Shown here: piece after piece, positions 1 through 41,031 of the stretch
Numbering within the stretch: the first letter of the stretch is position 1
Layout of the letters: each line of letters opens with the position of its first letter
Assembly (NCBI GenBank): GCA_013044185.1
Contig: JABEUX010000102.1
Location: 1 to 41,031, forward strand
Origin: Vulcanimicrobiota bacterium
GTDB taxonomy: Bacteria > Vulcanimicrobiota > Vulcanimicrobiia > Vulcanimicrobiales > Vulcanimicrobiaceae
Length of the DNA: 41,031 bases
Direction of reading: 5' to 3'
Notes under the pieces: generated by a model
Databases searched by the model: none
What the model saw: only the letters and a program-made list of their open reading frames with translations
Told to the model about the DNA's origin: nothing
Made by a program: the position numbers and the translations under genes

Positions 1-1464
1 ACCAATGCCGAGGTGCGAAAGATCGAGAACGCAATGCTGCGCGATCCGCGCGTGCAAAACGTCGGCATTATCGTCGGCACGCAGGGGCTCTTTAACGCGC
101 TCCCGGTGACCAATCAAGCGACGCTCTCCGTCACGCTCAAATCCAACGTCGTCGGCGATGCAGCGGCGGCGTACGTCGCGCAATGGCAGAAAAAACTCGC
201 AAAGATTCCGGGGTTGCTCTCCTTCGGGCACACCGTCGATATCGTCTCCAATATCATCTCGCGCGGACAGAGCGATCTCGATATTCAAATCTACGGTCCG
301 AGTTTTACGAAGCTCTACTCGATCGCGAAGGACCAGGTACTGCCCGCTATGGAGGGCATTCGCGGCATCTCGCGCCCCGATCTCGGCATCACGGCAACGC
401 AGCCCGAACTCGACGTCAATATCAAACGCACCACCGCCGCACGGCTCGGCGTCTCGACCGCCGCGATCTCGCAGACGATCGACACCGCGACCGCCGGTAG
501 CATCGCTTCCTACCTCCAAATCAACGGCACGCAATATCCCATCGTCGTGCAGTTGCCGCCCACGCAACGGCGCAGCGAAGCCTCGATTGCGATGCTCGGC
601 GTGCCGCTCGCGACGACATCGAGCGCGCTCTCGCAGAGCGTGACGCCGAGTGCACCGCTGAGCCAAACGACGCTGCCGACGATGCCGCTCGGCGAACTTG
701 CGAACCTCACCTTCGGCGTCGGGCCATCGGAGATCACGCGCCAGAACAAGCAACGCGAGATGGATGTCACCGCAACGTTACTGAATGCGCCGCTCGGCCA
801 AGTCGTCGACGAAGCGACCGCCGCGATGTCGCACATCACCCTGCCGCCGGGCTACAGCTGGCAGTTCGGGCAATCGGTGACCGACCAAGCGAACACGTTC
901 TCGAGCCTCGGGCTCATCGTCGCGCTCGCAATTTTGCTCGTCTATATGCTGCTCGCCGCGCAATTCGAATCGTTGCTGCATCCGTTGGTGATTATGATCG
1001 CGGTGCCGCTCGCGAGCATCGGCGTCGTGCTCGCGCTCTTAGTGACGCATCGCTCCTTCGGCCTCACCGCGTTCATCGGCGTCTTGATGCTCGTCGGCAT
1101 CGTGGTAAAGAACGCGATTCTCGTCGTCGAGTTTACGAATCGCCTGCGTTCGCGTGGTCTGAGCGCGCGCGACGCCGTGCTGCAGGCGGCGCCGCTTCGC
1201 TTGCGACCGATCGTAATGACGACGCTCGCGACCGTCGGCGGCATGCTGCCGATCGCGATCGGCATCGAACAGGGCAGCCAGACGCAGGCGCCGCTCGGCA
1301 CCGTCGTTATCGGTGGGCTGCTCGTCTCCACGACGCTCTCGTTGCTCGTGATTCCGACGCTCTATCTCTGGGTTGCAACGCATATCGAGCCGCGCATGCA
1401 TCGCCGCGCGGGCGGCGAGATCGCCGTTCCTACGTCCGCCGAACACGAACCCGCCGGCATTTAA
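1..1464 (+). CDS. RND efflux transporter permease, C-terminal part (5' end outside window)
   Basis: This is the C-terminal portion of an inner-membrane, proton-driven RND (AcrB/HAE1-type) pump that works with a periplasmic adaptor and an outer-membrane channel. The reading frame is open from base 1, so the GTG at 13 is internal and not the real start. The first ~290 residues are the second periplasmic porter/docking half. The transmembrane bundle starts near residue 300 (LGLIVALAILLVYMLLAAQF) and contains the family-typical stretches QFESLLHPLVIM, GIVVKNAILVVEFTN and RLRPIVMTTLATVGGMLPIA. About 485 residues of an expected ~1,030 are present. Substrate cannot be told from this half. The stop at 1462-1464 lies 3 nt before a palindromic repeat, which may sit in the 3' UTR. 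Confidence 0.95.
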   Translation, partial: TNAEVRKIENAMLRDPRVQNVGIIVGTQGLFNALPVTNQATLSVTLKSNVVGDAAAAYVAQWQKKLAKIPGLLSFGHTVDIVSNIISRGQSDLDIQIYGPSFTKLYSIAKDQVLPAMEGIRGISRPDLGITATQPELDVNIKRTTAARLGVSTAAISQTIDTATAGSIASYLQINGTQYPIVVQLPPTQRRSEASIAMLGVPLATTSSALSQSVTPSAPLSQTTLPTMPLGELANLTFGVGPSEITRQNKQREMDVTATLLNAPLGQVVDEATAAMSHITLPPGYSWQFGQSVTDQANTFSSLGLIVALAILLVYMLLAAQFESLLHPLVIMIAVPLASIGVVLALLVTHRSFGLTAFIGVLMLVGIVVKNAILVVEFTNRLRSRGLSARDAVLQAAPLRLRPIVMTTLATVGGMLPIAIGIEQGSQTQAPLGTVVIGGLLVSTTLSLLVIPTLYLWVATHIEPRMHRRAGGEIAVPTSAEHEPAGI

Positions 1465-1467
1465 CAT

Positions 1468-1560
1468 TGTCACGCCGAGTAGGTTGCGAAGCAACCGTGT
1501 CGAGGCGCGCGCCGCGAAAACCCCTCGATACGCCGCTTGCTGCGCCTACTCGGGATGACA
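1468..1560. repeat. Palindromic interspersed repeat (TGTCA...TGACA), copy 1
   Basis: The 93-bp element has inverted ends: TGTCACGCCGAGTAGG (1468-1483) and CCTACTCGGGATGACA (1545-1560), complementary at 14 of 16 positions. The interior also has partly complementary blocks (CGAGG near 1501 and CCTCG near 1523). A second, degenerate right end (CTACTCGGAATGACC) lies at about 1570-1584. Related elements occur at 21649-21710 and, as a right half, at 26085-26140. All three are intergenic. There is no ORF inside. It resembles REP/MITE-like extragenic palindromes. Confidence 0.8.
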
Positions 1561-1588
1561 ACGGCGCGCTACTCGGAATGACCGCGGC

Positions 1589-2404
1589 GTGAACCTCACG
1601 ATCTGCATTCCATCGCGAGCCGAACTCTCGCCAGAAACAAAAATCGCGCTCGCGAACAACCTCGGCAGCATCGCGCACGAAATCATCGCCGTCGTCGGGA
1701 AACCCGTCGTCGAGGCGCGCAACGAACTCGCGCGGCGCGCGCTCGAACGCGGCGCCGAATTCACCCTGTGGCTCGACGACGACGCCTACCCCGAACCCGG
1801 CTCCATCGAACGACTCCTCGCAACGATGAACGAACGCCCCGCAATCGAGATGCTCGCTGCATTCGCGTGCGATCGCAGGCCCTTCTGCTCTCCGAATGCG
1901 TTCCGCTTACACAACGATCGCTACGTCGCACTCGTCGAACGGAGTACGCCGGCGCCGTTCGCTCTGCCCGCATGGGCGCCGCGCTACAGCATCGGCGAGA
2001 TCGTTCCCATCGACGCCTGCGCATTCCACGCCGTGCTGATGCGCACCGCACTGCTCGAACGGGTGGGCCCCGATCCCTTCGCGCTGCCCGAAGGGACCGA
2101 ACACCCCGAAGATTTTCAGTTCTGTCGCCGAGCACGAGCATCGGGCGCACTCCTGGCAGTTGACACCGGCGCACCGGTCGCCCACGTCGAGACCGAGAGC
2201 GGGCTCGCATTTCTGCCCTACAAGCCTCCCGGGCGCATCGTCGCCAATCGCTTCGCTATCGTTCCCGAAAGCCGCAGCGCCGCCGAGATCGCGGCACCGT
2301 GGCGCGAGCGCGATATTCGCGCCGGGCGCTCCTACGGCGCCGGGCTCGAAGCGATCTTCCGCTCCGCCCATATCCGCAAACAAGGCAAGCCTCACAACGC
2401 ATAG
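1589..2404 (+). CDS. Glycosyltransferase-like protein (GT-A / family 2-like)
   Basis: The 271-residue protein looks like a compact nucleotide-sugar glycosyltransferase. It begins with a Rossmann-type strand (LTICIPSRAEL) and has an acidic DDD motif in LWLDDDAYPEPGSIERLL (about residues 60-77), as in the metal-binding DXD of GT-A enzymes. A later HPEDFQFCRRA segment (about residue 170) resembles the ED motif of family 2 enzymes. No transmembrane segment or signal peptide is seen, so it is probably cytosolic. The GTG start at 1589 is the first in frame after the repeat; no strong ribosome binding site is visible. It ends 48 nt before the lipoprotein array and could be co-transcribed with it. 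Donor and acceptor are unknown. Confidence 0.65.
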   Translation: MNLTICIPSRAELSPETKIALANNLGSIAHEIIAVVGKPVVEARNELARRALERGAEFTLWLDDDAYPEPGSIERLLATMNERPAIEMLAAFACDRRPFCSPNAFRLHNDRYVALVERSTPAPFALPAWAPRYSIGEIVPIDACAFHAVLMRTALLERVGPDPFALPEGTEHPEDFQFCRRARASGALLAVDTGAPVAHVETESGLAFLPYKPPGRIVANRFAIVPESRSAAEIAAPWRERDIRAGRSYGAGLEAIFRSAHIRKQGKPHNA

Positions 2405-2452
2405 GGGCGCGCCTCGAAAAGGCGAAGATTCCGAGCCCGGGGAGGACGTTCT

Positions 2453-4651
2453 ATGCGCTCTGCGTTCGTACTACTATTTTTTGTGGCTGCTGCGGCGCTC
2501 GCCGCATGCGGCGGCGGCGCGAGCAGCTCGCTTCCGGTGACAGACACTCCAACGAGTACTAGCGCGCGCCCGAGCGCCGCGCTTACCCTCCACTTTCCGG
2601 CTCCCTCGACTGCGAGCAGCGCTCGTTCCCCACGGTACCTCTCGCAGAACACCACCTCGGTCACCATCACCATCACCGCCGTCAACGGCGTTGCGCCGAG
2701 CCCCGCAATTCCCCCGACGACGATCGCGGTCGCACCGGGGCAAGGCAGTTGCACCGCCGTCGTGAGCGGCGGCTTCAGTTGCACCGCCACGGTAGGCGCG
2801 GTCGCCGGCAACGACACCTTCCTGATCCAAGCCTACGATAGCAGCGGCACGCTTCTCTCGTCGGGCAGCTTCACCGTCGCGGTGAATCCAACCGGCACCA
2901 CCACCGTCACGACGCCGCTCGTACTCGGCGGGGTCAGCGCGAGCACTTCGCTGGTGGCCCCCTCGCCGGGGCCGCAGAGCGACGGATCCGCGCTCACCAC
3001 GTCGGGTACGTGGGTTCCACCCGCCGACGGAACCCCGCGCACGCTCACCATCTCGGTCGTCGCGAAAGACGCCTCCGGAAATATCATCGTCGGACCGCTC
3101 GCGACGCCGATCCCTATCGCGCTCACCGATCCCAGCGGCGGCACGCTCTCGGAGAGCATCGTGCCAAGCGCGAATGCGAGCGGCGCAACGATAACCGCGG
3201 TGCCGACGACGGTTACGCTGACCTATAGCGGCGCAGCGTTTTACAGCGCGGCCTCGCCCGCACCGGGAACGCTCGCACTCGGCAGCGGGAGCGGCGCACC
3301 GACGATCGCGATCGCACCGCTGCAGGTGACGCCCTCGACCTCGCTCGCCAATGCAACGGTCGGCACTCCGTTTACGGTGACGGCGACCGAGGCGAATGCA
3401 ACGACGCTCACCTTCACGGCGACGGCGGCTTCGTCGGGCGGTACGTTCGAAGCGGCCTGCCCGGGCGCAACACCGCCGCCGAGCGGCGCAACGACGCTCT
3501 CCTGTACGACGAGCTCGGGAAGCGTTGCGTTCAACGTTGCGCCGACCGGCCTGGGCACCGGCGGATCGCTCGCGATCTCCGACGCGAACGGCGTCGACAT
3601 CAAGCAACCTTTCGACGTGACGCCGCGGAGCGGCGGCGGCATTACCGTTCCGCCGCACACGATACGTGAATTTCCGGACTTGAGCGTCGCCAACGCCACA
3701 GGCCTGAGCGTCGGGCCAAATGGAAACCATATTTGGTTCGGTGGCTCAAATGGATCCATGCACTCCTTTAGCCCTGCAAACTGCGCCCTTTCGCCGACAT
3801 CGTGCATATCGAACGAAGCGCTTTTACCGGGTACTTCGCACTATCCGGTCAACTTCGCTTCGTACCAAGGGCTCCTATGGTACACGGATGCATCAGCGAA
3901 TGGGATATTCAACCTTGCCCCATCCTCCGCGTGCTCGGGCACGACACCCGTCACTTGTACTGTTACGACCTCGCTTTCGGCAGGGTCATCGGTCACGGGT
4001 GACTTCGTCATCTCAAACTCGGGCTTCATGCTCTTTTCGACGCAAATTGCGGAGTACTACTCATACAGCCCTATTTCGCAGTCGTGGACCACGGTCTCAG
4101 AACCGAACCAACCAGTCCAAGCAGCATTGGGCCCGAACGGCAACGCGTTTCTAACCGAAAGGCCGACGGGTAGCGTTGCAGCGCTCGGCGAGATAACATC
4201 ACCGGGTTCACCGTCCACCGATTTCAGTTACAATTCGCTGACATTCTGCGCAACGACCGGGCAACTCGCCGATCCATACAATGATCTCAGCGGACTCGCA
4301 ACCGGCAGCGACGGGAATCTCTGGGTCGTCGAAGCGACGTCTCGGAAAGTCGACGTTCTCTCGACCGTCGGCACGACTCCATGCGTCGTTGCTCAGTATT
4401 CGCTTCCGGCTCCAATCGGCACGGCGACGATTCCGAACGTCTATTCCGTCGTCGATGGACCCGACGGAAACATTTGGATTACGGACCCACCGAACAACTC
4501 GATCGATCGCATTACCCCAAGCGGTGCCGTCACGGCCATTTCGATTCCTACGGGAAGCGCGAATCCCTATGATATCATCGTCGGTCCCGACGGGAATCTC
4601 TGGTTTACCGAATATAACGCCCCTAACATCGGCGAGATAGTTCTGCAATGA
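2453..4651 (+). CDS. Lipoprotein A1 of tandem array: Ig-like domain plus C-terminal Vgb/NHL-like propeller
   Basis: The 732-residue protein is exported and lipidated: residues 1-19 form a signal peptide with lipobox LAAC (Cys19) and a Gly-rich linker. Next come strand LTLHFPAP and the array motif RSPRY (58-62). A beta domain then carries a Cys pair (CTAVVSGGFSC) and a DASGNIIVG motif. From about residue 400 the protein becomes a propeller with repeats of the GPNGNHIWF, DGNLWVVE, DGPDGNIWITD and VGPDGNLWFTE type, as in virginiamycin-B-lyase-like and NHL proteins. No catalytic residues could be assigned. GGAGG at 2441-2445 gives an ideal start at 2453. Its TGA overlaps the next start (ATGA). 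Base composition becomes visibly more A/T-rich after about 3660, where the propeller begins. Confidence 0.85.
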   Translation: MRSAFVLLFFVAAAALAACGGGASSSLPVTDTPTSTSARPSAALTLHFPAPSTASSARSPRYLSQNTTSVTITITAVNGVAPSPAIPPTTIAVAPGQGSCTAVVSGGFSCTATVGAVAGNDTFLIQAYDSSGTLLSSGSFTVAVNPTGTTTVTTPLVLGGVSASTSLVAPSPGPQSDGSALTTSGTWVPPADGTPRTLTISVVAKDASGNIIVGPLATPIPIALTDPSGGTLSESIVPSANASGATITAVPTTVTLTYSGAAFYSAASPAPGTLALGSGSGAPTIAIAPLQVTPSTSLANATVGTPFTVTATEANATTLTFTATAASSGGTFEAACPGATPPPSGATTLSCTTSSGSVAFNVAPTGLGTGGSLAISDANGVDIKQPFDVTPRSGGGITVPPHTIREFPDLSVANATGLSVGPNGNHIWFGGSNGSMHSFSPANCALSPTSCISNEALLPGTSHYPVNFASYQGLLWYTDASANGIFNLAPSSACSGTTPVTCTVTTSLSAGSSVTGDFVISNSGFMLFSTQIAEYYSYSPISQSWTTVSEPNQPVQAALGPNGNAFLTERPTGSVAALGEITSPGSPSTDFSYNSLTFCATTGQLADPYNDLSGLATGSDGNLWVVEATSRKVDVLSTVGTTPCVVAQYSLPAPIGTATIPNVYSVVDGPDGNIWITDPPNNSIDRITPSGAVTAISIPTGSANPYDIIVGPDGNLWFTEYNAPNIGEIVLQ

Positions 4652-6594
4652 GACGGATCCGACGCAACATTCTCAAGCATCTCAAACATCTTCGCCGCGA
4701 ACTCGCAGCATCGGGGCTCGCGTTTGCGCTGCTCGCCGGTTGCGGCGGTGGTAGCGGTACGGGAGCCGGCATGCCGTCGCATGCGTTACCGACCGTTGGC
4801 GGGAACGGCACGCTCTCGCTTTCGTTACAGGTTCCCAGCCCGTCGCTGCAAGCGAATCGTCGCTCGCCGAAATACGTCTCGCCCGACACACAATATATCG
4901 GCATCAGTTATCTCTCCGGCGTCAACCAAACGTTTACGCCCGCGCAGATCGAGGCGCCGCAGGTGAATTTCGCCGTATCATCACCGACGGTCTGCGCGCT
5001 TCAAAGCAACGGTTCCCGCTTCTGCTCGGTCGCCGTTTCGCTGGCACCCGGAACCTACACCGTCGGCATCACTACCTGGGCCGCACCTCCTACCTCGGGC
5101 ACGTTCGCTGCAAGCAGCGAGCTTTCGCAAACGATTCTTCCATCTGAATATATCGCCCCCGGTGCGAATGCGGTGCTGGGAGCTCCCAATATCAATGCAT
5201 CGCTCGATGCCATCGCCTCGAAAATAGCAATTACGCCGCTTCCCGGACAGTCTCACCTCGTTGCTGCCGGTAGCGCCTATGAGATCGTCGGCACGACGCC
5301 CGCAGACTTTCTTGTCGAACCGACCGACGCCGCGGGCAACATCATTATCGGGGGAGCCGCGAACGGGGCACCAACCGTCGCCCTTGCGCCCGACGCGCTC
5401 GGCGACACCACGGTCACGCAAAATGCCGCAAACCCCAACGAGTTCGCCGTGCAGGTGGTGTCGTATAACTCCGCACCGCTCTCGCTCATCGCTTCGGCAA
5501 CACCGGCGGCAGGAAGCGGCCTCCCGGCGCTTGCCTCACCGCTCGCCATTCAAACGGTGCAAGAGCTTTGGCTCGCCAATACGACCACGGGCAGCCCGCT
5601 CGGCGGAATCGCCGGTTTTGCCCTCTTTCCGCCTGCTGCGGGATCCACCGGGTTTTCTCCGCCATCCATTAATGGGAATGCGATTCCGATCGATAGCGCA
5701 ACCTGCACTGCGCCGTGTAACCCGGCGCAAAACCTCGGCCCGCTTGTTGCGGACACCGTCCCGACCAGTTCGTCCCCGAGCGGTCTTTTGTGGGCAATAA
5801 ACGCAGGCACAACGCCTGCCGAGGTACTATCGTATGCTATCCCAACCAGTACGAACGGTGCAATTACCACGTCGGCAACGATTAGCCCCATCACCGTGCT
5901 TCAAAATTTTGGCGGCACGGTCCTCGGATCGGTCGCATCTGACGCGAATGGTAATGTTTGGTTGCTCGATAGCTACAATCTCAACGGGTATCTCGAAGAA
6001 TACTCGCCGCCGTCATATGCTTTAGGCGTTTCGCGGACGGCGTCATTCGCCTATTTCGGAGCGAACGGAATGAGCGATGACATTGCGATTCCACAACACG
6101 GACCTCTTACGGGGGATTTGGTTTTCATCGGCAAGCTTTCGGTAAACAGCCCGGACCTTGAAATTTTAGCAATACCACCGCCGTATTCGGCAGCAACCAC
6201 TAGCTCGGTGGTTACCGTCGCTGACGTCTCCGGATTTTATCCTGCGGCCTTCGCGATCTCGCCCGACGGAACGACGCTCTGGGTTGAAGACGGAAACACG
6301 ATGAAATACTTTACGCTCGGCGCCACCGGCGCAGCCTCGCTCGTCGCGGTACCCGCGAATCTTTTGTGCGTCGACCCTGCCGCCAGTTCCTCCGGCGGAG
6401 CTGCTACTGGGCTCGGGTTACAAATCGCGACCTCGTACAATGGTTCGGTTTGGACCACACCCGGCTCGACCGCCGACGGTGCCTGCGAATATCAGTTCAC
6501 CGGCACCGCTATATCTTGGACCAACTCCGTGGTCTATTACCAGGCACCAGGCGGGGGCAACCAGCAGCAGAGCGGCATCACCATAACGCCGTAG
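4648..6594 (+). CDS. Lipoprotein B1 of tandem array
   Basis: The 648-residue protein has a long basic N-terminus, a hydrophobic core and lipobox LAGC (Cys32), so it should be membrane-anchored outside the cytoplasm. It carries strand LSLSLQVP, motif RSPKY (72-76), a Cys pair (CALQSNGSRFC) followed by LAPGTYTVGI, the B-type segment PLPGQSH, and DAAGNIIIG. QELWL marks entry to a degenerate C-terminal propeller with DANGNVWLLD and SPDGTTLWVED. Start ATG 4648 overlaps the A1 stop by 4 nt, so translation is probably coupled. It is the second gene of unit 1. The C-terminal half (after about 5560) is more A/T-rich than the N-terminal half. Biochemical function unknown. Confidence 0.8.
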   Translation: MRRIRRNILKHLKHLRRELAASGLAFALLAGCGGGSGTGAGMPSHALPTVGGNGTLSLSLQVPSPSLQANRRSPKYVSPDTQYIGISYLSGVNQTFTPAQIEAPQVNFAVSSPTVCALQSNGSRFCSVAVSLAPGTYTVGITTWAAPPTSGTFAASSELSQTILPSEYIAPGANAVLGAPNINASLDAIASKIAITPLPGQSHLVAAGSAYEIVGTTPADFLVEPTDAAGNIIIGGAANGAPTVALAPDALGDTTVTQNAANPNEFAVQVVSYNSAPLSLIASATPAAGSGLPALASPLAIQTVQELWLANTTTGSPLGGIAGFALFPPAAGSTGFSPPSINGNAIPIDSATCTAPCNPAQNLGPLVADTVPTSSSPSGLLWAINAGTTPAEVLSYAIPTSTNGAITTSATISPITVLQNFGGTVLGSVASDANGNVWLLDSYNLNGYLEEYSPPSYALGVSRTASFAYFGANGMSDDIAIPQHGPLTGDLVFIGKLSVNSPDLEILAIPPPYSAATTSSVVTVADVSGFYPAAFAISPDGTTLWVEDGNTMKYFTLGATGAASLVAVPANLLCVDPAASSSGGAATGLGLQIATSYNGSVWTTPGSTADGACEYQFTGTAISWTNSVVYYQAPGGGNQQQSGITITP

Positions 6595-6672
6595 CCCCAG
6601 GCGGCGCAGGAGCCCGCGCCTCTGCGTCGCGAACCTTATTTCGCAGCACCGAAGAGTCGCGTGAGGTTCAAT

Positions 6673-9093
6673 ATGCTCCGAGCAGTCGGTTTTTCTATGT
6701 CGCTCCTGGCCCTCGCTCTTGCGATCGCCGGCTGCGGCGGGGGCGGCGCATCGAGTGCGCTGCCGCCGAGTTCCGGGGGCGGAGCCTCCCTCGCGCGGAG
6801 CAACGCAGCGATGACATTTCATTTCCCGCCGCCCTCATCGACAGCGAGCAGCGCGCGCTCCCCGCGCTATCTTTCGGCGAACACGAAATCGATCGTCATC
6901 ACGCTTACGGCGGTCAACGGCACGCCGCCGAGTCCGGCGATTCCGCCAACGACGCTCGCCGTCGCCCCGGGGCAAGGAAGTTGCACCGCGCTCACCTCAC
7001 AGGGCTTTAGCTGCACCGCCACCGTCGGCGCGCTCGGCGGTAACGATACGTTCCTCGTTCAAGCGTACAGCGGAGCGAACGGCACCGGCAGCTTGCTCTC
7101 CTCCGGCAGCGTGACCATTGCGGTCGCATCGAGCGGCACCACGACCGTCACGACGTCGCTCGTCCTCAGCGGAAATGCAACCTCGTTCGCAGTCGCCTCA
7201 CCGAGCCCGAACCCCGCAATCGGCGTCGTGGTTTCCGGCAGCAGCGTCACGCTCTATCCGATCGCCGATGGCGCGCCGCACAGCGTCACCCTCACCCTCG
7301 CCGCGTTCGACGCGAGCAACAGCGAGATCGTCGGCCCGATTGCTTCCCCTATTCCGGTCACCGTTTCCGGCAGCGGGATATCGCTGACATCGAGTGCCTT
7401 CGCAAGCGGCACGAGCAATATCGTGCAATCGCCCGCGCAGATCACCGCGACGCTCACCGCGAGTTACACGGGACAACCCGGCGGTACGATAACCGCGAAC
7501 GGAGCCGGGAGCATCACCATCGGTGTCGGCGGCGTTGCCGGCACCGTGAACGTCGTGCCGTTCGTCATCGCCACCGCCTCACCGGGGCCGGCGAATCTCG
7601 TCGCCGGCGGCTACCCACAGGCGTTGCAACTCCAGGAGGCCGGAGCAACGAGTTTCACGATCGCCGGAATCGGCACCACGACGTCGGCGACGGTTGCGGG
7701 GCCACCCTCCGCCTGCACGCCGAACGGCTCGACGCTCACCTGCACCGCAACGAACGGCGTCGTCACTGGGCTGACGCTCGTGCCGAATGCGGCAATCTCC
7801 GGCACGACGAACTTCACCGTCGGCGACGGGCATGGCGCGAACTTTAACCTCGCGGCCTCGGTCGCGGGACAAGCGGGTGGGACGCCCACCTTCCCGACGA
7901 GCTACGCCGTAACGCAGATCGCGGTGACCCCGCCGCCGGGCGGTTATTCGGCGACGAAACTCGGTGGGATCGCGCTTGGCCCCGACGGGCAGACGCTCTA
8001 CACGCTCGCGGTCTCCTCGCCGGGACCGACCGACGCCGTCAATCTGCTCGCGATTACCTCGAACGGCTGCTCCAGCGCCGGTTGCGCGCCGACGCTCGCG
8101 GCATATCCGCAGCCAACTCCCGAGCCGACGGCGGCCCCGGCCACCAACGGCTTCCTCAATCCGAACCCTGGCTTCATCGCGCTCGGCGGCGACGGGAACC
8201 TCTGGGTCGCCGATACCAAGACCGACGCGCTCACCGCGATCGGCCTCCCCTGCAACGCAACGACAGCTCCGCCATGCGTTCTCGCACAAGGCTCGCCGGC
8301 GACATTCACCATGACGGGATCCGGGCCACCCTACAACGCCATTCTCGGCGCGAGCGGCAGCACGATCGTAGCAACGAACGATTCGAACGCGAGCGACTTG
8401 GCCGGGCTGCTCACGGCATCGACCTATGCGGGCTTCCCTCCCTTCGGGCTCAATCTCTTTCCGCCGAGCGGTGGTCCGGCGAGCCCGGTAACCGGGCTTG
8501 CCACTGCTGCGGCGCCGAGCGCCGTCGCTTCTTACGGCGCAACCGATGTTTACGCCCCGGCCGGCTCGCTGCTCGATGCGCTCGCTCCTGCGGCCTATCA
8601 GGTGGTCGCGTCGTACGAACTGGGGAGCGGCACTGCTCCAACGGGCACGAAGACCATCAGCGCATGCGCGACCGGCGGAGTGACGATCTCCGGCACGATC
8701 GCGCAGACCGGCGCAATTGCGACCGACGCGCAAGGAAATCTCTGGCTCTCGGCGCTCACCAACGGCAGCGCGACTCCGGCGAACGCGCAGGTTTTCGTCG
8801 AGATCGCCCCGCTTTCGAGCGGGCTCTGCGGGAAAGCGATCGTTCCGGTGCGGACGACGGCGCTCGCATCGCAGATCGTGTTGGGCCCCGACGGCAACCT
8901 CTGGTATATCGTCCCTGGCGTTGCGCAGATCTATCGCCTCGCGCCGACGCTGCTCGGTACGGCAACCCCTGCAGTCAGCGCATTCCCGCAGAGGCCGCTG
9001 AACGGCGTCCCGATCGAACTCGCGCCCGGCGGCGACGGTAACATTTGGTTCACTGAGACCGGCGGCACGCTCGGTGCGCTGGAATTGCACTAG
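6673..9093 (+). CDS. Lipoprotein A2 of tandem array
   Basis: The 806-residue A-type paralogue has a clean signal peptide with lipobox IAGC (Cys21) and a Gly-rich linker. It then shows strand MTFHFPPP, RSPRY (62-66), ITLTAVNG, a Cys pair (CTALTSQGFSC) and a DASNSEIVG segment. The A-type motif EAGATSF precedes the propeller, whose repeats include LGPDGQTLYTL, GGDGNLWVAD, DAQGNLWLS, LGPDGNLWYI and GGDGNIWFTE. I prefer ATG 6673, because GTGAGG at 6661-6666 is a well-placed ribosome binding site and the signal peptide is compact; GTG 6661 is the alternative and adds four residues. The first ~200 residues closely resemble A1, also at DNA level, indicating tandem duplication. The stop lies 12 nt before B2. 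Confidence 0.82.
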   Translation: MLRAVGFSMSLLALALAIAGCGGGGASSALPPSSGGGASLARSNAAMTFHFPPPSSTASSARSPRYLSANTKSIVITLTAVNGTPPSPAIPPTTLAVAPGQGSCTALTSQGFSCTATVGALGGNDTFLVQAYSGANGTGSLLSSGSVTIAVASSGTTTVTTSLVLSGNATSFAVASPSPNPAIGVVVSGSSVTLYPIADGAPHSVTLTLAAFDASNSEIVGPIASPIPVTVSGSGISLTSSAFASGTSNIVQSPAQITATLTASYTGQPGGTITANGAGSITIGVGGVAGTVNVVPFVIATASPGPANLVAGGYPQALQLQEAGATSFTIAGIGTTTSATVAGPPSACTPNGSTLTCTATNGVVTGLTLVPNAAISGTTNFTVGDGHGANFNLAASVAGQAGGTPTFPTSYAVTQIAVTPPPGGYSATKLGGIALGPDGQTLYTLAVSSPGPTDAVNLLAITSNGCSSAGCAPTLAAYPQPTPEPTAAPATNGFLNPNPGFIALGGDGNLWVADTKTDALTAIGLPCNATTAPPCVLAQGSPATFTMTGSGPPYNAILGASGSTIVATNDSNASDLAGLLTASTYAGFPPFGLNLFPPSGGPASPVTGLATAAAPSAVASYGATDVYAPAGSLLDALAPAAYQVVASYELGSGTAPTGTKTISACATGGVTISGTIAQTGAIATDAQGNLWLSALTNGSATPANAQVFVEIAPLSSGLCGKAIVPVRTTALASQIVLGPDGNLWYIVPGVAQIYRLAPTLLGTATPAVSAFPQRPLNGVPIELAPGGDGNIWFTETGGTLGALELH

Positions 9094-9105
9094 GAGATCG
9101 CGACG

Positions 9106-11217
9106 ATGCATCGAGATTCGGCGTTCACTCTATCGCGCGCACTCGCCGCGAGCACCGTCGCACTCGCGTTCTTTGCAGGATGCGGCGGGGGCGGGGCCTC
9201 CTCGGCATTGCCGAATGCCGGCGGTGGCCTCCCATCGGCTTCATCCTCCGGGCGGATCACACAAAAACTCTCGTTGCTGATTCCGGCGAAAGGCTTTGCG
9301 AGCAGCCGTCGCTCCCCGCAATACACATCGATCGCGACCAAGGGCATCGGCATCTCGCTCGTGTTGCAAGGGAAGAGCGCGCCGACGAACCCGGCGACGC
9401 TGACATCGCCCGACGTTGCGATCGATCTTACGACGACGCCGATATCGATCGTCGGCGATCTGGGGCCGAGCGGACAAAGCATTTCGTGCACCACGGTGAC
9501 GACGCCGCAACCAGGGCAGAATTGCACGCTCGCGCTCTCGTTGCCGACCGACGTCGCCGAGATCGTCGTCAACGCGTGGGACGCCGCACCGGCGACGGGG
9601 AGTACGAGTTTTTCGCCGACGGCACAGTTGCTCTCCAGCGCGGTCGCGGCGGTGGCGGTGAGCAGCGGTGCGCCCGGCCCGACGATAGCGCTGGTGCTCG
9701 ACGGTATTCCCGCAGCGTTGCGCATCGTGCCCGCCGCGGGGCAATCGCATTTCGTTCTCAGCGGCAATGGCGGCGCGGCGGCGGCGACCTATACCGAGAT
9801 CGGCTCCGGCCTTGTCGGCGTGACGTTCGACGCTCTCGATGCCGATGGGAACATCATCATCGGCAACGGCGCCCCGACCGTGCAGTGGCAGATCGCGCAG
9901 AACGGCACGTCGGTGCTCTCCGGCAATATTGCCAGCGGCCTTCCGACGAACCTGAGCATCGCACCCTTCCTCACGAACGCCGCTGCGTTCGCTTCCTCGT
10001 TCGCGCTCACCGCGACGGCTTCGACGCCGAGCGGTTCGCCGCTCTCCACGTCGATCGCCATCCAACCCGCGCAAGAACTCTGGCTTCCGGGCAACAGTGT
10101 CATGGGCGCAACGACTAGCCGCGGCCCCCAAGCGATCGGCGGAGCGAGCGCGGCGACCGGTTACGAGATTCCGCCGTCGACCGGCGCGCTGATGTCACCG
10201 GTCCTCCTGGGAACCGATACCATCGCCGCTTCATCGCTCACGCGGTGCCCGAACGTTCCCGCCGGTTCAACGCCCGCTCCGTTTAACATCCCCTTGGCCC
10301 TCGCCGCCGATCCAACGGGGAATCTCTGGCTGCTCGTCGCGACGCCTTACTCGTCGGGAACGGGCTCCGGGCAAGCGTCGTGCGCCGAAGGCTTCGCCGT
10401 GCAAAATACGGCGAACCCGCCGCAGCCGCTCGCAAATTCTCTGCGTCTCCTCTCCTCCACCGACACCTTTACCGGTTGTGCGATCGATCGTTTCGACACG
10501 CTCTGGTGCGTCGACTCAACCGCCGATACGCTCGTTGGATACGATCTGCAGGCTGCGGGAACCGCCCCCTTCTCGACGCCGAACGTCACGCTACCGATCT
10601 CGCTCCCGCCCGCCGGCGCGCCCAAAACCCCGATCGCGATCGCGGTGCAACCCGGCGGCACGAATCTCTGGCTGGCGATGGCGGCGAGTGCCGTCGGAAC
10701 GGCGACGACCACCACGTTCTATGCGCGCGCGATACCGATAACGACGGCGAGTTCGTCCGCGCCGAGCCTCGGTACGCCGAGTAACTGGGCGCAATTTGGC
10801 AACTCGTACGTTTCGACCGACGTCCCGAACAGCGCGATTCCGGTTCCCGATCCGCCGCTCGCCGTCGATGCAAACGATAACATCTACTCCGTCGATGTCG
10901 GGAACGAGAGCGGCGGCCCCCCCGTTCAAGCGCCGCTCATCGCGATGTGGCAGCCCTCGCTCGGCGGCGGGAATCTCTCCTTCGGCACCCCTCCGAACGC
11001 GAGTACGCCCTATCTCTTTGTTGGAAGCGGTCAAAACATCTCGAACGTCGACGAACCGTTTGCGATCGCGCCCGACGGAACGCTCTGGGCCGCCAATTCA
11101 GGCCAAAACAACATTACGCCGTACGCGGTATCGAGCGGCACCCTCACCGTCAACGCTCTGCTCGGCCCGATTTCGTTACCCCTCTCGCCGCTCTCCGGCT
11201 TCACCATCGCGCCCTAG
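9106..11217 (+). CDS. Lipoprotein B2 of tandem array
   Basis: The 703-residue B-type paralogue has a signal peptide with lipobox FAGC (Cys26) followed by a Gly run. It has strand KLSLLIP, RSPQY (69-73), KGIGISL, a Cys pair (CTTVTTPQPGQNC) and LALSLPTD. The B-type block DGIPAALRIVPAAGQSHF, the motif DADGNIIIG and the propeller-entry motif QELWL follow. Propeller repeats include DPTGNLWLL, DRFDTLWCVD, VDANDNIYSVD and APDGTLWAAN. AGGAG at 9092-9096, overlapping the A2 stop, supports ATG 9106. Unlike several siblings, base composition appears even along the gene. Predicted location is the cell envelope; ligand and partner are unknown, though tight coupling with A2 suggests joint function. Confidence 0.82.
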   Translation: MHRDSAFTLSRALAASTVALAFFAGCGGGGASSALPNAGGGLPSASSSGRITQKLSLLIPAKGFASSRRSPQYTSIATKGIGISLVLQGKSAPTNPATLTSPDVAIDLTTTPISIVGDLGPSGQSISCTTVTTPQPGQNCTLALSLPTDVAEIVVNAWDAAPATGSTSFSPTAQLLSSAVAAVAVSSGAPGPTIALVLDGIPAALRIVPAAGQSHFVLSGNGGAAAATYTEIGSGLVGVTFDALDADGNIIIGNGAPTVQWQIAQNGTSVLSGNIASGLPTNLSIAPFLTNAAAFASSFALTATASTPSGSPLSTSIAIQPAQELWLPGNSVMGATTSRGPQAIGGASAATGYEIPPSTGALMSPVLLGTDTIAASSLTRCPNVPAGSTPAPFNIPLALAADPTGNLWLLVATPYSSGTGSGQASCAEGFAVQNTANPPQPLANSLRLLSSTDTFTGCAIDRFDTLWCVDSTADTLVGYDLQAAGTAPFSTPNVTLPISLPPAGAPKTPIAIAVQPGGTNLWLAMAASAVGTATTTTFYARAIPITTASSSAPSLGTPSNWAQFGNSYVSTDVPNSAIPVPDPPLAVDANDNIYSVDVGNESGGPPVQAPLIAMWQPSLGGGNLSFGTPPNASTPYLFVGSGQNISNVDEPFAIAPDGTLWAANSGQNNITPYAVSSGTLTVNALLGPISLPLSPLSGFTIAP

Positions 11218-11226
11218 TCGCGCGGG

Positions 11227-11250
11227 CCTTGGGCCCGGCCGGGGCCAAGG
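11227..11250 (+). terminator. GC-rich hairpin between units 2 and 3
   Basis: CCTTGG (11227-11232) pairs with CCAAGG (11245-11250), and CCC (11234-11236) with GGG (11242-11244), leaving one bulged G and a 5-nt loop. It sits 9 nt after the B2 stop. No T-run follows, so it may be an attenuator, an mRNA-stabilising hairpin or a weak terminator. Confidence 0.35.
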
Positions 11251-11297
11251 GTTGACCGGAAAAATTGCGAAGCCTGCCTCCTCGGAGGAAAGCAAGT

Positions 11298-13724
11298 ATG
11301 CGGCGGTTCGGTGCGTTCGGATTCTTCCTATTTCTGGCGGCGGCGGTCGTCGCCGGCTGCGGAGGCGGTGGCTCCGGCAACTCCTCTACGTTGCCGGCAC
11401 ACGGTGGCGCCGGCGGCACCGCTCAGCAGGCCGCACTGCAGATCTTTATTCCGGAACCCGCGAGCGCGAGCGTCGCACGAGCCCCGCAGTATATCTCCGC
11501 GAGTACGAAATCCATCGTCATCACGCTCACCAGCGTCAACGGCGTGCCGCCCGCCCCATCCGTGCCGCCGACCGTTTTCAATATTAGCGTGCCGCCGTGC
11601 TCCACCGTCAGCGGCGGAATCAGTTGCAGCGTTACCGTCGGCGCGATCCTCGGCACCGACGTCTTTACCATCGATGCATACGACGCGGCAAACGGCAGTG
11701 GCAATATTCTGAGTAGCGGCACTCTTTCCGTCGCTGTCGGGCCGGGAACGAATACGCCGCCGCCGATCGCGCTCGGCGGCAACGTCGCCAAGGTCGTGGT
11801 GACCGCGCCTCCGAGTCCGAGTGCCTCCCCGGCGCCGAACGGCGTTTTAACACCGACGATTGACGGCACCGTCAACAGCATCCAGGTGAGCGTGGCAGCC
11901 TACGATGCGAGCGGCAATCTCATCGTCGGCAGCGCACCCTTTGCGTCGCCGATTCCCATCACGCTCGTCGGCGATCCCAACGGCGCGCTCACCTTCTCGC
12001 CGAGTTCGGTGATCGCTCCGAACCAAAACGTGGTTACGTTGGGAACGAGCGGCAAAATGTTTTACGCGACGCCTTCGCCGGCGCAGCCCGCTCCGACACT
12101 TTCGACCGCGACGATAACCTTTGGGCCGAGCGGTGCGAACGGCACGACGTTTACCATCGATCCCGTCCAGTTCGATATGCCGAGCGGCGGCTTGAACAAC
12201 GTTTTGCCGGCGCCGGCGACGACCACGCTCGGCGTACAAGAGGCCGGAGCGACCTCGTTTATCGTCAGCGCCTTTTTCCCGAGCAGCACGCAGACGCCGT
12301 TCGTCGGCGAATGTGGTAGCACGTTTACGAGCTCTCCCTCACTCGTGCCGTTGACCTGCACGGCGTCGAGCGGCAACGCCTTCGTTACACTGCAATCCCT
12401 TGCGGGCGGCAGCGGCACGTTGAGCGTTACCAGCAGCGACGGCTCGCATGGTGGAACCCCATTTACCGCGCTCGGTGCGCAAGGCGGAAGCGCGACGCTC
12501 GGGTACACGGTGCTGCTCTGGAGTATGCCGAATCACGGCGTCGCTCCGAACCAGGACATTCCCACGAGTATGACGACCGGGCCGGGCGGGCAACATCTCT
12601 GGGTCGCGGCCTCCAACACAGCGCTCGGTGGATCGGTGACGGCGATTCCCGCGCAGAACCTCGCCACATGTTCGGCGGCGAGCTCTCCGTGCAACGCCGC
12701 GAGCACACATCAAGCAACCCTTCCGCAGGCGACATTTGCACCCGCTCCTTATGTACCCGCTCCTGGGAGCATCGTCGCCGGCGGCGACGGGAACATGTGG
12801 TACACCGATCTCGGGACGAATTCGCTCACCAATCAAACCCTCGGCTACTTCACCGCAAGCGCGTGTATCATTGCCACGACCTGCGCAATTCCAAACTCGT
12901 TCGCCGGCGGGCCCGGGACCACCAGCGTTCAGGTATTCTCATCGTCGCCGGAGGCAATCGCCGACGGAGGCGACGGGAATATCTACATGCTCTTTGGGAA
13001 TACATCGGGCGGAGGAGCGGTTAGCGCGGCCTCATATTCAGGCTTCCCATCCCCAAGCATCCTTACGCCAGAATCGCTAACAACTCTAGCGCCGGGCGTT
13101 AGCGGTCCGATTGCCGAGGGAATCGTTCGCGGCCCCGATGGCGCGATGTGGATGAGCGTCGACGATCCGAACTTCGGCTCCGGCCCGACGAGCGCGATCG
13201 TTGAGTTTTCGAATTGCGTAAGTGGCGGGTCATTTTCTTGCTCGAACACGCACGCAAGCTCAAAGCAATTCCCCGAAAATGAAGCGACGAGCCCCGGGAG
13301 CGGGCCCTACCACCCCGGCGAGATCGTGGCAGTGCCGGCGGCGAACGATCTGTGGTTCATCAATCACGGCAGCAGCACGAGCCCAGTCGTCGCTCCGTTC
13401 ATCGCATCGATATCCTCGGCAACGACGAATTACGGAACATTTGGCGCGCGCATACCGATTCCAAACGCAGCCTCGGTAAGCGGCACGCTGCTTCTCGGTT
13501 CCGACGGCAATCTCTGGTTTCCGATAACGACAGCCTCGGGCAGCAATGAAATCTGCCGCTATACGTTGGTTACCGCTGCAAGTGGAACACCGCAATTCTA
13601 TTGCGCGACGATCCCGCCGGTCGCCGGAATCTCGTACCCGGCGGGGCCGATGGCGGTCGGGCCCGATGGAAATATCTGGTTCGGTTTAGTCGGCGCGCCG
13701 TACGTCGGGGAGGTTGTTCTGTGA
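11298..13724 (+). CDS. Lipoprotein A3 of tandem array
   Basis: The 808-residue A-type paralogue starts at ATG 11298, with GGAGG at 11284-11288; an upstream in-frame start at 11265 would bury the signal peptide. The lipobox is VAGC (Cys21). The array motif is altered to RAPQY (61-65), after strand LQIFIPEP. ITLTSVNG, a Cys pair (CSTVSGGISC), DASGNLIVG and the A-type EAGATSF follow. The propeller shows GGDGNMWYTD, GGDGNIYMLFG, GPDGAMWMSVD, LGSDGNLWF and GPDGNIWFGL repeats. The gene ends in a GTGA overlap with B3. The stretch from about 12900 to 13480 is more A/T-rich than its surroundings. The ribosome binding site can pair with CCTC just upstream (see findings). Confidence 0.82.
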   Translation: MRRFGAFGFFLFLAAAVVAGCGGGGSGNSSTLPAHGGAGGTAQQAALQIFIPEPASASVARAPQYISASTKSIVITLTSVNGVPPAPSVPPTVFNISVPPCSTVSGGISCSVTVGAILGTDVFTIDAYDAANGSGNILSSGTLSVAVGPGTNTPPPIALGGNVAKVVVTAPPSPSASPAPNGVLTPTIDGTVNSIQVSVAAYDASGNLIVGSAPFASPIPITLVGDPNGALTFSPSSVIAPNQNVVTLGTSGKMFYATPSPAQPAPTLSTATITFGPSGANGTTFTIDPVQFDMPSGGLNNVLPAPATTTLGVQEAGATSFIVSAFFPSSTQTPFVGECGSTFTSSPSLVPLTCTASSGNAFVTLQSLAGGSGTLSVTSSDGSHGGTPFTALGAQGGSATLGYTVLLWSMPNHGVAPNQDIPTSMTTGPGGQHLWVAASNTALGGSVTAIPAQNLATCSAASSPCNAASTHQATLPQATFAPAPYVPAPGSIVAGGDGNMWYTDLGTNSLTNQTLGYFTASACIIATTCAIPNSFAGGPGTTSVQVFSSSPEAIADGGDGNIYMLFGNTSGGGAVSAASYSGFPSPSILTPESLTTLAPGVSGPIAEGIVRGPDGAMWMSVDDPNFGSGPTSAIVEFSNCVSGGSFSCSNTHASSKQFPENEATSPGSGPYHPGEIVAVPAANDLWFINHGSSTSPVVAPFIASISSATTNYGTFGARIPIPNAASVSGTLLLGSDGNLWFPITTASGSNEICRYTLVTAASGTPQFYCATIPPVAGISYPAGPMAVGPDGNIWFGLVGAPYVGEVVL

Positions 13725-15712
13725 AACGCTTACTATCGCTCGCTCTCGTGACATCGCTCGCGGCCTGCGGCGGCGGTGGCGGCGCAACCGGAGCGCTTCC
13801 GACCGGATCGACGCCCCTCGCTGCGGGGAAGTCGCTGGTGAAAATCACGCTCGCCGTGCCGCAAGCGCAGCTCCAAGTGCATCGTCGTTCTCCGAAGTAT
13901 ATCGCGCCGACGACGAAGGGCTTCGGTTTTGATTTCGCAAGCACCACCAGTGCACTGAATCCGGCGGCACCGACGGTTGCCGTTAATTTCTCGAATCTCG
14001 CCGCTCCGAGCATCGCCGTCGATACCTACGGCGGCAGTAGTGTAACTTGCACGAACAACCCGGACGGCAGCGCGACGTGTGCGTTCAGCCTTACGGTGCC
14101 GACGAGTACGACACCGTACATCCTGCAAGTTTCGACATTCGATACGGCCCCAAGCACGACCGGCGCAATATTTAACAGCGCCGATCTTCTTTCGCAGCAG
14201 ACGTTCACGAACGTGAGTGTTGCCGCCGGAACGCCGACCGCTCCACTCGCGCTCGTGCTCGACGGCGTTCCCGCCAGCACGGAGGTGGCGCCGCTGCCGA
14301 ACCAGGTGCATCTCCAAGCGAACGGCGGCGGCTACACGATCGTCGGCATGGTGCCCGTGCAAGCATATATCTACGGGCTCGATCGCGACGGCAACGTCAT
14401 CGTCGGCGACGGCGCGCCGCAGATCTGCGTGCAATCGCCTGTCGATACGGCGACGAGCGCGCCCTATATTGCCGTCAGCGTATCGTCGCCGGGAACGGGG
14501 CCCGCCGGCGAGACCTGCGATAACGCGCCGACGACCACGCCGATATGGACGCTGCAGACCAAGAGTTGGAGTGCAACGCCGCTCAACCTCACCCTCAACG
14601 CCGTCGCGAGCGGCCCATCGCCGAATGGTGGGCCAGGAACGGCGGCGACGAGCACCGTGTCGCTGAGCGAAGAGCAAGAGCTCTGGGTGACTATGCCTGC
14701 GATGTCGGGGACGCAGGATATTCAAGGATACGCTTTTTCCACAGGAACGCCGCCGAGTATCATCTCGTCGGACCTCGGAATCATTCCGTCGTCGAGTGCG
14801 ACGATCTATGGCTACGGGGGCATGGCGGTCGATTCGAGCGGTAATCTTTGGCTAGCGCCCAACAACGGCTCGAGCGATTACCTTTGCGTCAGCCAACCGC
14901 AAACCGGCGCGCTTGCAATCACTCAGGCGTCATGTTCCGCTGAAAGCTATGTAGGTGGAGGCAGTTTCGGTATTTCTATCGCTACGACCACGATCGGCAG
15001 TCAGCAGTTCGGCTTCATTCTCGACGCGAACTTCCAGCAGGTTACTGCCTACCCACTTCAAGTCCCATCTCCGTCGACGAGCGCGAGTACGATTCAATCG
15101 TTTAGTCCAAGCACGCTCTTTACAGGCACGAATTCAGGTTTAGCGGCGGATTTTAACACCGTGCCCTCACTTGCGATTGCCCCCGCGACACTCGCCGCTC
15201 CCGCGGCGGGCTCGCTTTGGATCGATGGTTATCCGAGCAGCGGAGCCAACTTGTATCTCGCGGGGATTTCGCTCTCGGCGAGTGCGGCTCCGAGCCTCGC
15301 AACGAGCGGCGCCACCAGTATAACCCCGGAGCTTACTGGAAACCAATTTCTCGGCCCCGCGGATAATATGTCGATCGACGACGCAGGCCACATTTTTGTC
15401 GCTGAAAACGAATATAATCCAAATTTGTTCACCGCCCAAGAGGACATCTTCGGCTTTCAGATTCACTCCGGCCCACCGCTATCGGTAACAGCGATAGGAA
15501 GCGGATATATTCCCGCGAGCAACCCCAACGGCGGAACGCAACACAGCATGGCCGTCACCTACCAAGGCACGATCCTCGAATCGTACCAGACGGGCTCGAC
15601 GCGCGGGTTCTATGAACTCTCTGAACCGTCTTCTGGCCCCATCACCGCGATTCAGAGCATCCTCAATGACCCCGTTCTAGGCTCGGCGAGCGGAATCGTC
15701 GTGACGCCCTAG
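13721..15712 (+). CDS. Lipoprotein B3 of tandem array
   Basis: The 663-residue B-type paralogue starts at GTG 13721, whose GTGA overlaps the A3 stop; GGGGAGG lies just upstream at 13707-13713. The frame is open further upstream, but only this start yields a signal peptide, with lipobox LAAC (Cys16) and a Gly run. Strand VKITLAVP, RSPKY (56-60), a Cys pair (CTNNPDGSATC), LDGVPAS and PLPNQVHLQ are B-type marks. DRDGNVIVG and QELWV follow. The propeller is weaker than in A3: DSSGNLWLAP and SIDDAGHIFVAE are the clearest repeats. The region after about 14680 is more A/T-rich than the N-terminal half. Function unknown; probably an envelope lipoprotein made together with A3. Confidence 0.8.
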   Translation: MKRLLSLALVTSLAACGGGGGATGALPTGSTPLAAGKSLVKITLAVPQAQLQVHRRSPKYIAPTTKGFGFDFASTTSALNPAAPTVAVNFSNLAAPSIAVDTYGGSSVTCTNNPDGSATCAFSLTVPTSTTPYILQVSTFDTAPSTTGAIFNSADLLSQQTFTNVSVAAGTPTAPLALVLDGVPASTEVAPLPNQVHLQANGGGYTIVGMVPVQAYIYGLDRDGNVIVGDGAPQICVQSPVDTATSAPYIAVSVSSPGTGPAGETCDNAPTTTPIWTLQTKSWSATPLNLTLNAVASGPSPNGGPGTAATSTVSLSEEQELWVTMPAMSGTQDIQGYAFSTGTPPSIISSDLGIIPSSSATIYGYGGMAVDSSGNLWLAPNNGSSDYLCVSQPQTGALAITQASCSAESYVGGGSFGISIATTTIGSQQFGFILDANFQQVTAYPLQVPSPSTSASTIQSFSPSTLFTGTNSGLAADFNTVPSLAIAPATLAAPAAGSLWIDGYPSSGANLYLAGISLSASAAPSLATSGATSITPELTGNQFLGPADNMSIDDAGHIFVAENEYNPNLFTAQEDIFGFQIHSGPPLSVTAIGSGYIPASNPNGGTQHSMAVTYQGTILESYQTGSTRGFYELSEPSSGPITAIQSILNDPVLGSASGIVVTP

Positions 15713-15800
15713 AGGCCATCGAAAGAGGAGTCGCGACTACCAGGGCGTAACGGCGCGGGGCGTTTTCTCTTTCAATCCATCTACGCCGAGGTATCCGCCC

Positions 15801-16946
15801 ATGCGAGGAGGTTCTCTCTCTCTGCTCTTCGTTTTTGCGCTCGCTGCATGCAGCGGTGGCGGCGGGGGGAGCCCGATTGGAACCCCGAGTACGCCGGCCC
15901 CACCACCGCCGCCGGGGAACGGCGGAACGACCACTATCCCGACGCATTTTGTGATCGGCGCTCCGCCTTCGTCGACCTCGGCCCTTAGCAGCTCGCGCAG
16001 CCCGCAGTACGTTCCGACGACCGTGCAATCGGTAACGATTACCCTCGATACGGTCAATGCAGCATCGCCTCCAAGCGGACTCACCACGACCGCCACCGAT
16101 AACATCTCGGCGCCGAGTTGTCCCTGCGTGGTGAACGGCCCCTCGGTCCCGCCGGGAAGCGACGGCTTCACCATCACGACTTACGACCATACGGGCGGCA
16201 CCGGGAACGCCATCTCCGTCGCCACGCCGACGATCGCGATTACCGCCGGGACGACCAACAACGTGACGATTACGCTCGCGGGAATCCCAAAAACGCTGGC
16301 GATCAGCGGCATCCCGAGCGCGAGCGCGGGCACGGCGCTCGCTGCAACCGCGTTGAGCGTCGCGGCGAAGGATGCCGACGGCAACACGATTACCGGCCCG
16401 TACGCTTCGCCGATTACGCTCGCCGATGGCGATACGACCGGGGCGAGCACGTTCGCCACTTCTGGCAGCGATTCACCGCCGACGCGCGAGCTGCTCAGCT
16501 CGACGGATACTGCGACGCTCGCCTATACGGGGCTCGCCATTCTCCCGGCGACGCTCACGGCAAGTGCGACCGGGGCGACGAACGGCACCGCGACCTTCAC
16601 CCCGACGCTTCAACCGATCGTTTACAGCGGCCCGCTCAACGGCTCGACGCCGGAGATCGATCTCTATGCGACGAGCGGCTTCGGTTCGACGTTCTCGTAC
16701 AACGTCTCGGAGGCCGGTTGGACGAACTCACCATACGGAAAGGCACTATCGCTCAATGCGAGCGCTTGCAGCACGTTTGCAACGGCATCTGCGGGCGTCG
16801 ATGTTCCCGCGAGCGGAACGCCGATCACCGTGACCGCGATTGCATCGCCCTCCGCAGGAACCTGCACGATGACGGTGAGCGACCCATTCGGCCAGACGAA
16901 ATCGGTAACGGGAACCTATACCGTCACTGGTATCGGCATCCAGTAG
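15801..16946 (+). CDS. Lipoprotein A4 of tandem array, short form without propeller
   Basis: The 381-residue protein has lipobox LAAC (Cys17), a Gly/Ser run and a Pro-rich linker. RSPQY (66-70), ITLDTVN, a modified Cys cluster (CPCVVNG), a DADGNTITG motif and a variant EAG motif (NVSEAGW) make it a clear A-type paralogue. It ends about where A1-A3 begin their propellers, after an Ig-like strand TYTVTGIGIQ, so it has only the N-terminal half of the family architecture. No frameshift or disrupted propeller DNA was seen before B4, so this looks like a clean loss or an ancestral short form. CGAGG at about 15787-15791 supports ATG 15801. B4 starts 12 nt after its stop. Confidence 0.78.
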   Translation: MRGGSLSLLFVFALAACSGGGGGSPIGTPSTPAPPPPPGNGGTTTIPTHFVIGAPPSSTSALSSSRSPQYVPTTVQSVTITLDTVNAASPPSGLTTTATDNISAPSCPCVVNGPSVPPGSDGFTITTYDHTGGTGNAISVATPTIAITAGTTNNVTITLAGIPKTLAISGIPSASAGTALAATALSVAAKDADGNTITGPYASPITLADGDTTGASTFATSGSDSPPTRELLSSTDTATLAYTGLAILPATLTASATGATNGTATFTPTLQPIVYSGPLNGSTPEIDLYATSGFGSTFSYNVSEAGWTNSPYGKALSLNASACSTFATASAGVDVPASGTPITVTAIASPSAGTCTMTVSDPFGQTKSVTGTYTVTGIGIQ

Positions 16947-16958
16947 CTGGAGTTACCG

Positions 16959-17900
16959 ATGCGTTTGCTCGTTCGGCTCGCCCGTGCGCTCGTTCTCTGC
17001 GCCGGCCCGGCAGCAGTCGCTGCATGTGCGGGAACCGTCCACCTGGCAACGGGCGCCGTGCCGAAACGCTTGCCGAACGGCGCGACGATTCGCATCACCA
17101 TTCCGAAGAAGAGCGCATCGGGGCGCGGCGCGCAATACGTCTCGCCGGCAACGACGCAGATGACGATCGATATCGAGCAGGGCGGCGTTGCAGTCAGCGG
17201 CTATCCGCAGACGATCGGGCTCACGCCGACATCGACGGGATGCACGAGTACGCTCGCTAACACGCTCTGCCAACTCTCGCTCGCGCTCGCTCCAGGTGCG
17301 TACACCGCGACGATCTCCTTGCTCGATGCATCGAACAACACGCTCTCGAGCGCACAGAGCGTCCCATTCACCGTCGTCGCCGGAACGAACAATACGATTC
17401 CGATCGTGCTCGGCGGCATCCCGCACGCGATCGATCTCACGCCGGTGGACGCGCCGAACAGCATCGGGCCGAGCGGGCTCGCGATCTCGTCAACCGGCTA
17501 CGGCAGCGCGACGCTCACCGTCGTTGCAACCCCGAGCAACGGCAGCGCACTCGACGAGCAAATATCAGCATTAGCAACTACCCTTGTGAAGACGCTCGCC
17601 GGTTCGACAACGAGTGGATTCACCGATGGAACGGGGAGCGCTGCCTCCTTTAATATCCCAACAGGCATCTCATATCATGCTAGCAACGGTGACCTCTACG
17701 TTACCGACAGCTCCAACTGCGCGATCCCACAAGTCACCACCGCAGGGGTCGTCACCACGGTCGCCGGATCACCGGGCGACTGCACCTTCGCAAGGGGCTT
17801 GGGCAGCTCGATCGATCATCCGGTCGGCATTACCTACGACGGAACGAACGGGCTTCTCTACATCACCGACTCGAACGCCATACAATCGCTGCAACTCTAG
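16959..17900 (+). CDS. Lipoprotein B4 of tandem array, short, with NHL-type C-terminus
   Basis: The 313-residue protein has a signal peptide with lipobox AAAC (Cys23). It keeps the strand IRITIP, a degenerate array motif RGAQY (56-60), a Cys pair (CTSTLANTLC) and LALAPGAYTATI. After about residue 200 it changes to classic NHL repeats: TLAGSTTSGFTDGTGSAASF, then GDLYVTDSSN and GLLYITDSNA. These differ from the DGNLW repeats of the other members, and only about two are present before the stop, so no full propeller can form from this chain alone. GGAG at about 16949-16952 supports ATG 16959. The gene may be a truncated or recombined copy. DNA after about 17560 is more A/T-rich. It closes the array. 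Confidence 0.72.
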   Translation: MRLLVRLARALVLCAGPAAVAACAGTVHLATGAVPKRLPNGATIRITIPKKSASGRGAQYVSPATTQMTIDIEQGGVAVSGYPQTIGLTPTSTGCTSTLANTLCQLSLALAPGAYTATISLLDASNNTLSSAQSVPFTVVAGTNNTIPIVLGGIPHAIDLTPVDAPNSIGPSGLAISSTGYGSATLTVVATPSNGSALDEQISALATTLVKTLAGSTTSGFTDGTGSAASFNIPTGISYHASNGDLYVTDSSNCAIPQVTTAGVVTTVAGSPGDCTFARGLGSSIDHPVGITYDGTNGLLYITDSNAIQSLQL

Positions 17901-17950
17901 CGCTCGGCGTGCGAGTGATCCGTGCACAGATCGGGAGAACACCGCCTACA

Positions 17951-17978
17951 CGCTCGCGACCAATGAACGTCGCGAGCG
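17951..17978 (+). terminator. Perfect 10-bp hairpin after the lipoprotein array
   Basis: CGCTCGCGAC (17951-17960) is perfectly complementary to GTCGCGAGCG (17969-17978), with an 8-nt loop. It lies 50 nt after the last lipoprotein stop and before the toxin-antitoxin promoter region. There is no T-run, so intrinsic termination would be weak; it may instead protect the 3' end of the array transcript. Confidence 0.45.
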
Positions 17979-18001
17979 TCGCGCGTGCGGCGATTCTGCG
18001 C

Positions 18002-18033
18002 TATAGTAAGGAAACTATAAAAAGTAAGGAAAC
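18002..18033 (+). promoter_or_regulatory. Candidate promoter/operator of the toxin-antitoxin pair
   Basis: TATAGT (18002-18007) and ACTATA (18014-18019) form a dyad, and AGTAAGGAAAC occurs twice as a direct repeat (18005-18015 and 18023-18033). The A/T-rich block stands out from its GC-rich surroundings and lies immediately upstream of the antitoxin start. TATAGT could serve as a -10 box. Antitoxins of this type usually repress their own promoter, so these repeats are good candidates for operator half-sites. AAGGA in the second repeat also acts as the ribosome binding site. Confidence 0.5.
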
Positions 18034-18039
18034 CCCTAA

Positions 18040-18279
18040 GTGTCGGAGACCACGCTCACCAGTAAGGGCCAAATGACGCTCCCCAAAGCGGCGCGCGAGC
18101 ATTTCGGCCTCAAAGCCGGGGATCGGCTTGGGGTGGTCGTCGAGGAGGGCCGGATCGTCCTTATTCCATTGACCCTCCATGTGGACGATCTCTGTGCCAT
18201 TCTCCCGGCGTCGAAACGCCGTGCATCGCTCAAGCAGATGCGCGAGAGCGTCCGCGCTCGCGCCGCCCATCGCCGGTGA
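18040..18279 (+). CDS. AbrB/MazE/SpoVT-fold antitoxin
   Basis: The 79-residue protein has a swapped-hairpin DNA-binding domain at its N-terminus: TTLTSKGQMTLPKAAREHF, then GDRLGVVVEEGRIVLIP. The C-terminal ~30 residues are basic and probably wrap the toxin. Such antitoxins neutralise a PIN-domain RNase and repress their own operon. GTG 18040 is preceded by AAGGA at 18026-18030. The stop overlaps the toxin start (GTGA), the usual arrangement for a coupled antitoxin-toxin pair. It differs from classical VapB of the RHH type; AbrB-type partners of PIN toxins are well known. Confidence 0.88.
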   Translation: MSETTLTSKGQMTLPKAAREHFGLKAGDRLGVVVEEGRIVLIPLTLHVDDLCAILPASKRRASLKQMRESVRARAAHRR

Positions 18280-18674
18280 TCGGCCTCGATACCAATGTTC
18301 TTCTCCGCCTTCTCACTCGTGACGACGCGCGCCAACATGCTGCGGCAAAGAGATTCATAGCGCGGAACTGCAGCCGCGCCGACCCGGCATTCATCAATCG
18401 TGTCGTCGTGCTCGAATGCGTTTGGGTGCTCGAATCCTTCTACGAGTATTCGCGCGAACAGGCCGCCGACGCGATCGACGGGTTGCTCCTCGTCGCGGAG
18501 TTTGACGTCGAAGATGCGCCGGTCATCCGCGAAACGATCGAGGAATACCGTGCCGGCGCCGACTTCGCCGATGCCTTCACCGCCTGCAGCAACGCGGATC
18601 GCGAATGCACGAGTACGGCGACCTTCGATACCGCTGCGGCCAAGCGCCTCGGCCACTTCTCGGCGATCCGCTAA
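18276..18674 (+). CDS. vapC: PIN-domain toxin (VapC family ribonuclease)
   Basis: The 132-residue protein matches the usual VapC length. Acidic residues expected at the metal site are present: Asp5 in IGLDTNVLLRLL, Glu47 in VVVLECVWVL, Asp96 and Asp99 in AGADFADAF, and Asp118 in TFDTAAAK. VapC toxins cut tRNA or rRNA once the antitoxin is degraded. GTG 18276 overlaps the antitoxin stop by 4 nt, so toxin output depends on antitoxin translation. Sequence appears intact, so the pair is probably functional. It converges with the TSUP permease, with only 10 nt between the two stops. Confidence 0.9.
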   Translation: MIGLDTNVLLRLLTRDDARQHAAAKRFIARNCSRADPAFINRVVVLECVWVLESFYEYSREQAADAIDGLLLVAEFDVEDAPVIRETIEEYRAGADFADAFTACSNADRECTSTATFDTAAAKRLGHFSAIR

Positions 18675-18684
18675 ACACCACTCG

Positions 18685-19437
18685 CTACACGCCGCGAACG
18701 AAGAGGGCGACCGCCATCGTTATTCCCAGCACGATGACCGCGGCACGCATCGCCTCCGAACTCACGCGTAGCGCGAGCCGCGCACCGACGTAGCCGCCGA
18801 GCATCGCTGCCGCCGCCATCAGGATCGCCTGCGGCCACCAAATAACCCGTGCGATCGCGAACGGTACGATCGCGATGCCGTTAATCGCAATCGCGAGCGC
18901 GTTCTTAATGCCGTTCGCCGCGTGCACGCTCGGCAACGGGAAGAACGCGAGCAGCGCGAGCATCGCATAGCCCATCCCGGCGCCAAAATAGCCGCCGTAG
19001 ATCGCAACGCCGAATTGCGCGGCGAGTTGCACCCAGCTCGCCTTGTGTTCGGCTCGCGCCCGTTCGGCGGCGACGATACGCGGCCCAAAAGCGAAGAGCG
19101 CGACCGCAGCGAGCAGCAGCCACGGCACCATCCGTTCGAAGAGCGTCGATGGCGTTCGCAATAAAAGCAGTGCCCCGAGCGTTGCACCGACGAGGCTGAC
19201 CGCGAAGAGCGGTGCGATCAGGCGGCGCTGCTCGGCGATCTCCTTCCGGTATCCGCGCGCGCTACCGATCACGCCGACCCACATCGCCGTGTTGTTGGTG
19301 GCGTTGGCGACGATCGGCGGAACGCCGACGAAGAGCAGCGCCGGAAACGAGAGAAACGAACCGCCGCCGGCGACGCTATTAATCGCACCGCCGATAAAGG
19401 CGGCGACCGCGAGCAACCACCACGCGTGGGGGAGCAG
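18685..19437 (-). CDS. TSUP (TauE/SafE) family membrane permease
   Basis: The protein of about 250 residues is a multi-spanning inner-membrane permease. The N-terminal helix contains the family-typical INSVAGGGSFLSFPALLFVG, followed by ATNNTAMWVG. A second internally related half has YGGYFGAGMGYAMLALLAFF. TSUP proteins export or import sulfur-containing or organic anions such as sulfite, sulfoacetate or thiosulfate; the substrate is not readable here. No ATG or GTG exists between the upstream rel stop and the first helix. Candidates are CTG 19437 and TTG 19416, neither with a clear ribosome binding site. The gene begins within 3-24 nt of the rel stop, so translation is likely coupled to rel. 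The frame remains open upstream inside rel but is not protein-like there. Confidence 0.85.
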   Translation of the reverse strand: MLPHAWWLLAVAAFIGGAINSVAGGGSFLSFPALLFVGVPPIVANATNNTAMWVGVIGSARGYRKEIAEQRRLIAPLFAVSLVGATLGALLLLRTPSTLFERMVPWLLLAAVALFAFGPRIVAAERARAEHKASWVQLAAQFGVAIYGGYFGAGMGYAMLALLAFFPLPSVHAANGIKNALAIAINGIAIVPFAIARVIWWPQAILMAAAAMLGGYVGARLALRVSSEAMRAAVIVLGITMAVALFVRGV

Positions 19438-19439
19438 CG

Positions 19440-21605
19440 CTACGATGTTGCGGTACGCTCGCGCTTGGTGACGCGGTAGACGCGCCGCACACCGCGCAGG
19501 TTTTCGATCTTGGTAAGGAGTTTGTGAAGGTGTTCGAGATCGCGAATCTGCACCGTGAGGCTGGTCACCGCGCTGCCGTCCTTGCGCGCGCGCGCCGTCA
19601 CCGAACTCACCGACGTCTTCAATTCGGCGAAGACGCCCATAATATCGCCGAGGAGTTGCGCGCGGTCGTCGGCCTCCACTTCGATATCGACGGCGTGCGT
19701 CTGGTCGGCTTCGTTGCTCCACTCCGCTTGCAAGATACGCTCCGGCGTCGCGTTCATAAACGCGACGTTCGGGCAGTCGGCGCGATGCACGCTGACGCCG
19801 CGCCCGATGGTGACGTAGCCGATTATGGGGTCGCCGGGCACCGGCGAGCAACACTTCGAGAGGCGCACCACCACGTCGTCGACGCCGGAGATCAATACGC
19901 CGCTGCGCTTGCGAACGCCGCGGCGCGCCGTCGTTTTACGAACGACCTTGGTGAGATCGACGACGTTCTCCGCCTTGATCTCTTCGCGAATGCGGTTGAC
20001 GACCGAGCTCGCCGAGGCGTCGCCGAACCCAATGGAGGCATAGAGATCGGTCGGGCTGCTGAAGTTCATCTTCGCAGCGATGCGCTCGATCAGCGCGCCG
20101 CGCGCGAGATCGACGCGGAGATGATTGCGCGCCAGTTCGTTGTCGACCGCCTCTTGCCCGGCGAGCACGTTCTCTTCGCGGCGCTCCTTGCGGAACCACT
20201 GCTTGATGCGGTGCTTCGCGCCCCCGGTCTTGACGATCGAGAGCCAATCGAGCGACGGGCGTCCGCTCGATTTATTGACGAGAATCTCGCAGATATCGCC
20301 GTTCTGCAACTGCGAATCGAGCGGCACGATGCGGCCGTTCACCTTCGCGCCGACGCAGTGATTTCCGACATCGGTATGGACGCTATAGGCGAAATCGATC
20401 GGCGTGCCGCCGGCGGGAACCGAAAAGACGTCGCCGCGCGGTGAGAAAATAAAGACCTGCGAATCGAAGAGATCGAGCTTGAGGCTCTCCATGAAGGCGC
20501 GCGAATCGCGCATGTCCTTCTGCCACTCCAAGAGCGCTCGCAGCCAAGAGAGTTTATTTTCGAAGTTGTCGGCCTTGCCGCCCTCTTTATAGCGCCAATG
20601 CGCGGCGATACCGTATTCGCAGATGCGATGCATTTCGCGCGTACGAATCTGGATTTCGAGCGGCTCGCCCTGCGGCCCGATCACCGTCGTGTGCAGCGAC
20701 TGGTACATGTTCGGCTTGGGCATCGCGATATAGTCTTTGAATCGTCCGGGCAACGGCGTCCATTTCGAGTGCACCGCACCGAGCGCTCCGTAGCAATCTT
20801 TGACGTTATCGACGAGAATGCGCACTGCGGTAAGATCGTAGATCGTCGAAAAATCGCGCCCCTTTTTCATCTTTGAATAGATCGAATAGAAGTGCTTGGG
20901 ACGGCCGTGAATCTCGGCGTCGATATGCAGTTGTTCGAAATCAGTTTTGAGCGAGGTAATTGCCTCGCGAACGTCCTCTTCGCGGTTCGAGCGCGTCTTA
21001 TTGACGCGGTCCACGATCCCTTGATAGGCGGTGGGTTCCAGATAGCGCAAGCAGAGATCTTCGATCTCCCACTTGACGCGCCAGATACCGAGGCGGTGAG
21101 CGATCGGCGAATAGATATCGAGCGTCTCGCGCGCGATCGCGCGTTGCTTCTCTTCGCGCAAACTGCCGAGCGTGCGCATATTGTGCAAGCGATCGGCGAG
21201 CTTGATGATGATGACGCGAATATCTTTCGCCATCGCCATAAACATTTTGCGAAGGTTCTCAACCTGCGCATCTTCTTTGGATTGGTAGGGAATGCGCGTG
21301 AGCTTGGTGACGCCCTCGACGAGTGCGGCGATCTCTTCTCCGAACTCGGCAGCGACCTGCTCGCTCGTGATCGTGGTGTCCTCGACGACATCGTGGAGCA
21401 AGGCCGCGGCGATCGTCTGGCGATCCATCTGCAGGTCGGCGAGGATGGCGGCGACGGCGAGCGGATGCTCGATGTAGGATTCACCCGAAGCGCGGTGCTG
21501 GCCGTCGTGAGCGCGGTCGGCGAGCTCGTAGGCCCGCATAAGCCACGACCCGTCGAGCGACGGGTCGTAGGTCTGCACCTTGGCTATCAGCTCCGCAATC
21601 GTCAT
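19440..21605 (-). CDS. rel: Bifunctional (p)ppGpp synthetase/hydrolase (Rel/SpoT)
   Basis: This 721-residue enzyme makes and degrades the stringent-response alarmone (p)ppGpp. The hydrolase HD domain is intact, with His47 (YIEHPLA), His71-Asp72 (LLHDVVEDT) and Glu75-Asp76. The synthetase domain (about 235-345) has YSKMKKGRDFSTIYDLTAVR, GRFKDYIAMPKPNMYQSLHT and EIQIRTREMH. A TGS domain (about 395-455; VFSVPAGGTPIDFAYSVHTD) and a C-terminal ACT domain (about 645-715) complete the long-RSH architecture. Length and domain order are as usual, so both activities are expected. ATG 21605 is the first residue of the standard N-terminus. The following TSUP gene starts essentially at the rel stop. The upstream intergenic region carries repeat copy 2. 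Confidence 0.97.
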   Translation of the reverse strand: MTIAELIAKVQTYDPSLDGSWLMRAYELADRAHDGQHRASGESYIEHPLAVAAILADLQMDRQTIAAALLHDVVEDTTITSEQVAAEFGEEIAALVEGVTKLTRIPYQSKEDAQVENLRKMFMAMAKDIRVIIIKLADRLHNMRTLGSLREEKQRAIARETLDIYSPIAHRLGIWRVKWEIEDLCLRYLEPTAYQGIVDRVNKTRSNREEDVREAITSLKTDFEQLHIDAEIHGRPKHFYSIYSKMKKGRDFSTIYDLTAVRILVDNVKDCYGALGAVHSKWTPLPGRFKDYIAMPKPNMYQSLHTTVIGPQGEPLEIQIRTREMHRICEYGIAAHWRYKEGGKADNFENKLSWLRALLEWQKDMRDSRAFMESLKLDLFDSQVFIFSPRGDVFSVPAGGTPIDFAYSVHTDVGNHCVGAKVNGRIVPLDSQLQNGDICEILVNKSSGRPSLDWLSIVKTGGAKHRIKQWFRKERREENVLAGQEAVDNELARNHLRVDLARGALIERIAAKMNFSSPTDLYASIGFGDASASSVVNRIREEIKAENVVDLTKVVRKTTARRGVRKRSGVLISGVDDVVVRLSKCCSPVPGDPIIGYVTIGRGVSVHRADCPNVAFMNATPERILQAEWSNEADQTHAVDIEVEADDRAQLLGDIMGVFAELKTSVSSVTARARKDGSAVTSLTVQIRDLEHLHKLLTKIENLRGVRRVYRVTKRERTATS

Positions 21606-21648
21606 TTCATTCGCCTATGGCTCTATTCTGCCATAAAGCCGCAATGAT

Positions 21649-21710
21649 TGTCACGCCGAGCGTGTCGCGCGCCTCGATACGGCGCCTATCGGCGCCTACT
21701 CGGCTTGACA
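21649..21710. repeat. Palindromic interspersed repeat, copy 2
   Basis: The 62-bp element begins TGTCACGCCGAG (21649-21660) and ends CCTACTCGGCTTGACA (21695-21710), which are inverted relative to each other. The first 12 bases are identical to copy 1 (1468-1479). The inner part (CGTGTCG, CCTCGATACG) also matches copy 1, but about 30 bp are missing. It lies between the 5' end of rel and the 3' end of the small secreted protein gene. Confidence 0.75.
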
Positions 21711-21740
21711 AGTTTAATCTGCTCGGCGTAGGAGCGCCGA

Positions 21741-22166
21741 CTATTGGCTCTTGAGCGTATCCCGGAAAAGAATGCCGCGAACGAGCCCCGCTTTGTCGAG
21801 CGCGATCTCTTCATAGACGTACCCGTTCGAGCAGATTGCCCGGAAGAGGTGCGCGATTCCGCCGCCGGGGAACGAACCGTCGCGAACGAGGCCGAGGTAG
21901 ACCAGGCGATCGAGCGCCCCGAGATTTCCGAGTTCCCGTGACGTTTGCTTGACCCGCGCGGGCGTCGCGATCGCCGCGAGCGGCCCGATATAATGCGTCG
22001 GATCGATGCTCCCCAACTGCCAGGCGAGAAACTCGCGGCGAGCGGCGATGACGATGCGCGGGGCGGCGACCGGCGTTGGAGTCGGCGCCGGGGTTGGGGC
22101 TGGTTTCGCTGTGGCGCCGAGCGCAAGGAAGAGCGCGAAAACCGCGCCGAGACGTGCGATGCGCAT
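21741..22166 (-). CDS. Small exported protein of unknown function
   Basis: The 141-residue protein has a short signal peptide (MRIARLGAVFALFLALGATA) and an Ala-Pro-Thr-rich linker (residues 21-35), suggesting export to the periplasm. The remaining ~105 residues include REFLAWQLGSIDPTHY, a likely helical middle part and a C-terminal segment YVYEEIALDKAGLVRGILFR that looks like two beta strands. The fold was not recognised. ATG 22166 overlaps the apt stop by one base (TAATG), so it is translated with apt; a functional link to purine salvage is not obvious. One Cys is present, so there is no internal disulfide. Confidence 0.7.
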   Translation of the reverse strand: MRIARLGAVFALFLALGATAKPAPTPAPTPTPVAAPRIVIAARREFLAWQLGSIDPTHYIGPLAAIATPARVKQTSRELGNLGALDRLVYLGLVRDGSFPGGGIAHLFRAICSNGYVYEEIALDKAGLVRGILFRDTLKSQ

Positions 22167-22681
22167 TAGGGATACCTCAAGAATGAAACGACGTCGTTCC
22201 CGGCGAGCGAGGCGCGACCGTTGAGCGCCTCGAGTTCGATGAGAAAGGCAAAGGCTACAATCTCCGCACCGAGCCGTTCGATGAGTCGCTTCGTTGCGGC
22301 GGCGGTGCCGCCGGTGGCAAGCAAATCGTCAACGACGAGCACGCGGTGCCCGGCGTGTAATGCGTCGGCGTGAATCTCCAGCGAATTCGTGCCGTATTCG
22401 AGCGCGTAGGATTCGGCAAGTTTGCTAAACGGCAACTTTCCGGGTTTGCGCACCGGCACGAAGCCCGCCCCAATTTCGTACGCGAGCGGAGCGCCGAGCA
22501 TGTAGCCACGCGCCTCAACGCCGACGACGTAATCGATCTTCGAATCGCGGAAACGCTCGATAAAGAGATCGATCGCTTCCTTAAAGCCCTTCGCATCGCC
22601 AAGCAACGGCGTGATGTCGCGAAACAGGATTCCTGGAATGGGGAAATCGGGGATTGCCCGGATATGTTCTTCGATACTCAC
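22166..22681 (-). CDS. apt: Adenine phosphoribosyltransferase
   Basis: The 171-residue enzyme converts adenine and PRPP to AMP and pyrophosphate in cytosolic purine salvage. The typical N-terminus IRAIPDFPIPGILFRDITPLL, the central VGVEARGYMLGAPLAYEIG and the PRPP-binding loop VLVVDDLLATGGTAAA are all present. Length equals the usual Apt length. I chose GTG 22681 because it gives the canonical N-terminus; the frame stays open further upstream but with Arg-rich shadow sequence that runs into the divergent gene. Apt is the first gene of a two-gene operon with the small exported protein. The 88 nt between it and the divergent TonB-like gene must hold both promoters. Confidence 0.94.
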   Translation of the reverse strand: MSIEEHIRAIPDFPIPGILFRDITPLLGDAKGFKEAIDLFIERFRDSKIDYVVGVEARGYMLGAPLAYEIGAGFVPVRKPGKLPFSKLAESYALEYGTNSLEIHADALHAGHRVLVVDDLLATGGTAAATKRLIERLGAEIVAFAFLIELEALNGRASLAGNDVVSFLRYP

Positions 22682-22769
22682 GAGGCGCCGAGATTCGGTA
22701 CCCGCCCGCAGAGGCCTTCGCTCGATGAGGCGCAAGCGAAAAGCGCGCTCGCCGCGAAAGCTCCGATCG

Positions 22770-23549
22770 ATGCAAAGTAGCGAACGAGGCGAGGCACGTC
22801 GCTTCGCCCTGGCGCTGGTCGCAGCGGTCGCCCTCCATGCGCTGTTCGCAAGTATCCTGCCCGGACTACCCTCGCTACGCACAACTCGCACCTCGCCGCC
22901 GGCGCGCATTCATATCCTGCGCGTCGCGCGCATCGCTCCGACGCCCACACCGAAGCCGAGCGCCGCACCGATCGCGCCCGTAGCATCGCAGGCGGTACAA
23001 CCGATAGCGCCGCGAGTCAGCGGTGCAGAGGCGGCGCAGAGGCGCGTGCACGCTGCAGGTGGAGCGAGCGTTACCCCGCCGCCGATCGCGGCGCCGCTCG
23101 CACCGGCGCCGCTTGCGTCGAGCGCGGGGCAGAGTGCGGGTGCGGGGACGCGGAGCGGCGCCGGCAGTCTCGGTACCGGCGGCACGGGAAGCGGCGCCGC
23201 GGCGACGGGGAGCGGCAGCGGCGCGAGCGCCGGCGTCACGCCCTGCGGCTACGTCAACATTATCGCGTTGCAACGCGAACGCATCGGCGAATATGTCCGC
23301 GTCCGCGTCGAAATCTCCGTGCGCTTAAGTGATGGCAGCGCACGGATCGCGCGACTCGACTACCCGTTCCTCTATCCCAACGACATCGGCGACCCGTTCT
23401 CTCCGGAGCATCTCAACGACCCAAACTTTCCGGTCACCTTTCAAACCCCACCGCCGGAATTGCGCGCGAACGAACCACCGCTCGTGCAGTATGTTATCGC
23501 CCACTCCACCCCCGATGGCTTTACCGTCCTCAAACCCTGCCCGAAGTAG
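22770..23549 (+). CDS. TonB-like periplasm-spanning protein
   Basis: The 259-residue protein has one N-terminal membrane anchor (FALALVAAVALHALFASIL), placing the rest in the periplasm. A long Pro/Ala-rich stretch follows, then a Gly/Ser/Ala-rich spacer, and then a folded domain of about 100 residues starting at CGYVNIIALQRERIGEYVRV. This layout is that of energy transducers of the TonB type, but the C-terminal YP motif of TonB is not evident, and the domain could be another TonB-fold variant. A second Cys near the C-terminus (KPCPK) could pair with that of CGYV. ATG 22770 gives a short N-tail before the helix; ATG 22725 is possible. No ExbB/ExbD genes are in the window. Confidence 0.6.
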   Translation: MQSSERGEARRFALALVAAVALHALFASILPGLPSLRTTRTSPPARIHILRVARIAPTPTPKPSAAPIAPVASQAVQPIAPRVSGAEAAQRRVHAAGGASVTPPPIAAPLAPAPLASSAGQSAGAGTRSGAGSLGTGGTGSGAAATGSGSGASAGVTPCGYVNIIALQRERIGEYVRVRVEISVRLSDGSARIARLDYPFLYPNDIGDPFSPEHLNDPNFPVTFQTPPPELRANEPPLVQYVIAHSTPDGFTVLKPCPK

Positions 23550-23582
23550 GTTCCAGCACACGCAATGCTCTTGTCATCGCGA

Positions 23583-23632
23583 TCCTTTGTCGCAAAGGAG
23601 CTCCGAATCACTCGTCTCGTTTCGGAGGAGCA
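23583..23632 (+). promoter_or_regulatory. Two leader hairpins; the second masks the peptidase ribosome binding site
   Basis: TCCTTTG (23583-23589) pairs with CAAAGGA (23593-23599) around a TCG loop. Directly after it, CTCCGAA (23601-23607) is perfectly complementary to TTCGGAG (23621-23627), which contains the first part of the ribosome binding site GGAGGAG (23624-23630) of the gene starting at 23633. The second hairpin would hide the site, suggesting translational control. The first could alternatively be the 3' end hairpin of the upstream gene. Confidence 0.45.
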
Positions 23633-24832
23633 ATGGACGCACTCACCCTTCAGCCGCGCGCCGTACAATTCGGCATCTATCGCGATGGCGACAATAACCT
23701 CGACGGCAATCAATGCAACGTGCTGGGGCAAGCGGTCGCCGTCAGCAAACACGATGGCGCGGTCGGTTTTACCGTGCAAGATACGACCTCGCGCAACGGT
23801 GAAGCGCTGCACACCAACAGCTACCAAATCGCCGACGGCCGAGTACAGGGCGTGCAGGTCGGCAAGGCCCACGATATGGCCGATCCCAAAAACCTCGCGG
23901 CCTTCGTCGCGCAGACACTCGACGATGCACGGCGAAGCGGTGCGAAGCAGAGCTGGATCGAGTTGGTCGATCACGGCGGCGGCGACGGCGGCGGCCTCGA
24001 AGCGGACAGCAAGCACGCGCTCATGTCGATGCCCGGTATCGCTGCGGCGATCGCCGAGGGCGAACGCATGCACGCCGCCGCGCACCCGGAAGATGCAGGG
24101 CGCAGCATCGACGGCGTCGTCGCCAATCAATGCTTGATGTCGACGATGGGCTTTGCCGATGCGCTCTCCAAAGTCGGCGTGAAGTATCTCGCTGCGTCCC
24201 CCGAGACGATGATCTCCCCGGGGACGCCGAGTACGGTCGCTGCCAGTATCGCCGATCACGTCGGCGATACTGCGGCGATGGCGCGGGGCGTCGTCAACGA
24301 TGTGATGAAAGCCGACTATCGCATCGACGGCATGCCGTACGCGCCCGCCGCAGCGTACGACGTCCTCGATCTCGCACCGGCGAAACTCGCTGCAGCGGAC
24401 GGGGCGATTAAGACGCTCGACGATGCGCTCGTGCACGCTGCCCACCATGGGGAGCGTACGGCGATTCGCAGCGACGTCGCGCGCGAAGACGGCATGGTGC
24501 GTTTCCCAGGCTCCGACGGCTTACCGTGGCACGCCGATCGTCCCGCGATGGCCACCTACGGGCGCATCGCCGCCGATACGCGCCTCTCGGCGGAGCTCCG
24601 TTCCGACGCAAGCACGGCAGCACATGCCGTCGGCAACCTCGTGCTCGCGCACGCCGAATCGAGTGCGTACGCTCCATTCGGCGGCAGCGACTATCGCGAC
24701 GCCGCCGGCCCGACGGTACATCTACCGACCTCGCGGTCGCAGGTCGATCCGTGGGCTCCGAGGGTCAGTGAGACCGAGAACGCCTTCTACCACGCAACCG
24801 ACGAGGATCAGCTCGCGGGCGTGCTTGCGTAG
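23633..24832 (+). CDS. C11 (clostripain-type) cysteine peptidase-like protein
   Basis: The 399-residue protein shows the landmarks of peptidase family C11: YRDGDNNLDG near the N-terminus (16-25), the catalytic-His strand WIELVDHGGGDGGG (His114) and the catalytic-Cys strand GVVANQCLMST (Cys167), followed by YLAASPETM. C11 enzymes cleave after Arg or Lys and often self-activate. No signal peptide or membrane segment is present, whereas known C11 enzymes are usually exported, so it may act inside the cell or leave by another route. The C-terminal ~200 residues are mostly helical and Ala-rich, without a recognised domain. The start is fixed by GGAGGAG at 23624-23630. It ends at a bidirectional hairpin terminator. 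Confidence 0.72.
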   Translation: MDALTLQPRAVQFGIYRDGDNNLDGNQCNVLGQAVAVSKHDGAVGFTVQDTTSRNGEALHTNSYQIADGRVQGVQVGKAHDMADPKNLAAFVAQTLDDARRSGAKQSWIELVDHGGGDGGGLEADSKHALMSMPGIAAAIAEGERMHAAAHPEDAGRSIDGVVANQCLMSTMGFADALSKVGVKYLAASPETMISPGTPSTVAASIADHVGDTAAMARGVVNDVMKADYRIDGMPYAPAAAYDVLDLAPAKLAAADGAIKTLDDALVHAAHHGERTAIRSDVAREDGMVRFPGSDGLPWHADRPAMATYGRIAADTRLSAELRSDASTAAHAVGNLVLAHAESSAYAPFGGSDYRDAAGPTVHLPTSRSQVDPWAPRVSETENAFYHATDEDQLAGVLA

Positions 24833-24853
24833 CAAAGAGCTCCGCTAACGCGC

Positions 24854-24886
24854 GAATCGCCGGTGGGGATGAGCCACCGGCGATTC
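24854..24886. terminator. Bidirectional hairpin terminator
   Basis: GAATCGCCGGTGG (24854-24866) and CCACCGGCGATTC (24874-24886) form a perfect 13-bp stem with a 7-nt loop. It lies between two convergent genes that stop at 24832 (+) and 24927 (-). A pyrimidine-rich, T-containing stretch follows on the + side. Confidence 0.8.
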
Positions 24887-24926
24887 ACTCTCGCTCCTCT
24901 CTTCAGGAGACGCATGGCTTGCGGGG

Positions 24927-26000
24927 TTACGGCGTGGCAGTTGCCGTCGGTGACGCACTCGGCGATGCGCTCGGCGATGCGCTCGGCGACGCGCTCGGCG
25001 ACGCGCTCGGCGACGCGCTCGGCGACGCACTCGGCGATGCGCTCGGCGACGTGCTCGGCGACGCGCTCGGCGATGTCGAGGGTACCGGCGACGGCGCACA
25101 GGTCGTGCTCGGTGCCGGTGAACCGGACTGTGCCGTTACGGCCGTCAACGGCGCCTCGATCGAGAGAATCTTCTGCCCATTCGAGTAGAGTTTGAGATCG
25201 AGCCGCGCCGATGCGGCAAGAATAGGCACGCTTACGGGAGCATCAAAGGGAGAGTAGGTTTGTTCGAATTGAGCGGCGTTCTCCGAATCGCTCTGCTTTT
25301 CTTCGACGCTGAGCGAGAGATTCGGCGGCGCACCGGTGTTCGGAGCGATCGTCAGCGTCGTCGAGCAGGCCGAGATCGTGATCGGAAGATTCGCAGGCAA
25401 TAGTCCGTTATCGTTACTGTTGACGTCGGTCGCCTGCCCATCGCTGGGGTTCTCCGTCTCGGTCTGCTGCGACGCATCGCCTGGGTCGACTGTTCCGTCG
25501 CCGTTATTGTCGGCGGAACTCGCAACCGTCACCGCTGGTGGAGGACCGGCGCTGTAGGTAACATCAGCCGCAGTACCGCTCACTGCCGATGCGACGGTAA
25601 CCGTGACGACGATTGCGGTCGAACCGGTGCCGACCGTAACGGTAAGCACGGCTCCCGCCGGAACGCTCTGCGTGAAGTTGAGATCGGCAAAGCCATTCGC
25701 ATCGAGCGTGCCGGTCGCCACCGTCGCGCCGTTATAGGTCACCGTCACTGCGGCGCCCGCCGCCGAACTCGAGGAGCCTGAGGACATCGGCTGCCGAGTT
25801 ACGGCAAAGGGCAGGGATGATCCCGACGCTGCGCCGACCGTGAGGCCGAGGTGCGAGGAACTGCTCAGCGGCGCGTTCGGCGGCAGATTCGAGGACGAAC
25901 CACCGGCCCCGGCGCCTCCCCCACCGCATGCCGTGAGCAAAAACGCGAATGCCGTGATAGCGGCGAAACCAAACCTCGGGGCAAACGAACGATTCGACAT
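24927..26000 (-). CDS. Lipoprotein with Ig-like domain, calcium-loop-like motif and Ser-Pro-Ser-Ala tail
   Basis: The 357-residue protein begins at ATG 26000, with AAAGGAGAG six bases upstream; the longer frame to 26036 lacks a ribosome binding site. The signal peptide has lipobox LTAC (about Cys25) and a Gly-rich linker. A beta domain containing VTVTYNGATVATGTLDANG resembles bacterial Ig-like folds. DNNGDGTVDPGD (around residue 165) has the acidic spacing of an EF-hand or dockerin calcium loop. The C-terminal ~50 residues are Ser-Pro-Ser-Ala repeats coded by a 12-bp minisatellite. It lacks the RSPxY motif of the eight-gene array, so it is only a distant relative at best. Envelope location; function unknown. 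Confidence 0.8.
   Translation of the reverse strand: MSNRSFAPRFGFAAITAFAFLLTACGGGGAGAGGSSSNLPPNAPLSSSSHLGLTVGAASGSSLPFAVTRQPMSSGSSSSAAGAAVTVTYNGATVATGTLDANGFADLNFTQSVPAGAVLTVTVGTGSTAIVVTVTVASAVSGTAADVTYSAGPPPAVTVASSADNNGDGTVDPGDASQQTETENPSDGQATDVNSNDNGLLPANLPITISACSTTLTIAPNTGAPPNLSLSVEEKQSDSENAAQFEQTYSPFDAPVSVPILAASARLDLKLYSNGQKILSIEAPLTAVTAQSGSPAPSTTCAPSPVPSTSPSASPSTSPSASPSASPSASPSASPSASPSASPSASPSASPTATATP
24949..25068. repeat. 12-bp minisatellite (10 copies) inside the lipoprotein gene
   Basis: Ten head-to-tail copies of GGCGAYGCGCTC, with single-base variants, followed by one degenerate copy (25069-25080). The unit is a multiple of three, so copy-number change keeps the frame. Read on the minus strand it codes Ser-Pro-Ser-Ala. 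Plus-strand frames are also open only because the repeat lacks stops. Confidence 0.95.
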
Positions 26001-26022
26001 GAGACTCTCCTTTGTGACGCCT

Positions 26023-26050
26023 ATTCTACCCGCCACATCGGTTCCTTAAA
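26023..26050 (-). promoter_or_regulatory. Candidate sigma-70-type promoter for the lipoprotein
   Basis: On the minus strand TTTAAG (26050-26045) and TAGAAT (26028-26023) are separated by 16 bp. The -10 box matches TATAAT at five of six positions; the -35 box is poor. The -10 box lies 22 bp before the start codon at 26000, leaving room for a short leader with the AAAGGAGAG site. Confidence 0.35.
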
Positions 26051-26084
26051 CACTCTTGAGGATTCTTTACATTTCGAAAACAAT

Positions 26085-26140
26085 CCGTGTCGCGCTGCGA
26101 TCCCTCAATACGATTGCTTCGCCATCTACTCGGGATGACA
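26085..26140. repeat. Palindromic interspersed repeat, copy 3 (right half)
   Basis: CCGTGTCG (26085-26092) followed by CTCAATACG and CTACTCGGGATGACA (26126-26140) matches the interior and right end of copy 1. The left TGTCACGCCGAG end is missing. It lies between the start of the lipoprotein gene and the stop of the AI-2E family permease gene. Confidence 0.65.
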
Positions 26141-26187
26141 GCGCTGCGGTTACTCACGGCGAGAGCGCAGCCTACCCCAACCTGCCG

Positions 26188-27249
26188 TTAGCGGCGCTCG
26201 AGTTGTGCGCTCAACCAGGGATCGACGAAGTAGCGCCAGAGGATCTTGATCAACGCCGCCGCCGGGATGCCGAGCAGTAAGCCGGGGATGCCGAAGAGCT
26301 CGCCGCCCGCGAAGACCGCGAACATCACGGCGATCGGCGAGACGCCGACCGAATCGCCCATTATTTTCGGCACTAACACATTGTCGCTTATCCGCTCGAC
26401 GACGAAGATGATCACCTGCACCCAGAGCACCATCCACCAACCCTGCGGCGCACAGAGAACGACCGCAATCGCCTGACCGATCACCGAGCCCAACATGGGA
26501 ATCGCATACGAAATCGCGACGATAACGCCGAGCAGCAGCGCAAACTTGAACCCAATCACCGCCGAGAGAACCCAAACGGCGAGACCGGTAATCGCACTAA
26601 CGATCACCTGCCCCGAAATATAGCTTCCGAACGTTCCGGCGATCTCGGTTAACAATTTATGGGCGATCGGGCGACGGCTCGCGGGGAAGAGCGAGGCGAC
26701 GCCATCGGCGATCGTCGCGTCGTTGAGCAAGAAGAAAATCGAGAGCACCAACGATGCGAAGGCAACGAAGAGCCCGGTCGCAGTTCCAACGAGAATCTGT
26801 CCGACCGAGCCGAGCGTCGTGCCTGCGAATCGCTGCAAACCTCCGGTGCCGATGTGCGTGAGATCGATGCCGTTGGTTGGAATCGCCATCTGCGGAAAAT
26901 GCATCTGCAGCGACCTTTCGACCGAGATCGTCCACGCTTCGACCGCTGCAGCGATCGCGGGGAGATTCTGCGCGATTCCTTGAATCTGCACGATCATCAA
27001 CGGCACGATCACCAGCAAGGTCACCACCACGAGAAGAATCAACACGACGAACACGATTGCAATGGCGAACGCTTTCGGAACGCGCATCGCCTCGAGGCGT
27101 TTGACGATCGGGCGCACGCCGGCAGCGATGAATGCGGCGATAATAAAAACCGCGAGCGTACGCGGAATATGCATCGCAAAGAAGTACGCCAGAACGGCGA
27201 GCAGGACGCCCGCACCAAGCATGACGGCGCGGCGCCACGGAAAGCTCAT
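26188..27249 (-). CDS. AI-2E family (PerM / UPF0118) membrane protein
   Basis: The 353-residue protein has about eight hydrophobic segments. It starts with two close helices (VMLGAGVLLAVLAYFFAMHI and TLAVFIIAAFIAAGVRPIVK), followed by the family-typical central soluble stretch and a C-terminal helix cluster with PMLGSVIGQAIAVVL and GGELFGIPGLLLGIPAAALI. Family members have been linked to autoinducer-2 export, Na+/H+ exchange or general permease roles, so the substrate is uncertain. ATG 27249 overlaps the GNAT stop by 4 nt, making this the last gene of the pyr operon. No strong terminator was found; a loose GCTGCG/CGCAGC pairing occurs at about 26143-26171. Confidence 0.9.
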   Translation of the reverse strand: MSFPWRRAVMLGAGVLLAVLAYFFAMHIPRTLAVFIIAAFIAAGVRPIVKRLEAMRVPKAFAIAIVFVVLILLVVVTLLVIVPLMIVQIQGIAQNLPAIAAAVEAWTISVERSLQMHFPQMAIPTNGIDLTHIGTGGLQRFAGTTLGSVGQILVGTATGLFVAFASLVLSIFFLLNDATIADGVASLFPASRRPIAHKLLTEIAGTFGSYISGQVIVSAITGLAVWVLSAVIGFKFALLLGVIVAISYAIPMLGSVIGQAIAVVLCAPQGWWMVLWVQVIIFVVERISDNVLVPKIMGDSVGVSPIAVMFAVFAGGELFGIPGLLLGIPAAALIKILWRYFVDPWLSAQLERR

Positions 27250-27713
27250 AGTGGCTTCCCGAGCAAACGGCGTTCGGTGCGATAGCCAGCGCGTTCGTAC
27301 AGGCGCTGGGCGGCGGCATTCCCCTCGGTCACCATAAGACCGAGATACGGGGTTCCGTGTCGGCGAGCCTCTTCTTCACAGGCATCGAGCAAGAGCGAGC
27401 CGACGCCGTGCCCGCGCTGCCCGACCTCGACGGCCATATAGGCCAGGAACGCCTGCGGTAGCCCGGTCACCTCGTCGGGGAGATCGAAGACGAGCAGGGC
27501 GAAGCCCATTCGCATCTCTCCCTCGACGGCGAGCAGGATTGCGTGCGAGCGCGCGTACACGATATCGAGGAGCCGCAGAAAATTCGTTCGCAACGCCTCC
27601 ACCGGTGCCTCGCGTAGCGGCGAGAGACTGCTCCCGAGAGAATCGAGCCCGCAGCGTTCGACGAACGCGCGGTCGCCCGTTCCGCTCGCTCGGCGCACCG
27701 TCGGCACGCTCAC
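27246..27713 (-). CDS. GNAT family N-acetyltransferase
   Basis: The 155-residue protein is a cytosolic acetyl-CoA-dependent N-acetyltransferase. The acetyl-CoA pyrophosphate loop lies in VGQRGHGVGSLLLDACEEEA (Q/R-x-x-G-x-G/A pattern) after the strand AFLAYMAVEV. The C-terminal LGLMVTEGNAAAQRLYERAGY is the standard last motif. GTG 27713 overlaps the hisC stop (GTGA) and its own stop overlaps the next ATG (ATGA), so it is embedded in the operon. The open frame continues far upstream inside hisC but gives Arg-rich shadow sequence. The acetyl acceptor is unknown; ribosomal-protein or small-molecule targets are both possible. Confidence 0.88.
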   Translation of the reverse strand: MSVPTVRRASGTGDRAFVERCGLDSLGSSLSPLREAPVEALRTNFLRLLDIVYARSHAILLAVEGEMRMGFALLVFDLPDEVTGLPQAFLAYMAVEVGQRGHGVGSLLLDACEEEARRHGTPYLGLMVTEGNAAAQRLYERAGYRTERRLLGKPL

Positions 27714-28795
27714 GCACGATCTCCTATCGTCGCACCGGCGAGCGCGGCGAGAAACGCATCGTTCTCCTCGTTCGTCCCAACGGTGACGCGCAGTCGCCCC
27801 GGCATGCGGAGCGCGTCGCCCGATCGCACGATAATGCCGCGCTCGAGGAGCGCCTCGTAGGCCTCGTGCGCCGAAATCGGCACCGTCACCGCGTAGAAAT
27901 TTGCGCCGCTGGGATAGCAATGGAAACCGCGTTCCCGAAGCTCGCCGATTACGCGCGAACGTTCCACTGCATTGAGCGCGATGCTTTTCTCGAGAAACGC
28001 GCGATCGTCGAGTGCGGCGGCGGCGCCGAGCGCTGCCGGGCGCGAGACGTTGAACGGCAGGCGTACGCGCTGCAGCCAATCGATGCTCTCGCGATCGCCG
28101 TATGCATAGCCGAAGCGCAGACTCGCGAGACCGTAGGCCTTCGACATCGTTCGCAACACGACGACGTTACCGCGCCCCAGCACGACGCTTGCAACCTCGA
28201 ATCCCGGCGTATCGAGATACTCTGCATAGGCTCGATCGATCACCAACAGTACATCGGGGGGCAGCCGCTCTAAAAGGTAGTCCCATGCAAAGGCAGGGAG
28301 CACCGTTGCCGTCGGGTTGTTCGGATCGCAAACGAAGAACGCTTTCGTGCGCGGACCGACCGCGGCGAGCATCCGTTCGATATCGTGAACGCCGTCGAGT
28401 AACGGCACCTCGACGGGAAGTGCACCGACGAGCGAGACCGCCAAGCGATAGAGCGAGAACGTTGGGTCGGCCATCACCACTTCGTCGCCCGGGTCGAGAA
28501 AGGTCTGCGCGATCGTGTTGACGATCTCGTTGCTGCCGTGCCCCAGCACGACGTTCTCCGCTTGCAGCCCTTCGCGTTGCCCCAAGCGTTCGCGCAGTGC
28601 TTCGTGTGCGTCGTCGAGATAGAGATTCAGCCGATCCGCAGAGCGCAACGCCGCAAGTGCGAGCGGCGAGCTGCCGAGCGGATTTTCGTTCGATGCGAGT
28701 TTGACGATCCGCGCGTGCCCGAAGCGGCGACGCACTTCCTCGATGCTGGTGCCCGCAACGTACGGCGCGAGCGCACGAACCGCCGGTCGGCTCAC
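27710..28795 (-). CDS. hisC: Histidinol-phosphate aminotransferase
   Basis: The 361-residue PLP enzyme belongs to aminotransferase class I/II, HisC type. It catalyses conversion of imidazole acetol phosphate to histidinol phosphate, and relatives also transaminate aromatic keto acids. Visible motifs are KLASNENPLGSSP, GHGSNEI, DPTFSLY, CDPNNPTAT, VIDRAYAEYLD and the PLP-lysine segment TMSKAYGLASLRFGY (Lys219), then the C-terminal RVTVGTNEENDAFL. GTG 28795 overlaps the pyrE stop (GTGA); the open frame upstream of it is a shadow of pyrE. No other his gene is in the window, so this isolated copy could serve histidine or aromatic amino acid synthesis. Confidence 0.92.
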   Translation of the reverse strand: MSRPAVRALAPYVAGTSIEEVRRRFGHARIVKLASNENPLGSSPLALAALRSADRLNLYLDDAHEALRERLGQREGLQAENVVLGHGSNEIVNTIAQTFLDPGDEVVMADPTFSLYRLAVSLVGALPVEVPLLDGVHDIERMLAAVGPRTKAFFVCDPNNPTATVLPAFAWDYLLERLPPDVLLVIDRAYAEYLDTPGFEVASVVLGRGNVVVLRTMSKAYGLASLRFGYAYGDRESIDWLQRVRLPFNVSRPAALGAAAALDDRAFLEKSIALNAVERSRVIGELRERGFHCYPSGANFYAVTVPISAHEAYEALLERGIIVRSGDALRMPGRLRVTVGTNEENDAFLAALAGATIGDRA

Positions 28796-29358
28796 GCCCG
28801 GCGCGAACCCGGGTCGATAATCGGTGCTCCGCGCGCGCAGAGCGGGCAGGCATCGGCCTCGAAGGATTCGATCGGCATCTCCAAGAGCGCTTCGAAGCGG
28901 ACGCCGAAATCGGGGAGCGAGCGCGCGACGATCGCACCGACGCCGACGCACGTTGCGCCGTGCGCGCGCACGAGTTCGAGGACTTCACGTACCGAGCCGC
29001 CGGTCGTCACCACATCTTCGACGACGAGCGCACGATCCTCGGGCCCGAGCGCAAAGCCCCGTCGCAGGACCGGAACGCCCGCCTCTTTCTCGGCAAAGAT
29101 CGCCCGGAGACCCAACGCACGCGCCACTTCGTAGCCCAAGACGATTCCACCGACCGCAGCGCTCACGACGATCGTCGGGCGCTCCGCGGCAAAGCGCGCG
29201 GCGATCGCCTGCGCGACGGGAGCGACGAGTTTCGGCTCTTCGAGGATGCGAAACTTCTGCACGAAGCGATCGCTATGACGCCCGGAAGAGAGGCGAAAAT
29301 GCCCCTCCAATACGGCGCCGCGTTCGACGAGCGCTTCGCGCAACCGTGCGGCATCCAT
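28792..29358 (-). CDS. pyrE: Orotate phosphoribosyltransferase
   Basis: The 188-residue enzyme joins orotate and PRPP to orotidine 5'-phosphate, the fifth step of UMP synthesis. Its PRPP loop is ALVVEDVVTTGGSVREV, and the N-terminal FRLSSGRHSDRFVQK and central GGIVLGYEVARAL are typical. The C-terminus has a CPLCARGAPIIDPGS segment with a Cys-x-x-Cys pair, as seen in the Thermus-type subgroup of PyrE and absent from the E. coli type. ATG 29358 overlaps the pyrF stop by one base (TGATG); GTG 29361 directly before it is an equally coupled alternative. Its stop overlaps hisC. Confidence 0.95.
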   Translation of the reverse strand: MDAARLREALVERGAVLEGHFRLSSGRHSDRFVQKFRILEEPKLVAPVAQAIAARFAAERPTIVVSAAVGGIVLGYEVARALGLRAIFAEKEAGVPVLRRGFALGPEDRALVVEDVVTTGGSVREVLELVRAHGATCVGVGAIVARSLPDFGVRFEALLEMPIESFEADACPLCARGAPIIDPGSRRA

Positions 29359-30071
29359 CACGCGCGCGCCTCGACGATCTCTTCGAGAATCGCACGCGTC
29401 GCGGCGAGGCGATCGGGAGCGGTGAGAATCGGCCGGCCGACGACGATATAATCGCTCCCCGCAGCGACCGCACTACGCGGCGTCGCAACGCGACGTTGGT
29501 CGTGCGAATCCGCGTTCTCGGGGCGAATGCCCGGCGTGAGCGCGAGAAAATTGCCGCCGTAGGCCGCTTTGAACGCGGCGACTTCGTGAACGCTGCAGAT
29601 CGCGCCATCGCAGCCAGCGCGCCGCGCGAGCCCGGCCAAGCGCATGGCGATCCCGCCGATATCGCCGCCTAAACCCAACTCATCGGCGTCGCGCTGCTCC
29701 ATGCTCGTCAGCATCGTAACGGCGAAGATCTCCGGACGAGAGATGCCGAGTTGCTCGGCGCGGCGCGCCGCCGCATCGACCGCGGCGTGCATCATACGCG
29801 AACCACCGAGCGCGTGAACGTTGATGATCGAGGCATTCGGGCGCACCAGCCGTTCCATCGCCGCGCCGACCGTACGTGGGATGTCGTGCAACTTCACATC
29901 GATAAAGAGCCGCACGTCGCGCGCTTCGGCGTGAGCGAAGATCCGCTCCGGGTATCCGCAGAGCCCTTCGAGCCCGATTTTAAAAATCACGTCGGTCTCG
30001 TAGAGTTCGTCGATGCAGCGCTCTGCTTCCTCAGCGGTCGGTAGATCGAGCGCCACGATTAATTGGGCCAT
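29358..30071 (-). CDS. pyrF: Orotidine 5'-phosphate decarboxylase
   Basis: The 237-residue TIM-barrel enzyme decarboxylates OMP to UMP, the last step of the pathway. The catalytic charged network is visible in LFIDVKLHDIPRTVG (Asp58, Lys60, Asp63). The phosphate-binding end includes ALTPGIRPE and DYIVVGRPILTAPD. Length and motifs match the bacterial form typical of Bacillus and E. coli. The ATG start lies 4 nt after the pyrD stop, and its ribosome binding site lies inside the pyrD 3' end, which is rich in GAAGGAG. The stop overlaps the pyrE start. Expression is expected to follow the whole pyr operon. Confidence 0.97.
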   Translation of the reverse strand: MAQLIVALDLPTAEEAERCIDELYETDVIFKIGLEGLCGYPERIFAHAEARDVRLFIDVKLHDIPRTVGAAMERLVRPNASIINVHALGGSRMMHAAVDAAARRAEQLGISRPEIFAVTMLTSMEQRDADELGLGGDIGGIAMRLAGLARRAGCDGAICSVHEVAAFKAAYGGNFLALTPGIRPENADSHDQRRVATPRSAVAAGSDYIVVGRPILTAPDRLAATRAILEEIVEARA

Positions 30072-30075
30072 CCTA

Positions 30076-31041
30076 TTATCCTTCGTCTCCTTCGATTTGA
30101 TTGCTGTTGGCGAAGCCGGTATTCGCCGCGCCGACGATATCGCGTAACGCGCGAACGTTCTGTTGCGCCATATACGCCAGAATCCCGTCGAGGATCGTTA
30201 TCGGCGCCCGCGGATCGGCGAAGTTGGCGGTACCGATCCCGATCGCGCTCGCCCCGGCGAGCAAAAACTCGAGCGCGTCGCTCGCCGTCTCGATACCGCC
30301 CTGCCCGATAATCGGCACCGAGACCGCTCGAGCGACCTCGTAGACTGCGAGCAGCGCGATCGGCCGGATAGCGGCACCGGAGAGCCCGCCGGTGACGTTC
30401 CCCAAGCGTGGCTTGCGCTGATAGATATCGATCGCCATCCCCCGAACGGTATTGACGACCGCGAGTGCATCGGCGCCCGCGTCGACCGCCGCGCGCGCGA
30501 TCGTCCCGATATCGGTAACGTTCGGCGAGAGCTTCGCGATAAGCGGTTTCTCGGTCGTCGCGCGCGCGGCACGCACGACGCGCGCGGTGAGATCGGGATC
30601 GCAAGCGAAGGTCTCGCCTTCGTGCGCGACGTTCGGGCAGGAGATATTGAGTTCGATCGCCGCGATCTCGCTTCGCGCGGCGAGCCGTTCGCAGACGTAC
30701 GCATAATCGTCGACGCTGAAGCCGGCAACGCTCCCGATCGTCGCACAGGGCGTCTGCGCGAACTTCGCAACGTCGTGCTGCAGATACCACTCGATACCGG
30801 GGTTCTGCAGGCCGATCGCGTTGAGCATTCCCGCGGGCGTATGCACGATGCGTGGCGTCGGATTTCCCATGCGCGGTCGCCGCGTCACGCTTTTGAGTAC
30901 GACCGCCCCGAGCCGCGAGAGATCGACGTACGGAGCGAACTCCGCACCGCTGCCGTAACAACCGCTCAAGCCGACGGTCGGAAACGGAAGAACGAGCGAA
31001 CCGATCCGCGCGCTTACATCGAATGCGGTGGAATCTACCAT
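30076..31041 (-). CDS. pyrD: Dihydroorotate dehydrogenase, class 1B catalytic subunit
   Basis: The 321-residue flavoprotein oxidises dihydroorotate to orotate. ELNISCPNV contains the catalytic Cys of class 1 enzymes, and the FMN-binding segments KLSPNVTD, VVNTVRG, LSGAAIRPIALLAVYEV and IIGQGGIETASDALEFLLAGAS are intact. Class 1B is NAD-dependent and needs the PyrK subunit, encoded just upstream. ATG 31041 overlaps the pyrK stop by 7 nt; the longer frame upstream is a shadow of pyrK. A slightly extended C-terminus (about residues 290-321, ending NQIEGDEG) is acidic. The enzyme is soluble, unlike class 2 PyrD of many Proteobacteria. Confidence 0.95.
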   Translation of the reverse strand: MVDSTAFDVSARIGSLVLPFPTVGLSGCYGSGAEFAPYVDLSRLGAVVLKSVTRRPRMGNPTPRIVHTPAGMLNAIGLQNPGIEWYLQHDVAKFAQTPCATIGSVAGFSVDDYAYVCERLAARSEIAAIELNISCPNVAHEGETFACDPDLTARVVRAARATTEKPLIAKLSPNVTDIGTIARAAVDAGADALAVVNTVRGMAIDIYQRKPRLGNVTGGLSGAAIRPIALLAVYEVARAVSVPIIGQGGIETASDALEFLLAGASAIGIGTANFADPRAPITILDGILAYMAQQNVRALRDIVGAANTGFANSNQIEGDEG

Positions 31042-31859
31042 CGGAGCTCGTGCGCCCAGAAGACCGGGCCCTCCACGCAGACGCGCGCGTGCACGACGTC
31101 GCTGCCGTCGGCATCGCTGGGAGGAAATGGCGGTGCCTGTGCGCTGCTGCGGAGGATCGGCACGACGCAACCCCAACAACCGCCGACGCCGCAGCCGAAC
31201 GCTTCCTCAAGCGAGAGTTGTGCCGGGATGCTGCGCTCCTGCGCGTACGCCGAAACGGCACGGAGCATCGGCGTCGGACCGCACGCGAGAATCGCCTCCG
31301 GTGCCGACTGCCGTGCGAGCAACTCGGTAACGACACCACGATGCCCGCGCGAGCCGTCATCGGTTGCGAGGTGCAGTTCGCAACCCTCCGTTGCAAAGCG
31401 CTCCGCCTCCACCAATCGCTCGGCGCTTCGCGCGCCGTAAAATAACCGCACTCGCGCGCCGCGAGCGATGAGTGCTTGCGCGGGCAAGAGTACCGATGCG
31501 ATGCCGACCCCTCCGGCGACGATCGCGATATCGCGCGCCGTCCCGCCGCAATCGAAACCATTGCCCAACGGAGCAACGAGATTCAACGTTTCACCGACAC
31601 GCAACGTACCCAGGCGACGCGTGCGATCGCCGGCGAGAAAAAAAAGCAGCGAGCAACGCTCGCCACGTGCTTCGTAGATCCCTAAGGCGACGCCGGCGGC
31701 CTGCCCACCGGGCAGCAATGCCATCGCAAAATGCCCAGGGCGAACCTTTCGAACGAGTTCCGGAGCCTCAATGCCGAGCAGAATAACGTCGCGCGCGACC
31801 TCGGTTCGGTCGAGGATGCGCGTGGGAACGACGGCCGATGGAGGTGATGCGATCGCCAC
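31035..31859 (-). CDS. pyrK: Dihydroorotate dehydrogenase electron transfer subunit
   Basis: The 274-residue protein passes electrons from PyrD to NAD through FAD and a [2Fe-2S] cluster. An N-terminal FAD-binding barrel (RPGHFAMALLPGG) is followed by a nucleotide-binding domain (IAIVAGGVGIASVLLPAQAL; ILACGPTPMLRAV). The C-terminal cluster ligands are the three Cys of FGCGVGGCWGCV and a later Cys in ARVCVEGPVF. The start is uncertain. GTG 31859 fits the family N-terminus and has GGAG 13 nt upstream. ATG 31919 would add 20 residues that do not look conserved. It heads the seven-gene operon, and its promoter must lie in the 120 nt shared with the divergent small ORF. Confidence 0.93.
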   Translation of the reverse strand: MAIASPPSAVVPTRILDRTEVARDVILLGIEAPELVRKVRPGHFAMALLPGGQAAGVALGIYEARGERCSLLFFLAGDRTRRLGTLRVGETLNLVAPLGNGFDCGGTARDIAIVAGGVGIASVLLPAQALIARGARVRLFYGARSAERLVEAERFATEGCELHLATDDGSRGHRGVVTELLARQSAPEAILACGPTPMLRAVSAYAQERSIPAQLSLEEAFGCGVGGCWGCVVPILRSSAQAPPFPPSDADGSDVVHARVCVEGPVFWAHELRW

Positions 31860-31979
31860 TGGCAGGCTTTTTCTCCAAATCTTAAAAAAACTCTCGGGAT
31901 TATCGCTGAACCTTCTCATCGTTTTAGCCGTTATAGGTAGTAGAGTCGGAGGACTCAGAAGGAAAGGGGGGGCCGACAA

Positions 31980-32123
31980 ATGTCCGGAGTCATGGTTTTC
32001 ACCAGCTTGGCAGAAGCGCTGCGCGCAGGTTACCAAGTGTACGAACGCACGAATGAAGGGTATTTGGTTCGGACCCGAACCGATGCGGGTTGGGCACTCG
32101 CACTGGTGAACTGCAAACCGTAG
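31980..32123 (+). CDS. Small protein of 47 residues, unknown function
   Basis: A short ORF starts at ATG 31980 and reads MSGVMVFTSLAEALRAGYQV, then YERTNEGYLVRTRTDAG and WALALVNCKP. The purine-rich ribosome binding site GGAAAGGGGGGG (31961-31972), seven bases upstream, is among the strongest in the window. A perfect hairpin terminator follows 49 nt after the stop. The predicted protein has a short N-terminal helix (FTSLAEALRAGY) followed by beta-like segments (GYLVRTRT, GWALALV), as in many tiny one-domain proteins. There is no signal peptide or membrane segment. Having its own start site and terminator argues for a real, separately transcribed gene divergent from the pyr operon. The family was not recognised. 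Confidence 0.7.
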   Translation: MSGVMVFTSLAEALRAGYQVYERTNEGYLVRTRTDAGWALALVNCKP

Positions 32124-32172
32124 TCTCTTTTCGAATCACGAACGTCTCCTTCAACGAAACGTAGCAGCAAGC

Positions 32173-32206
32173 GAAGAGGCCGCCGGATGAATCCGGCGGC
32201 CTCTTC
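32173..32206. terminator. Strong bidirectional hairpin terminator
   Basis: GAAGAGGCCGCCGGAT (32173-32188) is perfectly complementary to ATCCGGCGGCCTCTTC (32191-32206), giving about 15 bp of GC-rich stem with a tight loop. It lies between the stop of the small ORF (32123, +) and that of the membrane protein (32219, -). A T-containing tail (GTGTTCTT) follows on the + strand. Confidence 0.88.
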
Positions 32207-32218
32207 GTGTTCTTCGCT

Positions 32219-32800
32219 CTAGCGACGGTTCGGCGGCTTCGGCGGCTCGTCGAGCCCGGGGGTCGCGCCGGGGCGCCAGCCCCACGGCGAACCGGATTGC
32301 CGCGGTGGAGCAGCGTTCGGCGGCATTCCGCTCGGAGGAATCGGCCCCGGCGGCGGCATCGTGTAGCCGCGCCCGACGCCGAAGTTCCCGATCTGCGCCC
32401 CGGAGAGCACCGCGCCGGTCACCTGAGCGAGCCCGATAAAGAGCGGCACGAGCCCGCCGATGAGCCAGGGACCCGGCGAGATCGTCCCGTGGTGGTAGCC
32501 GATAAACGAGAGCCCCACCACGATCGCCACGCCGATGAAGGTGGTCGTGATCCCTCGATGGAGTCGCGCATTTGCGTAAAAGAGGTAGGCGGACTCTCCG
32601 ACCGCTGACGGCGGCACCCCCATCTTCGCGGCCATTTTCATCGCCCGATAGGTGTCGCGGGGATCGGCATCGACCGGATAGCCCTGTTGGATCATCGCAA
32701 TCCGTTCCTGGTGCTTGAGCACGCGATGGAGCATGATGGCTACGATCGGTAACCCGAAGATACAGAAGACGGCGATTGCGCCGACAGCGTTGTCACTCAT
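32219..32800 (-). CDS. Small membrane protein (DUF6249-like) with proline-rich tail
   Basis: The 193-residue protein has an N-terminal membrane helix (AVGAIAVFCIFGLPIVAIML), then a basic stretch HRVLKHQERIAMIQQGYPVD. This helix-plus-HQERIAMIQ-type arrangement is shared with small membrane proteins of the DUF6249 kind. Two more hydrophobic helices follow at about 83-104 and 111-133. The last ~60 residues are rich in Pro, Gly and Arg, and probably disordered. GGAG lies seven bases before ATG 32800. Divergent from the ECF sigma gene, with 109 nt between the starts; a link to that sigma factor is possible but not shown. Function unknown. Confidence 0.72.
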   Translation of the reverse strand: MSDNAVGAIAVFCIFGLPIVAIMLHRVLKHQERIAMIQQGYPVDADPRDTYRAMKMAAKMGVPPSAVGESAYLFYANARLHRGITTTFIGVAIVVGLSFIGYHHGTISPGPWLIGGLVPLFIGLAQVTGAVLSGAQIGNFGVGRGYTMPPPGPIPPSGMPPNAAPPRQSGSPWGWRPGATPGLDEPPKPPNRR

Positions 32801-32909
32801 ACCGGAACTCCTTGCGTTGGGTCGTCACACCCCACATACGTCCGAGGCTCGCTCCAGGTTTCAACGCCGCCCGGCGAAACAATCCTCGCTGCGAGCGCGT
32901 AGAGGAAGC

Positions 32910-33494
32910 ATGTCAGCGATGGCGGTGGAGGTAGCGATCGAAGCCGAGGAGCCACGAACGAGCGATACCGGTTTGGTCGGGCGCGCCCTCGCCGGCGATC
33001 CCACCGCATTCGCTACGCTTGTGGAACGGTACGAGCGTTCGCTCTATACGCTCGCCGTGCGAACGTTACGCGACCGCGAGGAGGCACGCGACGCCACCCA
33101 AGAGGCGTTCGTGAAGGCCTACCGCTCGCTGCGCACCTTTCGCCCGGAGGCGAAGTTTTCGACCTGGATCTTCTCGATCTGCTATCACGCCTGCTGCGAT
33201 CGTCTCAAACGCTCGCGCCGCTACTCGGGCGAAGAGCTCCCCGAACGCGCCGATAGCGCGCCAGGCCCCGAAGCGCAGGCGATCGCCAACGATGACGCCG
33301 GGCGGCTGCGCGCGGCAATCGAGGCACTCCCGGAAAAATATCGCAGCGTCATTACCTTGTATCACCTCCAGGGAAAGCAGTACGATGAGATCGCCTCGGT
33401 GCTGGGGGTGCCGCTCGGAACCGTCAAGACCCATCTCTTTCGCGCCAAAGAGCAACTGCGGCAGATCCTCGCCGCATCGGAGAACCGCCCATGA
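32910..33494 (+). CDS. ECF-type RNA polymerase sigma factor
   Basis: The 194-residue protein has sigma region 2 (ATLVERYERSLYTLAVRTLR, DATQEAFVKAYRSL and FSTWIFSICYHACCDRLKR) and region 4 with a helix-turn-helix (YDEIASVLGVPLGTVKTHLF), and no region 3, as in group 4 sigma factors. It directs polymerase to stress- or envelope-related promoters. ATG 32910 follows GAGGA closely; ATG 32919 is a possible alternative, while the longer open frame upstream has no conserved sequence. Its stop overlaps the next gene (ATGA), which encodes a small membrane protein in the usual anti-sigma position. The gene heads a five-gene plus-strand cluster. Confidence 0.95.
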   Translation: MSAMAVEVAIEAEEPRTSDTGLVGRALAGDPTAFATLVERYERSLYTLAVRTLRDREEARDATQEAFVKAYRSLRTFRPEAKFSTWIFSICYHACCDRLKRSRRYSGEELPERADSAPGPEAQAIANDDAGRLRAAIEALPEKYRSVITLYHLQGKQYDEIASVLGVPLGTVKTHLFRAKEQLRQILAASENRP

Positions 33495-33844
33495 ACGACC
33501 GAACCGACGACGAACTCGACCGCCTTCTCGCGGCGCTTCCGCTGGAGGAGCCGCCGGCGGATCTGCGCGCCTCGATTCTGGCAGCGACGGTGCAGCACGT
33601 TCCGGCCGAGCCGGTCGACCCGTGGGAGGCGAGCGCCTGGGGCGTTCTCCTCGCACTCGCACTCTGGTTCGTTACTCATGGCTCGGCGTTCGGTGGCGGC
33701 GTTGCGTTGCTCGAGCGCGGCGCCTTTGCGCTCGCTCAGCCGGCGACGCTGCTTTGGCTCACCGTCGGTCTCGCCGTCGCCTTCGCCCTCTCCGCCGCAC
33801 CGGATTTCTCAGCGGGGTTTAACCTCGCGCGCAAGGGGCACTAG
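33491..33844 (+). CDS. Small membrane protein, putative anti-sigma factor
   Basis: The 117-residue protein begins with an acidic helical tail (DDELDRLLAALPLEEPPADLRASILA), resembling the N-terminal part of membrane-bound anti-sigma factors. Two hydrophobic helices follow (about 48-66 and 80-100). The zinc-binding His-x3-Cys-x2-Cys motif of classical ZAS anti-sigma factors is absent. Its coupling to the sigma gene by a 4-nt overlap is the main reason for the call. It would hold the sigma factor at the inner membrane until a signal arrives. Without the motif, the role is inferred from context. Confidence 0.6.
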   Translation: MNDRTDDELDRLLAALPLEEPPADLRASILAATVQHVPAEPVDPWEASAWGVLLALALWFVTHGSAFGGGVALLERGAFALAQPATLLWLTVGLAVAFALSAAPDFSAGFNLARKGH

Positions 33845-33868
33845 ACCCGCGGCGGGTAGAACCGCCTC

Positions 33869-34549
33869 ATGGACGCTACCGTGAAGCAGCGGCGCATCGT
33901 CGTCGTCGAGGACGACGCGGCGATCGCGCGCGTACTCCAGCTCGAACTCCAGCATGAAGGCTACCACGTCGACCTCGCGCAGAACGGCGTCGAAGGGCTC
34001 GAACTCGCGCTCAAAGAGCCCGACCTCGTCATTCTCGATCTCATGCTGCCGCGCATGGACGGCATGGAAGTCTGCCGACGCATTCGTGCGAAGAGCCGCG
34101 TACCGATTATCATGCTGACGGCGAAGGATCGCGTACCCGATCGCGTCGCCGGGCTCGACATCGGCGCGAACGACTACCTCACGAAGCCCTTCGCCACCGA
34201 AGAACTGCTCGCGCGCGTGCGCGCGCAATTGCGCGAACGCGAACCGCAGGATCGTTCGATCGTCTATAAGGACGTCGTTATGGATCGCGATCGCCACGAG
34301 GTGCGCCGCGGCGGCAAAGAGATCGCACTGACGGCAAAAGAGTATGCGCTACTCGAGTATCTCTTGCTCCACCGGAACAAGGTCCATACGCGCGACGAGC
34401 TCTTCAATGGCGTCTGGGGTAGCGATTTTCTCGGCGACTCGAACCTCATCGATGTCTACGTCCGCTACTTGCGCGGCAAACTCGAAGAGGGATTCGACGA
34501 AAAACTCATCTCTACGGTGCGCGGCATCGGCTACACCATCAAGGATTAG
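33869..34549 (+). CDS. Two-component response regulator, OmpR/PhoB family
   Basis: The 226-residue protein has a receiver domain with acidic pair VVVEDDAAIA, phospho-acceptor Asp57 in LVILDLMLPRMDG, the Thr switch in IIMLTAKD and Lys in DYLTKPF. The C-terminal winged-helix domain has LTAKEYALLEYLLLHRNKV, DSNLIDVYVRYLRGKLE and STVRGIGYTI. It is activated by phosphotransfer from the histidine kinase encoded 27 nt downstream. It starts 24 nt after the putative anti-sigma gene with no visible terminator, so transcription of all five genes together is likely. Targets are unknown; the exported DUF4097-like gene at the end of the cluster is one candidate. Confidence 0.96.
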   Translation: MDATVKQRRIVVVEDDAAIARVLQLELQHEGYHVDLAQNGVEGLELALKEPDLVILDLMLPRMDGMEVCRRIRAKSRVPIIMLTAKDRVPDRVAGLDIGANDYLTKPFATEELLARVRAQLREREPQDRSIVYKDVVMDRDRHEVRRGGKEIALTAKEYALLEYLLLHRNKVHTRDELFNGVWGSDFLGDSNLIDVYVRYLRGKLEEGFDEKLISTVRGIGYTIKD

Positions 34550-34576
34550 CGGCGTGCGCTCGAACGCCCGCGCGGC

Positions 34577-36001
34577 ATGCACTCGCTAAAGTGGCGCGTC
34601 GCCGCCTGGTACGCCGGCCTCCTGATCGTCGTGCTCCTCCTCGTGAGCGCGGTCGTCGGCGTGCGGTTACAATCGATCTTGTACGCGCAGGCGCGTTCGC
34701 GCGTTACGGCGACGATGGCGGAGATTGCCTCCTCGGTGCAGGCGAGCGAAGAGCCTTTCTCGTTGGGCTTCGGTGGCTCCGATGCCTACGCGTTGCTCAC
34801 CGACGGAAATAACCTCACGAGTTGGTCCTCGCCGACCACCTTCATACAGATCGATTCGAGCAACGGCTATCCGTTGGCGAAGAGTAGCAACCTCGGCGGA
34901 ACGACGATTCCGAAAGCGCTCGGGCTCGACGCACGCACGCCGATTGCGCGCCGTCAGATCGCTTTGCCGATCGGTACCTTGCTCGTCGAGGATCGCTATT
35001 TCGTCCTCGGCTCGCGCCGGGTGGTCGTACACGTCGCCGAGCGCATCGACGCACTCGAACGGAGCATCGCACAGACGCGTGAAAGCATCGCGCTCGCGGT
35101 GATTGCAGCGATGCTCGCCATCGTCGCGCTTTCGTGGTGGCTCGCCGGGCGAGCATTCGACCCGCTCGAAAAACTCGCACAAGCGATGCGCGAGATCGGC
35201 TCCGAACGGCTCGACCGTCGCTTAAACTGGGGAAAGCGCGACGATGAAATCGGCCGGCTCGCCGAGAGCTTCGACGACCTCCTCGCGCGCCTTCAAGAAG
35301 CGTTCGCGCGCGAGCGGCAGTTTATCAGCGATGCATCGCACGAGTTACGCACTCCGCTCACCTCGATCAATGCCAACGCGCAGATGCTTCTGCGTTGGGG
35401 CGACCGCGATCCCGTGATTCTGCGCGAGAGCCTCGAAACGATCGTCGCCGAGAGCGCGCAGCTCTCGCAGATGGTCGGCGGCATGCTGCTGCTCGCGAAA
35501 GCCGATCGCGGCGACGAGATCCCGATGGAGCCGCTCGCACTCGGCGCGCTCGCCGCCGAAGCGGTCAACGGCGAACGTGCGTCGGCTGCGAGCAAGGGTC
35601 TCGCCCTTCGGCTCGTCGCCGAGAACGGCGTCTTCGTGATGGGTGAAGCGCACTTGCTGCGCCAAGCGATCGCCAACCTTATCGAGAACGCCGTTAAATT
35701 TACGGCGCAAGGATCGGTAGAGGTGCGCGTCCGCGCGCTCGGCGAGCGTGCGATCGTCGAAGTCGTCGATAGCGGCCCCGGCATACCCGACCGACAACGC
35801 ACGCAGATCTTCGAGCGCTTTTATCGCGGCGATAGCGCGCACGCACGGGCGATTCCGGGAACCGGGCTCGGGCTCGCGATCGTCCGTTCCATCGCGCGCG
35901 TCCATCGTGGTGAGGTCCACGCCGAGAGCGCGCCGGGCGGCGGGGCGCTGCTGCGCATACGCCTGCCTCGCCTCGCCGAAGAGTTCACCGATCCCTCATG
36001 A
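34577..36001 (+). CDS. Sensor histidine kinase
   Basis: The 474-residue inner-membrane kinase has TM1 at about 10-30 and TM2 at about 171-191, which bracket a periplasmic sensor of ~140 residues without a recognised domain. A HAMP linker follows (about 192-245), then the dimerisation and phosphorylation helix with ISDASHELRTPLTS (His255). The ATPase domain has an N box (AIANLIENAVKF), a G1 box (EVVDSGPGIPD), an F region (IFERFYRGD) and a G2 box (GTGLGLAIVRSI). All catalytic parts are intact. ATG 34577 is close after the regulator stop. The stop codon overlaps a downstream ATG at 35998, but the next gene's better start lies at 36037. Confidence 0.95.
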   Translation: MHSLKWRVAAWYAGLLIVVLLLVSAVVGVRLQSILYAQARSRVTATMAEIASSVQASEEPFSLGFGGSDAYALLTDGNNLTSWSSPTTFIQIDSSNGYPLAKSSNLGGTTIPKALGLDARTPIARRQIALPIGTLLVEDRYFVLGSRRVVVHVAERIDALERSIAQTRESIALAVIAAMLAIVALSWWLAGRAFDPLEKLAQAMREIGSERLDRRLNWGKRDDEIGRLAESFDDLLARLQEAFARERQFISDASHELRTPLTSINANAQMLLRWGDRDPVILRESLETIVAESAQLSQMVGGMLLLAKADRGDEIPMEPLALGALAAEAVNGERASAASKGLALRLVAENGVFVMGEAHLLRQAIANLIENAVKFTAQGSVEVRVRALGERAIVEVVDSGPGIPDRQRTQIFERFYRGDSAHARAIPGTGLGLAIVRSIARVHRGEVHAESAPGGGALLRIRLPRLAEEFTDPS

Positions 36002-36036
36002 CGCGCGGAGCCCCTCCGCGCTATCCTGGGAGAACG

Positions 36037-37158
36037 ATGAAGGCGTTCCTGAGGTGGGCGGCAGCAGCGACGCTCGCTGCGGCGCTCTCGGTTGCCGCGT
36101 CGGCACACGCGCGCGCCGACGATATCGCCGTGGGGGCATCCCCGGTCGTGAGCGTGCAATTGCAGTACGGATACCTGCGCATCGTCACCTGGAATCGCCC
36201 CGACGTCGAGATCGAGAGCGCCGGACATATCGGCTGGCAGCATTTCGACGCCGCGAGCGTGCGCGGACATATTCCGCACGATATCACGCTCTGGGCGCAG
36301 CGCGTTACCACCCCACGCGGTAGCTTCAACTTACCGGCGGAGCAATTCGTCCTGCCAACGCTTCCGCCGGGCAATCACGAGGCGGTCGTGATTCGCGGCG
36401 GCGGCGCGACGGTGATCCACCTTCCTGCATCGACGCAGATGCTCGCGGTGCGCATCGCCGGCAGCGGAGTGCTACGCATCGAGGGATATCACGGAGCGGC
36501 CTTTGCCGCGCTCGTCCATCAGGGAGCGATCGCGCTGGAGAACGTTCGCTCTAGCGGCGTCGCGCAGGTGGGGCGCGGCCCAATCTTCGCGGAGAACTCC
36601 TCGTTCGGCCGTTTACGTGCGCGCAACGCCGTCGGAAACATCTTCTTCAGCAACGTAACGGCGACCCAGATCGATGTCGGAACGGTCGGGGGTTCGATCG
36701 TCGCCGAGAACATGCACTTTCGCACCGGGCTGGCGCGCTTTCAATCGCAGCGCGGGAACGTCGTCCTCGGCGTCAGCGGTCGCGCGCAGATCGATGCCCA
36801 GGGGCGTGGCGCGAACGCGGTAGCGACGAGTTTCCGCGAAGCGCATACGTTGTCGCGATCCAGAAGTGGCGCGCGCGCGATCCTCGGCGGCGGTGGCCCG
36901 ATCGTCACCGCGCTCAGCCCGCGCGGCCGCGTCGTGCTCTTCGATGGCTCGATCGCCTCGCACCCACGCCTCTCGCGGCGAGTTCCCGAGATCGCGCGCG
37001 CCTTCCACCAAGTGCGTGCGCGCATGGCGAAACTGCCGAAGCGGAGCCCGCAAGGAGGGCACGTACGGGCGTTCCGTCGGTTCCCACCGCCGCGTCGGCC
37101 CACGCCGCGACGGCCGATACGAGTGCGCGTTCGCCGCCACGGGCCGCCTGCGCTATAG
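36037..37158 (+). CDS. Exported DUF4097-like beta-helical protein with basic tail
   Basis: The 373-residue protein has a signal peptide (MKAFLRWAAAATLAAALSVA, cleaved near AHARAD), so it is exported. The body alternates short strands in a way typical of DUF4097-type putative adhesins: VSVQLQYGYLRIVTWNRPDV, VIHLPASTQMLAVRIAG, GSGVLRIEGYHG and GRLRARNAVGNIFFSNVTATQID. The last ~40 residues are extremely rich in Arg and Pro (RRFPPPRRPTPRRP). GGGAGA before ATG 36037 supports that start; ATG 35998, overlapping the kinase stop, would disturb the signal peptide. As the last gene of the sigma/two-component cluster it may be the sensed or regulated envelope component. Its stop shares CTATAG with the convergent GNAT gene. 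Confidence 0.75.
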   Translation: MKAFLRWAAAATLAAALSVAASAHARADDIAVGASPVVSVQLQYGYLRIVTWNRPDVEIESAGHIGWQHFDAASVRGHIPHDITLWAQRVTTPRGSFNLPAEQFVLPTLPPGNHEAVVIRGGGATVIHLPASTQMLAVRIAGSGVLRIEGYHGAAFAALVHQGAIALENVRSSGVAQVGRGPIFAENSSFGRLRARNAVGNIFFSNVTATQIDVGTVGGSIVAENMHFRTGLARFQSQRGNVVLGVSGRAQIDAQGRGANAVATSFREAHTLSRSRSGARAILGGGGPIVTALSPRGRVVLFDGSIASHPRLSRRVPEIARAFHQVRARMAKLPKRSPQGGHVRAFRRFPPPRRPTPRRPIRVRVRRHGPPAL

Positions 37159-37575
37159 CAAGAATTTCCGCAGCATCGCGACGTCGAGTTTAAAATCGTG
37201 CTGCGGGAGCAGCGCTTCCCGGTGGTAACCGCATGCCTCGAAGAAGCGCTCCGCCTCGCCCCCGGCGAGCACGCCGATCGTCATCTTGTGGCAGTTGTAG
37301 TAATTCGCAATATCGTCGAGTTCGAGCAATAATGCTCGACCGATACCCTGCCGTCGAAAGTGCGGATCGACGACGATACGCTCGACGTGCCCGAGCGATG
37401 CGGCGATGCGCAGGCGCGCCGTTCCGACCGTGCGTTCTCCTTCGAGCGCGAGAAGATCGACGACTTGCTCGTGCCACACGACCGTAAACGCCCACGCCGT
37501 CTTGAGCGCGGCGCGGGCGTGCTCGCGATAGAACGCGTCGGAGCGCTCGTCGGCGACGCGAACGATCTCAGCCAC
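37153..37575 (-). CDS. GNAT family N-acetyltransferase
   Basis: The 140-residue cytosolic protein has the acetyl-CoA-binding segment IVVDPHFRRQGIGRALLLEL (R/Q-x-x-G-x-G/A), preceded by strand GHVERI and followed by a final strand and helix, IGVLAGGEAERFFEACGYHR. GTG 37575 overlaps the upstream MBL gene by 8 nt, so translation is coupled. The frame is open far upstream, but that part is shadow sequence. The substrate is unknown. It is the last gene of the PadR-MBL-GNAT operon and its stop overlaps the stop of the convergent DUF4097-like gene by 6 nt. Confidence 0.85.
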   Translation of the reverse strand: MAEIVRVADERSDAFYREHARAALKTAWAFTVVWHEQVVDLLALEGERTVGTARLRIAASLGHVERIVVDPHFRRQGIGRALLLELDDIANYYNCHKMTIGVLAGGEAERFFEACGYHREALLPQHDFKLDVAMLRKFLL

Positions 37576-38371
37576 GGACCGCTGCGACCTGGGTTGCGAG
37601 ATCGATTTCGAGCCCGTCGTACGCCGCAATCGCGCGGAGCCCGAGATCGTCCTCGAGTTGCTGCGCGAGCCGCGCGGGGTTCTGTTCGAGCATCTTCGTT
37701 CCAAAGTGCTGAAAGATCGCAAGCCGCGGCCGAACGATCTCGACGATCGCACGGGCCTGCGGCCAGGTGAGGTGATCCACCTGCATTGCATCCTCGAAGC
37801 GCAGCACGTTGATGATGATCGCGTCGGGGCGATGCGCCGCGTAATCGGCAGCGATCGCTTCGTCGAAGCGCCCGCAGGGCAAGTACGCAACGCGGAGGCC
37901 GCGATATTCGAGATGCACGCCGAGCGTCTGCACCGCGTGGTGATGGAGCGGCGAGCTCTCAATCGTTACCTCGCCGACGCGATATCCCGCGCTCGACGGC
38001 TCGAGCACCTCGCAGCGTTCGACGAACGCGGCGGCGTAGGGCTGCAGAAGCGAGTCTCCCTCGAAGGCATCGCGCGGCGCAAAGAGCGCTCCGCGCCGGC
38101 GAAAACCACCCGCGGTCATCGCCTCGATCATCGCATTGATATCGCCGGCGTGGTCGAGATGCTTGTGCGAAAGGATGATGGCGTCGAGCTCGCGCGGATT
38201 GAGCGGGGGAACGTGCGAGAGCGCACGCACCAAGGCACCGGGGCCGGGATCGAGCTGTACTTGCGTCGCACCGAAGTGAAACCACATCCCACCGGAGGCG
38301 CGCAACTGCCGCGCCACGACGAAACGCGCGCCGCCGCTACCCAGGAAAAGAACGCGGGCATCGGTGGCCAC
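37568..38371 (-). CDS. MBL-fold metallo-hydrolase
   Basis: The 267-residue protein has a metallo-beta-lactamase fold of the RNase Z/PhnP-like group. Strand VLFLGSGGARF starts the fold, and the metal motif is AIILSHKHLDHAGDINAMIE (His-x-His-x-Asp-His). Further ligand candidates are His in SPLHHHAVQTLGVHLEY, and the C-terminal IFQHFGTKML. Such proteins hydrolyse phosphodiesters, cyclic nucleotides or lactones; the exact substrate is open. The start is GTG 38371, 14 nt after the padR-like stop; no clear ribosome binding site is seen, so coupling to that gene is likely. It overlaps the GNAT gene at its 3' end. Confidence 0.9.
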   Translation of the reverse strand: MATDARVLFLGSGGARFVVARQLRASGGMWFHFGATQVQLDPGPGALVRALSHVPPLNPRELDAIILSHKHLDHAGDINAMIEAMTAGGFRRRGALFAPRDAFEGDSLLQPYAAAFVERCEVLEPSSAGYRVGEVTIESSPLHHHAVQTLGVHLEYRGLRVAYLPCGRFDEAIAADYAAHRPDAIIINVLRFEDAMQVDHLTWPQARAIVEIVRPRLAIFQHFGTKMLEQNPARLAQQLEDDLGLRAIAAYDGLEIDLATQVAAVRG

Positions 38372-38385
38372 GATAGGGTTGCTTT

Positions 38386-38802
38386 TTATGCGCCGATCGC
38401 CGAGGAGATCGCGTCGGTTTTCGCGCCGTTATAGAGTTCGAAGAACGATTCGAGGTGCGAACGATATTGTTCGAGCGCCTCGTTCCACAATGCGAGCGTC
38501 GAGCGTCCGGTCACCGTAATTTGATAGACGCGCCGTGCCGGGCCACATTCCCGCGAGTCCCACCACGACGAAATATAGCCATCTCTTTCGAGGCGACGGA
38601 GCGCCCGGTAGAGCGAACTGGGGTCGGTGCTCACATCGAATCGTTCGCGGAGCGTTTTCATAATTTCGTACCCGTGCAGGTCGCTGTGGTTGAGCATGAC
38701 GAGTAGCCACGCGAGCATGAAGTTCTTCGGCATACCGCGGGGCGGCAAGCCACTCTCCCGGCCGAGCACCGGAACGACGGCATTCTCATCGCGTAGGTAC
38801 AA
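38386..38802 (-). CDS. PadR family transcriptional regulator
   Basis: The 138-residue protein has a PadR-type winged helix: NFMLAWLLVMLNHSDLHGYEIMK, then SSLYRALRRLERDGYISS with the wing. A C-terminal helical dimerisation part follows (ALWNEALEQYRSHLESFFEL). PadR proteins repress genes until a ligand binds. I chose TTG 38802 because GGAGGTGG lies seven bases upstream. The commonly expected ATG 38733 has no ribosome binding site and would drop 23 residues that include LRDENAVVPVLGRE. It heads an operon with the MBL hydrolase and GNAT genes, which it may control along with itself. A TGT-N8-ACA dyad lies 45 bp upstream. Confidence 0.88.
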   Translation of the reverse strand: MYLRDENAVVPVLGRESGLPPRGMPKNFMLAWLLVMLNHSDLHGYEIMKTLRERFDVSTDPSSLYRALRRLERDGYISSWWDSRECGPARRVYQITVTGRSTLALWNEALEQYRSHLESFFELYNGAKTDAISSAIGA

Positions 38803-38846
38803 AAAACCACCTCCGCCCGCTCGCACGGGCGACCTCCGACGGGTTC

Positions 38847-38860
38847 TGTGACGTCCTACA
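38847..38860 (-). promoter_or_regulatory. Candidate PadR operator (TGT-N8-ACA)
   Basis: TGT (38847-38849) and ACA (38858-38860) are separated by 8 bp, the spacing reported for ATGT-N8-ACAT operators of PadR proteins. The site lies upstream of the padR-like start. The match covers only three bases per half, so the call is weak. Confidence 0.25.
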
Positions 38861-38899
38861 ACCTTAGAGATTGATGAGAGCGCTCCTGCGCCTGCCAGA

Positions 38900-40120
38900 T
38901 CAACCAAGCATCGACAGCACGGGAAACGCTCCCGCGAGAACGGGGCGCGAAGGGCGCCCCAACCAGCGCTCCAGCACGGTCGCATAGACGCTGCGGAAAT
39001 CGGTCGTGTAGCGGAGGTTGCCGGCGTCATGGTCGGCGAGGTCGGGATAGGCACCATAGATGCCGCCCTTTAGGGATTTCCCGACGAGAAAGAGCGGCGA
39101 GGCTTCGCCGTGGTCGGTTCCGGCGCTGCCGTTTTGGGCGATCCGTCGGCCAAATTCCGAGAAGGTCATCGTGAGCACGCGGCCGTCGTTGCCGTGCTCG
39201 GCGAGATCGTCGTAGAACGCCGCCAGCGCATCGGAGAGCTCGGCGAGCAAGCGACTCTGCGTCGGCTGCTGGTTGACGTGGGTGTCGAACGATCCGTGCG
39301 CGACGTAGAGCACCTTGGTTCCCGCACTCTTCGCGGCGATCTGCGCGGCCAACGCAAGGCTGCGCCCCAGCGGGGTTGCCGGATAGCTCGCCTTCGTGTG
39401 ATAGCCGGCGATGAGTTTCGGCAGCTCCTTCGCGCCGCTTTCGGCATTTTCGGTAATCTCGGTCACGTGCGCGAGATAGGGTGAGGAGAACGGCAACGCG
39501 CGATCGCCGAGGATGCCGCCGAATGCGTGGCGCACGATCGGGTTGCGATTGCCCGCGAAACCGTAGCCGCGTGCGCTCGGAATCGCCGGCACGTCGACGC
39601 GATTGCCGATCATCACCTCGGGGAGCACTTGCGCGATCGAGACCCCAGCGAAGAGCTCGCTCTTGGGAATCTCCGCTTCGTCGAGATAACGTCCGAGCCA
39701 ACCGGTGTGCTCGTAGCGATCGGGAGCGGCGGTCTGCCAGATCTCGGTCGAACGAAAATGCGAGTGATTCGGGTGTGGGTAACCGACGCCCTGAACCACT
39801 GCGAGCATTCCGCGGTCGTAAAGCGCCTTCATCGAGCGCATTGCGGGGTTGAAGCCGATGCGCGCGTCGAGCGCGAGCACGTCCTTTGCGGGAATCGCTA
39901 AGTGCGGGCGCAGCTGATAGTAGAGCGGGTCGCCATGCGGAACCACGCAATTGAGGCCGTCGTTCCCGCCCTGGAGATTGATCAGCACGAAGACGCGATT
40001 CTCGGCTCCGGGTAAGCCGGGGTGCACCGCCGCCGAGAGCGCGCGCGCGAACACGTGCTGTGGGTTCGCAACGAGCGCCATGCCTCCGAGCGTTCCGAGG
40101 ACAAATTTCGAGCGTTTCAT
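38900..40120 (-). CDS. DUF1501 family exported protein
   Basis: The 406-residue protein has an N-terminal signal-like segment (MKRSKFVLGTLGGMALVANP). The DUF1501 hallmark VFVLINLQGGNDGLNCVVPHGDPLYYQLRP follows, then VGYPHPNHSHFRSTEIWQTA, GSFDTHVNQQPTQSRLLAEL and MTFSEFGRRIAQNGSAGTDHGEASPLF. The last segments resemble the metal-site motifs of the sulfatase/alkaline phosphatase-like fold to which DUF1501 is related. A substrate is not known. It starts 25 nt after the DUF1800 gene, and the two families are almost always neighbours, which suggests a common exported complex. The stop lies about 98 nt upstream of the padR-like gene. Confidence 0.9.
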   Translation of the reverse strand: MKRSKFVLGTLGGMALVANPQHVFARALSAAVHPGLPGAENRVFVLINLQGGNDGLNCVVPHGDPLYYQLRPHLAIPAKDVLALDARIGFNPAMRSMKALYDRGMLAVVQGVGYPHPNHSHFRSTEIWQTAAPDRYEHTGWLGRYLDEAEIPKSELFAGVSIAQVLPEVMIGNRVDVPAIPSARGYGFAGNRNPIVRHAFGGILGDRALPFSSPYLAHVTEITENAESGAKELPKLIAGYHTKASYPATPLGRSLALAAQIAAKSAGTKVLYVAHGSFDTHVNQQPTQSRLLAELSDALAAFYDDLAEHGNDGRVLTMTFSEFGRRIAQNGSAGTDHGEASPLFLVGKSLKGGIYGAYPDLADHDAGNLRYTTDFRSVYATVLERWLGRPSRPVLAGAFPVLSMLG

Positions 40121-40145
40121 CGGGTCACCGTTCCTTCTTCATCGT

Positions 40146-41031
40146 TCACGCGAGCGTGAATCCCGGCATAGCCATCGTGAGATAGGCGCCGCCGCGCATG
40201 CGTTGGTCGAAATTTTCGTTCGAGAGCGTTCCGAGCGCGGAGCTCCCCGCACCGTCGAGGTAGCGTTCGAGATCGCTGCGCGCCGATGCCGAGGCATCGC
40301 CCTGCAGAATGCTCGCGAGCATCGCTGCAGCGGCCTGCGATGCATCGGTCGGTGCATTCGCCAGCCACGACCGCTCGATCGCTCGGCCGGTGACGAGACC
40401 GGCGAGGAAATTGTCGCGTGCGATCGTCATGTCGCTGGTGAGCCAATTCTCACCCCCGGGCCAGCCGGCGACGTTGGGCGGAAAGAACAGGATCTGTCCC
40501 ATCTGCCGTAACGCTCCGCGCGAGCGTGGATCGATGCTCGCGAGCCCCGCCGCCTTGTGCGCACCGACGACGAATTCCACCGGGCTCTTCACCAGCGCTC
40601 GATAGGCGCGCGGCGAGTAGAAGACGTCGCTCCGCAGCAACGCCCCGATGGTCGGACGAAGTTCGTAATCGTGTTTGCGCAACAACGATGCCGTCTGCGT
40701 TATCAAGGCATCTTCGGGATCGTTATAGAGAAATGCGTTCAGTAAGCTCGTCGCAAAGAAACGCGCGCACTGCGGTTGCTCGAAAATGATATCGACGATA
40801 TCGTCGCCGTTGAAGGCTCCGGTATGTCCGAGGAACGTCTTGATGCCGTCGTCGTGTTTGCGAGGGTTATATCGGGCGATACCACGCAGTGGGAAAACCT
40901 CGTAGCCGGTCCAGGCACGCGCCGCTTGCCGTACGTCTTCTTCGGTATAGGCCCCGAGGCCGAGCGTAAAGAGTTCCATTAGTTCCCGAGCGTAATTTTC
41001 GTTCGGATGTGCTTTGTTATTCCGTGCGTTA
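40146..41031 (-). CDS. DUF1800 family protein, C-terminal part (5' end outside window)
   Basis: This is the C-terminal ~295 residues of a DUF1800 protein. The frame stays open to the window edge, where it reads the family signature HPNENYARELMELFTLG; the ATG at 40979 is therefore internal. Further hallmarks are EDVRQAARAWTGY, DDIVDIIFEQPQCARFFATSL, PRAYRALVKSPVEFVVGA and FPPNVAGWPGGENWLTS. No enzymatic function is established for the family. It is encoded upstream of DUF1501, as usual, and the pair probably forms one transcription unit. The full protein is expected to be about 450-550 residues with an N-terminal part outside the window. Confidence 0.93.
   Translation of the reverse strand, partial: NARNNKAHPNENYARELMELFTLGLGAYTEEDVRQAARAWTGYEVFPLRGIARYNPRKHDDGIKTFLGHTGAFNGDDIVDIIFEQPQCARFFATSLLNAFLYNDPEDALITQTASLLRKHDYELRPTIGALLRSDVFYSPRAYRALVKSPVEFVVGAHKAAGLASIDPRSRGALRQMGQILFFPPNVAGWPGGENWLTSDMTIARDNFLAGLVTGRAIERSWLANAPTDASQAAAAMLASILQGDASASARSDLERYLDGAGSSALGTLSNENFDQRMRGGAYLTMAMPGFTLA

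Follow-up and report, generated by a model that had tools for sequence, protein, structure and literature searches.

A tandem array of paired lipoproteins with predicted Ig-like domains and beta-propellers at a fixed chromosomal site in the Vulcanimicrobiaceae

The lipoprotein array and its products

The window, a stretch of 41,031 nucleotides, belongs to a Candidatus Eremiobacterota MAG of 2.08 Mb (73% complete, 215 contigs); all comparisons rest on metagenome assemblies. Its left part holds eight lipoprotein genes in four A-B pairs, flanked by genes that are conserved at this site in relatives.

1-1464, forward: RND (HAE1-type) efflux pump gene, 3' part; left flank, conserved at this site
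1589-2404, forward: glycosyltransferase-2-like gene between RND pump and A1 (PF00535, E 1e-3, below cut-off)
2453-4651, forward: A1, lipoprotein with three predicted Ig-like domains and a Vgb-type beta-propeller; mosaic gene
3651-4600, forward: exchanged head segment of A1, from identity profile and dS; borders approximate
4648-6594, forward: B1, lipoprotein with two predicted Ig-like domains; propeller-like head from about 5500 on
6673-9093, forward: A2, lipoprotein of the long-A type
9106-11217, forward: B2, lipoprotein of the B1-3 type
11298-13724, forward: A3, lipoprotein of the long-A type; ATG at 11298 preferred over TTG at 11265
13721-15712, forward: B3, lipoprotein of the B1-3 type; GTG start, 4-nt overlap with A3
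15801-16946, forward: A4, short-A lipoprotein without propeller; second pair type
16959-17900, forward: B4, NHL-propeller lipoprotein, shortened, 313 aa
18685-19854, reverse: TauE/SafE-like permease ORF, conserved right flank; true start inside the ORF
19440-21605, reverse: RelA/SpoT, conserved right flank

An earlier note had described a strict alternation A1 B1 A2 B2 A3 B3 A4 B4, which was confirmed when the gene coordinates were rechecked. The spacings given there are exact, both within the pairs (-4, 12, -4 and 12 nt) and from pair to pair (78, 80 and 88 nt). We do not, however, share its reading of the equal spacing as a sign of unit duplication: the inter-pair spacers share no sequence with one another (similarity within that of shuffles) but are conserved against the orthologous spacer in relatives, so each distance has been passed on at its own position, and equal spacing by itself does not speak for duplication. 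No RNA features were found in the window with Rfam or ARAGORN, and promoter and terminator scans gave little above shuffles.

All eight products are lipoproteins, as had been proposed: each has a signal peptide and a lipobox with Cys at +1, followed by a Gly/Ser/Pro-rich linker. Residue +2 is Gly, Ser or Ala, and the Asp retention signal is absent. A1-A3 are mutually ∼ 30% identical over long stretches (E down to 1e-54) and B1-B3 are 28-30% identical (E down to 7e-25), while similarity between A and B is mainly limited to the N-terminal part. The motifs P-x-x-x-Q-x-H and QELW claimed for B1-B3 are present, and EAGATSF is literal in A2 and A3, with the variants EANATTL (A1) and EAGWTNS (A4). 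Two other motifs are more restricted in their literal form: ITLTxVNG is literal in A2 and A3 and reads ITITAVNG in A1 and ITLDTVNA in A4, and the IGIS-like strand attributed to the B proteins is literal in B1 and B2 and in no other B.

The A proteins consist of the lipobox, three predicted Ig-like domains (the stalk) and a Vgb-type beta-propeller (the head), the propeller being absent from A4; the B proteins have two predicted Ig-like domains and a propeller-like head. Pfam places the Vgb-type propeller at the C-terminus of A1-A3, and PF24684 is present in 15/15 long A proteins, with the best match in A1 spanning ∼ 120 of 290 positions. NHL repeats (PF01436) score 40.5 bits in B4 (cut-off 20); in B1-B3 they do not rise above the cut-off, propeller models match weakly there, and the B profile matches NHL/Pizza propellers. 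No Pfam match was obtained for A4, and the curated Pfam Big domains gave a single sub-threshold match (Big_3_3, E 0.08). The AlphaFold2 model of A1 (mean pLDDT 68.5) has a propeller preceded by three beta-sandwich domains. That of B1 (mean pLDDT 49.7) shows two reasonable beta-sandwiches and a poor head (pLDDT < 50); domain counts in both models are our own reading of the strand order. The N-terminal beta-sandwiches of A1 and B1 are mostly predicted at pLDDT 70-88. Foldseek places the A1 head beside streptogramin B lyase (2qc5/2z2o, TM 0.74-0.75 by target), and the B1 stalk weakly resembles the Ig-like domains of S-layer proteins and InvD (E about 1e-4).

The glycosyltransferase-2-like gene has relatives that are 57-79% identical in G006, G007, G008 and G009; none was seen in G002 or beyond the genus. 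It is much less conserved than its flanks (94-99%).

Two pair types and amplification at one site

Trees of the stalk domains resolved four groups, long A (A1-A3), short A (A4), B1-3 and B4, each forming one side of a branch. The mixing of A and B members that would have spoken against two subfamilies was not seen, and the branch between A and B was supported at 98/89 and 99. An alternative tree joining long A with B1-3 was not rejected (AU p 0.31). The A and B stalks are distant paralogues, since the B profile matches A3 at E 4e-13. These trees indicate two pair types, one of long A with B1-3 and the other of short A with B4. A single duplication series of four pairs was rejected, pair 4 being of the other type, and the array is thus made up of three pairs plus one.

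The long-A/B type has a fixed place in the family. Five other genera carry a single A-B pair, in four of them at exactly the same locus, in the order RND pump - [A-B] - TauE - RelA. Single long-A/B pairs stand between RND pump and TauE/RelA in G060 (g44), G090 (g50), G093, G094 and G095 (g52) and G019 (g11), with an orthologue of the RND pump adjoining the pair in all six; in G093 and G094 the pair has the order B-A. Further pairs lie elsewhere in G019 and in G022 (g14). The site is empty in other genomes, where the pump orthologue adjoins TauE/RelA: RND and TauE are side by side, or nearly so, in G015, G080, G022, G029, G085, G013 and G033, as are RND and RelA in G020. Within the genus of the window, G002 has pairs 1 and 2, G006 pairs 1 and 3, G007 pairs 1-3 with a short A and two B4-type genes, and G008 pairs 1 and 2, which enclose a short-A pair. 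Single pairs and empty sites between the same flanks identify the array in the window as an amplification at a fixed site, and pairs 1-3 are, on this comparison, a genus-specific amplification of one pair.

The proposal that a two-gene module was duplicated as a unit therefore stands for pairs 1-3, on the single pairs at the same site, the empty sites and the congruence of the A and B trees, and fails for pair 4. When the two topologies were compared as the earlier note had suggested, using full-length trees of 23 A proteins and their 23 B partners, 13 of 20 splits were common to both (maximum under label permutation, 2). Patristic distances in A and B correlate at 0.86, and relabelling of pairs within genomes reached the value observed for the genus in 12 of 5000 trials. 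Pairs 1, 2 and 3 each form one clade in both trees. The order of branching conflicts, (P1,P2),P3 for A against (P2,P3),P1 for B, with moderate support in both. Genomes that usually keep A and B homologues apart, which would have spoken against the pairing, were not seen: A and B are adjacent in 8/8 long-A/B pairs examined outside the genus, even in the two genomes where the order is B-A, and all eight B1-3-type genes examined there have an A-type or A-like lipoprotein beside them, the partner at L174 being highly diverged. Against pairing, the partner is absent at L163 and L170, and six B4-type genes stand in tandem without an A gene at L072.

At E 1e-25, 37 of the 99 family genomes encode short-A-like proteins, as do three genomes from a neighbouring family in the order; the remainder of the class yielded none. 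Among loci with enough downstream sequence, the short A is followed by a propeller-type or related lipoprotein, or by another short A and then one, in ∼ 17 of ∼ 20 (our own count); the expected lipoprotein is missing at L154, L163 and L170. NHL repeats occur in 11/11 B4-type relatives, and some heads match Lactonase, Arylesterase or SGL models. Pair 4 is a separate, older pair type, found independently elsewhere as well.

B4 itself is missing the greater part of the second Ig-like domain and of the NHL blades that its G007 neighbours of 597 and 613 aa possess, and may be a real deletion or fusion or else a collapsed repeat assembly. Its reading frame (16959-17900) is intact, and its C-terminus resembles the following gene of G007. 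Three more B4-type NHL lipoproteins lie in the same genome as the window (L022, C199, 1872-5674; L023, C186, 76-1995); two of them overlap by 4 nt, and no A gene was seen on these short contigs. At L072 (G008:C27, 3114-14044) the six B4-type genes are nearly identical and arranged head-to-tail; this is a recent tandem amplification that arose independently in a species of the window's genus. A B4-type gene at L179 (G095:C5, 11570-13204) is divergent to the long-A/B pair at the RND-TauE-RelA site; as this is the site in another genus, the second pair type may have entered it more than once. As an exception to the pairing of short A with B4, the gene that follows the short A has an A-like stalk, nearer to A than to B, at L057 (8391-10136, G008) and at L066 (3226-5196, G009); the former encodes a complete Vgb-type propeller (PF24684, E 6e-119) and the latter an unclassified C-terminus.

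Exchange of heads on conserved stalks

A1 of the window is a mosaic. Its stalk is 90% identical to that of G006 and its head 43%, whereas against G009 the stalk is 71% and the head 87% identical. At the DNA level there is a sharp breakpoint at ∼ 3650, where identity to G006 drops from 94 to 50% and identity to G009 climbs to 83-97%; where B1 starts, all identities are again equally high. The dS between A1 and its G009 counterpart is 0.20 in the head and 0.79 in the stalk. The flanking RelA is 97-99% identical between the same species. A second case of this kind is A1 of G009 against G003 (stalk 91%, head 42%). The A1 mosaic might still be an assembly chimera of this one MAG, but the recurrence of the pattern between G009 and G003 speaks against it, as does a dS in the head that is 0.20 and not zero.

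In pair 1 generally, stalks are mostly 55-94% identical between species and heads 28-45% between alleles. A1 has two head alleles in the genus. B1 has four (window and G003; G007, G002 and G006; G009; G008), whose heads are 28-35% identical between alleles on stalks of 55-94%. The alleles of A1 and B1 are not linked one to one, the window and G003 sharing the B1 type and not the A1 type. Between species, the A1 and B1 heads have thus changed partners independently of each other, and this speaks against a head-to-head match being obligatory. Clear exchange was found for pair 1 and for the C-terminus of A4, whose C-terminal third is a different allele from that of G007 (dS 0.95 against 0.19 for the rest); in pairs 2 and 3 no such exchange was detected, and stalk and head evolve in step. 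Related stalks, those of the B4 group and of the G008 gene after the short A, bear heads of several kinds: complete Vgb propellers (E 1e-121, 1e-119), lactonase, NHL and unclassified ones. Heads have therefore also been shuffled on related stalks on a longer time scale. Purifying selection acts on all genes (dN/dS 0.10-0.44).

Possible roles of the paired lipoproteins

At the level of sequence, pairing, unit duplication, purifying selection and the replacement of pair-1 heads on conserved stalks are established. One ancestral A-B pair would have stood between the RND pump gene and TauE-RelA and been duplicated as a unit in the genus to give two or three pairs, with the second, older type (short A and NHL-propeller B) added to the array. 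In each protein the lipid anchor, the linker and the Ig-like domains would keep the C-terminal beta-propeller, which A4 lacks, at a distance from the membrane. A diderm envelope, with genes for BamA and LPS, has been reported for the phylum Eremiobacterota (PMC6664022), and the genome of the window has one Omp85 match. We infer from the diderm envelope and the lack of Asp at +2 that the proteins are probably located on the outer membrane and face outwards.

The reading we favour, though we judge it only evenly balanced, is that these are amplified pairs of envelope proteins, lipid-anchored, conserved in the stalk and variable in the head, that act as surface-facing binders whose heads can be exchanged. 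The propellers would be non-catalytic binding domains for an external ligand, a surface or a neighbour, A and B would cooperate via their stalks, and selection from outside the cell would drive head replacement. Replacement of heads between species on stalks that are kept is what would be expected if the head meets something variable outside the cell. We regard as rather unlikely the more specific model of a two-component surface recognition system, in which A and B would form a composite receptor or adhesin and the heads would be interspecies cassettes giving serotype-like variation through the replacement of alleles at a fixed site.

Enzymatic heads (lyase, lactonase or arylesterase-like) are less probable again. 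The array would then be a set of cell-bound enzymes for different substrates, natural antibiotics for example, with A and B in one pathway. Among solved structures, those closest to the A head are streptogramin B lyases, the lactonase, arylesterase and SGL matches of some B4-type heads point the same way, and an RND pump is the neighbour. The catalytic histidine of Vgb, mutated in the inactive H270A structure 2z2p, lies in a PH[AG]I motif. None of the heads of the 23 A and 23 B proteins has the corresponding Pro-His-[AG]-hydrophobic motif (H270; also H228); its two matches among these 46 proteins are both in stalks, and the positions aligned to the catalytic His hold other residues. A1 matches less than half of PF24684, and the VgbA and VgbB NCBIfam models reached 55.7 and 48.2 bits (cut-off 600). 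With the histidine motif missing from all heads, they are unlikely to be Vgb enzymes, and a Vgb-type antibiotic lyase was rejected. The RND-TauE-RelA order occurs without a pair too, and its position therefore does not make the pump a functional partner.

Two further explanations seem to us improbable, and about equally so. Ig-like stalks, Gly/Ser/Pro-rich linkers, tandem amplification and the weak likeness of the B1 stalk to S-layer domains would suit structural envelope components, a surface-layer-like coat or sheath, amplified for dosage and differing by neutral drift; yet the paralogous pairs, ∼ 30% identical, are not dosage copies, and the contrast in dS between the head and stalk of A1 reflects exchange rather than drift. 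Outer-membrane lipoproteins can face the periplasm, and do so by default, and bacterial NHL propellers occur as sensor ectodomains (PknD, 1rwl), which would fit periplasm-facing sensors or assembly factors; no sensor kinase lies beside the array, however, and head replacement between species suggests contact with something variable outside the cell. An anti-phage defence system was rejected for want of a PADLOC match at E 0.01, and a polymorphic toxin system because the C-termini are propellers and the following gene is a homologous lipoprotein, with no immunity gene.

Parts of the proposed surface binders have known counterparts. The A head shares fold and sequence family with virginiamycin B lyase (PF24684; 2qc5, 2z2n/2z2o), but A has a lipid anchor, three Ig-like domains in front and no catalytic His motif, and is paired with B in a tandem array. 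B4-type heads are canonical NHL-repeat domains (PF01436; PknD 1rwl, Pizza, TRIM NHL) and B1-3 heads match them weakly; unlike those proteins, B is a lipoprotein with an Ig-like stalk and a companion of A. Bacterial Ig-like surface proteins (InvD, SbsC/Sap), which the B1 stalk weakly resembles, have tandem Ig-like domains before a distal domain, as is predicted for A and B; in A and B a lipid anchor replaces the beta-barrel or SLH anchor, and the tip is a propeller. Polymorphic secreted systems of the Rhs/CDI type have exchangeable C-termini on a conserved N-terminal part, and the array shares with them the conserved N-terminal part, the replaced C-terminal part and a sharp breakpoint, but has no toxin domain or immunity gene, and the downstream gene encodes a homologous exported lipoprotein. 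A search of the open-access literature for Eremiobacterota lipoprotein or NHL arrays returned nothing relevant, and the array would seem to be an undescribed surface-type system.

In poorly cultivated bacteria of this kind, lipoproteins with beta-propellers are common, and a function is known for hardly any. The comparison offers a clean design, with one ancestral pair, a fixed site, an empty site, amplified arrays and replaced heads, that makes testable both the target recognised by a pair and the driver of head replacement (phage, predators, competitors or surfaces). It also serves as a worked case of how the envelope diversifies in a phylum of which very few members are in culture.

Further along the window (33869-37158), an OmpR-type response regulator and a HAMP histidine kinase are followed by an ORF of 386 aa that has no Pfam match and begins at a 4-nt overlap.
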